From assembly GCF_048128805.1 (NCBI RefSeq), contig NC_136012.1, positions 7,882,121 through 7,946,120 of the forward strand: a DNA stretch of 64,000 nucleotides, given 5' to 3'. Both the position numbers and the translations under genes were made by a program. The notes under the pieces were generated by a model. That model was given only the letters and a program-made list of their open reading frames with translations. It had not been told where the DNA came from and ran no database searches. Source of the DNA: Centroberyx gerrardi (lineage: Eukaryota > Chordata > Actinopteri > Beryciformes > Berycidae). This document shows positions 1 through 64,000 of the stretch, one piece after another; positions within the stretch are counted from its first letter, which is position 1; every line of letters starts with the position of its first letter.

Positions 1-125
1 GTTTACAGCTCTGAAGCTCGGTCTGGAGCTGCTCGGCCCGACCCGCTCGCTCGCGGGCACAGTCCAGCTCGTCCCGCAGCGCGCGCATGCCCCGCACCTC
101 GCCCTGCAGAGAGCGGTTCTGGAGA

Positions 126-171
<46 letters not shown>

Positions 172-2703
172 GCCACATACACCAGTGGGGATGGGGTCAG
201 AAAAGGCTAAGAACAAGTCTGGGTTGTGAAATAGAGCAAATGTTGACATGGTCTGATTCAGAAAAAGATGTGCGTGTGTGTGCGTGTGTGCGTGTGTGTG
301 CATGTTCTTGTATTTCTGTACATATGAAGACCAAATGTCCTCACAAGGACAGAAAGACGATGAAAATCATCCAAAGTGAGGACATTCTGCCGGACCTCAC
401 TTCTACAAGGAGCTAGTTAAGGGTTAGGGCTTAGTTTTAGGGTTAAGGGTAAGGGTTAAGGTTAGGGGTTATGGCATGAATGTAATCAATGAAGGTCCTC
501 ACAAGTATACAAAGATGTGTGTGTCTGTATGTGCATGAACCTCTTTCTGAAGCTTCTTGAGCCGTTCCTCCATGGTTTGAATTTCCTGCTTGTAATCCAG
601 AAGCTGATCACCTTTATCTTCCCTAGAAAAACAAGACGCAGACACACAACCATCAACCAGACAGCTTGAGCATGAGGAAAACTGTGAATAGCAACACGTT
701 TTACTCTCTGAACATCACCTTATTGTCACATTTTCAACACAGTATGTTGCTCAAGCCGGATCATTTGACTCACAACCAACACACTCTTCATAAAAATCCA
801 CCACAACTAATCATATTGCATATCTGTAATATGATTAGCCGGTAGCCGATGTTGTAAACAATATTATTGGCCAACAATTGCCTTTACCATATTTATTAAA
901 ATCGATGGTGTAAATTGGAATAAGTGAGCATTGCACATATTTTCTAAGGGTCCTCTTGAATTGTCCCCTCTCACAGTCACTCTCACACACACACACACAC
1001 ACACTCACAGTTGTTGTTTGAGGCGCCGTAGCTTGGCCCTGCTGTCTGCCAGCTGGAGTGCCAGGCCTTGAGGTGGCTCCTCGCTGTGAGCACCCAGGGG
1101 CGCCGTGGCTGAGTCAGACTGGGCCTCCCGCTCCCTGCACAGCTCTGCTATCCTCTGGGGGGGAGAGAGAGGGAGAGAGAGAGAGAGGGAGAGAGAGGGG
1201 ACAGGATGATAGACAGACGGACGGACAAAGATGAGAGAGAAAAAGAGAGAACGATTTGGGAAAGAAGGAGCGAGGGAGAGAAAGAGAGAGAGACAGAGAG
1301 AGAAAGGGTTGCACGAGGCAGAGCGTGAGAGAGAGAGGGAGGGAAGAGTTCAAAGAAAATCATGGGAATCAAGGAGGACATGAGATTAGAAGCAGAAAGT
1401 CGAAGGGGACACTCAGAAACCTAAACCCTGCGAACGCTATAGAACTGCGGGTACGGGCAGTGACTAATAATGACTCCTCTTCATTTTGCATTGACTGCAA
1501 GCCACTGCAGCTCTGTGCGGTCTGCCTTAGCCTCACTAAAATGTATATGTGTGTGCGTTACTTGGCATGCCTGTATGCAATTTCCAGCCGGGCGCATTAT
1601 GTAACAGCCGGGTCTTTTAGAACGTCTGATTACATGTTTACAGTCTGCGATCCTGTACTTCTCCCATTAGTGTGCCACACTGTCACGTGGCTGAAATGTG
1701 TGTGTGGCCACCTCCAGGTGTGTGTCCCTCTGTGCCAGCAGGCCTTGGATCTGCTTGGCCATGGAACCGAACACCAGCTGCAGCTCGGCCCCTTCCACCT
1801 CCACCAGCTCCTCCCACTGAAGCGGCAGCACCATCCGCGGATCCTGAGTCACCTGGAGGCAAGCACAGTTTCCTCAGGACTCTACACTAAGATCCACGTG
1901 TCTGAGAAACCTGACGCAAAATGGCAGATCTGGGGACAAATGATTCAGTAACCTTCGGCGGCGGGGAAGGCAGCGTGAATACCAAGTGGGCGTGCATCTG
2001 CGTACGCAGTTACTCACATTTCTATGGGAATGTTGATATCCGCCGGGGAAGTGTGCCCCAAAATGCCTGATATGCAAAACTAATAATCATGCAGACAGGT
2101 TTGAAATGTCCTCGAGTGGAGGGTGTATGAACAGCGAGCGGGGGGGGGGGGGTGCACCTCTCACCTCTGTGATTCATGAGGCTGAGAAAATTGGCACAAA
2201 ATGGCTGGTAGGCAGTGTGCTGTTACTGAAATTCAGACCTGTTCTCGCTATAATTTAGACATGCTGCTACTGTAATTTAGACATGCTGGTATGCAACATG
2301 CTGTCATTGTAATGCAAGCAATTATTCATGGGGGGGGGGGGGGGTTAAGATTACATTTTGGCTTTTATGCTTCATTTGAGACTGCAGTGGAGAGTGACAG
2401 AAGAGTGTCTATCACAGGTTTCGCTCTCCAAACCGCCAGTGCAGAGTGAAGTGATTCTGTACTAAATGATATTTCAAAACAGATGTGGGTCCCTCTGACT
2501 ATATCTTCTCCAGCTGGGGGGTCAGTGGGTGAACACCTATCATATCTGGGGGGTTCCTTGACTCGATTATGCCCGGACTAGAACGTACCTCCTGAATACA
2601 GCTGGCAATGGACGCCTGGGTCTCAATGTCCAGAGACTGGATCTGTTGAATGAACGTCTCCTTTTTCTCACACTGCAAACACAGAGCAATGGAATGGAGT
2701 CAG

Positions 2704-2737
<34 letters not shown>

Positions 2738-5700
2738 ACGTATGTTAGGATTACACACATGTATCCATTTGCCAATATATCGCCCCAATATTGTCTTTCT
2801 ATTAAATATCAGCCGGTCAACCATGATTGAGGTTTCTCCCTGACCGCAGCTCCATAGAAATTCACTTATTATGTTACAGTTCATTTAATTGCTCAATAAT
2901 GATTTTGTAAATCAATTCTCCATTTTAAAGCAGTAATGTATCCCAGAGTTTCTCCTACCATTGAATAGGTGGGATGAGTCAGCCTGCCTTAAAGAGCTGC
3001 TAACCCTAAAATATTTTTATTAGTATTGCTTTCAATGGAGAGTTTTAGTGTCCCATGATGATCTAAATACTGTTTCAGAGGCTTTTCCATCCTGAGGGGG
3101 GAAACACCTAAAACTAGTTATTGTTTGGTATGAAAATGGAAAAATTTAAAGATATTAAATATCGGCACAAAATATTGGTTATCCGCAGCTTCAGTACAAA
3201 AACACCGGTATCAGTATCGACCTACAAAGAGCCATTTCAGTATTGTGTGTGTGTGTGTGTGTGTGTGAGATCACCTGCACAGCACACCCTAGTAACAGCA
3301 GCAGCAGCCTCCTGAGCTCCTCCACAGCTGCCTCTGAGGACACAGGAATACCTGTCATCATCATCATTATCATCATCACCCCCCCTCCCCCCCCCACCCC
3401 CACCCCCCCACATCACCCTCACTATCATTATCACCTTAATGTGTTTCGCAGACAGCAGAGATATTGACTCATATAAAGTGTAATTGCTCTCGTGCTGCCG
3501 AGAGGCGCGGCGCTGATACGATCGCTGCGTTATCTCGTACCTGTTAGGGGGTCCTGCCCCAGAATGGCAATATTGGGGAGCGGCATCAGTATCAGCTGCT
3601 GCAGGTCTTCCTGGAGAAAGGGAAGAAAGGGAATGAATGTGAAGGGTTAAGAGGAAAAAGAAATTTGTCAAGTGACGGTGCTCGCCCCGTCCTGTCCGCC
3701 TGCCCACAGAAAGCCCACGCTAGACTAAAATGGCAAAAGTTTCCACCAGCCTCCTGCGGTTTGTAGTGCAAACAAAGAGCAGATATCAGAGAGGAGCAGA
3801 GAGTGTGTGTGTGTGTGTTCGTACTTCGAGGTCAGGCAGGCTTTCACAGGTTATGTTCAGTTTAGTATATTTTAGTTTCGCTTATTCTGACTCAGTTTTC
3901 TTTAGAACTTATAACAATAACACAGGAGCACATGGATGGATAGGGATGCCACAACAAAATAGCTGATTTATTTCCATTGTTCCCCTTGTGATTAAACGCT
4001 CTAGGTTGTGTGGGCAGTCAGAGGTGACAATTACATTACATCACTCCACATTAACAATGTACAGAATCACAAAAGATCACAATTGACATCAAAACTCAAA
4101 ACACCCAAAATGCAGTAGCAAGTACCGAAAGATTATCACTATATTATTATTGTAGAAGCTATTTCCTCACTTTTATTTAACTGCTTAATTTGAACCAGTT
4201 TCAGTTAAGTCCCCTAAAGATCTAAAAGAGCATCCAGCAAGCATTCTTCTGAACCTAGCCAGGCTTAGACTAGCTTTGCTGGATCTGGTGTTGAATTGAA
4301 CTAATCTGTGAACCGTAATCAGCTATTTGAGCAGGAGGAGCTCTTGGATCTGGTTGTTTCTTGTATGAGTCCTGTACTAGAAGACCTCCGTAAAGCGACA
4401 ACAAGAGAGCGGGATGAATCAGATCTAGCAGAAGGCCCACCAACACTCTGGCCAGCTTGTTCAAGCGATTTGTAGTTTCTTCTTCCATATCTTGGACAAA
4501 TCTCCTGGCGGAGTCTAAATGACGCTGAATCAAGCTGGATAGCAGGCGCCTCAGACAGTCCCGGTCCAGAAACCTGGCTTTTCTGGCGAGGAGCCGCATC
4601 GATTGTCATCAGGACCCTCCTACATTGTACCGCCCAAGTAGCAGACGGGCGACTTTATGCTGAAACAGTTTCATCTAACTGCTATGAACTTTAATTCTCC
4701 TGCTTGATGTAACCTTGGTCTTTCACTGCGAAAAGAGCGGAGCCATTTCCCCCCTTAATGAAGAGATTTTTTTTGAGTTTTTTTTGTCAAAGAGCCATAC
4801 ACCGACTTTGGCTAGCTCCTCTCCCAACTGCTCTCCAAGCCTGCTCATGTCCTCATCTGATCCGTCAATGCCAAAATCGCCAGAATACAGAAGTGAGTCA
4901 CAATTACAACTCTCTCTCTCTCTCTCTCGCTTTTCATTTATATACAGTGAAGAAAGCAACGGGGCGAGCGCGCTCCCCCTCAGCAGCAGTGTACGGGTCT
5001 GGCATCAGAAGCATGCGCAGCCAGCCTGAAGTTTCTGGTTCCTCGGGGCATATAGGATGTGAAGCACCGCAGCGCCGCGTTGGTCATCAACTTCTGAACG
5101 AGATTAACCTAGTCTGACAATCACAGAGGAGCTTCCTGCTGTTGTTGGCATACTAATATCTGCTCATGAACAACCCTCTCCAGCATTTTCCTGACGCCGC
5201 AGCCAAGACAGATACTGGCTCGCAGCTGCCTGAATCGCTCCCCGTTCTATACAAAGGAGGGATTTTGGCACGCTTCCTATCGTTTGGTACAATTATATAC
5301 CCCGCTTAAGTGAGAGATTAACAATGTGGGTAATACATGGCGCAATTATCTCTGCTGCGCGGTGATTCTTAAAACCTCGCAGGAGTGATGTCCGGGCCAG
5401 TTCCTCTCGAGGTGAAGTTCAGCCAGAAAGTATATTCAGAACTTTTCCCAGTGACACCATAGTAAATGAGAAGGAATTAGCCTTTATCCCTGGGTGAGTC
5501 TACTGCCTCTGAAAATAATCTATTCTTGTATGAAGAACTCCGAAGAAGCTTTTTCATCAAGTTGCTGGTCACTGAGGTAAAAGAAGAGAATTAAATCCAT
5601 TTGTAACTTTATCTTTTCCAAATTCCATCTTTCCAACAATTTGGCTTCATGTTGTTTGGATTGCTGTTGGTTTTCTTTTCACCCGCAGACAAGGTCCTTT

Positions 5701-8700
5701 AATGATTTCCAATGCTTTTGTGGGCTGTCTTGCTTTCCCTTTATGCTGAATGCACTTATGCGATTTTATCTGTAACTTCTCGATGTTAATTGAAGCGTCA
5801 TTTATTGGTATTTCAAAATATCATGGTTTACTCAGGACCAAGATCTTTTATCCAGACTGGCTTGAAAGGGTCAATAAATGATTAACCTTGAGAAATTAAA
5901 ATTTAAAACACCATCAACAGAAGGCTGCTAACTAAACTTCTCTATTCAAGTGCATTATTAAAGGCTTTTGAGAGAGAATAGAATAGAATAGAATGGAACA
6001 GAATAGAAGAGAACAGAATAGAACAGAACAGAACAGGACAGAACAGAATAGAACAGAATAGAAGCACAGAATAGAACAGAATAGAAGAGAACAGAATAGA
6101 ACAGAAGAGAACAGAATAGAATAGAATAGAACAGGACAGAACAGAATAGAAGAACAGAATAGAACAGAATAGAACAGAGCTGGCCTGTACAATGCCCCTT
6201 CAGCATCCTCTCCCACAGAGTGCTTTGTATTCACGCCTGTACATCTACACAGACGGCACAGTAGCTTTATTAGAGAAGCTGAGGTCACAGCAGAGAGTAT
6301 TAATGTTGTTGCTGTGGCTTACACTGTCCACACTCCTATCAGTGTAACACACACAGGAAAACAGCCCAAAAAAACACTACAGAGCAAGAAGTAAAACCAC
6401 GACCAATGTGGAACTAACCGTCCACAGCAGCAGGGGAGATTACTGTGAGCGTACCTGGTGAGGTTCTAGTCCAATACGGACCTGATATAACCCTCCCTAT
6501 CGTCACTACAGTCTCCCATGCTGCTCTGCGCTCTTCCAGGGACATTAGTGATTCATTGAAAATTAGGAAGCGAAACCGCGACGCCTTGTGTTTTGCTGTT
6601 TTCACAAGCCAAGCAACGCGTGTTCAGTCAACTCCACGACTTAGCGAGGTTTGCTCTGCTGAGAGCAGAGGCCTTTGAATCATCCTGAGGGGAAAGACAT
6701 TGTGTCATTTCCTCAAAAGCCACCAGCACCGACAATACACGCTGTGGAACGCACGACACTTTGATTCATCTTATTCTGTTTTTTTTCCATCTTCAACCCC
6801 CTCACCGCCATTGCGGCTAATAAATTCAGCTTGCAGCCCCCCCTTTCCTTTCTCTCACCCCATTTGCCTCACAATAAGCGCGGATGCGTCGAAAAATCCG
6901 CTATTTCATTTTCCTCCTCTTCCTCCTCCTCCTCTTTCTTCCAAATGCCCCGTCTACCCCCCACGCGCACTTTAAGCTTTTTTTTCCCTTCTTCTTTACA
7001 ATGTCCTTAGGAGACACATTCATCTGTTGAGAATGATAGTTGAGCTTTGCTTCACTCCTCTTCTGTTTTTACTACCTTACAGCGAGACAGCCGCCTCCCC
7101 GGCCCTCCGACATCACCCGCTTAAAAAAAGGAAATTTCAGCTTTTTTTTTCGCGAGCCTTTTCTACTCCTAATGAGCTGGGAGCCGTTTCAGTCCATCCA
7201 CAAAAAGCCATTACACCAGTGTTTTGGAGAATTTGTTTTGTTAGCAGTGTTCATGTAAGTGAATGAGGCTAAAAGACATTTTCCTAAAAAAAAAAAAAAA
7301 ATTCACATGGAGCTCATTCCAGACCGTTTCCAAACCATTTTACAGCATGACTCACTATATGGAAGGATTTAAATATGATTTGTCACAGAATTGGTTTGCC
7401 TTGGTATTGCTTTTTTGCCCACTGACTTGCACATTGCTAACCAGAGGTGGAAAAAGTACTAAAATATCCTGCTCAGGTAGACATATTGTTACTTTACTGG
7501 CATTTTACTTAAGTAGAAGCAAAATTGCTCTGTAAAAAAAAAAAAAAAGTAGCTTATTTCAAATGCAATGTAGAGTAAAAAGTTACTGTGTTATTTACAA
7601 TTAAAACATTGTTAGATGTGATCAACTCTAAAAGGCAGAGGAGACCAAGGTTAAACTAGATTCTTTTAGTTGTGAATAAAAAAACTTTCCAAAATAAAGT
7701 AAAAGCCAGATTCCTCTTCTCTTCTTGGCTGACTGACCGCTCTGTGGCTCAACAGTTGGCCAGTTTATGACTGATGCAATGCTTATGGAGAGCTTACAAA
7801 ATCAGTCAAAACATACTCAAGTAAAAGTTTACTGATTTCAAAAAATGCTAAAGACAAGTACAATTACACAAAAAACGATTCAGTTACTTCCATCCTAACA
7901 CAATTCTTCTTCTACTGTCTCAGTAACCACAACAACACCAGAGCAAGTGCTTTTCAAATGGACTGAAAACTCTCCAAGTTCAAGATGAAAGAGTGGAAAA
8001 GTTCTAAAGTCTTGGGAAAACTTGTCAACTCTTTCGCTCTCCTCCCTCCTGATGCCTCTGACACCTCGTCCTCACCCTCCTCCTCCTCCTCCCTGTGACC
8101 CCACACACACACACACGCACACCCTTACCTGGTAGTAGGCCCTGAGGTGTCGATTTAAGATGGAGAAGTTCTGGACTCTCAGCATGTGGTCGTCTCTGTC
8201 GCTGCGGTACAGCCGCTCCACCTTGGGGTTGGGGTCTCTGGGGGACAGGAGGCAGAGAGACGCGGCGGTGTATTTACTGCGGCGTGATCAAAGCAGCCCG
8301 AGCAACCGGCGCTGGCTGTGTGTCTCCAGACGAGCACATCTTATGCAACGGCGCATTTGAGTGGAGAGTGGATAAAATTTTAATGAGCCGGAGAGGCGGG
8401 CAGCGAGAATCCACACACAATCATCTGTTGAGATAACTTAGGCTCGGGTCAGGCCAAATGAATCAGCCGTCCTGCAAATGCTGAGCGGGAATTTGCCTTG
8501 GGAATTGGTTTTATTCTGCTGAAATTTGAACGTGGGGATCAGGAATTCAGCGGCGGCGGCTAATAGCTTGGCACATATGCAGAACCGCGTCTCATCGCTC
8601 ACTGGCACAAAATGTCTCTGACCCACATGCCATATGCCTTTTTATTCTGGCAACAGCAGCAACACAATATTAAGACAGAGAGTTGTCCTAAAGCTTATGC

Positions 8701-10402
8701 AGATATTCCAATCTAATTCATTTTATGCAGAGAAAATAAAAAGTAAGCCATCTAAATAAAGGCTTTTAAAGAGTTTTTGCTTAACAAATATGCCTTGGTT
8801 ATTATTTGGACAATTGCCTTGTTGGCCCATTTCCACACTGTTTTTTTTTTTACTTATTAATAGAAGCCATTTGCAGTTTTGCAGTCAGTTGAATTTCCAT
8901 TTTCTCCATTTTGTAACAAATGGAGCACTGTAGATGAGCTGGTATTACAAGTATGTTGAACCGTTATTTTTCATTTCAAGTGTCACTGGGCCTCCGCCAC
9001 TGCAAATTGGTAAGAAATATCCTTACAGTGTAAGCACTGTTCATTACATAAGCTCTAATTTCCATTTATTATCTATGATCTCAAGGTGGAGTCTCATCAA
9101 AAGCAAAAGTCTCATCTGGGGCGATCTTACATGACCCTCATGACCTCGTTGAGGAAGATCCCGTTGGTCAGCCTCATGTAGCGGCCCCGGGAACTCTGGG
9201 AAACCGAATTGACTTCCATGTACTGGCTGTAGAGCGAGACGCCGTCCTCCCTCTCCACCATCCTCTCAAACAGCTGCACCTATGAGAGACAGGGAGGGAT
9301 GGGAGGAGGAGGAGGAGGAGGGGAGGGGGAATAAAGGATACAGGCAGGTGGAAAAAGAAAATGAAGACAGAGACAGAAGCGGAGAATAGGTACAAAGAGA
9401 GAGAGAGACAGAGAGATGGAGAGGTGAAAGCATTTTTCACACAGGAAGCCACTTGAGTCGGCGCGGAGCGGCACCTGTCTGGACAGGTGGGATCTGCGCT
9501 CTCACACTGGGAAGCACTTCACAGAGAGACAGGCAGCCAAGCAGGACCGCAGCCAAGGTCTCTCTCTCCCTCTCTCTCCGCGAGCGAAGAGCTGTGCCAA
9601 TGCAAACTGCAATATAATGAGGTTTATTCCCAACGGTACCTCCTAAAAACTGCACTGTCGGTAAACAGAGCACCAGAGCTCGAGTGGGTTCAGCCGATAG
9701 CCCGAGACCTTGTGTGCCAAGGTAAACGGAGGGCTGGCAGAGGGAGGGGCGTCCGCTCTGCTGAAGTGTCCTCGGGCAAGACGCTGAGTCCCTACCAGCT
9801 CTGTGGCTAAGCCTGACCTTTGACCTCCCTGTGGAGGGCGGGAGGGGGCAAGAGAAGAGAGAATTTCCCTCCAGGGATCCATACAGTATCACATTACATT
9901 CTAAATACTGTTCATCAGCCGGGGAGAGGATCCCCCCCTTTGGGCTGATTCAGTGGATTATTGCTTTCCCAGGTGGAAATTCAGTCTGTTCCAAATGCAA
10001 CACATCCTCGGCATTTACGAGGCGGAGTGCATTGTCTTGAACACACCGCAGATTAGTGTTTGTTCTCATATCAAAGAGCTCAAGGACACGGAAGAGTCAA
10101 GTCTAGGGAGGAAAGCCTGGTCACACAGAGGCAGGGGGAAGCTGACAAAAGGAGAAGTAGGGTGTTTGTTTTGCTGCTCGGGACACAATAGCGAGAAGAC
10201 ACTATTTGATGCTTTTTATTCAACTCTTACTTTTTTTTATTTGCTGTGAGGAATGGAATGAGAATGCAGGCTTTTGGAAAATATACAATGTCTTAAGTAT
10301 TTGTGAGTGGAAATGATCACTGCAGCAGAATTGGTCATATAGGCCAAGGCAGATGGAGAGTTTCCACCACTACAGTTTTGTACTATTCCTCTCCCTCTCC
10401 CT

Positions 10403-10495
<93 letters not shown>

Positions 10496-10617
10496 CGGCC
10501 TTTGTCGAGATGATGACCTTTTCTGTAACTGAAAACGATAAATGATAAATGACGTACCCATCGAGCCAACGCACTTTCCATGAATTCCTCTATTATCTCC
10601 ATAATGTTAGAGTCCAT
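1..10617 (-). CDS. ccdc88b: ccdc88b-like (HkRP/GIPIE family) Hook-domain coiled-coil protein, 5' part of gene
   Basis: Ten coding exons in transcript order: 10617-10558, 9279-9131, 8237-8129, 3610-3541, 3351-3275, 2672-2589, 1852-1712, 1154-1009, 622-541, 118-1 (continuing beyond the window). All join in phase with GT-AG sites, giving about 345 residues. The start [20 protein letters not shown] matches the N-terminus of the girdin/Daple/CCDC88B Hook-type calponin-homology domain. Exon 5 carries [14 protein letters not shown], the family hallmark, and exon 6 the [21 protein letters not shown] segment (ends at IQE). From exon 8 the sequence becomes Lys/Glu/Leu-rich coiled coil. CCDC88 proteins link membranes and G proteins to microtubules and dynein. 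The ETQAxxAxCIQ segment and the 11q13-type neighbours favour paralogue B over A or C. An in-frame ATG nine codons upstream (10644) is possible, but alignment favours 10617. Confidence 0.88.
118..540. repeat. (CA)n tract plus teleost dispersed repeat with telomere-like hexamers, in ccdc88b intron 9
   Basis: A (CA)n run at about 129-167 is followed by a segment about 270-530 with imperfect GGGTTA/TTAGGG-like hexamers (418-475). These lie between GTCCTCAC/GTGAGGAC-type flanks: 'tcctcacaagga' near 339 and 'gtcctcacaagtat' near 496. This architecture is common in fish introns and is probably a non-autonomous transposon with internal minisatellite, not a real telomere. Confidence 0.5.
1155..1350. 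repeat. Purine-rich (GA)n imperfect microsatellite
   Basis: About 190 bp of imperfect GAGA/GGGA directly upstream (transcript sense) of the ccdc88b exon 8 acceptor. On the transcript it is a long CT-rich polypyrimidine tract. The predicted reading frames here are low-complexity artefacts. Confidence 0.6.
2705..2737. repeat. (TG)n microsatellite in ccdc88b intron 5
   Basis: About 16 perfect TG units, 33 bp from the exon 6 acceptor. A second (TG)n at 3243-3268 ends 7 bp from the exon 5 donor. Confidence 0.8.
5977..6178. repeat. AGAATAGAAC/AGAACAGAAT minisatellite
   Basis: About 200 bp of five-base periodic sequence (AGAAT/AGAAC/AGAAG variants) with strict purine bias on the plus strand. It generates spurious FYSVLF-type open frames on the minus strand. 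Confidence 0.85.
7441..7905. mobile_element. Probable non-autonomous DNA transposon relic
   Basis: Starts with 'agaggtggaaaaagtac' and has internal 'acttaagtagaagcaaaa' and 'actcaagtaaaagtttac'. This vocabulary belongs to a very common teleost repeat of hAT-like character. Similar words recur near 48293-48370 and 60300-60430. Classification is from recollection of the sequence type, not from a library search. Confidence 0.45.
10391..10492. repeat. (CT)n microsatellite, about 100 bp
   Basis: Nearly perfect CT repeat in ccdc88b intron 1, about 65 bp downstream (transcript sense) of the exon 1 donor. The minus strand reads (GA)n, giving false RERERE frames. Confidence 0.9.
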
Positions 10618-10644
10618 TGTGGCGCCACGAGAGCCGCGCGACAC

Positions 10645-12773
10645 TAAAGACGCCGGCTAATTAAAAAAAAAAAAGAAAAAAGAAGTGTTATCGCGGAGTA
10701 CGTGTATAATAAATCAAAAGGAGAATCCATCTCGCGTCAAGTGAAGTAGTTTGACATTTCCGCGGCCCTCTGGCTTCGCCCTGCCTCCACCTCTCTGCCT
10801 CTTCCTCTATTTCTCTGTCACTCGGGTTTCATTGCAAAACCACACCGGAATTGTCAAAACGCACATGTTGCGTTTCTGGAACCGTCATCACACCTCCACC
10901 ATGTCCACACTGAAGAAATACACTTCATAGACGCAGTACTATATATAGAGATACTGTATGTTTCAAAATATACAAAAAAAATGTCCGTGTACCAATACGT
11001 TTTTTGTATGTTTTTAAATATATTTTAAGCCTATTCTGAGTTACATGTAGGGGGTTTTTTCCGGGTAACTCGAGGTTATTTCCATGAAAAGCCCACTCAA
11101 AGCCACATAGGGCGGTGGGAAATCTTAGTTGGATATTACAGGCTAATTCTGCGCTGCCCCTGGCTAATACCGTGGAAATGACTCAGGTTTTGACTCGGGT
11201 TATTACCATAAAGTTGTGAGAGCTGTAACGGTGCCAGTAGTGCGCCAGGCCCACAGTATATACTCCTCGACACGTTCAAGTCCAACTCAAGCACTGTGCA
11301 ACGGCGACCTCTGCTGGGTTGAAGATGTAAATTCATTGGCCCATTTTGAAATTACTCATTTACATCACATAATTTTGCATGACCGTCTTATTCAAAAATA
11401 GTGGTGGAATTGATCTTATCATACTTTACAGTAGTTTTTATCTCCCATGAAATGCTATAGTAATATTTATTATTGGATTACTATTGTTCATTTTTGCAAG
11501 ACACTTAACTAGGCCTATCTATTTTAGGAAAATACAACTTTTAACCCTACTACATTACTAATATTATAGGCTATCTGAGACCTATGACCTTAAGTTGAAG
11601 TTTGAATGTATGACTATTATCAGAGTGCTGGTCTAATGTTTCATAATTAAAGAACTTCTGCAAACACTGACAGCATGTGAATATATAAAGAAAAGAAAAC
11701 ATTCAGTGGCCTTATTCTGTGATAGGGTTTTTTATTCAACAAGAAGGAGCACATATTGGATATGACTACAGGCTAAAACAGATCACCACTTCATTTTCTT
11801 TGTAAATAAAAAGCAATTTAAAAAAAAAGAAAAGAAAAGGTTTTGCTTAGTCAAATAGTCTCCAACACTGCTTCCATCACTGTGTGGCTGAGTGTCCTGT
11901 GTGCTGTCAGTGCGTGTTGATACTGCCTGTGCAGCAGTTCTGGGATTAACTGCGCTGGGATTATCAGATTGTTTCAGAGCTGCCAGAGTAGACAAGATGA
12001 CAGCTTCATATAGGGCACCACTAATACACACACACATCCATACGCACAAAGACACACACACTTAATCCATTTAATTCTCCTTGCTGAACTTAGATAACCC
12101 ATAGTCACTTAATTGACTCTCCTATTATAGTACAGGTACAAAAGGAAGCCGACACTACAAAGCAGTTAAAAATGTCTACCTTTAATATATTTCATGTATG
12201 TTGCCATCAGGTTCCTAAGCATTTCATTGCAGTTTAGTACAAACTCTACAGCTAGCTGTCAGATGAATATAGAGCACATGGGATGAGCTGTTGCATTATA
12301 TGACTGGGACTTTGCCAAATTTGAATCAAAATATATTTGGAAAGTAAGGGTATTCCCATAATGTGTGCTTGTATCAGCGTGTATTGCATGGTGAATGTTT
12401 CAAATTTGTGTCTGTGTGTGTGTATGTGTGTGTGTGTGTGCTTCACCCTTTTAGGCTGAATGTACTCTCCTCTAGTTACAACAAAAAGTACTACACATCT
12501 CCTCGACAGATTCTGCGATGTTTATGCGTTCAGAAGCTCCTGCACAGAGGGGATGTTTGTTTTGCTGTCTGTGCAGGGCCTGATAAGATTCCCCATGTGT
12601 TGCCTTGTTTTGGCCATGTGCAAGGGACCTGCGGCTGCTGCATTGGTGGGGCATAAATCAAGCCTAACATGTCAAACCCAACAGCTGTTGTATCCCACCG
12701 CCCGCCACCAGCCAAGAAACCTCAGACCCCCCGCCTCCCTTCCTCCTCAGCACATGTTTGGTCGTTCTTTCCT
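10645..12773. other. Intergenic: ccdc88b 5' flank and rom1 3' UTR/flank
   Basis: The right part (about 11.7-12.77 kb) is likely rom1 3' UTR on the minus strand. The left part should hold the ccdc88b promoter; no TATA box was recognised. There are short poly-A/T and TG runs (12410-12440). I see no other gene. Confidence 0.5.
11731..11736 (-). terminator. Candidate rom1 polyadenylation signal
   Basis: TTTATT on the plus strand reads AATAAA on the minus strand, about 1.04 kb downstream of the rom1 stop codon. Other signals in the UTR cannot be excluded. Confidence 0.35.
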
Positions 12774-15700
12774 CTAGCTGGAGGCCGCGGGGGCGTCGCC
12801 CTTCTCCTCTGCGCCGGGCTCGTCACCAGAGGCCTGGCCGAGCTTCAGCAGGTTGAGGAAGTAGGCTTTGACGTCCTCGATGGTCTCCTTCACGCTCTTC
12901 TCCAGGATGTAGCCCTCGCTCTCGTCCTCTGGGTTCTCCAGAGCCATGGCTGCCTCCACGGCTGTCTGCAGGTATCGCACGCTCACAAACACTGATATCT
13001 GGACAGAAAGAAGCAACAATGATGCTGTAGGTACTGTTACTAAATGTCACTGTCTGTCACTGAATTGGACCTGTTGTGCGATGGGCTCACAGACTGTGAT
13101 GCTATACATTGGGCTCAGGAACAATGATACCTGGAGAGAAGTGTCAACTCTATTATTATATCAGTCCATCCTGTTATATCACAGATTCCTAAACACTGAT
13201 ATCATGGAGAGGAAGAATTCAGACCGTCAATAGTGTTGCTGAATCACTTCATCCTGGAAGAGTCAACATTATCAACAATGTTGGAAATAACTACCCTGTT
13301 ATACTGCAGGCTGGCAAACACTGAGATGTGGAGATGAAGAGTCAGAACTGTCACTAGTCTTATGGAAAGACTCCTGATTCAACATGGGTTCCCGAACAGT
13401 GAGGTCCAACTAGGGAAGAGTAAACACTGGAGCAATCCATACTACAACCTCTTACATACATTGATATCTAGCGAGGAAGAGCCACCTCTGTTAGGACCTG
13501 CAGAGTCACTGGGATGTGGATAATGCCAGGATAAAATAATAACCTCTGATACCTTTAGGCAGTGGTCACCATCAGCCTTTGTGTGAGCCTCCTATTCTAG
13601 CAGTCAGTGCTGTAACACATAGCTACAGTTCTATCCATCAATAGCAGAGGAATAAATCTACTGAGAGTTTCATCCTGTTATGGTATGACAAACAAGGTGT
13701 GCTTCTCCTCTACTGTGTTTGCTTGGTCTTTGGCAACAGAATTCAAAAATGGGTGTTGGCCAAGCGCTGGGATTTTTTGGCTGAAAATCAGACGTTATCT
13801 ACAGCTCAGCTTGAAGGCCCGCCAACTCTTCACACAGTGATCCAGGTTTACTGTCATGGTGAACTAGAAAAACTACCATGCTGAGCTGCTGGATCAAGAA
13901 ATATAGATTATTTGATGAGCCATGGGCTATGTGTAATGATGCCCAGTTAAACATGTATGAGCATCCGATTCTAGCCTGAGGCTTCGTTGTTATTTGAAGA
14001 AACTGCGCCGTCAATACTGTTACTTGGCAAAAAGGTGAAAGTCCATGATTGATTATAAGATTGATCACAGAATAGACGTGGAAAGCGATGTCCATCATTG
14101 GTGTTTTCTTTTGTCTGTGACATGGCAGCCTATATATGAACTGTCATCATGAATTGAGTTCTAGTTATTTTGTGTGTTTTAGGGTGGCTTAAGGACAAAT
14201 GTGGGAACTTCTTACCAGAATGTGGCAAGTGCCTGGTGAAGAGAAATCCATTTAAATGAAATTTCTGTATATGTATATGCATGTCTATGGTGTGGATGAT
14301 CTAACCTACCTGCATAAAGATAACTGACAGCACGCCAGGACCAATCGTATTCATCAGTTCCATGTAGTAGCTGACCAGAGCCTCCCTGCAGCCACGCTTG
14401 TACAGGTTGAGCTCCTCTGACTGGTGCTCGTAGTTATAGTGGGCGTTGTTATCCAGCAGGTGGTACTGCAGGCAGGGGCGCGGGGAGGCGGGGTTACAGC
14501 AGCTGAAGGGAACGCCATCCACCAGGTAGCGGCCGTCCACGTTACTCCGAACGCGGCTGGAGAACGAGGAGAAAGTGGAGGGGGACAGATTAAAGAAGAG
14601 GGATGAAGAAGAAGAAGAAAGTTAGAGGTTTTGCCATTTTATGTGCCGTAATATTCATGCTTTTTGGGGGTGAATATGTGTCAAATTCAAGGCCTACATC
14701 CTTGCTCAATACACGTAACACATTAGTGAGGAATAGGCAGTGCCTCTTCACAAGTGTCATCATGTTGTAGCCTCTCTGTTTACTCACTCCCTTTCCCTTA
14801 TTTCACCTTTGACTTGTGTCTTCCACATCTAATCTTTCTCTCACTGCTTTACTTACCGACCTCTGTCACTGTTTTCCATCTTATCTTCCTTGAAAGTAAA
14901 GGCCAGATGTTCTATATTTAATCCCCCTCAAATAAATCTTCCTCTACTCTAGCATCCTTCTTTCTCTCTCTTTCCCTCTTTCCTTCCTCTACTACATATT
15001 GCTTGACGTTTTTAAATGTGAAGTCCAAGTATCTTGCAACTCATCCACCAGACCTCCAGCTAGTCTCTCTTCCCTTCTCTTCTCTTCCCGTCCCTGAAGC
15101 AACACACTCCTGTTGACTCAGTTTCTTTGCTCTTCTTATCACCTCACTCCCTGCATCTCAAAATGTGTTAATTTTCGTATTGCTGTTCACTCACTCCTTG
15201 ACTTCCTTGGAGGTGAAGTCCAGGTATCTGTTGCTGATCCACTGAACTTCAAACCAGTCCCTGTGGTTGTTGTTACCGCAGCAGCGCAGCTGCATCTGGA
15301 GACGATCGATGGTTTCTTTCTGGAAACAACGGCCCGGCACGTCTGTGTCCCGGTAGAACCGAATACCGTTCCTGAGGCCCACCTGAGGGGGGAGAAAGGA
15401 GGTAGAAAGAGAGAGGGAATAAAAGGGGAGGGGAGTGATATCTGATGTGTTCAAGAACCCTTTTTTATGCTGTGCGCACAGCTGTTTTGAGTTTCCATTG
15501 GATGGTTGCTACTTTGTTGAAGAGTTTCAGTCCAGTTTGAGATATTCACCATTTGATACCAACTCTTACAAAATGATTTCTGGCTTGCTGGTTAAATGTA
15601 TTCTGAAATTATTTTGAAGTGGTGAGCTATTTTAAGACCATAACTTAGAAAATAGTAAATGTTATGTTTTGTTTTTTTAAATATTGAGCAATGCATATCC

Positions 15701-17601
15701 AGATTTCTTTTGTTTCAAAGTGGTATATGGCATTTTGGGGTGCAAAAATGTTTCTATTTGTCTGTCAGTCCAGTCTTACCTTCTCTGTCTTCAAACCTAT
15801 CCCCACCCACCTCCCCATGGTCTATATCCTCTGTACCCCCATCTTAGCCCCAGCTACCTCCACCCAACACCACCCTAGGCCTCCTTAGCTCCACTCACAA
15901 CCACCTATTACCCCAGCAGTGCTCAAATCCATCCCAGCCCCCCTAAACTCTACCACTTTCCTTTTACATTTTAGGCATTTAGCTGACACTCTTATTCAGA
16001 GCAAACTAAGCTATACCCATCCTGTCTCCACCCCCCTGCCCCAGCCTGCCTCTGGTGACCCCACCTTGAGGGACTCTTCCAGGCGGCCCTGCAGAGCGTA
16101 GCTGAGCACCACGGCGGCGATGAGCAGGATGCAGATGAGCACGGCTATGCCGAACCAGGGCATCAGGAAGGGCTTCCAGCGGGGGAAGCGGGCCGGGTCC
16201 AGGGAGTCCTGACACACGCGGCCGGCGAACCAGTTGGTGCCGATGGAGGCCAGGCCCGCCAGCATCAGGATGTTGGGCACCACATGGATCTCTGCGTTGT
16301 CCATCACCTGAAGGAGGAAGAGCACGGTCAAAGTGAAACAAGGGCTGGAAATGAGCACCAGCCGACAGCGGGTCACTTTGTCATTTCCTCTACCCACTCC
16401 AGCAGGTAATAACCCTGCACTTAATTAGTCTTATCTATTCTAAAAATGACTTTGGCAGCTAAGAGATTCAATTAGCTGGTGATATGGCCAGATGATGAAA
16501 AATTTAGTTCAGTGCCCTGGTTACAGCAAAAGTCAACTATTATGGGCTGAGTTTTCATAAGCCTGCCAGCACTAAGAGTGCCTTCGCCCCATTGTTGTTT
16601 TAGAGTGTAATTACTTTTAGAAAACTCAACCCAAGCCTGTTATCTTGTGCCTGCTGATCCTGTAACATCTGTGCAGCCATCTGCGGTTTAAATCAAGTAC
16701 AGGGAGAATAATCTCCGCTTCTGGATTCTCTCTGAGAAAGACTAATTTCATCTCCATCAGGAATGATCAGTGTTGTCACTGGTTGTGCAAAAGGTCAAGT
16801 GTAAAACAAACCATTGAAGAGCTTTGGATCATATTCTGTGTAACAAGTATAATGAGGATTAGCAGGTGGTGAATCAGACTGTAAGAGCCTTTAGCTCCCT
16901 GGCACTATTCTGTTAGCCACACGGCTACGGGCTGATAAGTGAAGGCAAGTGTATCTCATATTTCACTATATTTCATTTTGGTGTCATTGAGTTCATGGTT
17001 CATCTCCACACTAAATCCAATAACACTTTCTCAATACATTTCCTCCACAACTAAGAGCTTATCAAATCTGGTTCCCTTATTGGAGATCAATAATAATGTG
17101 AAGGCATGCATCCGTGGCCTGCAGCTTTCCTGTGTTGCTGATTGGATATCAATGTTTCCAACCTATTGGAATCAGACCATCGGTAATCAATTAAGCCCAT
17201 TGGCCTGTTGGTCTGGGCAAATTCACCAATCAGGTGTATGTCACGACCTTCACTTACTGGTCACAGGTTATCCGAAATTCAGTGTACCATTCAACCCGTT
17301 TTCTTCAGTGATACAGAATGAAAAGACACTTTGTATTCAAAAAAACACGTAACATATCCACATGACTGTATTTGTGTGAGTATGTCTATGTGTCATTGCA
17401 TGAATATTGACACTAGTATTTTGTGTGCTGTGTGTGTATTTGTAGATTAAACTGTACAGCTATCAAGAATCTCACTGATAAGCGACAGCATGGCGGTGAT
17501 AATCACACTCAGTAAACAACCATGAGCAAAAGCAAAACTGTGTGCATATAAACCCATATTTATGTATCAGTGGGTAGGTTCAAGCTAGTGCTTTTAGACC
17601 T

Positions 17602-17635
<34 letters not shown>

Positions 17636-17803
17636 TAAGCCGGCCCTCTCTACCTCGGCCCTGCGGAGCAGCTCTATCTTAAGGTAAACCCCCAGACAGA
17701 AGATGAAGGCCCCGGACATCATTGCCAGCCAGGACAGCAGCCACAGGCCCTGAGCCAGATGCACCCGCCTCTGCAGGGGGAACTTCACCTTCGTCATGTT
17801 CAT
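12774..17803 (-). CDS. rom1: Rod outer segment membrane protein 1 (peripherin/ROM1 tetraspanin)
   Basis: Five exons: 17803-17654, 16307-16065, 15382-15195, 14556-14310, 12998-12774. They join in phase to 351 codons (350 aa), the usual size for the family. The protein shapes the rim of photoreceptor outer-segment discs with peripherin-2. The N-terminus [14 protein letters not shown] matches ROM1 more than PRPH2. TM1 lies at about residues 18-42. The large extracellular loop has CCG ([12 protein letters not shown]), [13 protein letters not shown] and a cysteine at residue 150, the position used for inter-tetramer disulphides in peripherin-2. TM4 is followed by an acidic cytosolic tail. SPRPCLQ and linkage to zbtb3/scyl1 also favour rom1; a prph2-like paralogue is the alternative. 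As I recall them, mammalian PRPH2 and ROM1 have three exons, so the introns after residues 50 and 131 are extra. Confidence 0.9.
12985..13500. repeat. Degenerate repeats of the exon 5 acceptor region in rom1 intron 4
   Basis: The motif 'acactgatatctgg acagaaag' at the exon 5 boundary (12989-13010) recurs with changes near 13121, 13193, 13318, 13396 and 13458. Each is followed by a GGAGAGAAG/GGAAGAG-like word, and several are preceded by 'ctgttat(a/c)t'. Spacing is 62-132 bp. No copy keeps a full open reading frame. Confidence 0.5.
15961..16012. mobile_element. Dispersed teleost repeat fragment
   Basis: 'ttttacattttaggcatttagctgacactc' resembles a widely dispersed teleost repeat (cattta-gcattta-gctgacgctct type). 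It lies about 50 bp beyond the rom1 exon 2 donor. Family name not assigned. Confidence 0.4.
17605..17634. repeat. (TG)n microsatellite near rom1 exon 1 donor
   Basis: About 15 perfect TG units starting 20 bp past the rom1 exon 1 donor in intron 1. Confidence 0.8.
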
Positions 17804-18153
17804 GGCTCACTACTGTGCACCGGTCAACACAGAGAGAGAAGACAAGAGTGAAAGAGAGAGAGAGAGGGGGGGGGGGGGGGTCAAGAGAGAGAGTTGTAGG
17901 GGAAAAGGTGGGGTAAGAGGAAGGAGCTCAGTGAATTCTGGTCAAAGATGCAGAGTGGATCCAGAGGTGCAGCTGCATGTAAAATAACCAAAGCCACAGA
18001 TTGTGTTGCGGGAATACAGTGGTCGAAGCGGTCCGGTGGCTTGCTGCTTTGGTGAGTTATTAACAGGTTGAGCTCATCTAAGTTGTTCCAGGTGGAGGGG
18101 ATAAGCAGCTAGATCCCTTAGATGAAGTGAAGGGCGCACTCGACCTCAGAGGA

Positions 18154-18500
18154 TAATCCAAAAACTTTCACTTGGACGTTGAAATTGCCCCAAAAAGATT
18201 CTTTATAATCCAGTATAGTAATACCGTAGAAAAAAAGTGAGAAAATGGTTGATCTATGAAATATGGAAGCCGAGAGATATTCCTTTCCCCAGAGATGGCG
18301 AGATCTCCTTCAAGTCATTAGTCACACCGCCGCAGCCCCCCCTTTCAAGTTGAAACCCACGATTTCTTCCTCTTGACGTGTTGTTGTCTTTTGATGGCGC
18401 CCCTCTGGGTTTGTGCATGTGCGGTGCCCCCCTATACCGCTGCACCCATGGCTGGAGGACACACCAACTGGCCAAAGTCGAGGGTTTGGAGCCATAATCC
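18154..18500 (-). promoter_or_regulatory. Candidate photoreceptor regulatory region upstream of rom1
   Basis: TAATCC, the core bound by OTX/CRX homeodomains, occurs at 18154-18159 and 18495-18500, within 700 bp upstream of the rom1 start codon. ROM1 is photoreceptor-specific in vertebrates, so CRX-type input is expected. Six-base motifs also occur by chance and the TSS is unknown. Confidence 0.3.
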
Positions 18501-19584
18501 CCCCAACAGAGTCCCTGGGATCCTATTAAGGCCCAGGGGCCAATGGGAAAGCAGGCCAGTGTCTGATCAGCAAACTTGTTTTGATAGACACGTAGTCAGA
18601 GAGGGCCTGACACAGATTGGACCTTTATGACAGGTGCAGGTACTTTGAGACTGATCAGCACAGGTAGTGGGGCTATGGACGCCTCAGAATCATAGGAAAT
18701 ATGACAGAGAATGCTAGCTGAGGCTAAAGGCCAGGAATATTATGAGAGTTGGAGGCATAAAACTGTCCCTCAATATGCGAAGACCTGCAGTGAATTTGAC
18801 TTACTGTCAGCATTCCTGAAACTAGTCAAAGTATAAGGCAAGAGTGGAAAGTAAGAGGAGAGAGGGAAAAACAATTTTCATACAGGCCCGAAAGTCCCAA
18901 GTTTGACCCCAACCACGGGCAAAAGTTATTCTAACTGTAGTCTGTCTAATAATAAAGCTAATTCTGACCTTTAATTAACTCTCAGCATTACCTACACCAC
19001 ACCCTAACCTTACCCAATCCTTTACCTTGCCTAACATTAAGCTGGTCCCAACTAACTAGTCATCATACTTGCCTCAACCTAAGCCCATCCAAACTTAGTT
19101 AGATGTAATGTGTCATGTAACATTACAATGATGCAACACCTGAATAAAGTTTTTCACTGTATTTTGAGAATGGAGCAGTCTCTGGAGGAGTCTTCCAGAG
19201 GAACCATCATTACAAACGCATGTTAAGCGGCCAAGCTTTGTTCAAACCCACAGAACTTAATTTTAAATTCTAGTCAAGATCACAAGGTTTCCAAACATAT
19301 CAAATATGTCATGTTGAATTATAGGGAAATATGTACAAAATGATGTACAAGACATCTAGATGTTTTTCCATTTGATGTAATGGTGCAGCAATTGAAAATG
19401 GCGTCTTGGGTTTGAATATTTCACTCAATATAAGTGTGCTGTAGCTTCAATGAAGCGTTGGAATGAGCAGACACATGAATATATATGTGACATTGTCATA
19501 CAGTATGGAAATAATGTTGTTTCTAACTTTGGAGCTACTTAAGGGGAAATTTAAGCCAGATGTCCATTGATTGATTAACTGGAG

Positions 19585-19914
19585 TTTTTTTTTTTTTTTT
19601 TCACCTTTATTTATTCAGGGGAGTTTCACTGAGAGCAATGCTCTCTTTTTCAGGAACGCCCTGATCACATTCACACACACATTCACACCTGGAAGCTGAC
19701 CAGTACAACCACAGTCTGATCTGCTGGCCACTGAGCAGCTCCACTGGAGCGGTTGGGGTTAAGGGCCTTGCTCAAGGGCACCGTGGTAATGAGGGACGGG
19801 GCAAGCGCTGCTTTTCACTTTCCCCACCCAGATTTATCCTGCCGGTCCGGGGGATTGAACCGACGACCTTCCGGTCACAAGCTCGCTTCTCTAACCTTTA
19901 GGCCACCACTGCCC
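19585..19914 (-). mobile_element. tRNA-derived SINE
   Basis: On the minus strand it begins with a tRNA-like head (CGGGCAGTGGTGGCC...). A B-box-like GGTTCAATCC sits at 19861-19852. A conserved body follows, and it ends in an A-run (poly-T at 19585-19601 on plus). This orientation and head-body-tail order are those of a Pol III SINE. The family name was not determined. Confidence 0.65.
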
Positions 19915-20888
19915 GTAGTGATCATTGTCCCCCAAAATGAATATGGACTATGGAGTATGGATCTGCATCAGGGATTCAGTGGAAGACGGTGCATCAAAGG
20001 CTAATTCATGTAAAGTGAAAGTATAGTGAAAGTAATACGATGGGGCAAGAGAGTTTACACTAGCAGGGGATTATGAATGCAGTACAATACAGGGAGGGAA
20101 GTTTGTGGTTGGGGTGAGGGGGGATCAGTAGGATTAGACTGTTATGATTAAGTATTAATGACAGCTTGAGTCAGAGAGACGGCTATAGTTAGGATGAGGC
20201 CAGTCTCGTGTTACCATGCTACCAAGTCTCGCAGCTCTCTCCAAACAAAACCAGGGCCGACTCTCTAAAGGGGCTTAAAACAGCTAATATAAAAACTTTG
20301 TATATTGTATATTAATGTTCTTTTACACCAACACCATTCAATTAAACTCTCAGAGATGTCATCAAATAGTTTTGGTTGAATGGGAGCATTTTTGACATCA
20401 GCAACCTTTTGAAGTTTTCTACAGTCTCACCACTTTGTCAGTTTTCACTATCAGAATGAGTATCAGGCTGAGCATGTTACATAACTTTCACTTCCTATTA
20501 TATTTCATTTTTATACATTAAAAAAGTGTCTGCAAGCAAATGCAGGCACTTGCTTGATGTCAATGCCACATTGAAAAATTGCTGCATTGTTTTGACCCTC
20601 TGAGAGAACTGCATCATCTGCATCATTTTCTCTGATAGCACATCCTTCAAAGGTATAAATAAAGTTTTCCCGGGAAATGATTAAATGCTTACATTTGTCG
20701 TCCTGTGTGTTTGCATGACAAACCACTTTCAGTTGCTCAGTTTTCCCCTTTTAATCTCAAGTGTCAAATTCATAATTGGACATATTGCTGCATATAAATC
20801 TAGTTTCTAACAGCAGATAGATGTGGCGGGCAATGTCAAACAGAGACATAACAAAGGAATAGTAACTTCTAATTTATAGCTTTGGAAG

Positions 20889-20995
20889 CTTTTTATTTTA
20901 TTTATTTATTTATTTAACCTTTATTTAACCAGGTAAGTCAACTGAGAACCAATTCTCAGTTACAATGAAAACCTGGCCAAGAGGCGATAGCAGTG
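20889..20995. mobile_element. Dispersed repeat fragment with (TTTA)n
   Basis: (TTTA)n followed by 'cctttatttaaccaggtaag' and 'gagaaccaattctcagtt', a string very common in teleost genomes. Probably the 3' end of a SINE/LINE or short transposon. Confidence 0.45.
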
Positions 20996-22881
20996 AGCTG
21001 GTGTGTAAATGTTTCTAATTCATCTTGAATCTAGGCAGTGTTTATATGAAAAGTGTTTACTCTTACTTTATTGAATGCAAAACAAGCTGCAATATGACTG
21101 CAGATTATTAAAGCAGCTGATGTTGGAAGTTGACAAGTGGACTGAGAATGAGAAATCAAAAATAAGCAACAGACTTCTGTAAGCTTTGTTTTTCTATTGA
21201 CCAATATTTATATTTTTATTGGCATTAGGCGTTAGGTGGTAGAACAGCAATGGTGATACAGTTACACACTGAGTTGATTTGGATTGGCAGTATTCATAGT
21301 TTCAGAGTATAGTGTATGTTAATGAGGGCTAGGCTGCTATACATATTAAAACATATAAACTTAACATACTGCATTAACATAATGTCAATAATGCACACTA
21401 GATTATTACCACATAATTTTGACACAGTACCTACCTACATATAATCATTACATAATTTTACGCTTTAGTTCTGCTACTATATCAGCATAGGACGTCTAAT
21501 CAGGAATCCTTTCATTTCAGAAAAGAAGGGCCAGCACATGTTACGCATTCATATATAGGTTTATAATATATGTAAGAGCTATATACTGTATAAGAGCTAA
21601 TCAACATTTACACAAATATCTGCATGTACGGTAATATTAAATATCAGATTATCTGCCACCTAAATTAAAGAGATATTTCACTTTGGTAATTCACTTTAAG
21701 GTTTTAACATAATACATATGAGTTTAAGAGTTTGGTCTGATCTGGGTATCGCTCACTCGTCTGCTTCCAATTTCAAAATGGAGTTCGAGAGTCATTCTTC
21801 TAAAACATGAACAATGGTGAGAAAAAAACAGATAATATTCTTTCTATGTTCAAGAGCTAATTTTGAATTTGTTAATAACAAAAGCTGAAAGAAAAATATC
21901 TCTGCGTTGATGTTGACATAGATGGTACAACAGCCTAATATTGAAAGTTGACTATTCATGAACTCATATTGAAGTGTGCGTGTTAAAAAAAAACCTCAAT
22001 ATTCTGCCAAAGGGAGATAAGTGGGTATCAAATCATTGTAATGGATTTGAAAAGGTTGTTAGATTCACTCCTCTGGTAACAATATCGCTCTTTGTCTAAT
22101 TCAAGAGTGCATTTTTGAATTGGCTGAATTGGTAGCACAGCCGTCTCTCATGAAGGCAGGCAGAGTCACAACAGAGTTAAAAGATTCACTCTAAGAAGCT
22201 GCAGTGGTTTCCAGCATGAATAACACCTCAGATCTCCTATTCTTAAGTACTTGATGAACACAGATCTCAGTATCTCATAGCTTTGAAAACCTTGACTCTA
22301 AGAGGTCTTGAAAGGTGACTCTGCTTTCTCATCATGAAAACAGTATATCAGTGAATATATTGGCAAAAGGCCATTTTTTAAATAGATAAAAAAGACATTT
22401 TATTATGAAGTCAGCACTGAAATGCAAGATTTTTATCACAAATTGCATTTCATAACCACTTTAAACAATGATCATATCAATCTCATTTCTGTCATCACAG
22501 ACGATATTAGATGCCTTTTTGTCATTTCATCTCTGTTTACGCTGGAAGCTCATCTATCAAAGCACACAGGCGCTGCTCTGCTGCTGATAGGCTAATGCTG
22601 TTTTCCATCTTGTTCAACCAACGGCAACAGTGACTGATGCCACTTGATGCGATCAACATGCTTCGTATTTCTTCGGGGGGATAAATAGTGACAGGAAAAA
22701 GACAAAGTACACGACACATTATTATGAGAATTAGCACTGAAATGAAAAGACATTATTTTAAAGCATCCTTGCAAATGAATTCTATTTATCTACTTTTATA
22801 ATTTAATGTTCAAATTTCACAATATTTTATCATTTAATTGCTCTGTTACTCAATTTACTGATGAGCTCACTGCCATATTAA

Positions 22882-22887
22882 TTTATT
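22882..22887 (-). terminator. Candidate polyadenylation signal of the His-rich gene
   Basis: AATAAA on the minus strand, about 285 bases after the stop codon at 23172. Confidence 0.35.
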
Positions 22888-23171
22888 TCCTTTTAGTGGG
22901 AATTGCTTTGATCATTTTTATGTTTTAACGTCATTCAAAGTATTACATGCTCCTCTATTGGTTGAGAAAATTCTACAACCCTCAGGCTTATGAAAATCTT
23001 TCAGCACCATTGGATAACCTAAAAAATGCATGGTGGTCAATCTGAAAACAAGCTGACATATTGGAAATACAAGGTTTTCATCTGACAGCGACAATATATG
23101 GATTTCATCAGTGTCAGATGAAATATATATATATTTATATCTCCTGTCATGCTGTTGGATTACAGTGCTTT

Positions 23172-24762
23172 TCATTCTGCCACTCTGCCTGTCTGTTCTC
23201 CTGCTCCTCCCGCCCACTCCTGCCTGCCCTGCTGCTCCTTCCCTCCACCAGCCTCCTTATGGGGGTGCAGCTGGTGGATGAGATCATCCAGGATCCGCTG
23301 GGCCGACAGCGAGGTCACATCCCCGCCGCCCCGCTCCAAATCGGCTGCCGTCACCCCTCCGGCGCCGCCCCGACCGTCACCGGCCGAGCGGGCCTGCTGG
23401 AGGCTGGGAGGGGCGTCTAGGAAAGGGTGCTGTGTGGCAGCGTAGCCTGCAGCCATTTTCTTATAGATCGCTGTGCTGATGTCAGCCACAGAGAAAGGCG
23501 GGCTGGGGCTGGACTCGTGCTGGGCTTCACCTCCTGCGGTAGGCGCCCCCTGTTTCCACGGCATGAAGGCCGTGACCCTCGGTGGACATGCCTCCAATTC
23601 CTTCAGCCAATCGTGTGATGCTTCCTCCGCTCTGGGAGCCTGGGATTGGTTGTCTGCTTGAAGAGAGGTTGTTGCAGAGGGGCTGAATGGCGTGGCGGTC
23701 TTCAGAAACGACTGGATGGTCTCAGTGGAGTCAAAGTGCTTCTCCAGTAACTGCTTTATCAGGCAGGGCACCTGGGGAGGAGACATCAAACACAAACACC
23801 GACATTTACTCCAAATTCAGCTGAAATGATTGTTTTAGGTAGAAGAGATATCATTGTTATTGTTAGAAGACTCCACATGGCATCCAAACCTAATTCAACT
23901 GTGATGATCACCCCAAACATTTCAAAATACTTGTTTGACCTGCAGTGTCAGTGTCAACTTTTGCCATGTTACGACACATTAGGAGACAGTTCTGGATGCA
24001 CTAAAATTACATTTCTCTGTGACTGCTATTTGATCATCCAGACCTGACCTGGATGTGATCAGGCTCAGACTGAGATCAGAATTTTATATTGTTTAATCAC
24101 AATCCATAAACAATGCAAAGATGTGGGTAGGAGGAGCAGATTTAAAGAATTAAATGAATACAGCCACAGGAGACGCATAGCTGACATTTGTGTGAAAATA
24201 TGGACACACAGTGATGTGGTTTCATATTATTAGATCTCAAAGATTGAAGTGAGCAGCCTAACCAGGGTGGTTGTTCAAATCGGATTAAACAAGACAAATC
24301 AATCCCAATAATGTATTTGGAAAAAAATAATGTGTGTGTCTCTGTGTGTGTGTCTGTGTGTATATGCCTGACTGAGTGTGTGTGTGTGGCTCTATGGTGT
24401 ATGTGTGTGTGTGTGTATACGTGTATGCACTTGTCTGTTGTGGTTTCAGCCAGCAGATGGCGCTCCACTCACATTGATATTCTCCAGGGCTGCGATGGTC
24501 CGAAAAAAATAATGTGTGTCTCTGTGTGTGTGTGTGTCTGTGTGTATATGCCTGGCTGTGTGTGTGTGGCTCTATGGTGTATGTGTGTGTGTATATGTGT
24601 ATGCGCTTGTCTGTTGTGGTTTCAGCCAGCAGATGGCGCTCCACTCACATTGATATTCTCCAGGGCGGCGATGGTCCTGTGGGCGTCCTCCAGCTCTGAG
24701 CTCAGATGGGCCATACGGCTTATCAGGAACTTCCTCTCACTGCTCAGACTCTCTGACTGCAT

Positions 24763-24806
<44 letters not shown>

Positions 24807-25380
24807 AACAGGAGGACAATAATATAAAAGTAGCTCATGGGCTGTGAATGCAGTGAATCAGGTTCAAGATAAGATCGTCCTCGTAATATTCTGCCCTTGG
24901 CTAGCCCCCATCTCCTTTCTCCATGCTGGTTTTCTCACCGCTATGTGCAGGTGCTCCCCCAACAGGTTGTTGGCCTGCCTGGTCCCCGTGTGCGTCTCCA
25001 GAAGACTAGAATGACACAAAAAGGAGAAAAAAAGGAGACACCCATAAGACCAGAGATGTGTTATATTCAGTACTATAACCTATGATTGGGATTATATCGA
25101 CACCAGCCACCCTATAACCACACCATTATCTATATTTAGGGTTACAGGCACTGGTTTACCACTGATACCAAAACCAGTCTGAGCTGACCGTCCACTCCAG
25201 TTCCTCCAGTCTGTTAAACAATGTGTGGAATGTGCCTGGCGGGCAGCAGCAGATGGTGGGTGGTAAGTAAAGGCCTGACAGGGCCTGATTCAACACAACA
25301 GCCTCACAGGAGAGTGTGAAGGGACAGGCCAGGTGTCTTGAATCCCCCTCTCTGTTGGCCAGAGCAAATGCTGCAGAGCC

Positions 25381-25420
<40 letters not shown>

Positions 25421-26492
25421 AATGCACAGGAGCACACGTCCATCCAGTATGTTCCATGGGTCAATTAATCTATATAGACTGTTATACAAAGCCATATTCT
25501 GACTATTGATTTCTGACCAGCGGATAGGAATTGAAGTGGAGGCAATATGAATGCACGCCTCAATGCACTCTCATATAGAGACATCCTATGCTTTATGTAT
25601 TATATCATCATGCTCCAAGTGAGAGAAACGTTTCACCAGCATATTCTCAATCCCACATATTCCTCAGTATTTACTTGTGCATATATATCATAGATTCAGT
25701 ATGTATAACCAGCGCTAATCCATCATATCATGTTACATTTTGTTGTTATTCATCGTCCCACTGATGATCCCTAACCTTTTATACTTCTCCTTGACGCGGC
25801 CGAGCTCCTCCCTGGTCCTCTGTAGCTCTGCCTCCAGGCTCTCGATGCACACCACCGTCTGCAGCAAGTTCTGGTGCAGGTCCGAGTTCTCCTCCTGCAA
25901 GGCCCTGAACACAGAGGAACGATGGGGGTTGGGAGTTTTGTCACAGGTGGTATTTATACCATATATAATTATAAGTGTGGGCCATGGAGACTGGGGACAA
26001 TATTCTTAAAAATCCTGAGAAAGGGAGTGCTGGTGTGGTTACATGACAATAAATATCCACCACAATGCTATTTGAATGTATGATATGGGCTGGGACAATT
26101 TGAACACTCCTAAAACAGATGTGTTACATGAAAAATGATTGACCAAGCCAATCATTTGGCATTAATAACTTAAAGAATCATTCAGACAAAAGATATTTTC
26201 TCATGTGCCTCCATTCTACATCTGATTCATTCTCTGGCTTTTTTTATTTGAACCAGAAGCCGTACTGTTTGTCATGCTGACATCAAAGTTCGATGCCACA
26301 ATACACAGATGTTCTTTCCCTGCCACAGATGTTTATTATACAACAACAACATGGAGCTGATTATCTAAATGTATTCCATAACCAACCGCCTCTACCCTTT
26401 AAAACGGGAGTGCAGGGAGAGAGGATGCGCATTAGTGCGATCAATAGGCAGTGACCCATCACAATATAAAGGATGTTGTTTAAAGTTCAATG

Positions 26493-26533
<41 letters not shown>

Positions 26534-29500
26534 TTTGGAAAGAGAGAAGGTGAGAGCGACAGAAGGAGACAGAGACAGCTGGAGAGAGAATGTGAGAAGT
26601 GCAGACGTGACAGTGGGCAGACAGACAGATTTGGGGAGAAAGTGTAATACACACTTACTGGAGCTGGTCGGCATCGCACGGTGTGTCCTAGAAAGATAAC
26701 AAAACAGGATAATGGGAAAGTGAACAATGCCAATAATACCATACTGCAGATATGAGGTCATTTAGGGCGACATATTGGTGCTTTTCACTCATGTCTTTCA
26801 TTTCTCTGCTAGTTCAGGCCCACTTAACATAGCTGCTCAGTGCATAGTTTGTTGTTAGGTATGTCATTCATAGTGCTGTTATTTTCCAATGCTCATATTT
26901 GAGTATTTTCATAGTTTCATTCACAGTTTGTGTTAGACTTCCCTGCTGCAATCATTTCCTTGCAAAATATTCTTCAATATTCAGCCAAATTATTGCACAG
27001 CAAGTCTGTATGTACACAGACCCTGACCTTAACAGACAATGATGTTTTAGTACATGTGAATGTGAATGTGAATGTGAATACGAATGTGAAAGGGACCTTG
27101 CCCAAGAGAACCACGTAAAGGGAAATGCCCAGTGGATAATGCAAAATAGGGGCATTACGAAGGAAATGAGCCAAAAAATGAACAACACCGGTGTTTTCCT
27201 TTACACTAGCATTCTTGAGATGAGTAATGCTTACCCACTAAGAAGTCAATAAGCCTGTTCCCTTATTCCCTTGGTAAAATGTAAAAGTAGACAGGGCTAG
27301 CAATTCAGGCATGGTTCCAGGCTGGGTGGAAAATCATTGAGACTGATAGAGAACAGTATAGAGAACAATGCACAGTAAGAACAAGGACATGACAGATTGA
27401 ACTGACTATTGAGTTATGACAGACCCGCTCCCGGAAATGGAGTCTACTGCAATCGATTGGTTCTGTGAAGCTAATAATAAATTGGAACCAGGATTTACCC
27501 CTTTGTGTGTGTGCATGTGTGTGTGTGTGATTTCGCTATTACCTTTTGCTTCACTGAATCTTAACCAGGCAAACCAAATAAGACCAAATCCCACACAGCA
27601 ATCACATGGAAAAAAGCAAAACGTTATGTAATGTTGCCCAGTGTGTGTGTGTGTTGTGCGTAAAACTGTGGGCATGAGCAGATACTTATATAAGAGCTAC
27701 GTGATAACGGCTGCAAACCCGCCAACTCACTGCTTTTGCACAGTTTGTGTTGCTGGCCTGGCTGCTAGTGTGTGACACAGAGTTGTATCAGCTGTGGAGG
27801 TGTTTTGTTACTCTCTCGGCCTACACTGTGGATTCACAGAGCGTACAGTATAGCTCTAAGCAGAGCCATGAAAAGAACCAGTTATGTCATTTAAATTTCC
27901 AGATCAAATAGTTTCAATGGGAGTTTCTAGAGAGCTCCAGTTTCCCCTAAAAGCACAGGACTGTCCTCTGCCGCATTGTTGAAGCATGACTCAGCTTGTA
28001 ATGGAGGAGTTTGATGCATCCCACGTAGCCTGTGACTCAGCCGCACAGCCTCTGCAAGAGAGGAGCAACACTCTGCCATTTGTAATGCTCGCCCTATTCT
28101 GGCTATAGATAGGCATTCTCCCTTCGACACAGTGCTGTGACTTTATGAGCTTAAAAGCTGAGTCATTTTGCATTAAGACCCACAATTCATCTTGTCCAGT
28201 GGATTTTTTTCTTCTTTTTCTGGAGTATGATGCATGATAAAACAGTCTAACTTATATCGAATATAGGCCTGGTTTATATTCTGGCATAGCATATAATGGC
28301 ACATACAGAGTTGCAGTGTTGCAGCACTGATACTCCATTTAGACCTGGGTCAAATAGTTATTGTGTTTGTAATGTGTCTGGTTTCTGGTGTTGGTTGACT
28401 TGTACAATTTCAAATATCTTCAAGCCAGCATTTAAGTATGTGAAAGGATCTTAAACACCATTGGATTTATGTTTTTCTCACATGACCTGTTTTAAAATCA
28501 TTAGTGGTTTAATGCCAAGGTTTCTCTATCCCTTTCTTCACCTGTGTTTCATAGTTAGTTTTCTGACCCTCTAACGGCCAATCTAAGGCATGTACCCTGT
28601 ACTTGTGAAGTTGTAGTTTCAGTTTTGTCATCTCCCTTCACTCCCATCTTTCCTGTCTTATGTTACTGTACCCTATCTAATAAAGCAGAAATACCTAAGT
28701 AATGTAATGAACTCACCCTGTGTTGTTTAGGGTGACCCATGTGCGCGGCCCGTGAATGGTGTCGGCCACTCTGCTCCGAGCTCTGACTGGTGGCCGTGGA
28801 GGCTGTGTCTCTGGTCCTGGATGAATCTGATTTACTGGATGGAGACTCGGATCCGTGGCCCGGCCCTGAAGCCTGGGCTGGGGATGGGGGGGAGTTGGCT
28901 GGCCGTCGGTGCCCAGGACCGGGGTGTTGGTGCTGGGGATGCGGAGGCGGGCTGCGGGTGGTGGCGGGTCGCTGTTTGCGGTGGGGGCGGTGTTTGGGTT
29001 GGAGGGGTTCAGGGCTGGTGCTGGTTCCATCGGTGAGGTGAGCGCCACATCTGCCATACCTGTCCCTTGCCGCGGGGCCCTCAGTCGGTGGCGGGCTTCT
29101 GTCTTTACGGCTGCCCCCGTGGTGAGAGTGTTGGCCGGTGGGGTGGGGGTAGTGATGGGGCGGGGGGCTACCATGGTGGTTCCTAGCCACGTACGAGATC
29201 AGTTTATCGGGATTGGAGTGGTCGGAGTGTTTCCGTGACTGAGGGTTGCTGCGAGCTGGTTTCTCCTGTGTCCCGGATGCTTTAGGATGCTGCTCCCTCT
29301 CTTCCCCTGAACTTTCTTTGTGCTTCTTGGGGGGCAGCTGAGGCTTGGCCGGGCCAGGCGCTTGGGCTGGGGCAGAGATCTTCTCAGGAGTTTTAAGACT
29401 GTTCACACCCAGGATGCTAAGGTGGGATGGACTTATAACCTGTTTTGTAATCTCGTCCAGGAAGGCTGAGAACTGCAACTTCCCCTGCACAAAATTCTCC

Positions 29501-31039
29501 CTGGCTCTCTCCATCTCAGCTTGTGTAATCCCTTTCCCCTTCTCCCCACTCTGGCCTTGTCCTTTAGCCACTCTTGGGGACAGCACCTCCATCGACTTAG
29601 CCTTGCGGATGTCTGCATGAGGCTTCCTGTTCTTGAGGATCCCTTTGCCGGGCAGCTGGCTGGAGGACACTGCCCTCTTGGGTCCCCCGGAAACCCCGAG
29701 CAGAATGTCCTCGTCACTGAAAGCCAGGCTTCGGTTCAAGCTCGCCGTCTTATAGAGAGGTCCGTAGTCCATTTTAGGTGCCCTACGCTGTCCCCCTCCA
29801 AGCTCGCTGTCACTGGTCTGCAGCAGGCCTTCCTCACTGCGGCTGTGACCCCGGTGAAGAGGAGAAAAACCATGCGTTCCCTTCTGCTGCGACCTCCCAT
29901 TCACCTGGCCGTAGACACCTCCATGGTTGCCGTGTTTGACGGTGGCAAAGACTACGGGCTCGCTGCCATCGTCCTCCCGGAAACCTCCACGCACATCTAG
30001 GATGTTGGAGCAGGACAGGGAATGCTGCGGCCGCTCGGCGTGACGAATAGAGAAGGGATCGTTTGCGCTCACCTCCGTGTACCAGGAGGAAGAAGAGGAG
30101 GTGGAAGAGGATGAGGAAGAGAGCGAGGAGGAGGAGGCCCTAGAGAGAGTTACAGATGTGTGGTGGTTGTAGAGTATCTCGTCTTCCTCGCCGTGGTGAA
30201 GCTGCTGAGGCTGGTGTTGGTGGTGTTGGGGATGGTGGTGGTCATGGTGAGGGTTGCCGTGGAGATGGGGACCGCGTTGATGGTGGTGTTGGTGGTGTCC
30301 ATGGCTTTCATCCGTGTTTCTGTCACTGTCATCTAACTTTGTGTAGCTGCAACACAAGGATAGGTAAGACTGAACAACTTTAAAGATGTGTCTACACATA
30401 TCAAGCGTCCATTCATCTGTGTAGCCATGGCTGTAGTGTGTGAATATTTGTGCACACTTTATAACCAATACCAGTATCTGCTAGTTTGATTTCAGAAAAT
30501 GGATAATACATAATAAGGCCTTCTTTTTCATATGCAAGACTTTTGCAGCTTCTGCTCTAAAATGGCAACTTTCAGTATGTGCTTGACTTTAATTTCTAAC
30601 ATCCCTCCCCTTATATGAATCTAAATCCGGCAAACAGCAAAGAACCGTCCTACCTGTGTGACTCAGTTTCTTGGTGATGGTGAAGGTGATGATGATGGTG
30701 AGGGTGTTGTTGGTGATCATGATGATGATGATGATGTTGGTGCTTCCGTGGCTTGATCTCGTCCTGGGCAGAGGGGCTGTGAACAGGCTTGAAAAACTTC
30801 TCCATCACCCGTCTCTTCCCCGGGGGCAGGTTGGTGATGCCGTCCTGGTTAGGTTGACCATACAGCGGACACGGATGGTGATCAGTGAAGTGCTGGTCCT
30901 CGGCTGTTTCCTCGGCCCTGCGAATCTGGTGTCTGTCCGATGGTCTTCCTCTCTGTCCGGCTACAGCTTGTCTGTCGATGCCAGCCCCAGGGATCATCAC
31001 TCCAGACCAGACAACGGTCTGCTGCTTTTGACAGCCATT
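23172..31039 (-). CDS. Uncharacterised His/Ser-rich coiled-coil protein (BEGAIN/TJAP1-like coiled coil), 5' end not found
   Basis: Seven exons join in phase: 31039-30654, 30346-28717, 26687-26659, 25904-25776, 25005-24939, 24756-24649, 23771-23172, giving 983 codons including the stop. Exon 1 as seen is preceded by CTAG and has no certain start; the first in-frame ATG in it is at 31000. It encodes a poly-His region (30660-30740). The 1.63-kb exon encodes more His tracts, poly-Ser, a conserved-looking block with LNRSLAFSDEDILLGVS and KPHADIRKAKSMEVLSPR, and a proline-rich basic tail. The next four exons form a coiled coil (ENSDLHQNLLQTVVCIESLE to RTIAALENIN) whose exon order and heptads resemble BEGAIN and TJAP1. 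The last exon adds about 199 residues including ISTAIYKKMAAGYAATQ. I do not recognise the orthologue; a scaffold or adaptor role is only inference. Confidence 0.72.
24320..24677. repeat. Tandem duplication of a 180-bp unit covering part of an exon and its donor
   Basis: Unit 1 is about 24320-24501 and unit 2 about 24502-24677. Both start with 'gaaaaaaataatgtgtg', contain TG-rich sequence and 'gtggtttcagccagcagatg', and end with 'cactcacattgatattctccagg' followed by 'cgatggtcc'. Unit 2 ends inside the coiled-coil exon 24756-24649, so unit 1 carries a decayed copy of the exon's last 30 bases and its GT donor. Confidence 0.85.
24765..24802. repeat. (CA)n microsatellite
   Basis: About 19 CA units, 8 bp upstream (transcript sense) of the His-rich gene exon 24756-24649. 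Confidence 0.8.
25384..25418. repeat. (CA)n microsatellite
   Basis: Perfect CA repeat in an intron of the His-rich gene. Confidence 0.8.
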
Positions 31040-31246
31040 CTAGCCACAAAAATCATTTGGGGAGGCTATGTGAAAATCAAATAATATTCTCAAGTAGCCA
31101 ATAAAGGCTTCAATCCTCTGGGTCAAAAAGGCCAGAGGCAGAAAAAGTTGGTTAAATGGTTGATCTGACAATAGTCTCTACGGAACATAAATGCAATAAA
31201 TAAAATAAAATGAAATAAATAACAAATAAATGAATAATAGAAATAA

Positions 31247-31282
31247 ATACTTTACTGAGATAAAAGTATCTCAGTAAAGTAT
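31247..31282. repeat. Perfect 16-bp inverted repeat (hairpin)
   Basis: ATACTTTACTGAGATA (31247-31262), loop AAAG, then its exact reverse complement (31267-31282). It directly follows an AAATAAAT-rich run (31195-31246). Confidence 0.9.
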
Positions 31283-32311
31283 CCAGTTGTTGTGTTGTTG
31301 GTTTATCTACCTGTATGAATCGGTCTGTCTCCCTCAGCGTCTGGCTGCAGAATAATGGATTGATGGGCAGTAAGCAGGGATGTATGCCTGGATGTTGGCC
31401 TGACTTGTCACATCACGCCTGATGTAACAGGGGCGCTCACTGAACTAGTTGGAAGCGCGGGACCATTATCCTGGTACAGGAGACAATCGAACAGGATCGT
31501 TAACAAGGCTCATTTAACCTACTGATATGAAGGGTGAAGTGTGATGTGGCCCTATGCTTGTGGCTCTGCCCTTTGCTTCAATCCCATGTCTCCATCCTAT
31601 AATCTTGTGTAATATGCTTTTTGTTAAAAAAAAACATACAGAAACAAAAAGCATGTGTGGGTATCAAACAAAAGCTATTGAACTGCCCAGTTTCCCCATT
31701 GATTTTAAAAGGTTTCCGGCTACCATTCGCCTGAGGCCTGCATAATTCAATTTACTGTATGCTCTCATTTCACAGCTCCCCCTCTTTTCCTCTGCAACAG
31801 TCATCACCATTCCCATGAATTTCATCATTATCGCACTTCTCTTCACCACTTCTCCTATTCCTCCTCACCATCTGAAGAATAGCAGTAAGGGTTACTCAAT
31901 GCAAATTAGTAGGAACACCTCTTACAGTGGTTTAGTCTGGCAAGTACCTCACTCCACGGTCCACAGTTTGCCTTGTTTACCACGTGAAAGAAGATGCCTC
32001 TGTTCTCACATCAGACCTTTTGTGTGTGTGGCACTGAATATACCCCCACTAACGACGCTGAGGGATCAATTCACTGAGGTCACGAGGGGCTGAAACTCAT
32101 CCAGAGGACAACTCCCCACACCCGGCTGTTGTTGATCAATGGTGTAGAGCTGGTGTGAGAATGCTTACATAAGGGAAGGCTGCCCAAACATGTCTAGTAT
32201 AATCAATGTAGTGGAAGCCATTCTCTGCAGATGATAACATGTTTGCACTCACCTGAGTGAACAAATGTGTTGTTAGAAACAAAGTTACCCAAACAGAGCT
32301 GATCCTGGGAA

Positions 32312-32361
<50 letters not shown>
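32312..32361. repeat. (GATA)n microsatellite
   Basis: About twelve GATA units on the plus strand. Confidence 0.9.
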
Positions 32362-33120
32362 CTTGTAGCAGTGTGAGACAGAGAGACAAACTGCCCTTTT
32401 CTTTACTTGGTGTGTTGGTGTGGGAAAAGAAATTAGTTTTAACATATAGCCTACATATAGACATGAAAATAGAGAGAATGATGTATTTATAGGCTATGAA
32501 ACCACACTATGATAAAAGAAATTCCAGACAAGGTCGCAAAAATAGGGAGAGATCACTTCATGCCTGAGTAGAAATGAGGAATGCCATTTCCACTCCCTAC
32601 TCCCTCTGCTGGTCAGCAAAAGCAATTCCCATTCCATCACGCCTGGTAATTTTCCACACAGTTGCAGCAGCCAGTTATAGATTTCATTCTGGATGTTTCT
32701 GGTTTGATCACGTCCTCTTTTCAACTAACACCAACACTGTAATAGTATAGATATCACTGGCTCTTCAGTTCAGGTTGAACTGGACATAAAGCCTGCACAG
32801 AAATAACTAAAGCTTATAGAAACTGGTACTATAAATTCATGCAACATTTTTGAAAGATTGACATCCCACCCGCAGGTTCCGTCGAAGACAACTGCATACT
32901 AATCTTACAATAAAGAAGTTCTTATTGGACGTAGGTCATCTAAATAAAACAAAGAAGTACGTGAGTTGGCAATTTTCTATTGTTCATCAATCACATCAAC
33001 AGCAGAGCATTGCAGTAAACGGGAAGTAGATCCGGCAAACCAAACATATTCTGGTTTGATCCGGTTTGTAAAACCTTGTTACACACAGTACAAGATTAAT
33101 CCGAGCAGCCGTTCCTGCTA

Positions 33121-33515
33121 TGACGTCAGCTGTTTTGACTTTCAGCAATAATGGTTTGGAGAAATTCAGGATGTTTTAGTGTATTTTATATCTCGATTAG
33201 TGTTCCATATATTGTCATGTATATAATTTGACTACCATTCTCAGCACATTCATACAGTTCTACTCGTTGTCTCATTGAGCTACCTCAAATACAAAGAAAG
33301 GAGCACATCTCTTTTGTATTGATCCTGGAGCTGCAAGTTTCTATTTTTAGTTAACGTTCCCATAGTCGAATGCTTGGTAACACATTTAGTTTTTATTTCG
33401 GTCCCCTGGCCGCGATTAACGTCAATAAGCTTATTTTTTCATGCTAAAGTGGATCTACTTTCTTGTCGGATGAATCATCTCTGGACGTTAGGCGATCCAC
33501 CCCTATGGTATAAAG
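33121..33515 (+). promoter_or_regulatory. Candidate (bidirectional) promoter region of malat1
   Basis: A perfect CRE TGACGTCA lies at 33121-33128 and a TATAAAG box at 33509-33515. They sit between the divergent His-rich gene (minus) and the malat1 interval (plus). A TSS about 25-30 bases after the TATA box would give a transcript of about 6.5 kb, the length class of MALAT1. The TSS is inferred only from these motifs. Confidence 0.3.
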
Positions 33516-33539
33516 TATGCTCGTGACGCCATTTCAAAT

Positions 33540-36500
33540 CACACACTGCAATGATACGAACTCGGCGCGATATCAGACGGTGCAGGTTATATAGATTTTT
33601 TTTATTTTATAACACTTAGGGGTTCGTTAGAATTGATAGGTGTGTTCTGCTTCAGCGAATTTAAACCAATGGGTAAAAATAGAAGTTTAGACCGTTTTGA
33701 GAAGAGTGAGGGGCGCAAGGCCACCTAGGCCCTGTCGCTGGCTTACAGAGGCAGATAACTACACTTTGACAAACTTAACGTTACTTAGTATTTTCAAATG
33801 TTTGTCAGTAAATGTTTCAAAATAGCAAGATTTGTGTTACCTAGTTGATTCGCTCAACATTTAGTCGACGAGTAACGTTAAGTTTTGAGGAGCAAGTCTA
33901 CGTTTGCTAGGCCCAGTTAGTCAACGTTAGACTAGCGTAACCGTTGGTCGCCATTTGAATTTTGAAAACAACTCTTGTTGATCCGGCGACAGTTAACCGA
34001 GGCTGTTAAAACATATTGGTACAGCAAGTTAACTTATTTTTTTTCAACGTAAATGATGTTGTTACGGTAGATGGGCTATTTTGTTGATAATTAGCGTTAA
34101 GTAAATATTATGGATTTTAATATACTTATTGGCAGTTGGCTCAAGGCAGCAGCTGTGACGTAAAAGCCTGCAAATGTTGGCTATATGCTTAGAATAACGC
34201 AAATAAGTTGTCCAACATAACGTTAGATATGTTGTGAAGACAGACAGATCCTCAGTTGGCTTTGTTTCAAACATTGACGATTTAGACTTCTCAACCAGGT
34301 CGCCATCGCTGACGTTATTTGGTACAAGCAATCGGTCGGGTCAAGATGGCGTCGAGAGATGGAAAGGGAGCGGTCAGGGTCTTTATCAGCTGTTCAGCAA
34401 ACAATTTAGGAGTCACCTTATCCTACAATTGCCAAGTATTTTCTAGTGGCAGGTGATACTAAGGTCTTACCAAGATGGCTGGTAGCCTAATCAGTTTCAA
34501 GGAAATATTACTTGAGGCATCAAGGAAAACATTTAAATGAGACTAATTCGACTTTTGAATAATAGTAACAGTCAACTTGTGAGGAAATGTTTTTTCATTA
34601 AGAGAAAGATTTTTATTTTTTTTTAAAACTATAATCCAGAAGAATAGAATTGACAAAAAGCCAGGCGTAAATAAAAAAAAAAAATGGAAGAATGCAAACT
34701 GGAAATTTGGAGAGGCAGCTATTCTATGAATAGAAAGGAGAATGAAGACAGCCAAGTCAACTCAGAATAGAAAGCTAGAGAAACGGGCTATATAAATAGA
34801 AGCAAAAGTTACAAGTGCACTTGCACAAGATGGAAGTTGCGCTATCGCAGTACACTTAAGACATTTTTTTTAGACCAAGCTTTTGAATAGGAACTGAAAG
34901 GAAGCAATCAAGCCGTTGACACTAGGTGCTGTGATAGAATCATAAGAAGTCGTCAAGATACAATCTTTGAAGATTACTTTTGTGTTAGCCAGGAAAGAGG
35001 GCAGGGGTCATTGCCTTAATCTCTCTAAAGTATGTGGGTCTTTGTTTGCTCGAGCATTCTGACAAAATTAAGATTGTTTTATTTTTTTTCATCTTTTTTT
35101 ATTTTACTTTTTTAGTGGAGTGCATTTTTTGCCTTTTGACAGGTGTCTGTCCTAGAAGTGGATGAGTTTTAAAGTGCAAGAATAGGTTTTCAAAGAAATG
35201 ACAACAGCTCTAAGGAAATGCAGGCTTCAACTCTAGTGGCAGATTCAAGAAATCACAGGCTTCTACATGTTACCATAGAGCCCTAGTGGTAGCTCAAAGA
35301 ATCATAGGCTCAGCTTACTCCATATGGACTTTGTTTTGAATTGTCTGCCTTTTTTTTTTTATACACTTGCTTTAGCGAAGAAGGAAGAATTTTTTTTTTT
35401 TCCACGGGAGAAATGGACTGAGTTATCATCAGGAGAAATGGACTTAGTTATCGTCAGCAGAAATGGACTTAGTTATTAGAGGAAGATCACAGGACCAGCG
35501 GGGCGCGAGGCCGTAGGAAACGGGGAGGACCAGAGTGGAGCCAGGCAGGACCAGAGGGGATCGAGGGAAGAGCAGAGGGGACCCAAAGGAGCAGGAAGCA
35601 GCAGCCGAGTGTACACCAGAGGGCGCCAGAGCCGCAGGGCAGGGTAGCAGCGCAGGACGGCCACCAGTGACGCAGTTGTCCAGAGCAAGCCAGCCAGCCA
35701 GTGATGGGAGGGTACCAGCTGCAGAGAGGGGGGGACAGGGAGCGCCAGTGTCGTCTAGCTTCACAAGTTTAAAAGAAAAGAGATGGGTTTGTATGTTGGG
35801 TAGAGGTATCTCTGTAACATTCTTAGGCATTTTGGTAATATTCAACTTTCCAAGAATAAGTCTTGTAGAACACAATTTCTCGCACAGCTCTCTTCTTCCT
35901 CTTTTCAGGCAAGGTGTGTAAAGCGTTATGTACCCGGGTCACCCCTCCTGTTGTGCGCTACTTGAGTGTGGTGGTGTCTGCTGTGATGAATGCCTTGGTA
36001 GTGTGCTGGCGAGAGGACCGCCTTATGGACTTCTCAACCCCCTGCGGTCAGATGTAGTTCCCCCAGCCGGAGGGAGAGGCGAGGGATTCCTCTGTTATTC
36101 AATAGGTCTTCCCCAGAGAAGTTGTCTGCCTTGGAGTGTGAGAGTGGATGGTCTCCTGTGCGCCCGATTGATGTGTGTATACAGCAACTCTTCAGTGCTG
36201 CAGCAGCGCCTCTTTGGTACAGAGCAGCTACATCTACGGCTTAAAGTGAGCAGTGAGTGTAATGCATGAGATGTACATGTGGGTGTAACTATCCTGTACA
36301 TTGTTGAATGATATTGACTATACCAAATGGTAGTATGAACAAACAAAACAAATTTTGTACCTGAATTGGTAGTCATTCTTGGCTAGTACGTTTCTTTGGG
36401 GGTTGAAGGGTGGGTTGGGGGGGGACTTAAAACGTTTTTCGAGTTCTTCTTTTCACAGGCCTGCCCCCAAAAGCTGACCATCGAAAGAATCCCTCTGTGG

Positions 36501-39500
36501 TAGCCGCCGATAATCAATACAAGTCGAGCTCATCATATTATGTATAGCGCTAAGGATCGGGATCATGTGAATCCACTGCGTTTTTAAGGGATGTAGGAAG
36601 GTATTTTGTACTGCTCATTTGTGGTAAATTCCATCAGATTTTCATTTTCTACATTAAACTTTGTACACGTGTTGTAAATGGGGATCCATGCACATCTATG
36701 GGGTGATGGGAGGGTGGGCTGTGGGGCGTTAACCCATCTCTTCCTAGACTTCACAGCTTCGTGTTATGCAGCGCTAAAAGGTCCAAAGGGCTTGAATAGG
36801 AAAGGACCAGGTGCACCCCATCAGATTCGAGTGGACATTTTGCCCCGCAGCGTAGCAACATGCAAATGAAACTAGACCTCCCGGTGTAGCAAGAAGTTCG
36901 GTGTTTTCCCAGGGAGTGTGGTAACAAGTCCCCTTACTAGATGCCATTGTAATTCTGTACAGGTGTTCAAGTTGTATTGTGGGGTTTTGGGGATGGGGCT
37001 GCTTATTTGTGACTCTTGCAGATTAAGTTATATGGCCCGCCCCTCAAAAACATATCTACTTCGAAGTCCACGTCCACTGTCCATAAGGAAGGATTCCTTC
37101 GCGTTCAGGCCTGTGGTATTTAAATGTTTCTTTTGGCAAGTAGTTGATGTCAATTTTGCCTGAATTGTGTTCATAATAATGCAGTTGTAGGTCATTCCTG
37201 TATTGGCAGTAATGCACTTGTAGTTCTGTACTGCTTCATTGTATTATTTGGGGTGGGTGTTTCTGTGTGGGAGGGAGGCTTCTTTTTCCCTTTGCATTTT
37301 TCAGTGTGCTGTGTCCTGTGCGCTTTCCAATACTCAAGACCATCAGGATCTCTCCTAACTCATTGTATGTAAAGGTTTACTTGCGCATCAAACATCACGT
37401 AAGGTCACTAAATGTGTTCACATTTCTCTTTTTAACATTCATTGTTTGGCAAAATGCCTCCATTGCAATTCCTTTGCAATTAGTTACTATGCCTTGTATT
37501 GATAATACAATGAGTGAACTATCTGTAAAGGATTTAATTATTGCATAATAAATGCATAGCTTGTTGTGATTGAATACAGTTTTGGTATGCATTTGTTCTT
37601 TTTTGGGTATTTGGGGCTTGTGTGGGGGAGCTTTTCTTGTGCTTTTTCAGGTATGACTAAAGCTTGGAGCTTTGTAGAGCACGGATGTGACCTGGGCTTG
37701 ATGACAGCTTTTTCAAAGTGGAAATTGAAGGCAGATAAGTTGAATCCATCAAATATTGATGTCCGAAAGCAGAAAATTATTGATCCTAGAGAGGACACTT
37801 ACCTTTGAATGGGCTCAACTGCCCTGATTGGTCTTGACATGAAAGCAACTTGCAATGCACTTGCAATACTTGAATGTAGAAATTGCACTGCTGTGCTTTC
37901 TTACAAGAAAATCTCTTGTGATAACGAGAAGATTTGATGGACCCTCATTGATTCTGACGTTATCTGCAGTAAAGCATTCTGTGTTTGGGTAAGGATAACA
38001 ATAGTCAGTTCTATGATACTGTGAGGGTGGGGAATAGGGGTGTTGCTTGTCTGCCTTTTTTGATCTTACAGAATTGCACAAGTCCAAAGGAAGAATGCAA
38101 TCTACCTAAGACACCACAGGAATCATCCCGCCCTTTGAATTCAGCCCAACACGCAGTTTGAACAAATGGGAGACAGGTCGTTTTTATGCATTTAGATTTG
38201 ACTGTTAGCCCTCAGCTACTAGCCCTTGCGCAACTGTGTAAGTGGCAGGTTGGTCACTAGTCTTACAACTTGATGATTTGCAATCGCGCAACTGTGCAAT
38301 AGTTTTCAAATTTGAAGTAGCTGAGGTAAGCTGTGCATTGTGCAGCTTTTGATTTGGACCGAATGCAGCGCAAATGTGTTGCTTAGTTACTGTTGTGCAT
38401 TGGTTTTGGTTGGCAGTATCCCTGCATTTTTCTCTTCACAGAAATCAGTGTGCAAGACTGGTTCAAGCACGAGTGAAGTCTTCTAACCTGGAGCATGTAG
38501 TAAGGTGTTGGCTTAACTTAAATTGTAGTCAAATCAAACTTGACTCCTGCAATGTTGTAGTGTGACACAATGGACATCTTGAACTGGCTTTATGTTAACC
38601 TCAAATGATCAGTAACATCAAACAATGCTTTACTGGCATATTCCTCTTTGGCCATAGGGCCCTATTGCTTTGCATCTTAAACCATAAGATGAGTAGAACT
38701 CGAAGTCTTTGAGTATTGTGTGGTGGGTGTGTGTTGTGTAGGTCACTCTTTGTTTCAGATCATTCTCGTCTGTCCACTCCGATCTCGCCTGCCTCTGAAT
38801 GCAAAGCATCTGTGGAAGCTGTCAGCGAATGAGTGTGGCCCCTGAATGAAGTACCAACCCTCTGTGCGCTTGAGCTTAAACCTGAACCCCGACGTCCTTC
38901 GCAGAAGTCCCCCTCTGTGTGCTGTGTATGCCTTTCTTTCCCTTTTGGTTTCTTAGGTCAAATTGCTCAACTTAAAAATTGTCTTGAATTGGCATCTGGG
39001 ATGGCCTAACCGTGTGATGGAACTCTGAGAATCCAGTCACATTACAATCAAGAGCCGCAAGCTTGTCTTGCTAATTCAGCATCACTGCAGTCTCATGGGT
39101 GCTAAGTTAAGTAATTTCGGTTCCCTTGATTTTTCTTTAACATACCATGGCTTTAATGTGTAACATGATACGTTGCATGCACATCAGCTCTGCATAACAT
39201 TTTGATTACATACTTCACAACATAATGTTCATGAAGTCGCTGTCAAACATTGCAGTAGATTTGGCCGGGGTTGTGGGGCGGGGCAACGCACTCTTTCTCT
39301 TCCTTTCAGATTTCTCTTCATTCAGCTTAACTCACTACTGAGCCAGGCGACTTAACCCCCGCAGGGACTCATGGGATGATGATTCGTGACTTGGTACAGC
39401 CGACCTCTAGGGTAAAACCTTAAAAGCCTCCAGGAGTTGAGCGTCATTGAGGAAGAGTAGCCTGCTGCGGTATATGCTGCTGCGACTGCTACGTTAGTCT

Positions 39501-40029
39501 TGGTAAACAGTAACCATATTGACACAATTTGTCATATTGGATGAGCACTTGGGGATAAGTATCGGGTTTGCGTGGGAGGGGGTGGGGAGGCATAAACTCT
39601 CCCTCTTTTTTTTTCCATTACAGCCAAAGTTAACCACTTGCAACCAAGGCTCGACCGCCAGTTCGTTTGACCTGTGAGACCGGACGAGTGTCACTGATAA
39701 GTCACATATTTGGGGAAAAACGGCCCGAGTATCGCCAGGGATAATGCTGGTATCATGGCTTTGTAAACATGGAAACTTAATGGACATCGTGGAATCATTA
39801 ATAGTCGTGCACCATGCAGTGTCGTTCTGGGGATTGCCGGGGATTGGGGAAACCAGATGTCTTTTTCTTCTAGTTTCAGCCTCGTGACCGAATGAAATCT
39901 TCAGGTGGTGACAGGATAGAGCAGCCAGGTGTTGAGGGGTTTTCTTTTCCTGGAGGAACAAACTCCTGGGTTGTGTTCCTCCAGGTTTTGCTTTTAGCCC
40001 TTAGTTACAGCAACAACAAAAAAGCAAAA
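33540..40029 (+). ncRNA. malat1: malat1 long non-coding RNA (5' end uncertain)
   Basis: The 3' end is certain in kind: at 39940-40029 the sequence has both U-rich motifs, the intervening stem and the A-rich tract that form the MALAT1 triple helix, immediately followed by a mascRNA. Upstream, about 6 kb contain no protein-like open frame and no convincing coding splice pairs. The gene lies 2.3 kb before scyl1 on the same strand, the order seen in mammals (MALAT1-SCYL1). MALAT1 is an abundant nuclear-speckle lncRNA; RNase P cuts it at the mascRNA, and the mature 3' end is protected by the triple helix instead of a poly(A) tail. The 5' boundary given is a guess from a TATA-like box. Introns with acceptors such as 35909 (ttcctcttttcag) cannot be excluded. 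Confidence 0.85.
39940..40029 (+). ncRNA. malat1: MALAT1-type ENE + A triple-helix RNA stability element
   Basis: U-rich motif 1 TTTTCTTTT is at 39940-39948. A perfect 10-bp stem (TGGAGGAACA 39951-39960 with TGTTCCTCCA 39974-39983) follows. U-rich motif 2 TTTTGCTTTT is at 39986-39995. The A-rich tract AAAAAAGCAAAA is at 40018-40029. Motif 2 is the exact Watson-Crick complement of AAAAGCAAAA in the A-tract. Motif 1 can form the Hoogsteen strand with a C+.G-C triplet at the same place. This matches the published MALAT1 architecture of U.A-U triples interrupted by a C+.G-C triplet and a C-G doublet. Confidence 0.95.
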
Positions 40030-40086
40030 GACCCCGGTGGTGGCACTCCTGACTGTCAGGACAGGGTTCAATTCCCTGCGGTGTCT
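40030..40086 (+). ncRNA. malat1: mascRNA, tRNA-like small RNA of malat1
   Basis: Begins directly after the A-tract, where RNase P would cut. The cloverleaf parts are an acceptor stem GACCCCG/CGGTGTC, a short D-like GTG/CAC arm, an anticodon-like arm TCCTG/CAGGA with a five-base loop, and a T arm CAGGG-TTCAATT-CCCTG. The body closely matches mammalian mascRNA (GGTGGxTGGCACTCCTG; GGTTCAAATCCCTGCGG). The fourth acceptor pair is C opposite U, a mismatch absent from the mammalian form. RNase Z cleavage and CCA addition are expected after 40086. Mature mascRNA is exported to the cytoplasm. It is not a translating tRNA. Confidence 0.93.
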
Positions 40087-42361
40087 TGCTTTTTAGTATG
40101 CTGTATGCTAATTTATTTTAGTCAGTCATGGATCAGGAGATACCATTTCATGTAGTAATGCTAAATAAGTTATCAAGCCACAAGGCACTGAGTGAAATGT
40201 AGTCATATTGTAGTAATCAAGACACACCTTTTGAACCTCGGGTTGTGGGCTTTATAGCAAACTGGAAGTCTTTCACTAACGTTTAATTCCCTTCTAACTA
40301 CCATAAATGTCAAATTAATCCCGCCCCCCTCCTTACAGTCTGGGATTCTATATTGGTAGAACACAAAAATCATTAGTTATGAGTCATACATGTATGTTGT
40401 GTTGTCTGGTCTGGAAAATAAACTGACTGCTAAAGATTGTGGTGAATGTTGAAATGTTCTGTTGGTGGGGATGCTCAGTCTGCATGCATATAATCTGAGA
40501 TTACACTTTGTGTTGGGCAAAGTAACCGCAGGAAAATAAACTTTATAGAATACCAAAAATAAAGCCTAGATCAAGTTAAAACGGTGAGCCTTTATGTCAA
40601 AATGTAGAAATTAACATGAATAAAGTTATGACAACTTTTCAATGTCTGCCCTTGTTTTTATATCAAATGTTCAAAAATTTGTTGACATTTGCTGAAAACA
40701 AAATTGCACACATTTTATTTCTTACAACCAAAGAATCATGGATTGCATTGAATTCTACATATAAGATAGAAGCCTGTAAACAGGCCCGTTTCACATTCTG
40801 TATTGAGAAATCGGTGCATTACAACTTCCTGTTGCCAGCTATGGCCTTCACTAAATCGCTCTACAACCTGCCCAAAACTTTTAATTTATTACATTATGTA
40901 TCTAGTGCTAGTAACCATTACAATTTAGTTGTTTTTGTTGGATTGGTTTGTCAATAAGTTGCAAAAAGGGCCTATTGAGTGGAGAAAATGAAGCATGTAA
41001 TGTGTCATTACTATTTCTTCAACAATCAATATTGGATATATATTATATTGTAAACATAATATTAAACAATTTATTACATGGCTAAAAGTAGTTTAACACT
41101 GGAAGAATGTAATATTTGAATTTAAACCGCTGTGTGCTCTCCCCTGTCCTGACCAATAACAGCACCCTTGGTGACACCTGGGTGAAGCTACTTGAATTTG
41201 TAGATGACACCAGGTTAGTGGGTCCAACTGGTGATGATGACAAGTCCATCTACTGCAGAAGTGGCCAGACTGGTGTGCTGATGTGCCAACAACAACCCTC
41301 ACTTTGGAATGGGATGTGTTATTTTCTTTGCACAGTGCACAGTTGTTAGATTTCAACACAATGTCATTAACAGATCTTGCTTTGAAAAGCAACACAAATG
41401 TGTGTTGTCCCAAAAACGTGTTTAAATAAAATAGTACATTCTTTTTATCTGTAAACAGAGGATGCTGTTCTTGTGTCACAACCAATCCTGATCCCATTCT
41501 ACAGCTCCATCTTTGAATGTTTCCACTCATCGCTTATCATCGCCTGGTGTGGCTCTGCTTCCTCCTGCTCCAAGGAAAGACAGCAACATGTCATATGAAC
41601 AAATGGAAGTTGCAGTTCGTTGCCGGCTGCCCTCTATATAACAACTGCATGAAGCCAGAGCAGGCAAAGGGCAATGAAAGTTGCTGTCGACCCTGCTCTG
41701 TGTGCCCTGTGTTTTGATTGTGACAAATTGCAAGAGCAGCTTTCAGCAACTGTTTTTATAATTGTTCTCACATTACATTCCCTTAATCGCATTGAAACAA
41801 GGCTGAAACTGCAGTATTGGTGTACCTTCTGTGAATAAAAGTACTCCTTTACAAAATCCTATATGTCTGTCTTTCCTTGCAGATCAGTACTATCACCTGT
41901 CATAAGTAGCCTAATAGCTATAATGATAAAGGCCATATGTCAGTGACACATTCTGAAGAGAAATTCAAGTCATCAAACCTTGCCTGTCTAACACAACACA
42001 AGTAAGTGATTGACCAGGGCAAGAAAAGCTTTTCAAGCAACCAGCCACAGTGACAGGTGGACTCTGAATTTCAGCCAAGTTAATTTCTCAGTGGCAAAAT
42101 AAGTTTTTAAAGGAGGGCAGACATTACAATTTCTATTCCTGTATATTCAGTCCTTACTTATGTCATTGTTAATATGATGGACATACAGGTGGCTTAACCT
42201 GAGCTTAACCCATTTAACCTAGAACGGAACCAACGTGAGGGAACAAAGTTTTTACGGAGCCGTTTAGGTCCGTGCCAATAGCTAGCTAGCTTGCTAGCGA
42301 GCTGTTAATTTTTTCCTGCTGCTGTGTGTGTGTGCTTGATGCGGTGTGGAGGAAAGAGGAG
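40087..42361. other. malat1-scyl1 spacer
   Basis: 2.3 kb with a decayed LINE fragment (41103-41720), several AATAAA words (near 40416, 40535, 40620) and the scyl1 5' UTR/promoter at the right end (about 42180-42361). No other gene is recognised. Confidence 0.55.
41103..41720 (+). mobile_element. Decayed non-LTR retrotransposon (LINE) reverse-transcriptase fragment
   Basis: Translation near 41190 gives KLLEFVDDTRLVGPTGDDD, a match to the F(V/A)DDT RT motif with the GxxxxxDE continuation of fish Rex/CR1-like LINEs. Near 41480 the frame gives FYSSIFECFHSSLIIAWCGS, matching the later FYxxxIESxLxxxIxxWxG block of such elements. Stops and deletions separate the blocks. Confidence 0.6.
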
Positions 42362-45162
42362 ATGTGGTCCTTTTTTGCCAGGGATCCTGTCAAAGACTTT
42401 GCTTATGAACTTCTGCCAGACACCCAGGAAACGTCTGGATTATGGACACTTCATCGGGGGAAGCGAAAGGTAAAGAGAGGCAAGCAAATCACGACCGAAC
42501 CACCGCTAGCTAGCAGAGGTAGCCGGCAGGAACTCGCTTCGTTACGGGGGCCTGTTAGCCAGCTAACGGGAGTGTTTGTTCGCTACTTTGATTTAGCCAC
42601 TAGACACGACGCCCGGCTATATTTTGCGTGCTTATTTGTCAGATGTGTCTATGTCTTTCTCGTCTATTCTGATGATTGAATGTCAATGTTGATCGTGTAT
42701 AATATCAGTCGTTAGGCTGTGTGTATTTATTGCTAACGAAGTTAGCACAGGCTTTGTTTACTCCGGACAGACACGTATTTCTCGCCACGTCACCCCGTTT
42801 TAGCCAAGTTAACAACTGTATTTACAAACGTTTGAAAACACATACTACATCGAATTAATAAGAATTTCCGTGTGTCAGCATTGATGTGGCATGTGATTGG
42901 CTTCACATCCTCACTCTCCTGTAATATCAGTGAGCAGCTGGATCCTGGACTGTCAGTGTCACCACATCACTGCAGGGCCAGATAGTTGCATGCATGGGCA
43001 GCCAAGCACCAGTTCCTGTTCACACCATCGTGAAGGATGTTAATTGTATTTCCTCAGAATATACTCTGGTGACAGGCTACTACTACTGTGCACTGGTCTT
43101 ACATCTCTGTTTGCTTTGACTAGAACACCAAGCATAAATGTTTGTGGGAAAGGTTTTGACTGTCATGTCATTACTATGAAGGATTATTTTCACACCCTAT
43201 ATGCCTCCATCCCATGTCCCCAGACCAGTGGAGAGCCGGTGTCTGTGTTTGTGTACGAGGTGGCTCAGGGAACAGAGCAGCAGACCCAGCTAGCCAAGGC
43301 TGCCTTCAAACGCATGAAGACCCTGCGCCACCCTAACATCCTGGCCTACGTGGATGGATTGGAGGTGTGTGTGTGAGAGAGAGTGAGAGTGATGAGTGGT
43401 TTTTGCACCCACCCATATTAGCTCTACACACACTACCATTGTCTATAATGCTCAAAGTAAACTGTAAATCAGCTTGCTTACAACCCATGGTTTGAATGGT
43501 CTAGTGAGTAGCCATGTGTGATAGCACAAAATTAACATGTAATTACCATATCATCAGTGTCTGTTTTCCACTATCTCCTCTTCTCTGCATGTTGGCTTTC
43601 AGACAGAGGTGAGTGTGAATTGGCTGTAGGCCTATGCAGGTGTTCAGGAGTTAATGTGTGTGCAATAGTTGTAATGAGTAGTGTACTACACAATAAGTTT
43701 GGAGTTATAAAAGCACCCCATTTAGTAGTCCAGTTATGTTCTCAGTCTCATACATGCAAGCCATTTGAAATATCTTAAAAATAATATTAGCTCCCGATAT
43801 TTGTAAAATCCACACTTTAAATGGTTACTATCAAATCACTCCAAACATCACAATTGATACTCGCTAGCAACTCCTTGACAATGTTGCTAGCTTGCATTGT
43901 CATCATTCTGAAGATGTTAAGTGGTTTTCACACCCACTGAAGCTGTGCAACCATCTGCAACTTACCAAAATTCCTTAAACTATTAAATTTCTCAAGGTAA
44001 AACCCTTTCAAGCCGACCCTTTCCGAGCTGTGGTTCAGTCGCTACAGTTAAGTAGAGCTGGGTAAATAATTCAATATGATAATTTATCATCTTATCACTT
44101 TCTGTTGTATAACTTAACAATAAAAAGCAAATACTCATTGAAATCTCTCACAAAATGAGATCTGCTACAAATTGGGGAATATTATTTGAAAAATAGTTTT
44201 ATTTTACTTTATATTATCATGCAGTACAATAAGAACATCAAATTGAATATTGATATGATTTTGCATATCGTCATATATTGATATCAAAATATCTTATGAT
44301 TACCGTGACATTAATTTTGTCCATATCGCCCAGCCCTGTAGTTCAGTAGCATTGCAATGCAGCTGGAGCTATAAACATGCCACAAAATGTTGCTAATCTT
44401 GCTTACTGATGTCTTGCAGACAGAGAAGAGTCTGTACCTGGTTACGGAGCAGGTGACCCCCCTGGCAGCCCACCTGAAGGCCCAGGCAGAGAAGGGCGGC
44501 TCTGGGGAGCTGGAGGTCTCCTGGGGCCTGCACCAGATAGTGGTGAGGAGAGGACTGGAGCACACAAACTGATACTTGCTTTGGATGGTTCCTTTGTCAG
44601 CATCCTCTCTCTCTGTCTCTTTACCCACACTTCTCCTGTGTGCCTCCTCCAACAGAAAGCCGTCAGTTTCCTAGTGAACGACTGCCACCTGCTCCACAAC
44701 AACCTGGGCGTGTGGGCTGTTTTTGTGGACCGGGCCGGAGAGTGGAAGCTGGGAGCCCTGGACCATGTCGTCCCAGAGCAGGGCGACCCCAGTGGGGCCT
44801 CGCTGCCAGCTCCCAAGGCTGTCTACCCCGACATGGAGAAGTATGACCCACCGGAGACGCCCAACAACACCGGAGAGAAATGGTGAGAGAGAGATGGGGG
44901 TGAAAACTACAAAGTGAGAGGAGGAGGTTGAAAAAGTGTGTGAGAGGAGCAAACTAGAGTGACATTATGAAATGGGGAGGAAAAAGGAGGGAGAAGCAGG
45001 AAAATGGGGGGAGGAAGAAGAGGAGAAATGATGAAAGAAAGAGGAGGTTTAGAATGTGACAGTACCAGATAAGAAATACCATGTAAAGGTACCTAAATGG
45101 GGTGTGGAGGAGATGATATTGCACCCATTTTCCTTATGAATCATCCTATGCATTTGAATTGA

Positions 45163-45204
<42 letters not shown>

Positions 45205-48200
45205 GTTCCAGGGCAGGGGAAGTGTGGCGGCTGGGCTGCCTGATCTGGGAGGTGTTCAACGGGCCACTGCCTCGTGCCTCCTCCCTTCGCTCCCTGGGAA
45301 AGGTACGTCATCCAGCAGTTCCCGCTCACTATTTCCTGCCTGTCACCATTATGCATCTCTAAGAGTGGGAGAACCCCTGTCTTACCGAACCTCATGAACA
45401 CAGCAGTTGCTTTTTTCACAGTTGCTTTTTTCACAGTTGCTTCGCTTATAGCCCAAAGTTATCCTTGTGACACGTAGAAGATGACGCGGTCATGTGCTGA
45501 GAATAGTGAATGGTGTTGTTCACAGTGTGGTGTGCTGTCCTCTCTGTGCCCCCAGATCCCCAAGGCCCTGGTCCCCCACTACTGTGAGCTGGTGGGGGCA
45601 AACCCCCGCGCTCGCCCCAACCCAGCCCGCTTCCTCCAGAACTGCCGAGCCTCCGGAGGCTTCCTTAGCAACAGCTTTGTGGAGAGCAACCTCTTCTTGG
45701 AGGAGATCCAGGTCCATACACACACACATACACACATAACCAATCATGTATGGTGGTTTTCACTCGGTTTTGTATCAGAGCCCAAAGCAGACCTCTTCTG
45801 TAAAGTAAAATGTAAAATGTCTATGCATTGCTACAAACCAGGCAGAAACTACAAGCTGGTCACTACTGACAAGCAGCAGATGAACAAAATATATTAAGAT
45901 TGATTTGTTTCTTGTTTCTCATTTCTTTTAAATGTGAAAATGAAGGTTTGGTATAATAGTTGTCATAGATTTGAAAACATCTCCCTAAATGATCCTACAT
46001 AGTCGTTTTCTACCTCATCTCTTTTGTGTCTACCTCTCTCGCTTTCATCTCCGCCATCTTTATAGAAAGAGTTCTGCCATGGTTGATTGTTGGAAAAAAC
46101 TCACATCTAGGAACTAAAATCTGACTCCAGACCCTTCGGTGTCAAAATATTTTAAGATTAATGTCCAATTTAAGTGTGTTTTTTTGTCTTTGTGTATGTC
46201 TGCCTGTCTGTGTGTTCAGATCAAGGATCCGGCAGAGAAGCAGCAGTTCTTCCAGGATCTGAGCGACAACCTGGACTCCTTCCCCGAGGATTTCTGTAAA
46301 CACAAGGTCCTGCCGCAGCTGCTCACCGCCTTCGAGTTCGGCAACGCCGGCGCCGTAGTCCTCACACCGCTCTTCAAGGTGAGGCTTTGGGACATTTTCA
46401 CATGATTTTCAATTTCAGTCGGTATTCCAGAGCACCTTGTAGCCACTCAGATCCTTTCCAGGAGTAAACAAAACCGTTATCCCGTTATCACTGACCCCTT
46501 TCCCTCTCGCTCTCTCTGTCTCCCAGGTGGGGAAGTTCCTGTCAGCAGAAGAATACCAACAGAAGATCATTCCGGTCATCGTGAAGATGTTTTCCTCCAC
46601 AGACCGAGCCATGAGGATACGACTGCTGCAGCAGGTACTTGCCACATGTCAATGGCTTGTAGATACTGTGTCCCTACTCATGCACAGTGCTTTCACCTAG
46701 CATGCACGCCTCAAATGTAGTCATTTAGAGGCACCTGAGAACACAAAGGTCATGGAATATAATTGAAGGATTTGGAGCCCCTGACTAAACGGCTGACTGT
46801 AACTGAAAAGCCGACTCATTGTAGTAAATGATTTATGTTTTATCCATGTCTCATAAGAAAGAACATGAATGGTATGAATATTTAGCCTGAATGATCTGTC
46901 TCCTCTCATTCATTAGAAACACTGCATTTTAAAACGCCATACTTATCCGTCCGACCAGCTGTCCCAAGATAGACAGGGAACAAAAACCTCAGTGCTAAAT
47001 GGGACAAGCGGGACATTAGTTCCCCAACTGCTTCTTTTCCCCAATATGAAAACATTGATCTGATCTATCTATATTTCTCCTCTCTTCCTCAGATGGAGCA
47101 GTTCATCCAGTACCTGAACGAGGCGGCAGTCAACTCCCAGATTTTCCCTCACGTCGTTCACGGCTTCACAGACACCAACCCTGCCATCAGAGAACAGACT
47201 GTTAAGGTAGGATGCACACTCACACCACCACATATCAGTAGTTACACCATATGATTTCTATATGTTTTAGTTGTCAGCCTGCTGCATCCATTGCAATTCT
47301 CTTTCTGCGTCTGTCCCTGCCATCCTGCAGTCCATGCTGCTGCTGGCTCCCAAGCTGAACGAGACCAACCTGAACCAGGAGCTGATGCGCCACTTCGCCA
47401 GGCTGCAGGCCAGAGACGAACAAGGCCCGATCCGCTGCAATACTACCGTCTGCCTGGGCAAGATCGCTCCCTACCTCAACGCCGGGGTAAAGCACACCTG
47501 CAACACTCAGACTCGGGGTTGGAAATACACTTGTCAGTGAATCAGTTGCAAAGGAAAATGATGTTGTTATATTACGATTAATAACCACATGCATTCGGTT
47601 TCATGTCACTACACTTGAGCCGCAAGATCAAAGCATTATAGATTCAGTGTAATCCCAGCATCACAAGCCTGACTGATCAAGCACTGACCCCTCTCTCCTC
47701 GCAGACTCGACAGCGCGTGCTGATCTCGGCCTTCTGTCGAGCCACCAAGGACCCCTTCCCGGCCTCGCGCTCCGCCGGCGTGCTGGGCTTCGCCGCCACG
47801 CACAACTTCTACAGCGTGACGGAGAGTGCCGCGCGCATCCTGCCCACCCTCTGCGCCATCACCGTCGACCCCGATAAGACCGTCAGGGACCAGGTGAGAA
47901 CCAGTGATCAGGAGGCGTAGGGACTAGATTGTGTGTGGTGTGGCCTTTACACTCAACTGCAAAGTCATTGGTCAGGAGAATAAGGAAACGTTTTGCTTCT
48001 GTCAGCTGTTTTCAACATCCTGTTTTTTCCTTATGGGGTGAATTTGCAAGTAGTACTACTAGATGTTTCACTCATTTGTCTAATCACTGAAAAAATGGAT
48101 GTCGTCAAAGGATAAAATCTCTTCCTTCATGTACCTTAAAGGAGAGGCTGACATGGGTGACTTGTAGGTGCCAAGTGGCCAATCACCACAAAGAATAGGC

Positions 48201-51200
48201 TTATCATTAGGTGGAGGAAGGAAGTTAGAAAAAAATGCATGTGCAGCACACCACAAAAATGACAAATCAAACAGGATTAAGCCTTGTGAGGGGAAAGTTA
48301 CTTTTAAAAGTAATTGGTTACTTTACTTCACCAAGTTACTCTTTATTAAAAGTAACTCCTTAACTTTTGTATTACCCACTTCAAAAATATGCTATAGCAA
48401 TATGGTTTGTGCTGCCAAGTGTGTTGTCCATCATTGGACAACAACCCTTTTTTCTGCTTTTTTTAAATGTGTGTTAACACAAATGAAACGGTCTAAAAGA
48501 AAAATAAAAGTAACAACATTCAAAACTTTTGAAAACTATTGTTGGGCATTTTAGCCTTCATTAGATAGTGAACAGCAGAGTAAGAAAGACAGCAAGAATC
48601 AGAGGATGTTGGCCAAATGTCTGCAAGCTAGGCAAGAGCAACCAGCTGGTCATTGCTGACTCACAATCTTGACAGGTAGGCAAAGTTTTATGGGATATTT
48701 GAATACTGATAATTCTTTTCGGAACCGTTGCTGGCATATGCCTATACATGGCACACTGGTTTGATGATTTAGCTTAAAGCAAGGCAGTAATGCAACCCCA
48801 GGTGAAATCACTGGACAGGACGGGGAGGCCAGACGTATCTTGTGCTGTGATCAACTCTGCCAATTGCCTCTCCTCAGATTACCCGTCTCTTTCTGGGTTA
48901 TGAATTCAGCCTTGTACGCAACCGCAACCTTGCCTCATTTGCTCTGAATGGAATGGAATTTTGTGTTGTCACTGGACTGTGCTGCTTTGTTTCTGCTCAG
49001 TATGTGTTCTCCTTCCCTCCTCCCTCTGTCAGGCATTCAAAGCCATCAAGAGTTTCCTTTCCAAGCTGGAGACGGTGTCAGAAGACCCAACCAAGCTGGC
49101 TGAAATAGGTATGTAACACACTAGCACATTGTGTTGCAAAATCCTATCTCCATAATTATGTCCTATTCAGCCTGTAGCCTTTGTACTTGGTTGTCTTTAC
49201 GTAACTTAATTTTCAAGGCGAGTGAAAACAAAGCCAGCGTTTAGTTTTGCTGTTGACTGCAGTATTGGCAGCAGGATGAATGCACATATTTTGTGATGTT
49301 CTCCATGATTTAACAACACTGACATTTGCACTTCCAGTTTCAAGTGCTGTGTCTAACCAGCCATGCTGGTTGCGGGACACAGTTGGCGATCTCTCCTGAG
49401 TGGAATGTACTCATTTGAAATCCTCTCCCCCGTCCCGTCCCGCAGAGAAAGACGTGGCCTCGTCCGCTCAGCCTGCAGGTGGATCCTCTAGCTGGGCGGG
49501 CTGGGCGGTGACGGGCGTGTCCTCGCTGACCTCCAAGCTGATCCGCAACGCGCCGGGGGCGGAGGGGGGCGCGCCGGGAGAGAACAGCGTCACAGCCCAG
49601 GACACCAGTCCCACCAACGCTACTGATGGAGCACCTGCCCCTGGTATGGAGAAGGGGGGGTATTGGAAGCAATTTGATTCTCTACCTTTTTTTCCCCTAC
49701 ATAAAGTGATGATGGATCTCTAATGGGGAAAAATGCACTACACAATGGATCATTATTGGCTATCAGCAGATAAGGTTTAGCACTCAAACAGTATTAGCAG
49801 TGAAATAGTGGTGTTGGTTTGTTTACAGGGTATCTGTGGGTCCTTAAAAAGTCTGAAAGTCTTAAATGATCTTAATTTGAAGAATTCAAAGTATTAAAAT
49901 TCAATTAAGTTATTACAGGTTTTATTTCACCATGCAATGACAGGTTTCATTTGTGCTACATGTCCACTGTTAGATTAATACAGAGCAGGGTGAGTAGTAC
50001 AATGTTCTTTTGTCCCCATTGCATCTGCTTGATCAAACACAACTGGGCATCACGCCCTGTAACGATTGATTTCCTGTTTCCTTTTTCTTACACTAATCAT
50101 TTTAAGCTTCATTAGCTACATTTGGAAGTAGGCTGCGTTTGCCCGATGTTTCTTTATTTTGGTTTTTAAATTGGTCTTAAATTGAAATCCAGGTAGTATT
50201 ACGTAGATCTCAAAGGTCTTCGTTTAGGCTTTTTGAAACCTGCAGATGCCCTGGTTTCCAATTACAGAAAGCCATTTTCTTCTTAGTATTTTAAATGGTG
50301 TACTGTAGAGAGACAGGACAGAGAGCTCAGAGAGAAACTATATATAGCAGCAGAGTTGGGACCTCTGCAATCCTAAGGTAAGTCGGATAACTATTTGACT
50401 TTCCTTCCCTTTTTATAAACGGCATCCCACCCCATAGTAATACATGGCTGTGTTGCTCCAGTGTAGGAGTGTGCATATATTTGGTTACTAATCCTTACAG
50501 GACTTGACAGTGTGTAGATAACACTTGTTCAGCTGCTGTTGTTCATTCTCTCTCCTCCATTTTTGCTCTTCATCTCTGTGTTTTTCTATCGCAGGTTCTG
50601 AAGCTAAAACACCGCAGGCCTCTCAGACTCACCACGCTGCCTCTAGCCGTGCCAAACAATCACAGACTCCGGAAGTGACAGACAACGACGAGGAGCCAAC
50701 AGGAGACCGCTGGGATGAGGAGGAGGACTGGGGAAGCCTGGAGGTAGTGCGGCGCCTCTGATTTGAAAGTGAAAATGAAATATTCTTATTGAGAAGTACA
50801 CATTTTAGATTATAGTGTTGCACAGTCGTAATGTAAGATCTCGTAAACTGTTGACACTTTTTTTCACAAAGGACCCAGAGAAAGCCCACACAGACCCAGA
50901 TGACTGGAACACCGACTGGTCAGGCATGTCGTCATCCAAAAAGAAGGCCACTGACAGAGGAGTATGTGCTATTATGCATTATATAATATTACCACTACTG
51001 ATAATAATACTGTTACTACTACTACCTGTAATACTGCAAATCTGAATACTACTACTACTACTACTACTATTGTTACTAATATTAAATCTACTATTACTAG
51101 TACTAATAACTAGAAGGCACTTCGTTGCCTCCGCCAACACTGAAACACTTAAACACTTAAAATTTAAGTTAAATTGATTTTTTTCATAGTTATGGCTAAA

Positions 51201-52882
51201 AAAAGGATAATCATCTAATGGTGGAAATCTGAATCACGACTAAAATCTAGTCAGTTGATTATCCTGCTGAGGTAGTAATAATAATAATAAAAATATATTA
51301 TCTAGGCTTGATGCTGGGCAAGTGTCAGATAACTTTTCCTAATACTAAAATCCGATGCCAGCAGCCACATGTAACATTGTCAAAAATCAAAGTAAAGTGA
51401 CTTGAATTTTCTGTGGTTTTCACGTATATACAAGAATATTTGCTCTTTCAAATGGATAAAAACAGATTATAGCTCAATCGATTTTATATAAAGACCCACA
51501 AGTCTATATTGTCGGATACTGAAAATCATACTTTAAATACTTGTTTTCAGCAGTGGAAAAAATAGCTTTTGGTGCATCCCTGTACTGTAATCCGCTCATC
51601 TCCATTTCGATCCTTCATCGTCTGTCTAACCTCCAGGCGGGCCGGTCGTCGTCCTCCGTGGCGGTGAAAAAGCAGAGCTCCGACTGGAGCAGCTCGGGCT
51701 GGGACGCTGACGACAGCTGGTCCAACGAGAAGGAGGGCCAGGGCCAGAGTTCGCCGGGCGAGGAGGGCTGGGGCAACGACTGGGGGGAGGAGGAGACGGA
51801 CACGGACTTGGCCGATAAGACGCTCCCCCTGCCGGAGGGTGTGCGGCTCGCCAGCGAGTACGACTGGGGCAGCGGCGGCACGGCCCAGGGGGGCGGCCAG
51901 AACGACTTGTTTGCCAGCGTGTCCCAGAGAAACACAGCCGGCGCCACCGCCACGGTGAGGAGGAGGGAGGAGGGATGGAAAAGAAAAAGACAGGGAGACA
52001 GATTAGATTAGAGTAGATGAAACTTGAATGAGAGGAGGTGAATGAATCAGAGGTGGAGGGATGAGAGGGATGGAGGAGAGAGAGGCTTGGTGCTGTCAGA
52101 CCTAGTCGCTTGTTTCCCCTGAAGAATTTGCTTCAAAAGACGAGACAAGAATGACCAAAGTCTTGGTTTAAATGAGGTGAAATAGTGACTACTCTTGATG
52201 AGAACCTGATCTATAAGGAAGGGGAACGTGGACATGAAGGGACAGAAAGACAAAAAGTTGCAATCAGGAATGGTGAGGAGAGTGTGTGTGTGTTTTCTCC
52301 CCGTCAGGGTGGAGACGGCTGGGGCTCGGAGGCGGTGGGAGACTGGGGCGCTGAGGAGAGCTGGGAGTCCGTGGACGGAAGCCAGGGTAAGCGTCTCTGC
52401 CTGCCTCACTCTTCAGACACATGGGAAGCTGTACTGGCTTTAACTTGAAGCCTGCATCATAGTCCATGCAGATATTTCACACCATTGATTGAGTTGTTGT
52501 ATGCCTACTGGCCTTAAACGGGGGTTACATGTACAATGCCATTTTCAATTCTCTGTCATATCACAAATCCTCCACAATGTTGCGCCGAGCAAGGCTGAAA
52601 AGCACCAATGATAAAGACACACTGCACTACATGTATGTCTAATTTGGCTGATTTGAAAAGATTGTGCTTTTGGGAAAACCTCATTAAGTGTCTTGGAGGC
52701 TTTCGGGGAGGATGTGTGATGTAAGGCGGCCGTCGAATAACTCGTCTTTTCCACCAGGCCTCAGCAAGGCCGAGCTGTCCAAGAAGAAACGGGAGGAGCG
52801 GAGGAAGGAGCTGGAGGCGAAACGGGCAGAGCGCAAGGCTGCTAAAGGTCCTCTCAAACTGGGCGCACGCAAACTGGACTGA
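42362..52882 (+). CDS. scyl1: SCY1-like pseudokinase 1
   Basis: Eighteen exons, all in phase with GT-AG sites: 42362-42469, 43224-43364, 44420-44542, 44656-44882, 45212-45302, 45556-45711, 46220-46378, 46527-46634, 47093-47206, 47331-47486, 47705-47893, 49033-49108, 49446-49643, 50595-50743, 50872-50961, 51637-51954, 52308-52386, 52758-52882. They give 869 codons, 868 aa (human about 808). Residues about 14-315 form the pseudokinase: HNN replaces HRD and LGALD replaces DFG, so no catalysis is expected. Residues about 330-550 are HEAT repeats ([29 protein letters not shown]). An acidic Trp-rich linker and a Lys/Arg coiled coil end in KLGARKLD. The terminal RKLD is the COPI-coatomer signal. SCYL1 acts in Golgi-to-ER traffic; its human loss causes CALFAN-type liver and nerve disease. 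Confidence 0.97.
44045..44340. mobile_element. Short dispersed teleost repeat in scyl1 intron 2
   Basis: Begins 'agagctgggtaaataattcaatat' and ends 'gtccatatcgcccagccctgta'. The ends are partly inverted, and the 'gggctgggcgatatggac' word is very common in fish genomes. Interpreted as a non-autonomous DNA element. Confidence 0.5.
45166..45203. repeat. (TG)n microsatellite at scyl1 exon 5 acceptor
   Basis: About 18 TG units end only 8 bp from the exon 5 acceptor (45211/45212), so the polypyrimidine tract is replaced by (TG)n. Confidence 0.85.
48290..48375. mobile_element. Dispersed repeat fragment in scyl1 intron 11
   Basis: 'aaagttacttttaaaagtaatt', 'actttattaaaagtaactcc': partly inverted AAAGTTACTTT/AAAGTAACT words typical of a common teleost short repeat. 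Confidence 0.4.
49826..50253. mobile_element. Non-autonomous DNA transposon with about 30-bp imperfect terminal inverted repeats
   Basis: The left end CAGGGTATCTGTGGGTCCTT and the right end (reverse complement) CAGGGCATCTGCAGGTTTCA pair along about 30 bp. The element is 428 bp with no ORF, inside scyl1 intron 13. The termini start CAGGG, typical of hAT-like MITEs. I see no perfect target-site duplication. Confidence 0.75.
51040..51075. repeat. (ACT)n microsatellite
   Basis: About eight ACT units in scyl1 intron 15, within a wider ATA/ACT-rich stretch (50970-51110). Confidence 0.8.
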
Positions 52883-54570
52883 CTGGGACAGGAGGAAAGA
52901 GACGAGGGTGGGGAGGGGAAGGGACGGATACGGAGCGCAATGACTGGACCCTGACCCTCGGGGACGGAGGGAGCGCAGGGGGCGTAAGGGGTTCGACATT
53001 CCTGGAGTAAAGGACCGGTGAAGAGGACGACGCTGTGAACCCGTCTGCAGTCACGAGCACGGAGGCTGCCGGCTGGCTGAGCAGAGGAGAGTCGTACTGT
53101 TGCTCAGTAGATGGCGCTCTGCCTTGTGATTCTCTACCTTTCTAATGGGTGAAGGAGCTACGATCCAGTGCTTTGTGAATGCATTATTGTGGATGGGGGG
53201 GGATGGCTCTATCCTTACAGAAGAGAAGGGTTGAAAAGAAAGGTAGAGGCAGAAAAGAGCAAAAGAAAAGGTAGAGAACCAGGCAGCAGCAGTGCAGCAG
53301 CACAGCAGCACTCCTTGCATCAGAGGCCCGAGTTGATCAGACTATCAGGGGAAACTGCGCATCACACATTTTCCCCCCTTTCCATCTTTTTTTTTTAAAT
53401 ACATAAGTCACAAAGTTGCAGTTGTAAAGTAAATGTACATAAATGGTGCATCTTGTCTTAAAATGACATGAAGAAATGACACTTTTTTTTTTTTTTTTAA
53501 TGGAAAAATATATATAGTAATATACCAGAATTTCAGAATCAAATGTGTATTAAACTGAATGTTGTTCAGTACACATGCACACACACACACAAAGGATATG
53601 AATGTTTTAGTTCAGTTGTCACTAACTCCAGAATTAAGACTTTGTGGAAGTCTGTCCATGCATGCACTTGTATATGTGTGCTTTACCAAACGCTCTTATG
53701 GCAAGGAACTTCAAATGTGTTCAGTTTACTTTGCTCATGGTACCACAATACTGTATTTTACTGTACTGAACCATCCTGACAGGTGACACATTTGACTGCT
53801 TTCAGGGCTGGAGACGAGTAACATGCATATACACTAGAGCCATAGAAGAGCAGTCAGGCCAGTGAAATAAGCAGCCAAATCCAGGCTTTAAGGGGCAATT
53901 CAATCTGTGTTTTTACATGACTCTGTCTATGTATCCCATGAGGTGTGGTGGTGGGTTTACAGAATGGAAATAGTTTTATTTCATGTTTCCAAGGTCTCAT
54001 CATGCCATTGTACCTGTATAATCCTACAGATCCCACTAGAAACCAATGGAATCACCTGGGGAAATAAGTTCTGCCTATCAACAATTGTGTGCAGTGTTGG
54101 GTCAGGGTGAAGGAAATTTAACTTTCCTTTTCTCTTTTATTTGTGCCTTTATTTGATTGCAGATCTGTTCTATAGGGTCGCGTCCAAGCACTAGAAATTC
54201 AGGTAGAAATTCCACAAGTGGACCTGAAATGTCTCATGCCACCAGATTCTGTATCTTCATCACTTACGTGATCACAACGTGACCCCATAGCCCCGGTCTC
54301 TAATGGATATGGTATTCTAGGCCTGGTGTTACCTACCATATGAAATGCTGTATAGATGGAACACAGTCTGCATCCATCACCATTGGAGCTAATGGCCTTG
54401 GCACGGGGCGGTCAGGTAAGGAGCTGCGCTGCATCACTCCTAATGCTATAGTGAGGATGGATCCTTAATATTGGGTTCCTTGATGGAAGAATGGCCAGTT
54501 GCATTATTTTACAGAGAATCCAAAATATGTACCATGTGAGCTACTCTAAAAAAATAAAGAAAACAGAACT
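52883..54570 (+). other. scyl1: scyl1 3' UTR (probable extent)
   Basis: Follows the scyl1 TGA. It holds AT-rich and CA sequence and ends at a strong AATAAA at 54553-54558. A nearer signal was not evident. The region has no coding potential. Confidence 0.5.
54553..54558 (+). terminator. Candidate scyl1 polyadenylation signal
   Basis: AATAAA 1.67 kb after the stop codon, within an A-rich context (aaaaaaataaagaaaac). A second candidate is near 54691. Confidence 0.4.
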
Positions 54571-55584
54571 AATACATATTGCAAGTTTCTTTTTTAAAGG
54601 AAAGGCTGTCTATTTTGCACATAATGCCCTTTCTCCTGTATAATGGTTAGTCTAAATCAATATGATATGGCTCATAAAGTGACAGGATCAATAAATGTTC
54701 AGAGTCTGATGCATTTACTGAACTGATGTCAGAGTTGAGCTCCAGTGAGCTGCATCAAACCATGTGGTGCCTCCGTTAACACAATTCAGCCTTGCAATTC
54801 ATGGGGGAAGTCTGTACTTCAGCAGATATGCAGAGAAGATTGTTTTTATTTGCTGGAATAAGGAAGAAAAGTGGAAGCATGAGAAAGTTGAAATCTAGCC
54901 ATCCATCCTCAGAATATGATACAATATTGATATGCAGGGACACCACATAGCAAAGCAATGATAGTCTGTTTTCCATCATGGAGACACTTCAACATAAATA
55001 TATTTTTCCTTGCTGCCTTGAAATTAGTGCTGAATAGTTTGGTCAGTTTAGTTGTTCTAATGTAGTAAAGCTCACTGAGTGAGCCTAAGGCAATATCAGC
55101 AAACGTCTGATCAGGTTAACAAGTGTTTATTAGTTGAATCCACTAATTGATGAACTGCACTCCAGTGTTATGTATTCTTTCAATAGTGAGGTTTTTAGTG
55201 TGAGTTGTTCATGCATGGCTCACAAAATGGTTTTACTGCTGAGAAGTAAGCAGCTGACTCTGGAAAAAAATGACTATCGTATAAAATGTCTAAAGGTTTG
55301 AAGAGTGTTGGGGGTAGGGATTGATCTGGATACTATTTTTCATCATGGTTATTTGGTTATCATGGTTATAATGGTCAATGGTCATGCCATTATTTATTTA
55401 TCCTATTTATTTTTTCTTCATTTGAAAAAGGTTTTTATTGTGTCTCAAGTTCAGGCCATCAAATAAAAGTGAACAGAAAATTGATTTTAAATAAGTCTTC
55501 CCATTTTATAGACTGTACAGGAAGTTGATAAATTCACCGTAGCCACGTTCAGCTGACATACTTGTCTCTGTGTCGCTCTCTTAC

Positions 55585-55621
<37 letters not shown>

Positions 55622-55631
55622 GAGCTTACCG
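54571..55631. other. Spacer between scyl1 3' UTR and the trpt1 fragment
   Basis: AT-rich, with a (CA)n at 55588-55618. No exon or mobile-element signature beyond short repeats was recognised. The catalytic exons of trpt1 that should lie here were looked for and not seen. Confidence 0.5.
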
Positions 55632-55795
55632 CTGACCATTAGTTATTCAGTTTTCTGTCAAATATAACAATGTAGGAACGATACCATCCTCTGTCTAAAT
55701 CAAGTCTCAATCTGTCTCAATCACATACTTATCCTATCTATATTCAGCAACATGTTAAGACATGTTTTAGAGCTGCATTATATAAATAAACTTAT
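55632..55795. repeat. Direct repeat copy A flanking trpt1 fragment
   Basis: About 160 bp starting 'ctgaccattag' and containing 'aatataacaatgtaggaacg' and 'catgttaagacatgttttag'. It is nearly identical to 56832-57005. It abuts the last codon of the truncated trpt1 exon. Confidence 0.9.
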
Positions 55796-56521
55796 CATTG
55801 GTGGCGACGACTCTCTCCACGTCCTCCAATGAGTAGGAGCGGAACTGCGGGTGAGCCAGGAGGTCCTCCACAAACAGGAAGCCATCTATGGATGAGAGTT
55901 GTCATGGTTACGGTCACATTCCATCAGCCAAGCAGCTTCATATCAGACTGATGCAACATAAGATTCATTTGCCGGATTGTAAAACATCTATCCAGGCACA
56001 ATCTGGCATGAAGATAACCTTTGACCCCTGGGGCCACAGTCACAGAACTAATAATAAGAATACCAATGTACAGTAGGGTTAAAGGTCAGGTCACATGGTC
56101 ATGTAAATATTTAGTAAGACCCAAAAAAGTAAACGGGTACCAAATTATCACATCTAATTTTAGACATTTATTCCTGAATTTCCCCGAGGGGATTAATAAA
56201 GTGCTATCTTATCTTATCTTATCTTATCTTACCTTATCTTATCTTATCTTATCTTATCGGTAACTTCAACTATGGCTCCTAAACCAAATGGCTCAAATGT
56301 CTCATTAACTGTGTAGGTATTAAATTGAAAAAACAAAACCGTCTTAGACCCACGCTTGCCATCAAAATAGTGTCAGAAGCAGTAGCAGCAATACAAAGTG
56401 ATCTTGGTGTTTACCTAGACCAGTTTGTGAGCGTCTCACCTGCACTCATTTGAAGAGCCATCTGGTTGGCTCCATGGCGCAGAGCGTAGGACATGGACTT
56501 TGACAGGCGGACATCTCTGTC
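55791..56521 (-). pseudogene. trpt1: trpt1 (tRNA 2'-phosphotransferase 1) two-exon fragment
   Basis: Exon 56521-56440 encodes DRDVRLSKSMSYALRHGANQ (continues MALQMSA). It joins in phase to 55885-55791, encoding DGFLFVEDLLAHPQFRSYSL then EDVERVVATNDK. Both match the N-terminal winged-helix-like domain of TRPT1/Tpt1/KptA, including the LSYALRHG signature. The enzyme removes the 2'-phosphate left at tRNA splice junctions using NAD+. The expected continuation (Q/KRFxL, then the NAD-binding RxxxG...H...R module) is absent. After NDK the sequence turns directly into a repeated 160-bp unit with no normal GT donor, and no later exons occur down to scyl1. An initiating exon was also not found. It looks like a truncated copy; a functional gene elsewhere is likely. 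Confidence 0.7.
56160..56262 (+). mobile_element. LINE/SINE 3' tail with (TTATC)n
   Basis: 'gaatttccccgaggggattaataaag' followed by about twelve TTATC units (one ACC variant). This is the standard 3' end of a teleost CR1/L2-type retroelement. It lies inside the trpt1 fragment's intron. Confidence 0.65.
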
Positions 56522-56831
56522 CTGGTAGAGGAGGCACAACTCATAACAGACACACTCAGCTCTAACTGTCTGTACCACTGGTCTAAATACACTCCCCAAC
56601 TTCGTTTCCACCCTTGTTTGTCTCTTTGTATGAAACTATTGTAGTTTCCCATGAGTTCAGTTCACTTGTTCTATCTCTGTATGCTGTTCTCCATAGATGT
56701 AATAATAAAGACTTTGCTGAACAACACCTAACCAGAGAGAGGCTCATTTCTTCAGCAGTGGATGTACAGAATAGCGATGTGAATGCAGCTTAGTGGTTGA
56801 CATCAGACCCACTGCAACAACTAACAGAGAA

Positions 56832-57005
56832 CTGACCATTAGTTTCTTGGTCAGACAGTTTTCTGTCAAATATAACAATGTAGGAACGATACCATCCTCT
56901 GTCTAAATCAAGTCTCAATCTGTCTCAATCACATACTTATCCCATCTATATTCAGCAACATGTTAAGACATGTTTTAGAGCTGCATTATATAAATAACTT
57001 ATTTT
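56832..57005. repeat. Direct repeat copy B
   Basis: Second copy of the 55632-55795 unit, same orientation, with about 10 extra bases near its start. The copies are about 1.2 kb apart. Confidence 0.9.
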
Positions 57006-57298
57006 TGACTAAAATGTCAGATGAGACCTTATTATTCCAAGGTCATGATGTGACATCAGGATGAGGTAAATGTACCACAGCAGTTCCACTTTCATTTCTC
57101 AGTTTGACAACAGCATTTAAATTGCAAAACCACACAAACAATTGATACGATAAAAACATAAAAACAACTTTAGATCCAACACAGCTTTGATATTTTCTCT
57201 ACATCATTGTATGTCCAGCTGTCTTAAATCCTCTGCATACAATGTTGGCTGTAGAGCCACTTACAGAATGAAAACAATACAGGCGGTGCATTATTTTT

Positions 57299-57325
57299 AA
57301 GATATCAAAGGTGATATCTTTTATT
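57299..57325 (-). terminator. Polyadenylation signal plus palindromic hairpin of the intronless coiled-coil gene
   Basis: AATAAA on minus at 57325-57320, 185 bases after the stop codon. It is followed at once by AAGATATC-AAAGGT-GATATCTT (57299-57320 on plus), an 8-bp perfect stem with a 6-base loop. The placement supports a real 3' end. Confidence 0.6.
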
Positions 57326-57509
57326 AAGGGAAAATAGAAGGTAAAGGGGGGAGGAGGTGTCAGGAGGTGGGTTGCAAATGGGTGGTGGGGTGTGTGTGGG
57401 GACGGTGGGTTGGAAGAGGGTGTAGTGTAAGGGTGTGTTTGTGGGTGAGGAGAGAGGAGAGGGAGTGAGCACAGGTGTCAGTGTGCTGAGGTTCTTGGCT
57501 TGAAGCAAC

Positions 57510-59147
57510 TCAAGCGGACTCCATCTTCTCCTTTTTCTTCTCCTTTTTTTTCTCCTTCCCCTGACGGGTAAAGAGCTTGATGAATCTTCTCATCATGGAA
57601 GCCTTCTTGGGTTTTTTGGGGAGTTCTCCATCTTTCTCTCCAGATCCTCCCACCTCTGCCTCTCTGTTGGTGGATTTGAGGGCTTCATCTTCCATCTTCT
57701 CCTTCTTCTCTGCCTTGAGATCGATGGAGAGGTTCTGCGTGGTCAAGGCCTCCTCTGCATGGAGCGTTTTCAGCTCTTCATTTTCTTTTTGGAGTGCCTT
57801 CACCAGACTCTCCACCTGCTGGAGCCTCATGGTCTGCTCACGGTGGCTCAAAGCCTTCTCTTTCTCAAGGTTTTCATTCAGATCCAGGAGGGCCTTCTTC
57901 TTCTGGTTGAAGGCTTTCTTCTCCTTAATCTTGAGCTTGATAGTCAGCTTTTCAGTGATCAAGCGGAGCTGCTTCTGGAGCGTCTTCATCTTCTCCATTT
58001 CCTGCTGATGAGCGTTCTCCAGCTCATGGGCATTCTGAAGCTTGTCTTTCCACTCCTTCATTTCCCTACGGAGCTCCTCGTTCTCTCGGCGGAGGATCTC
58101 CTCTTTCTCTGCCTGAAGGTTAGTGGCCTGCTCTCTGAGCCCCTCCTTGTCTTTCTGGAGGGCCATGATCTCCTTCTCGCAGGCCTCCAGTTTTATGGCC
58201 TGCTCCTTTGCTTCTTTGCGGAGCTCCTCGTTCTCTCGGCGGAGGATCTCCTCTTTCTCTGCCTGAAGGTTAGTGGCCCGCTCCTGTTCTTTCTTGAGAG
58301 CCATATGGTCCTTCTCGCAGGCCTCCAGTTTTATGGCCTGCTCCTTTGCTTCTTTGCGAAGCTTAACGTTCTCTCGGTGGAGGATCTCCTCTTTCTCTGC
58401 CTGAAGGTTAGTGGCCCGCTCCTGTTCTTTCTTGAGAGCCATATGGTCCTTCTCGCAGGCCTTGAGTTTCATGGCCCGCTGCTTTGCTTCTTTGCGAAGC
58501 TTATCGTTCTCTCGGCGGAGGAACTCCTCGTTCTCTGCCTGCTCACGTCCGCAAAAGGCCTTCTCTCTCTGGGGAAGACTGGGCCACTCCTTTTCATTCA
58601 GGAGGGCCGTATCCTCCTCGCAGGCCTTGACTTTCATGGCCTGCTCCTTCCTTTTCCTGCGGAGGTCCCACTCGTTCTCCTTGTCTGCCTCGGACTGCTC
58701 ACGTCCGCAAAAGGCCTTCTCTCTCTGGGGAAGACTGGGCCACTCCTTGTCTTCCTGGATGGCCAGATCCTCCTTCTCGCAGGCCTTGACATTCACGGCC
58801 TGCTCCTTCATTTTCCTGCGAAGCTCCTCGTTCTCTCGGCAGAGGAACTCCTCCTTCTCTGCATGAGGGTTAGCGGCCTGCTCACGTTCTTTCTGGAGGG
58901 CCATAATCTCCTTCTTGCAGGCCTCAAGTTTCATGGCCTGCTCCTTCATTTTCCTACGGAGGTCCCACGCGTTCTCCTTGCCTGCCGTGGACTGCTCACG
59001 TCTGCGAAAGGGATTGTCTCTCTGGGGAAGACTGGGCCACTCCTTTTCATTCTGGAGGGCCATATCTGCCTCACACGCCTTCAGCTTCCTGGCTAGCTCG
59101 ATGGGATCCATGGTCTCCTCATCGTGGAGCTGTTCTTTCTGCTCCAT
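57510..59147 (-). CDS. Intronless repeat-rich coiled-coil protein, 545 aa, unknown function
   Basis: One uninterrupted frame of 546 codons. The start codon has a strong context (GACATGG). The protein is Glu/Lys/Leu/Gln-rich and almost wholly coiled coil. Residues about 180-370 contain tandem 46-residue units of the type KEQAIKLEACEKDHMALKKE...NLQAEKEEILRREN; the DNA period is exactly 138 bp (for example 58301 and 58439). Interspersed copies of EWPSLPQREKAFCGREQ occur three to four times in the N-terminal half. The C-terminus is a basic MMRRFIKLFTRQGKEKKK tail. Database-style names would be golgin- or trichohyalin-like, reflecting composition only. No domain or orthologue is recognised. Lack of introns with an intact frame suggests a retrogene or a lineage-specific gene expanded by unequal exchange. 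Confidence 0.75.
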   Translation of the reverse strand: MEQKEQLHDEETMDPIELARKLKACEADMALQNEKEWPSLPQRDNPFRRREQSTAGKENAWDLRRKMKEQAMKLEACKKEIMALQKEREQAANPHAEKEEFLCRENEELRRKMKEQAVNVKACEKEDLAIQEDKEWPSLPQREKAFCGREQSEADKENEWDLRRKRKEQAMKVKACEEDTALLNEKEWPSLPQREKAFCGREQAENEEFLRRENDKLRKEAKQRAMKLKACEKDHMALKKEQERATNLQAEKEEILHRENVKLRKEAKEQAIKLEACEKDHMALKKEQERATNLQAEKEEILRRENEELRKEAKEQAIKLEACEKEIMALQKDKEGLREQATNLQAEKEEILRRENEELRREMKEWKDKLQNAHELENAHQQEMEKMKTLQKQLRLITEKLTIKLKIKEKKAFNQKKKALLDLNENLEKEKALSHREQTMRLQQVESLVKALQKENEELKTLHAEEALTTQNLSIDLKAEKKEKMEDEALKSTNREAEVGGSGEKDGELPKKPKKASMMRRFIKLFTRQGKEKKKEKKKEKMESA

Positions 59148-59269
59148 GTCTTCAGAAGAACCTTCTCTCTGAGAAGGCCTCCAACAGTAGTCTGTATCTA
59201 ATGGTATGCTGTCTCTAGTAATATCCTGTATGCTCTCTCTTCCCGTAGTACTCTTTCACCGTCTTTTCC

Positions 59270-59380
59270 CACACAGAGCCTCGATCGCGGTAGCAGCCTC
59301 TTTTATAGGCTTCTACTGGCGTTCCAATTGCGTCATTAAAAAAAACGACGTCATCAGGCAGCGTGAAAGCCAATTGGTTG
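59270..59380 (-). promoter_or_regulatory. TATA promoter of the intronless coiled-coil gene
   Basis: On the minus strand: TATAAAA at 59307-59301, an inverted CCAAT at 59377-59373, and TGACGTC (CRE-like) at 59353-59347. Spacing is about 65 bp CCAAT-to-TATA. A TSS near 59272 would give a 5' UTR of about 125 bases before the ATG at 59147. Confidence 0.65.
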
Positions 59381-59460
59381 AGAAAAGTTGGCAAGATTCG
59401 AAAGATTCCAAACAGGCCACAAGCGCTATGCCCCGCTGTATTTCTATGGGCAAAACAAAA

Positions 59461-59775
59461 AATAAACATTTTCTGTGGTTTTTCTGTATTCTGATAATTT
59501 ATGTGAAATGTATATGCTGTAAATAATTTGTCGTTACCTTTTCACAGTTATCAAAGAACTGCATCATCATTCAAATGTTTTTTTCTAACAAGCTAATTTA
59601 GCAAACACGTTCAAGAGAGGAGTCATGCTCTCACTTGAAGAAAAAACATGTTAATGATCATGCTGTTGTTTGACAGCCATGAAAATGTAACGTCAAATTA
59701 TTTACACCATATACATTTCACATAAATTATTAGAACACAGAAAAAGCAACTACAGGAAAAGTCGATTTATTGTTT
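59461..59775. mobile_element. MITE-like inverted-repeat element
   Basis: The left arm, about 59461-59535 ('ctgataatttatgtgaaatg' core), pairs with the right arm, about 59690-59775 ('catttcacataaattattag'), over 60 or more bp. The loop is about 150 bp with no ORF. It lies 150 bp upstream of the intronless gene's TATA box. Confidence 0.75.
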
Positions 59776-61164
59776 ATTGTAGGGTTTCACACCGCACTTT
59801 GCAGGCGTACGTGGCCTTTATGCCGCGTCATGGCCATTCGTATCAATTTGCAGTGAAATTATCATATAGCGCTAACTTTATAATGTTAATCATGCCCAAA
59901 ATATCCATGGCTTCTAACCCCGCCGCCCAGTTATGTAAAGACAACCCGCGGTGTCAGCAGTGTCATTTTTTAGGTCGACATCAGAAATGGAAAATCTTAG
60001 AGCAGAAATACTTAAAAAGTTCATAATCTGGCATCAGAAGAGAAAAGAAAGAGAGGAAAGAAGAAAAGCAAAGGGACAGTTCCACTTTGCTGAGTTACAC
60101 TTATTTTTTTATTTTTTTTTAAGCAAGGTGAGTCTATGGTCCATGTTAGCTTAATTTTCAGAAGCTACACATCTTCACAAGATGAACAAAGTTGTGTGGT
60201 GCAGTACTACAACTACAGCTATTACTACTGCTACTACTTCTACTACTACTATTACTACTACTACAGCTACTAGTATTACTTGCTACTGCCACGCCAAGGA
60301 TGGAAGTAAAGGATTACAATTACTCTTGCTGCTGTAACTGAGTAATTGTACGTTTTTGAGTATTTTCAGTAATCAGCCATTTTACTTGTACTTATTTATG
60401 TTTGACTGAAGTATTTTACTTTGTTGTTTTTGATAACACATTCGTTACAGAGTACAGATGTTGTAGTTTAGTTTCTGCATAAGCATCAGAGACATCTGAC
60501 CAGTCAGCCATGAAGAGAAGAGTAATCTGGTTTTATTTTGTAATGTGTTTTTCCAATTCATTATTTTTAGGCCCTTGACTACACCAGACCCAAGAGTTAA
60601 CATCGCCCGCTTTTATAAACCACTGACAGAGGAGTCAGAAGAAGTAAACACACAATATCACTCTTTATGAACATACAGTCTCTCACCTCTCCACCACGAT
60701 TTCCTCTCCTTCCTCTCCCTCCTCTTCCTCTTCCTCCTCCTCTTCTGTCACTGTCCATTCCAAGGCAGCTCATTCAGTCAGTCCATGGCATGGATCTGTG
60801 CTTTGAGTTTATAGCTGTTGTAGAGCTATATATCTTGCAGCAAACTGTTTTCTATGTAGCAGTCGACACTTAATAGCTCAAACCCATTGCAAAAGATCAC
60901 TTTTGATATCCAAAACTGTCACGCTATCTACAAACGGACGAATATGGTGAGAGGGGGTGAGTTAACTTGTGCATACATGGGCTTGACAGACAGGCAGCTA
61001 GCTGTTTTTGTTGGACAGCCTCGACCACTAGAAACCTGTTTTCCATAATGTATGGCTTACTTGGATTTTGCTATTTTTTCTCTCATCTGGACGCCTTTGC
61101 TGTCTTGCTTGTCCATAACTTATTAAGGTTTAGCTTCTAGTGAGAGACTGGGACAAGGGCCTAC
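59776..61164. other. Spacer between the MITE and the zbtb3 promoter
   Basis: Contains the (TAC)n array, repeat-like sequence at 60300-60430 and a C/T-rich stretch at 60690-60750. No gene is recognised. Confidence 0.5.
60205..60285. repeat. (TAC)n imperfect microsatellite
   Basis: About 80 bp of CTA/TAC/GCT triplets. Adjacent sequence 60300-60430 has 'aagtaaaggattacaatt...gagtattttcagtaat' words of a common teleost repeat. Confidence 0.75.
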
Positions 61165-61271
61165 GTCACCATGGCAACGTATAGGAGGACAACATTCTGA
61201 AGACACGTGACGGGCAGCTGTCAATCAAACATCTTTCAGCGAGAGAGAGAGAGACCCTACCTGTCCTTCAG
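61165..61271 (+). promoter_or_regulatory. zbtb3 promoter motifs and probable 5' UTR exon end
   Basis: GTCACCATGGCAAC at 61165-61178 is a perfect palindromic X-box of the RFX type. CACGTG (E-box) is at 61204-61209, directly followed by ACGGGCAGCTG. A donor TTCA|GTGAGT at 61271 can join to the acceptor before 61473, 3 bases upstream of the zbtb3 ATG. Confidence 0.45.
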
Positions 61272-61475
61272 TGAGTGTCCTGCTTAATTAAAGTATTCAT
61301 GCTGTTCCTATCAGAGTCTAACATTCTCTCTTAAGCTCAGTTTGTTAAGCTGTGTAAACTGTGTTATTGTACTCCCAAAGCTGTAGTGACATATCACAAT
61401 GACAGCAGCATTGTCTCTTTATCTCTCTTTGTCTCTTTTTTTTCTCTCTGTTTCTGTCTCTCTCTGTCCCAGGTC

Positions 61476-61898
61476 ATGGAGTTCCCCCAGCATTCTCAGC
61501 AGTTGTTGTCAGCTCTGCGTTCCCAGCGCCAGAGGGGCTTCCTGTGCGACTGTACCGTCCAGGTGGGCTCATCCCGTTTCCTGGCTCACCGGGCCGTCCT
61601 GGCCTCCTGCTCGCCTTTCTTTCACATGTTCTACTCTCCGGGGGGCGCCGGCGGAAACGGTTCCAGCAGCTCCATCACGCTGGACAGCGACATCGTCACG
61701 GCCACTGCCTTCGGCTTGCTGTTGGACTTTGTGTATGAGGGCGTACTGCAGCTGGAGGCCCCTCTGCCAGTGGAGGACATATTGGCGGCAGCCAGTTTCC
61801 TGCACATGAACGAGGTGGTGCGAGTGTGCAAGAGGAGGCTGCAGAGACGAGGGCCTCCGGCTGAAGCGGACAGCACTCGTTCTGAGCGAGGAATGTGA
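61476..61898 (+). CDS. zbtb3: zbtb3-like BTB/POZ domain exon (frame ends early)
   Basis: Preceded by a strong acceptor (ctctgtcccag|gtcATG). The frame encodes [40 protein letters not shown] and [15 protein letters not shown], then [18 protein letters not shown] and [20 protein letters not shown]. This is a complete BTB/POZ domain of the ZBTB3/ZBTB18 group, a dimerisation and corepressor-binding module of zinc-finger repressors. The frame stops after [11 protein letters not shown], about 140 aa, where relatives continue EADSTKKEE. Human ZBTB3 sits at 11q12.3 near ROM1, supporting the call. As it stands only a BTB-only protein could be made. Confidence 0.8.
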
Positions 61899-62913
61899 CA
61901 GAGATGGGGAGGGCAAGGGGGGGCGATGTTGTGCCCGTGGTCGCCGTGGCGGCAGATCGCTCGAATGCGGTCTCCACGGCGGCGGCGCTTTCATCAGTAT
62001 CCACAGTGGCAGTGCGGAGTCAGTCGGACTCTGTGAAGTCAGAGAGGAGGGTCGGTCCCGGGTCGTCACAGGCACGAGCGCAGACCCCTCTGAGCCCCGA
62101 CCTAGCCGATACCACCCAGCCAGGCATGGACGCCCCTCCTCTGCCCCTGGGGGGAGAGCTGGTGCAGGGGCTCGCCGCAGGACTGTCTGCCCCTGCCTCT
62201 GGAAGTCAAGCCTGGGGGTCAGGGAGAGGGCCCGGCGCTCTGCAGCCCCTGCAGCACCACTGAGACATACAGGTACGGGACTGTTGGACCCCTTACCTGA
62301 TTTTAACCCTATTCTACTGTATATGCCATGTTGTTTCTCCTTGTACTGATGAACAATTTGGACTTTTTTCTATGACTAGTTGTTACGGAGGAGCCGCCAG
62401 ATCATACCCCTCTTCTTTCTCTCATTCTCCAGCCGCAGCAGTAACCAGCAGCCCTCCTCCTCCTCTTCTTCTTCCTCCCTGGTACCAGTGAGTCAGGCCG
62501 GTTGTCGGTCAGTGGTCGCCCCGCCCCGGTCAAACTCCAGCCTGCCCCCAGCCCCCACCAGGAAGTCCCCCGACTGCCCCAGGACGACAACTCCATCAGG
62601 ATACCCTCAGACAGCGACCACAGACGCACACTGGGCGCGGGGCAACAGATGCTCATGTTAATCCACGCACAATCACTGCCCTCACGCTTGGAGGCGAACC
62701 CAACGCACTCGCCGGCCCAGCGCACACACCCCCAGATCAAAATCCACAACCCTATATCGCTCCAACACCGAAGCCCGGACTTCCACCTGACTCCCCAGGC
62801 CCAAACCCTTACAAGACCCAAGTGGAGACGGGAGCGTCGCGCAGATCTGACCCTTCTGGGCAGAGTGAGGATGGAGGAGATCTACGACCTGACCGAGGTT
62901 CCCCTCACCTGAG
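61884..62913 (+). pseudogene. zbtb3: Frame-broken downstream part of zbtb3
   Basis: A second frame, open 61886-62263, contains DLADTTQPGMDAP, matching the DTTQPGM segment I recall from mammalian ZBTB3. About 62200-62272 a third frame gives LCSPCSTTET, the SPCSSTE-type motif of the ZBTB18/ZBTB3 group. From about 62500 yet another frame (GQWSPRPGQTPACPQPPPGS ... TQVETGASRRSDPSGQSEDG) is open to a donor CACCTGAG|GTACGC at 62913. Thus at least three frame changes occur without introns long enough to explain them. No C2H2 zinc fingers occur in the window. This is either decay of this copy or base-level assembly errors; fingers could lie beyond 64,000. Confidence 0.5.
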
Positions 62914-63218
62914 GTACGCTCATCACCCTCATTCAGGGCCTTCAGTGAATTTGCAATTTTGCAAACATGCAAACAATTACAAAAAAATAATTTAAGCTAT
63001 TAAAAACATTTCAAAAACCAAATGAACCAAATGAAAATAACCAGTAAAACACCCCAAAAAATGCATCAATAGCCAGGAAACCTCAGTGGAAAACGGATGT
63101 TGAAGTGCATGTAGTGCTCTATCCATGAAGAACTACAAAGATACATAACTCCTACTGTTAAAACCCCCAACTTTAGACATAGTGATACAGCAGGGTGCCC
63201 ATGAAGAAGTACAACTCT
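62914..63218. other. Spacer between zbtb3 remnant and tRNA genes
   Basis: A-rich low-complexity sequence. No gene seen. Confidence 0.5.
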
Positions 63219-63290
63219 TGACCCTGACGTGATTTGAACACGCAACCTTCTGATCTTGAGTCAGACGTGCTACCGTTGCGCCACAGAGTC
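63219..63290 (-). tRNA. tRNA-Trp-type gene with anticodon CAA
   Basis: 72 bases including discriminator A. The acceptor stem is GACTCTG/CAGGGTC with one G-T wobble. The D arm has the A-box TGGCGCAACGGT. The anticodon stem is TCTGA/TCAGA with loop CTCAAGA (anticodon CAA), and the T arm GCGTG-TTCAAAT-CACGT. The body matches vertebrate tRNA-Trp, and there is no long variable arm as a tRNA-Leu would need. The anticodon change CCA to CAA makes an isotype-mismatched or inactive tRNA. The B-box has TTCAAAT instead of TTCGAAT. Confidence 0.85.
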
Positions 63291-63622
63291 TGTTTTACAT
63301 AACTGACAGGTTCACTAATCTGCTGAGACAAACCATACAGCTGACAAAAATGAAGATAAACATAATATTTATCATGTATCATGAGTGTATGCATTTTGGT
63401 AACCTCAGTAGAAAGTGAATGTTCAAGTCTGGCAGAACGCCTATAGTGCTGCATCTATGAAGTTGCACATACAGTGTTATACATACGTCTGACCCTTAAG
63501 AGCCACAAAGAACACACATAACTCCTACTACTACACAGTGAGCTGCCCATGAAGAAGTCACACAGTGTTACACAGATATAAATTATAAAGTTCCACATAG
63601 AGTGAGCTGTATGTGGAAATAT

Positions 63623-63694
63623 TGACCCTGACGTGATTTGAACACGCAACCTTCTGATCTGGAGTCAGACACGCTACCATTGCGCCACAGAGTC
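63623..63694 (-). tRNA. tRNA-Trp (CCA)
   Basis: Same body as the gene 404 bp to its left, with loop CTCCAGA (anticodon CCA), acceptor GACTCTG/CAGGGTC and discriminator A. It charges tryptophan for UGG codons if functional. The first acceptor bases (GACTCTG) differ from the GGCCTCG/GACCTCG usual in vertebrates but pair properly with their 3' side. Confidence 0.9.
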
Positions 63695-63732
63695 TGTCAT
63701 ATATTTAATATTGATTGATATTAAATAATTCT

Positions 63733-64000
63733 ACTAACGTCACTTAGATACCACAGGTAATAACGTGACCTAACGTTAAAGTTTATAGGGCAACGGAAGA
63801 CGTGGATGTATGTAAATTAACGGCAGAGAGTGGAGCTCAGTGTGGGAGCAATGCTCCGGTAGCGTGACACGTTTAACGGTTAAATTACCTATTCCACCAA
63901 CGTCACACACCACAGGTCATAACATGACCTACCGTTAAGGTTTTCAGGACAGAAGAAGATGTGGATGTCTGTAAATTGACGGTGAAGAGTGTGGCTCTGT
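63733..64000. repeat. Tandem repeat units near the tRNA genes
   Basis: About 63733-63840 and 63896-64000 are similar: 'aacgtcac...ccacaggt(a/c)ataac(g/a)tgacct(a)', then 'gaagacgtggatgtatgtaaatt' against 'gaagatgtggatgtctgtaaatt'. The unit is about 163 bp. The last copy is cut by the window end. Confidence 0.75.

Follow-up and report, generated by a model that had tools for sequence, protein, structure and literature searches.

The analysed window, a 64-kb stretch of the Centroberyx gerrardi genome, carries a MALAT1-type 3'-end module situated between a large minus-strand exon and the gene SCYL1, whose coding start lies 2.3 kb downstream of the module on the same strand (Table 1). For SCYL1, 18 of 19 coding pieces were placed, and the protein joined from 12 exon pieces (548 residues, with protein-kinase and HEAT matches) matched the Centroberyx gerrardi N-terminal kinase-like protein at 100% identity with full (100%) coverage, followed by entries from Myripristis murdjan at 96% (best 120 of 1313 matches). 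Neither Pfam nor PDB yielded a match when individual SCYL1 exons were used as queries. The upstream exon reached at best 72% identity over 90% to relatives of si:ch211-276i12.4, some entries being named otherwise, and none of the best 120 of the 202 matches listed bore a Centroberyx name.

Further features were observed towards the flanks of the window. A BTB-domain exon (61335-61898, plus strand; Pfam E 7.4e-25) and a tetraspanin-like exon below the Pfam cut-off (15191-15508, minus strand) resemble ZBTB3 and ROM1, which are both located on human 11q12. A 581-codon open frame at 57510-59255 (minus strand) reads like a coiled-coil repeat protein, with one weak Pfam match below the cut-off. Two tRNA genes on the minus strand (63219-63290 and 63623-63694) are alike at 68 of 72 bases; according to ARAGORN they are a Trp (CCA) and a Leu (CAA) gene, and the latter resembles a tRNA-Trp body in which the anticodon has become CAA, which may be a misreading or a dead tRNA.

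Table 1. Positions of the 3'-end module, the predicted transcript and the neighbouring genes in the window.
Feature	Position	Strand	Basis or remark
Large exon of upstream neighbour	28663-30480	-	Relative of teleost si:ch211-276i12.4
TATA box (TATAAAG)	33509-33515	+	One of three TATAWAD-like sites in 32900-34400
Predicted malat1 lncRNA body, about 6.5 kb, unspliced	33540-40029	+	Inferred from TATA, GC skew, CpG and lack of ORFs beyond shuffles
16 strong 3'-splice-site-like sites	35142-39984	+	Weight matrix; function hypothetical
U-rich motif 1 (U1) TTTTCTTTT	39940-39948	+	Predicted Hoogsteen strand; letters read directly, script placement
Stem 5' arm CCTGGAGGAACA	39949-39960	+	Script placement and folding
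Stem 3' arm TGTTCCTCCAGG	39974-39985	+	Script placement and folding
U-rich motif 2 (U2) TTTTGCTTTT	39986-39995	+	Predicted Watson-Crick partner of A-tract; script placement
A-tract AAAAGCAAAA	40020-40029	+	Exact reverse complement of U2; script placement
mascRNA tRNA-like element	40030-40086	+	RF01684 match 40030-40085 plus one predicted discriminator base
U-rich trailer TTGCTTTTT	40086-40094	+	Exact complement of A-tract bases 40019-40027
Four AATAAA hexamers	40417, 40535, 40558, 40619 (span 40417-40624)	+	Possible fail-safe poly(A) signals
SCYL1 coding exons	42362-52879	+	First ATG 42362; end is that of the last piece placed

The 3'-end module and its tRNA-like element

The complete module at 39940-40086 described in the first-pass annotation is confirmed: two U-rich motifs flank a perfectly paired stem, which consists of 12 base pairs and not of the 10 originally given, and the final ten bases of the A-tract complement U2 exactly. 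A-rich sequence begins already at 40011, upstream of the A-tract proper. The U1..U2..A pattern occurs once on the plus strand of the window and never on the minus strand, and it appeared in 0 of 200 dinucleotide shuffles of the window, both strands included. The letters of U1, U2 and the A-tract allow eight U.A-U triples, a single C+.G-C triple and a C-G doublet, if the register of the human triple helix is assumed. Motifs and complementarity are those of MALAT1, with the triple helix itself being predicted, and the folding energies (z of -2.50 for 39930-40029 and -2.10 for 39900-40100) by themselves lend the module weak support.

The tRNA-like element begins, as had been noted, at the first base after the A-tract. 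The Rfam covariance-model check proposed along with that observation gave a plus-strand match to RF01684 (mascRNA-menRNA) at 40030-40085, with 72.6 bits against a gathering cut-off of 42.5 (E 2.7e-13), covering model positions 1-56 of 56. This is the only module of the RF01684 type in the 64 kb and one of three gathering-level Rfam matches in the window, the other two being the tRNAs; ARAGORN, run over the window, reported only these two tRNAs, and the mascRNA element was not among them. One C.U mismatch is present in the acceptor stem of the Rfam alignment, and the folding energy of 40030-40090 is ordinary (z -0.92). When viral and prokaryotic contigs were searched for the mascRNA core with one exact degenerate pattern, 0 carriers were found. 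The element starts with GA, and the 5' GG of menRNA is needed for CCACCA tagging.

In Actinopterygii, MALAT1 and SCYL1 follow each other in this order on one strand, without FRMD8, and the jawed fish examined have a single MALAT1-like gene (PMC10869381). The module, the Rfam match and SCYL1 on the same strand in this published order therefore make it most likely, and in our judgement highly probable, that 39940-40086 is the 3' end of the fish's malat1, with an RNase P cut predicted after 40029 and the mature RNA predicted to end there. The earlier interpretation as MALAT1 is thus supported, and the gene belongs, as was to be expected, to a known family, with any possible novelty lying in its body. 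Counting against this reading are the C.U mismatch, the ordinary z of the tRNA-like element, the end of the GC-skew segment at 38742, and a published comparison in which MALAT1 of zebrafish and of coelacanth could be fitted to the mammalian structure model at the 3' end alone, and which states that these may be MALAT1-like (PMC6888369).

MALAT1-like elements are cited in some fish and in many anole lizard transcripts (PMC10869381, in part), which would allow for a dispersed copy or for a relic that has fallen silent and lost its transcription; we give this little credence, with the module standing where it is expected, ahead of SCYL1 and on its strand, and with U1, U2, the A-tract, the stem and the trailer all intact. 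It is extremely improbable that the module instead ends a NEAT1/MEN-beta RNA whose tRNA-like piece is CCACCA-tagged and degraded: NEAT1 has a 3' module of the same kind and the Rfam model is joint for both, but the element is nearer to human mascRNA, with 47 of 58 columns alike in the alignment, than to human menRNA (42 of 60; human sequences from PMC9777231), begins with GA where menRNA begins with GG (PMC9777231, in part), and belongs to a lineage outside the tetrapods, from which alone NEAT1 is reported (PMC10869381).

Directly behind the malat1 mascRNA, the trailer is complementary to the A-tract at 9 of 9 bases, and the two are paired in the predicted fold of 39900-40100. The trailer 9-mer occurs four times on the plus strand and five times on the minus strand of the window, and a complement of nine was found in 114 of 20,000 random 20-nt stretches from 40086-42300, draws that may include the true place. 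For 40011-40100, the folding energy is -23.6 kcal/mol without the pairing of A-tract and trailer and -32.4 kcal/mol with it (8.8 kcal/mol added), and for 39930-40100 the free fold reached -66.6 against -59.0 with U2:A forced, a comparison without Hoogsteen terms. Leader-trailer interaction reportedly promotes maturation of human MALAT1, going by the title of a 2021 work by Torabi. The idea that the pairing blocks RNase P was dropped because of that title. Since the fish trailer is complementary to the A-tract, the human leader-trailer feature appears to have been kept in this fish sequence, the pairing in the precursor being a prediction. The in vitro melting steps of a human SL+A+masc RNA have been assigned to mascRNA and to Watson-Crick pairs (PMC12609000, in part), which would agree with triple-helix formation following cleavage. 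Further downstream, four AATAAA hexamers lie within about 200 bases behind mascRNA, compared to 0.70 per kb on the plus strand of the window, and possibly act as fail-safe poly(A) signals.

The predicted malat1 body and its acceptor-like sites

The lncRNA of about 6 kb postulated upstream of the module in the first-pass annotation would fit the TATA box at 33509 and the GC-skew and CpG changes found there. The maximal GC-skew segment within 31-43 kb starts at 33564, and among 26 bins the one at 33501-34000 has the highest CpG observed/expected ratio (1.21); together with the TATA box, these two signals agree on a predicted transcription start at about 33540. The TATA box may be a chance occurrence, because TATAAA is present 22 times on the plus strand of the window, and the GC-skew segment stops short of 40029, at 38742 or, under the strictest threshold, at 38045, with other segments of the window showing stronger skew. 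The description of the region as a coding desert holds for 33540-40029, whose longest ATG-initiated ORFs have 113 aa on the plus strand and 128 aa on the minus strand, lengths that 22 and 20 of 200 shuffles, respectively, also attained.

A spliced gene in 33.5-40.0 kb was considered and rejected, as donor-like sites are not enriched and there is no long ORF; the body has 3 donor-like sites against 5.7 in 3-mer shuffles and 10 in the reversed sequence, and the SCYL1 control has 15 against 7.2 in shuffles, with its reversed sequence also giving 15. Two AATAAA hexamers (34670 and 37547), candidates for the kind of internal poly(A) signal that gives NEAT1 its short polyadenylated isoform, are located inside the predicted body. 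TRF detected two small tandem arrays, at 35407-35476 (25-bp unit, 2.8 copies) and at 35526-35585 (21-bp unit, 2.9 copies), the latter being purine-rich.

Pyrimidine tracts ending in YAG were noticed by eye in the body and tested afterwards, on this one sequence, using a 3'-splice-site weight matrix with assumed frequencies and a score of 9 or more as the definition of a site. The G of the AG of the 16 sense sites falls at 35142, 35908, 36458, 36912, 37108, 37650, 38071, 38441, 38758, 38956, 39309, 39325, 39623, 39873, 39879 and 39984. Shuffles of 33540-40029 that preserve 2-, 3- and 4-mers contained means of 4.0, 5.2 and 6.8 sites, with 16 reached in 0 of 200 in each case, and the antisense strand held 3 sites (3 expected) and the reversed sequence 5. 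At a threshold of 10, there were 9 sites against 3.2, a count matched by 2 of 200 4-mer shuffles. A model-free count gave 17 sense sites (0 of 200 shuffles) and 9 in the reversed sequence. In a sliding scan of 39 window positions on two strands, the top weight-matrix count of 17 fell over the body, at two positions, one of them reaching 42490; the model-free peak of 18 also fell over the body, but 16 was attained elsewhere. SCYL1 (10.5 kb) contains 13 such sites against 7.2 in shuffles, and 5 of its 10 real acceptors placed score 9 or more.

The surroundings of the body sites differ from those of real acceptors. YTNAY occurs 18-48 bases upstream of 7 of 10 real SCYL1 acceptors and of 1 of 16 body sites, compared to 154 of 462 body AGs (p 0.014), and TNA is present at 8 of 16 sites against 387 of 462 body AGs (p 0.002); depletion of the strict CTRAY was not significant (0 of 16 sites against 27 of 462 body AGs, p 0.38). 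Upstream G-runs amount to a mean of 7.6 bases at the 16 sites, 0.9 at real acceptors and 4.5 at all body AGs (permutation p 0.019 against the 16 sites), with 6 of the 16 sites having no upstream G-run. At 37650-37651 (plus strand), an acceptor-like sequence abuts a donor-like one (CAG then GTATGA; scores 11.2 and 8.1), the layout of a recursive splice site. Tandem duplication as the origin of the sites was rejected, given that a repeat search yielded only short diverged matches and that the TRF arrays cover no site.

The excess may well stem from a patchy distribution of pyrimidine-rich stretches, or from binding sites of PTBP1 and similar proteins, and be unrelated to U2AF, and we lean slightly towards this explanation. 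With pyrimidine tracts taken as given, AG endings are just mildly favoured (17 of 239 for YAG, compared with 73 of 2017 for other endings; p 0.011), the model-free count is 17 against 9 in the reversed sequence and its scan peak lies close to the value elsewhere, the pattern was spotted before it was tested, and two pairs of sites (39309/39325 and 39873/39879) are closely spaced while 39984 lies inside the triple-helix stem. The weight-matrix excess over all three kinds of shuffle and over the antisense and reversed sequences speaks against it, as does the count at threshold 10.

In human MALAT1, U2AF2 binds two introns with weak pyrimidine tracts, promotes their retention and is required for speckle localisation of the RNA (preprint PMC12934665, in part). 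From this binding and retention we derive, purely as a hypothesis, that the fish sites might dock U2AF and help to keep the RNA in speckles. In its full form, the malat1 body would be an unspliceable, sense-only array of splice-acceptor mimics, with no matching donors and with G-runs or other sequence in the place of the branch point, which loads U2AF without splicing and holds malat1 and U2AF in nuclear speckles; we regard this tentatively, as rather unlikely to hold. Such an array could be the functional principle that MALAT1 bodies preserve although their sequence is not conserved. Among the literature matches listed for MALAT1 with U2AF65/polypyrimidine tract, cryptic splice sites or branch point, titles and abstracts mention no such array.

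Proposed course of events and comparison with known systems

An unspliced RNA of about 6.5 kb would be transcribed from near 33540. In the precursor, the A-tract could pair with the trailer behind mascRNA, so that the tRNA-like stem would be lengthened, and RNase P and RNase Z would release mascRNA, as in human MALAT1. The freed A-tract would then pair with U2, with U1 in the groove and with the triples and the doublet listed above, forming a triple helix that would shield the tail-less end from exonucleases. The RNA might stay in nuclear speckles, perhaps aided, speculatively, by the acceptor-like sites of the body.

These results set the 3' end and the likely borders of an lncRNA gene missed by ORF-based annotation in a beryciform fish. 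Should the array of acceptor mimics prove real, the rapidly changing MALAT1 body would follow a simple sequence rule, there would be a reason why the RNA remains in speckles without being spliced, and the array would tie in with the reported displacement of human MALAT1 upon loss of U2AF2 (preprint PMC12934665, in part); the idea can be checked on any published malat1 sequence. Claims of importance are tempered because zebrafish without malat1 are viable and fertile (PMC6633201, in part).

When compared to MALAT1 of other ray-finned fish, including zebrafish, the locus has in common the order MALAT1 to SCYL1 on one strand, the triple-helix motifs, mascRNA and a long ORF-poor upstream region (PMC10869381 and PMC6633201, in part). 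Zebrafish malat1 is mono-exonic with multiple start sites and measures about 7.5 kb (PMC6633201, in part), against the predicted length of about 6.5 kb here, the likeness being one of features and gene order. The human MALAT1 3' end shares U1, the stem, U2, the A-tract, the tRNA-like element and a trailer able to pair with the A-tract, the human probe carrying UUUGC behind mascRNA (PMC9777231, in part). It differs from the fish in lacking the C.U acceptor-stem mismatch, in a D-loop that is one base longer, and in having FRMD8 as its neighbour where the fish has the si:ch211-276i12.4 relative. NEAT1/MEN-beta with menRNA has a 3' module of the same kind and differs in its tetrapod-only occurrence (PMC10869381, in part), its 5' GG and its lower similarity to the fish element. 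Finally, the U2AF2-bound retained introns of human MALAT1 are likewise acceptor-type sequences in a mostly unspliced RNA, although their pyrimidine tracts are weak (preprint PMC12934665, in part), whereas the fish sites are strong by weight matrix, with 15 of 16 lacking YTNAY.
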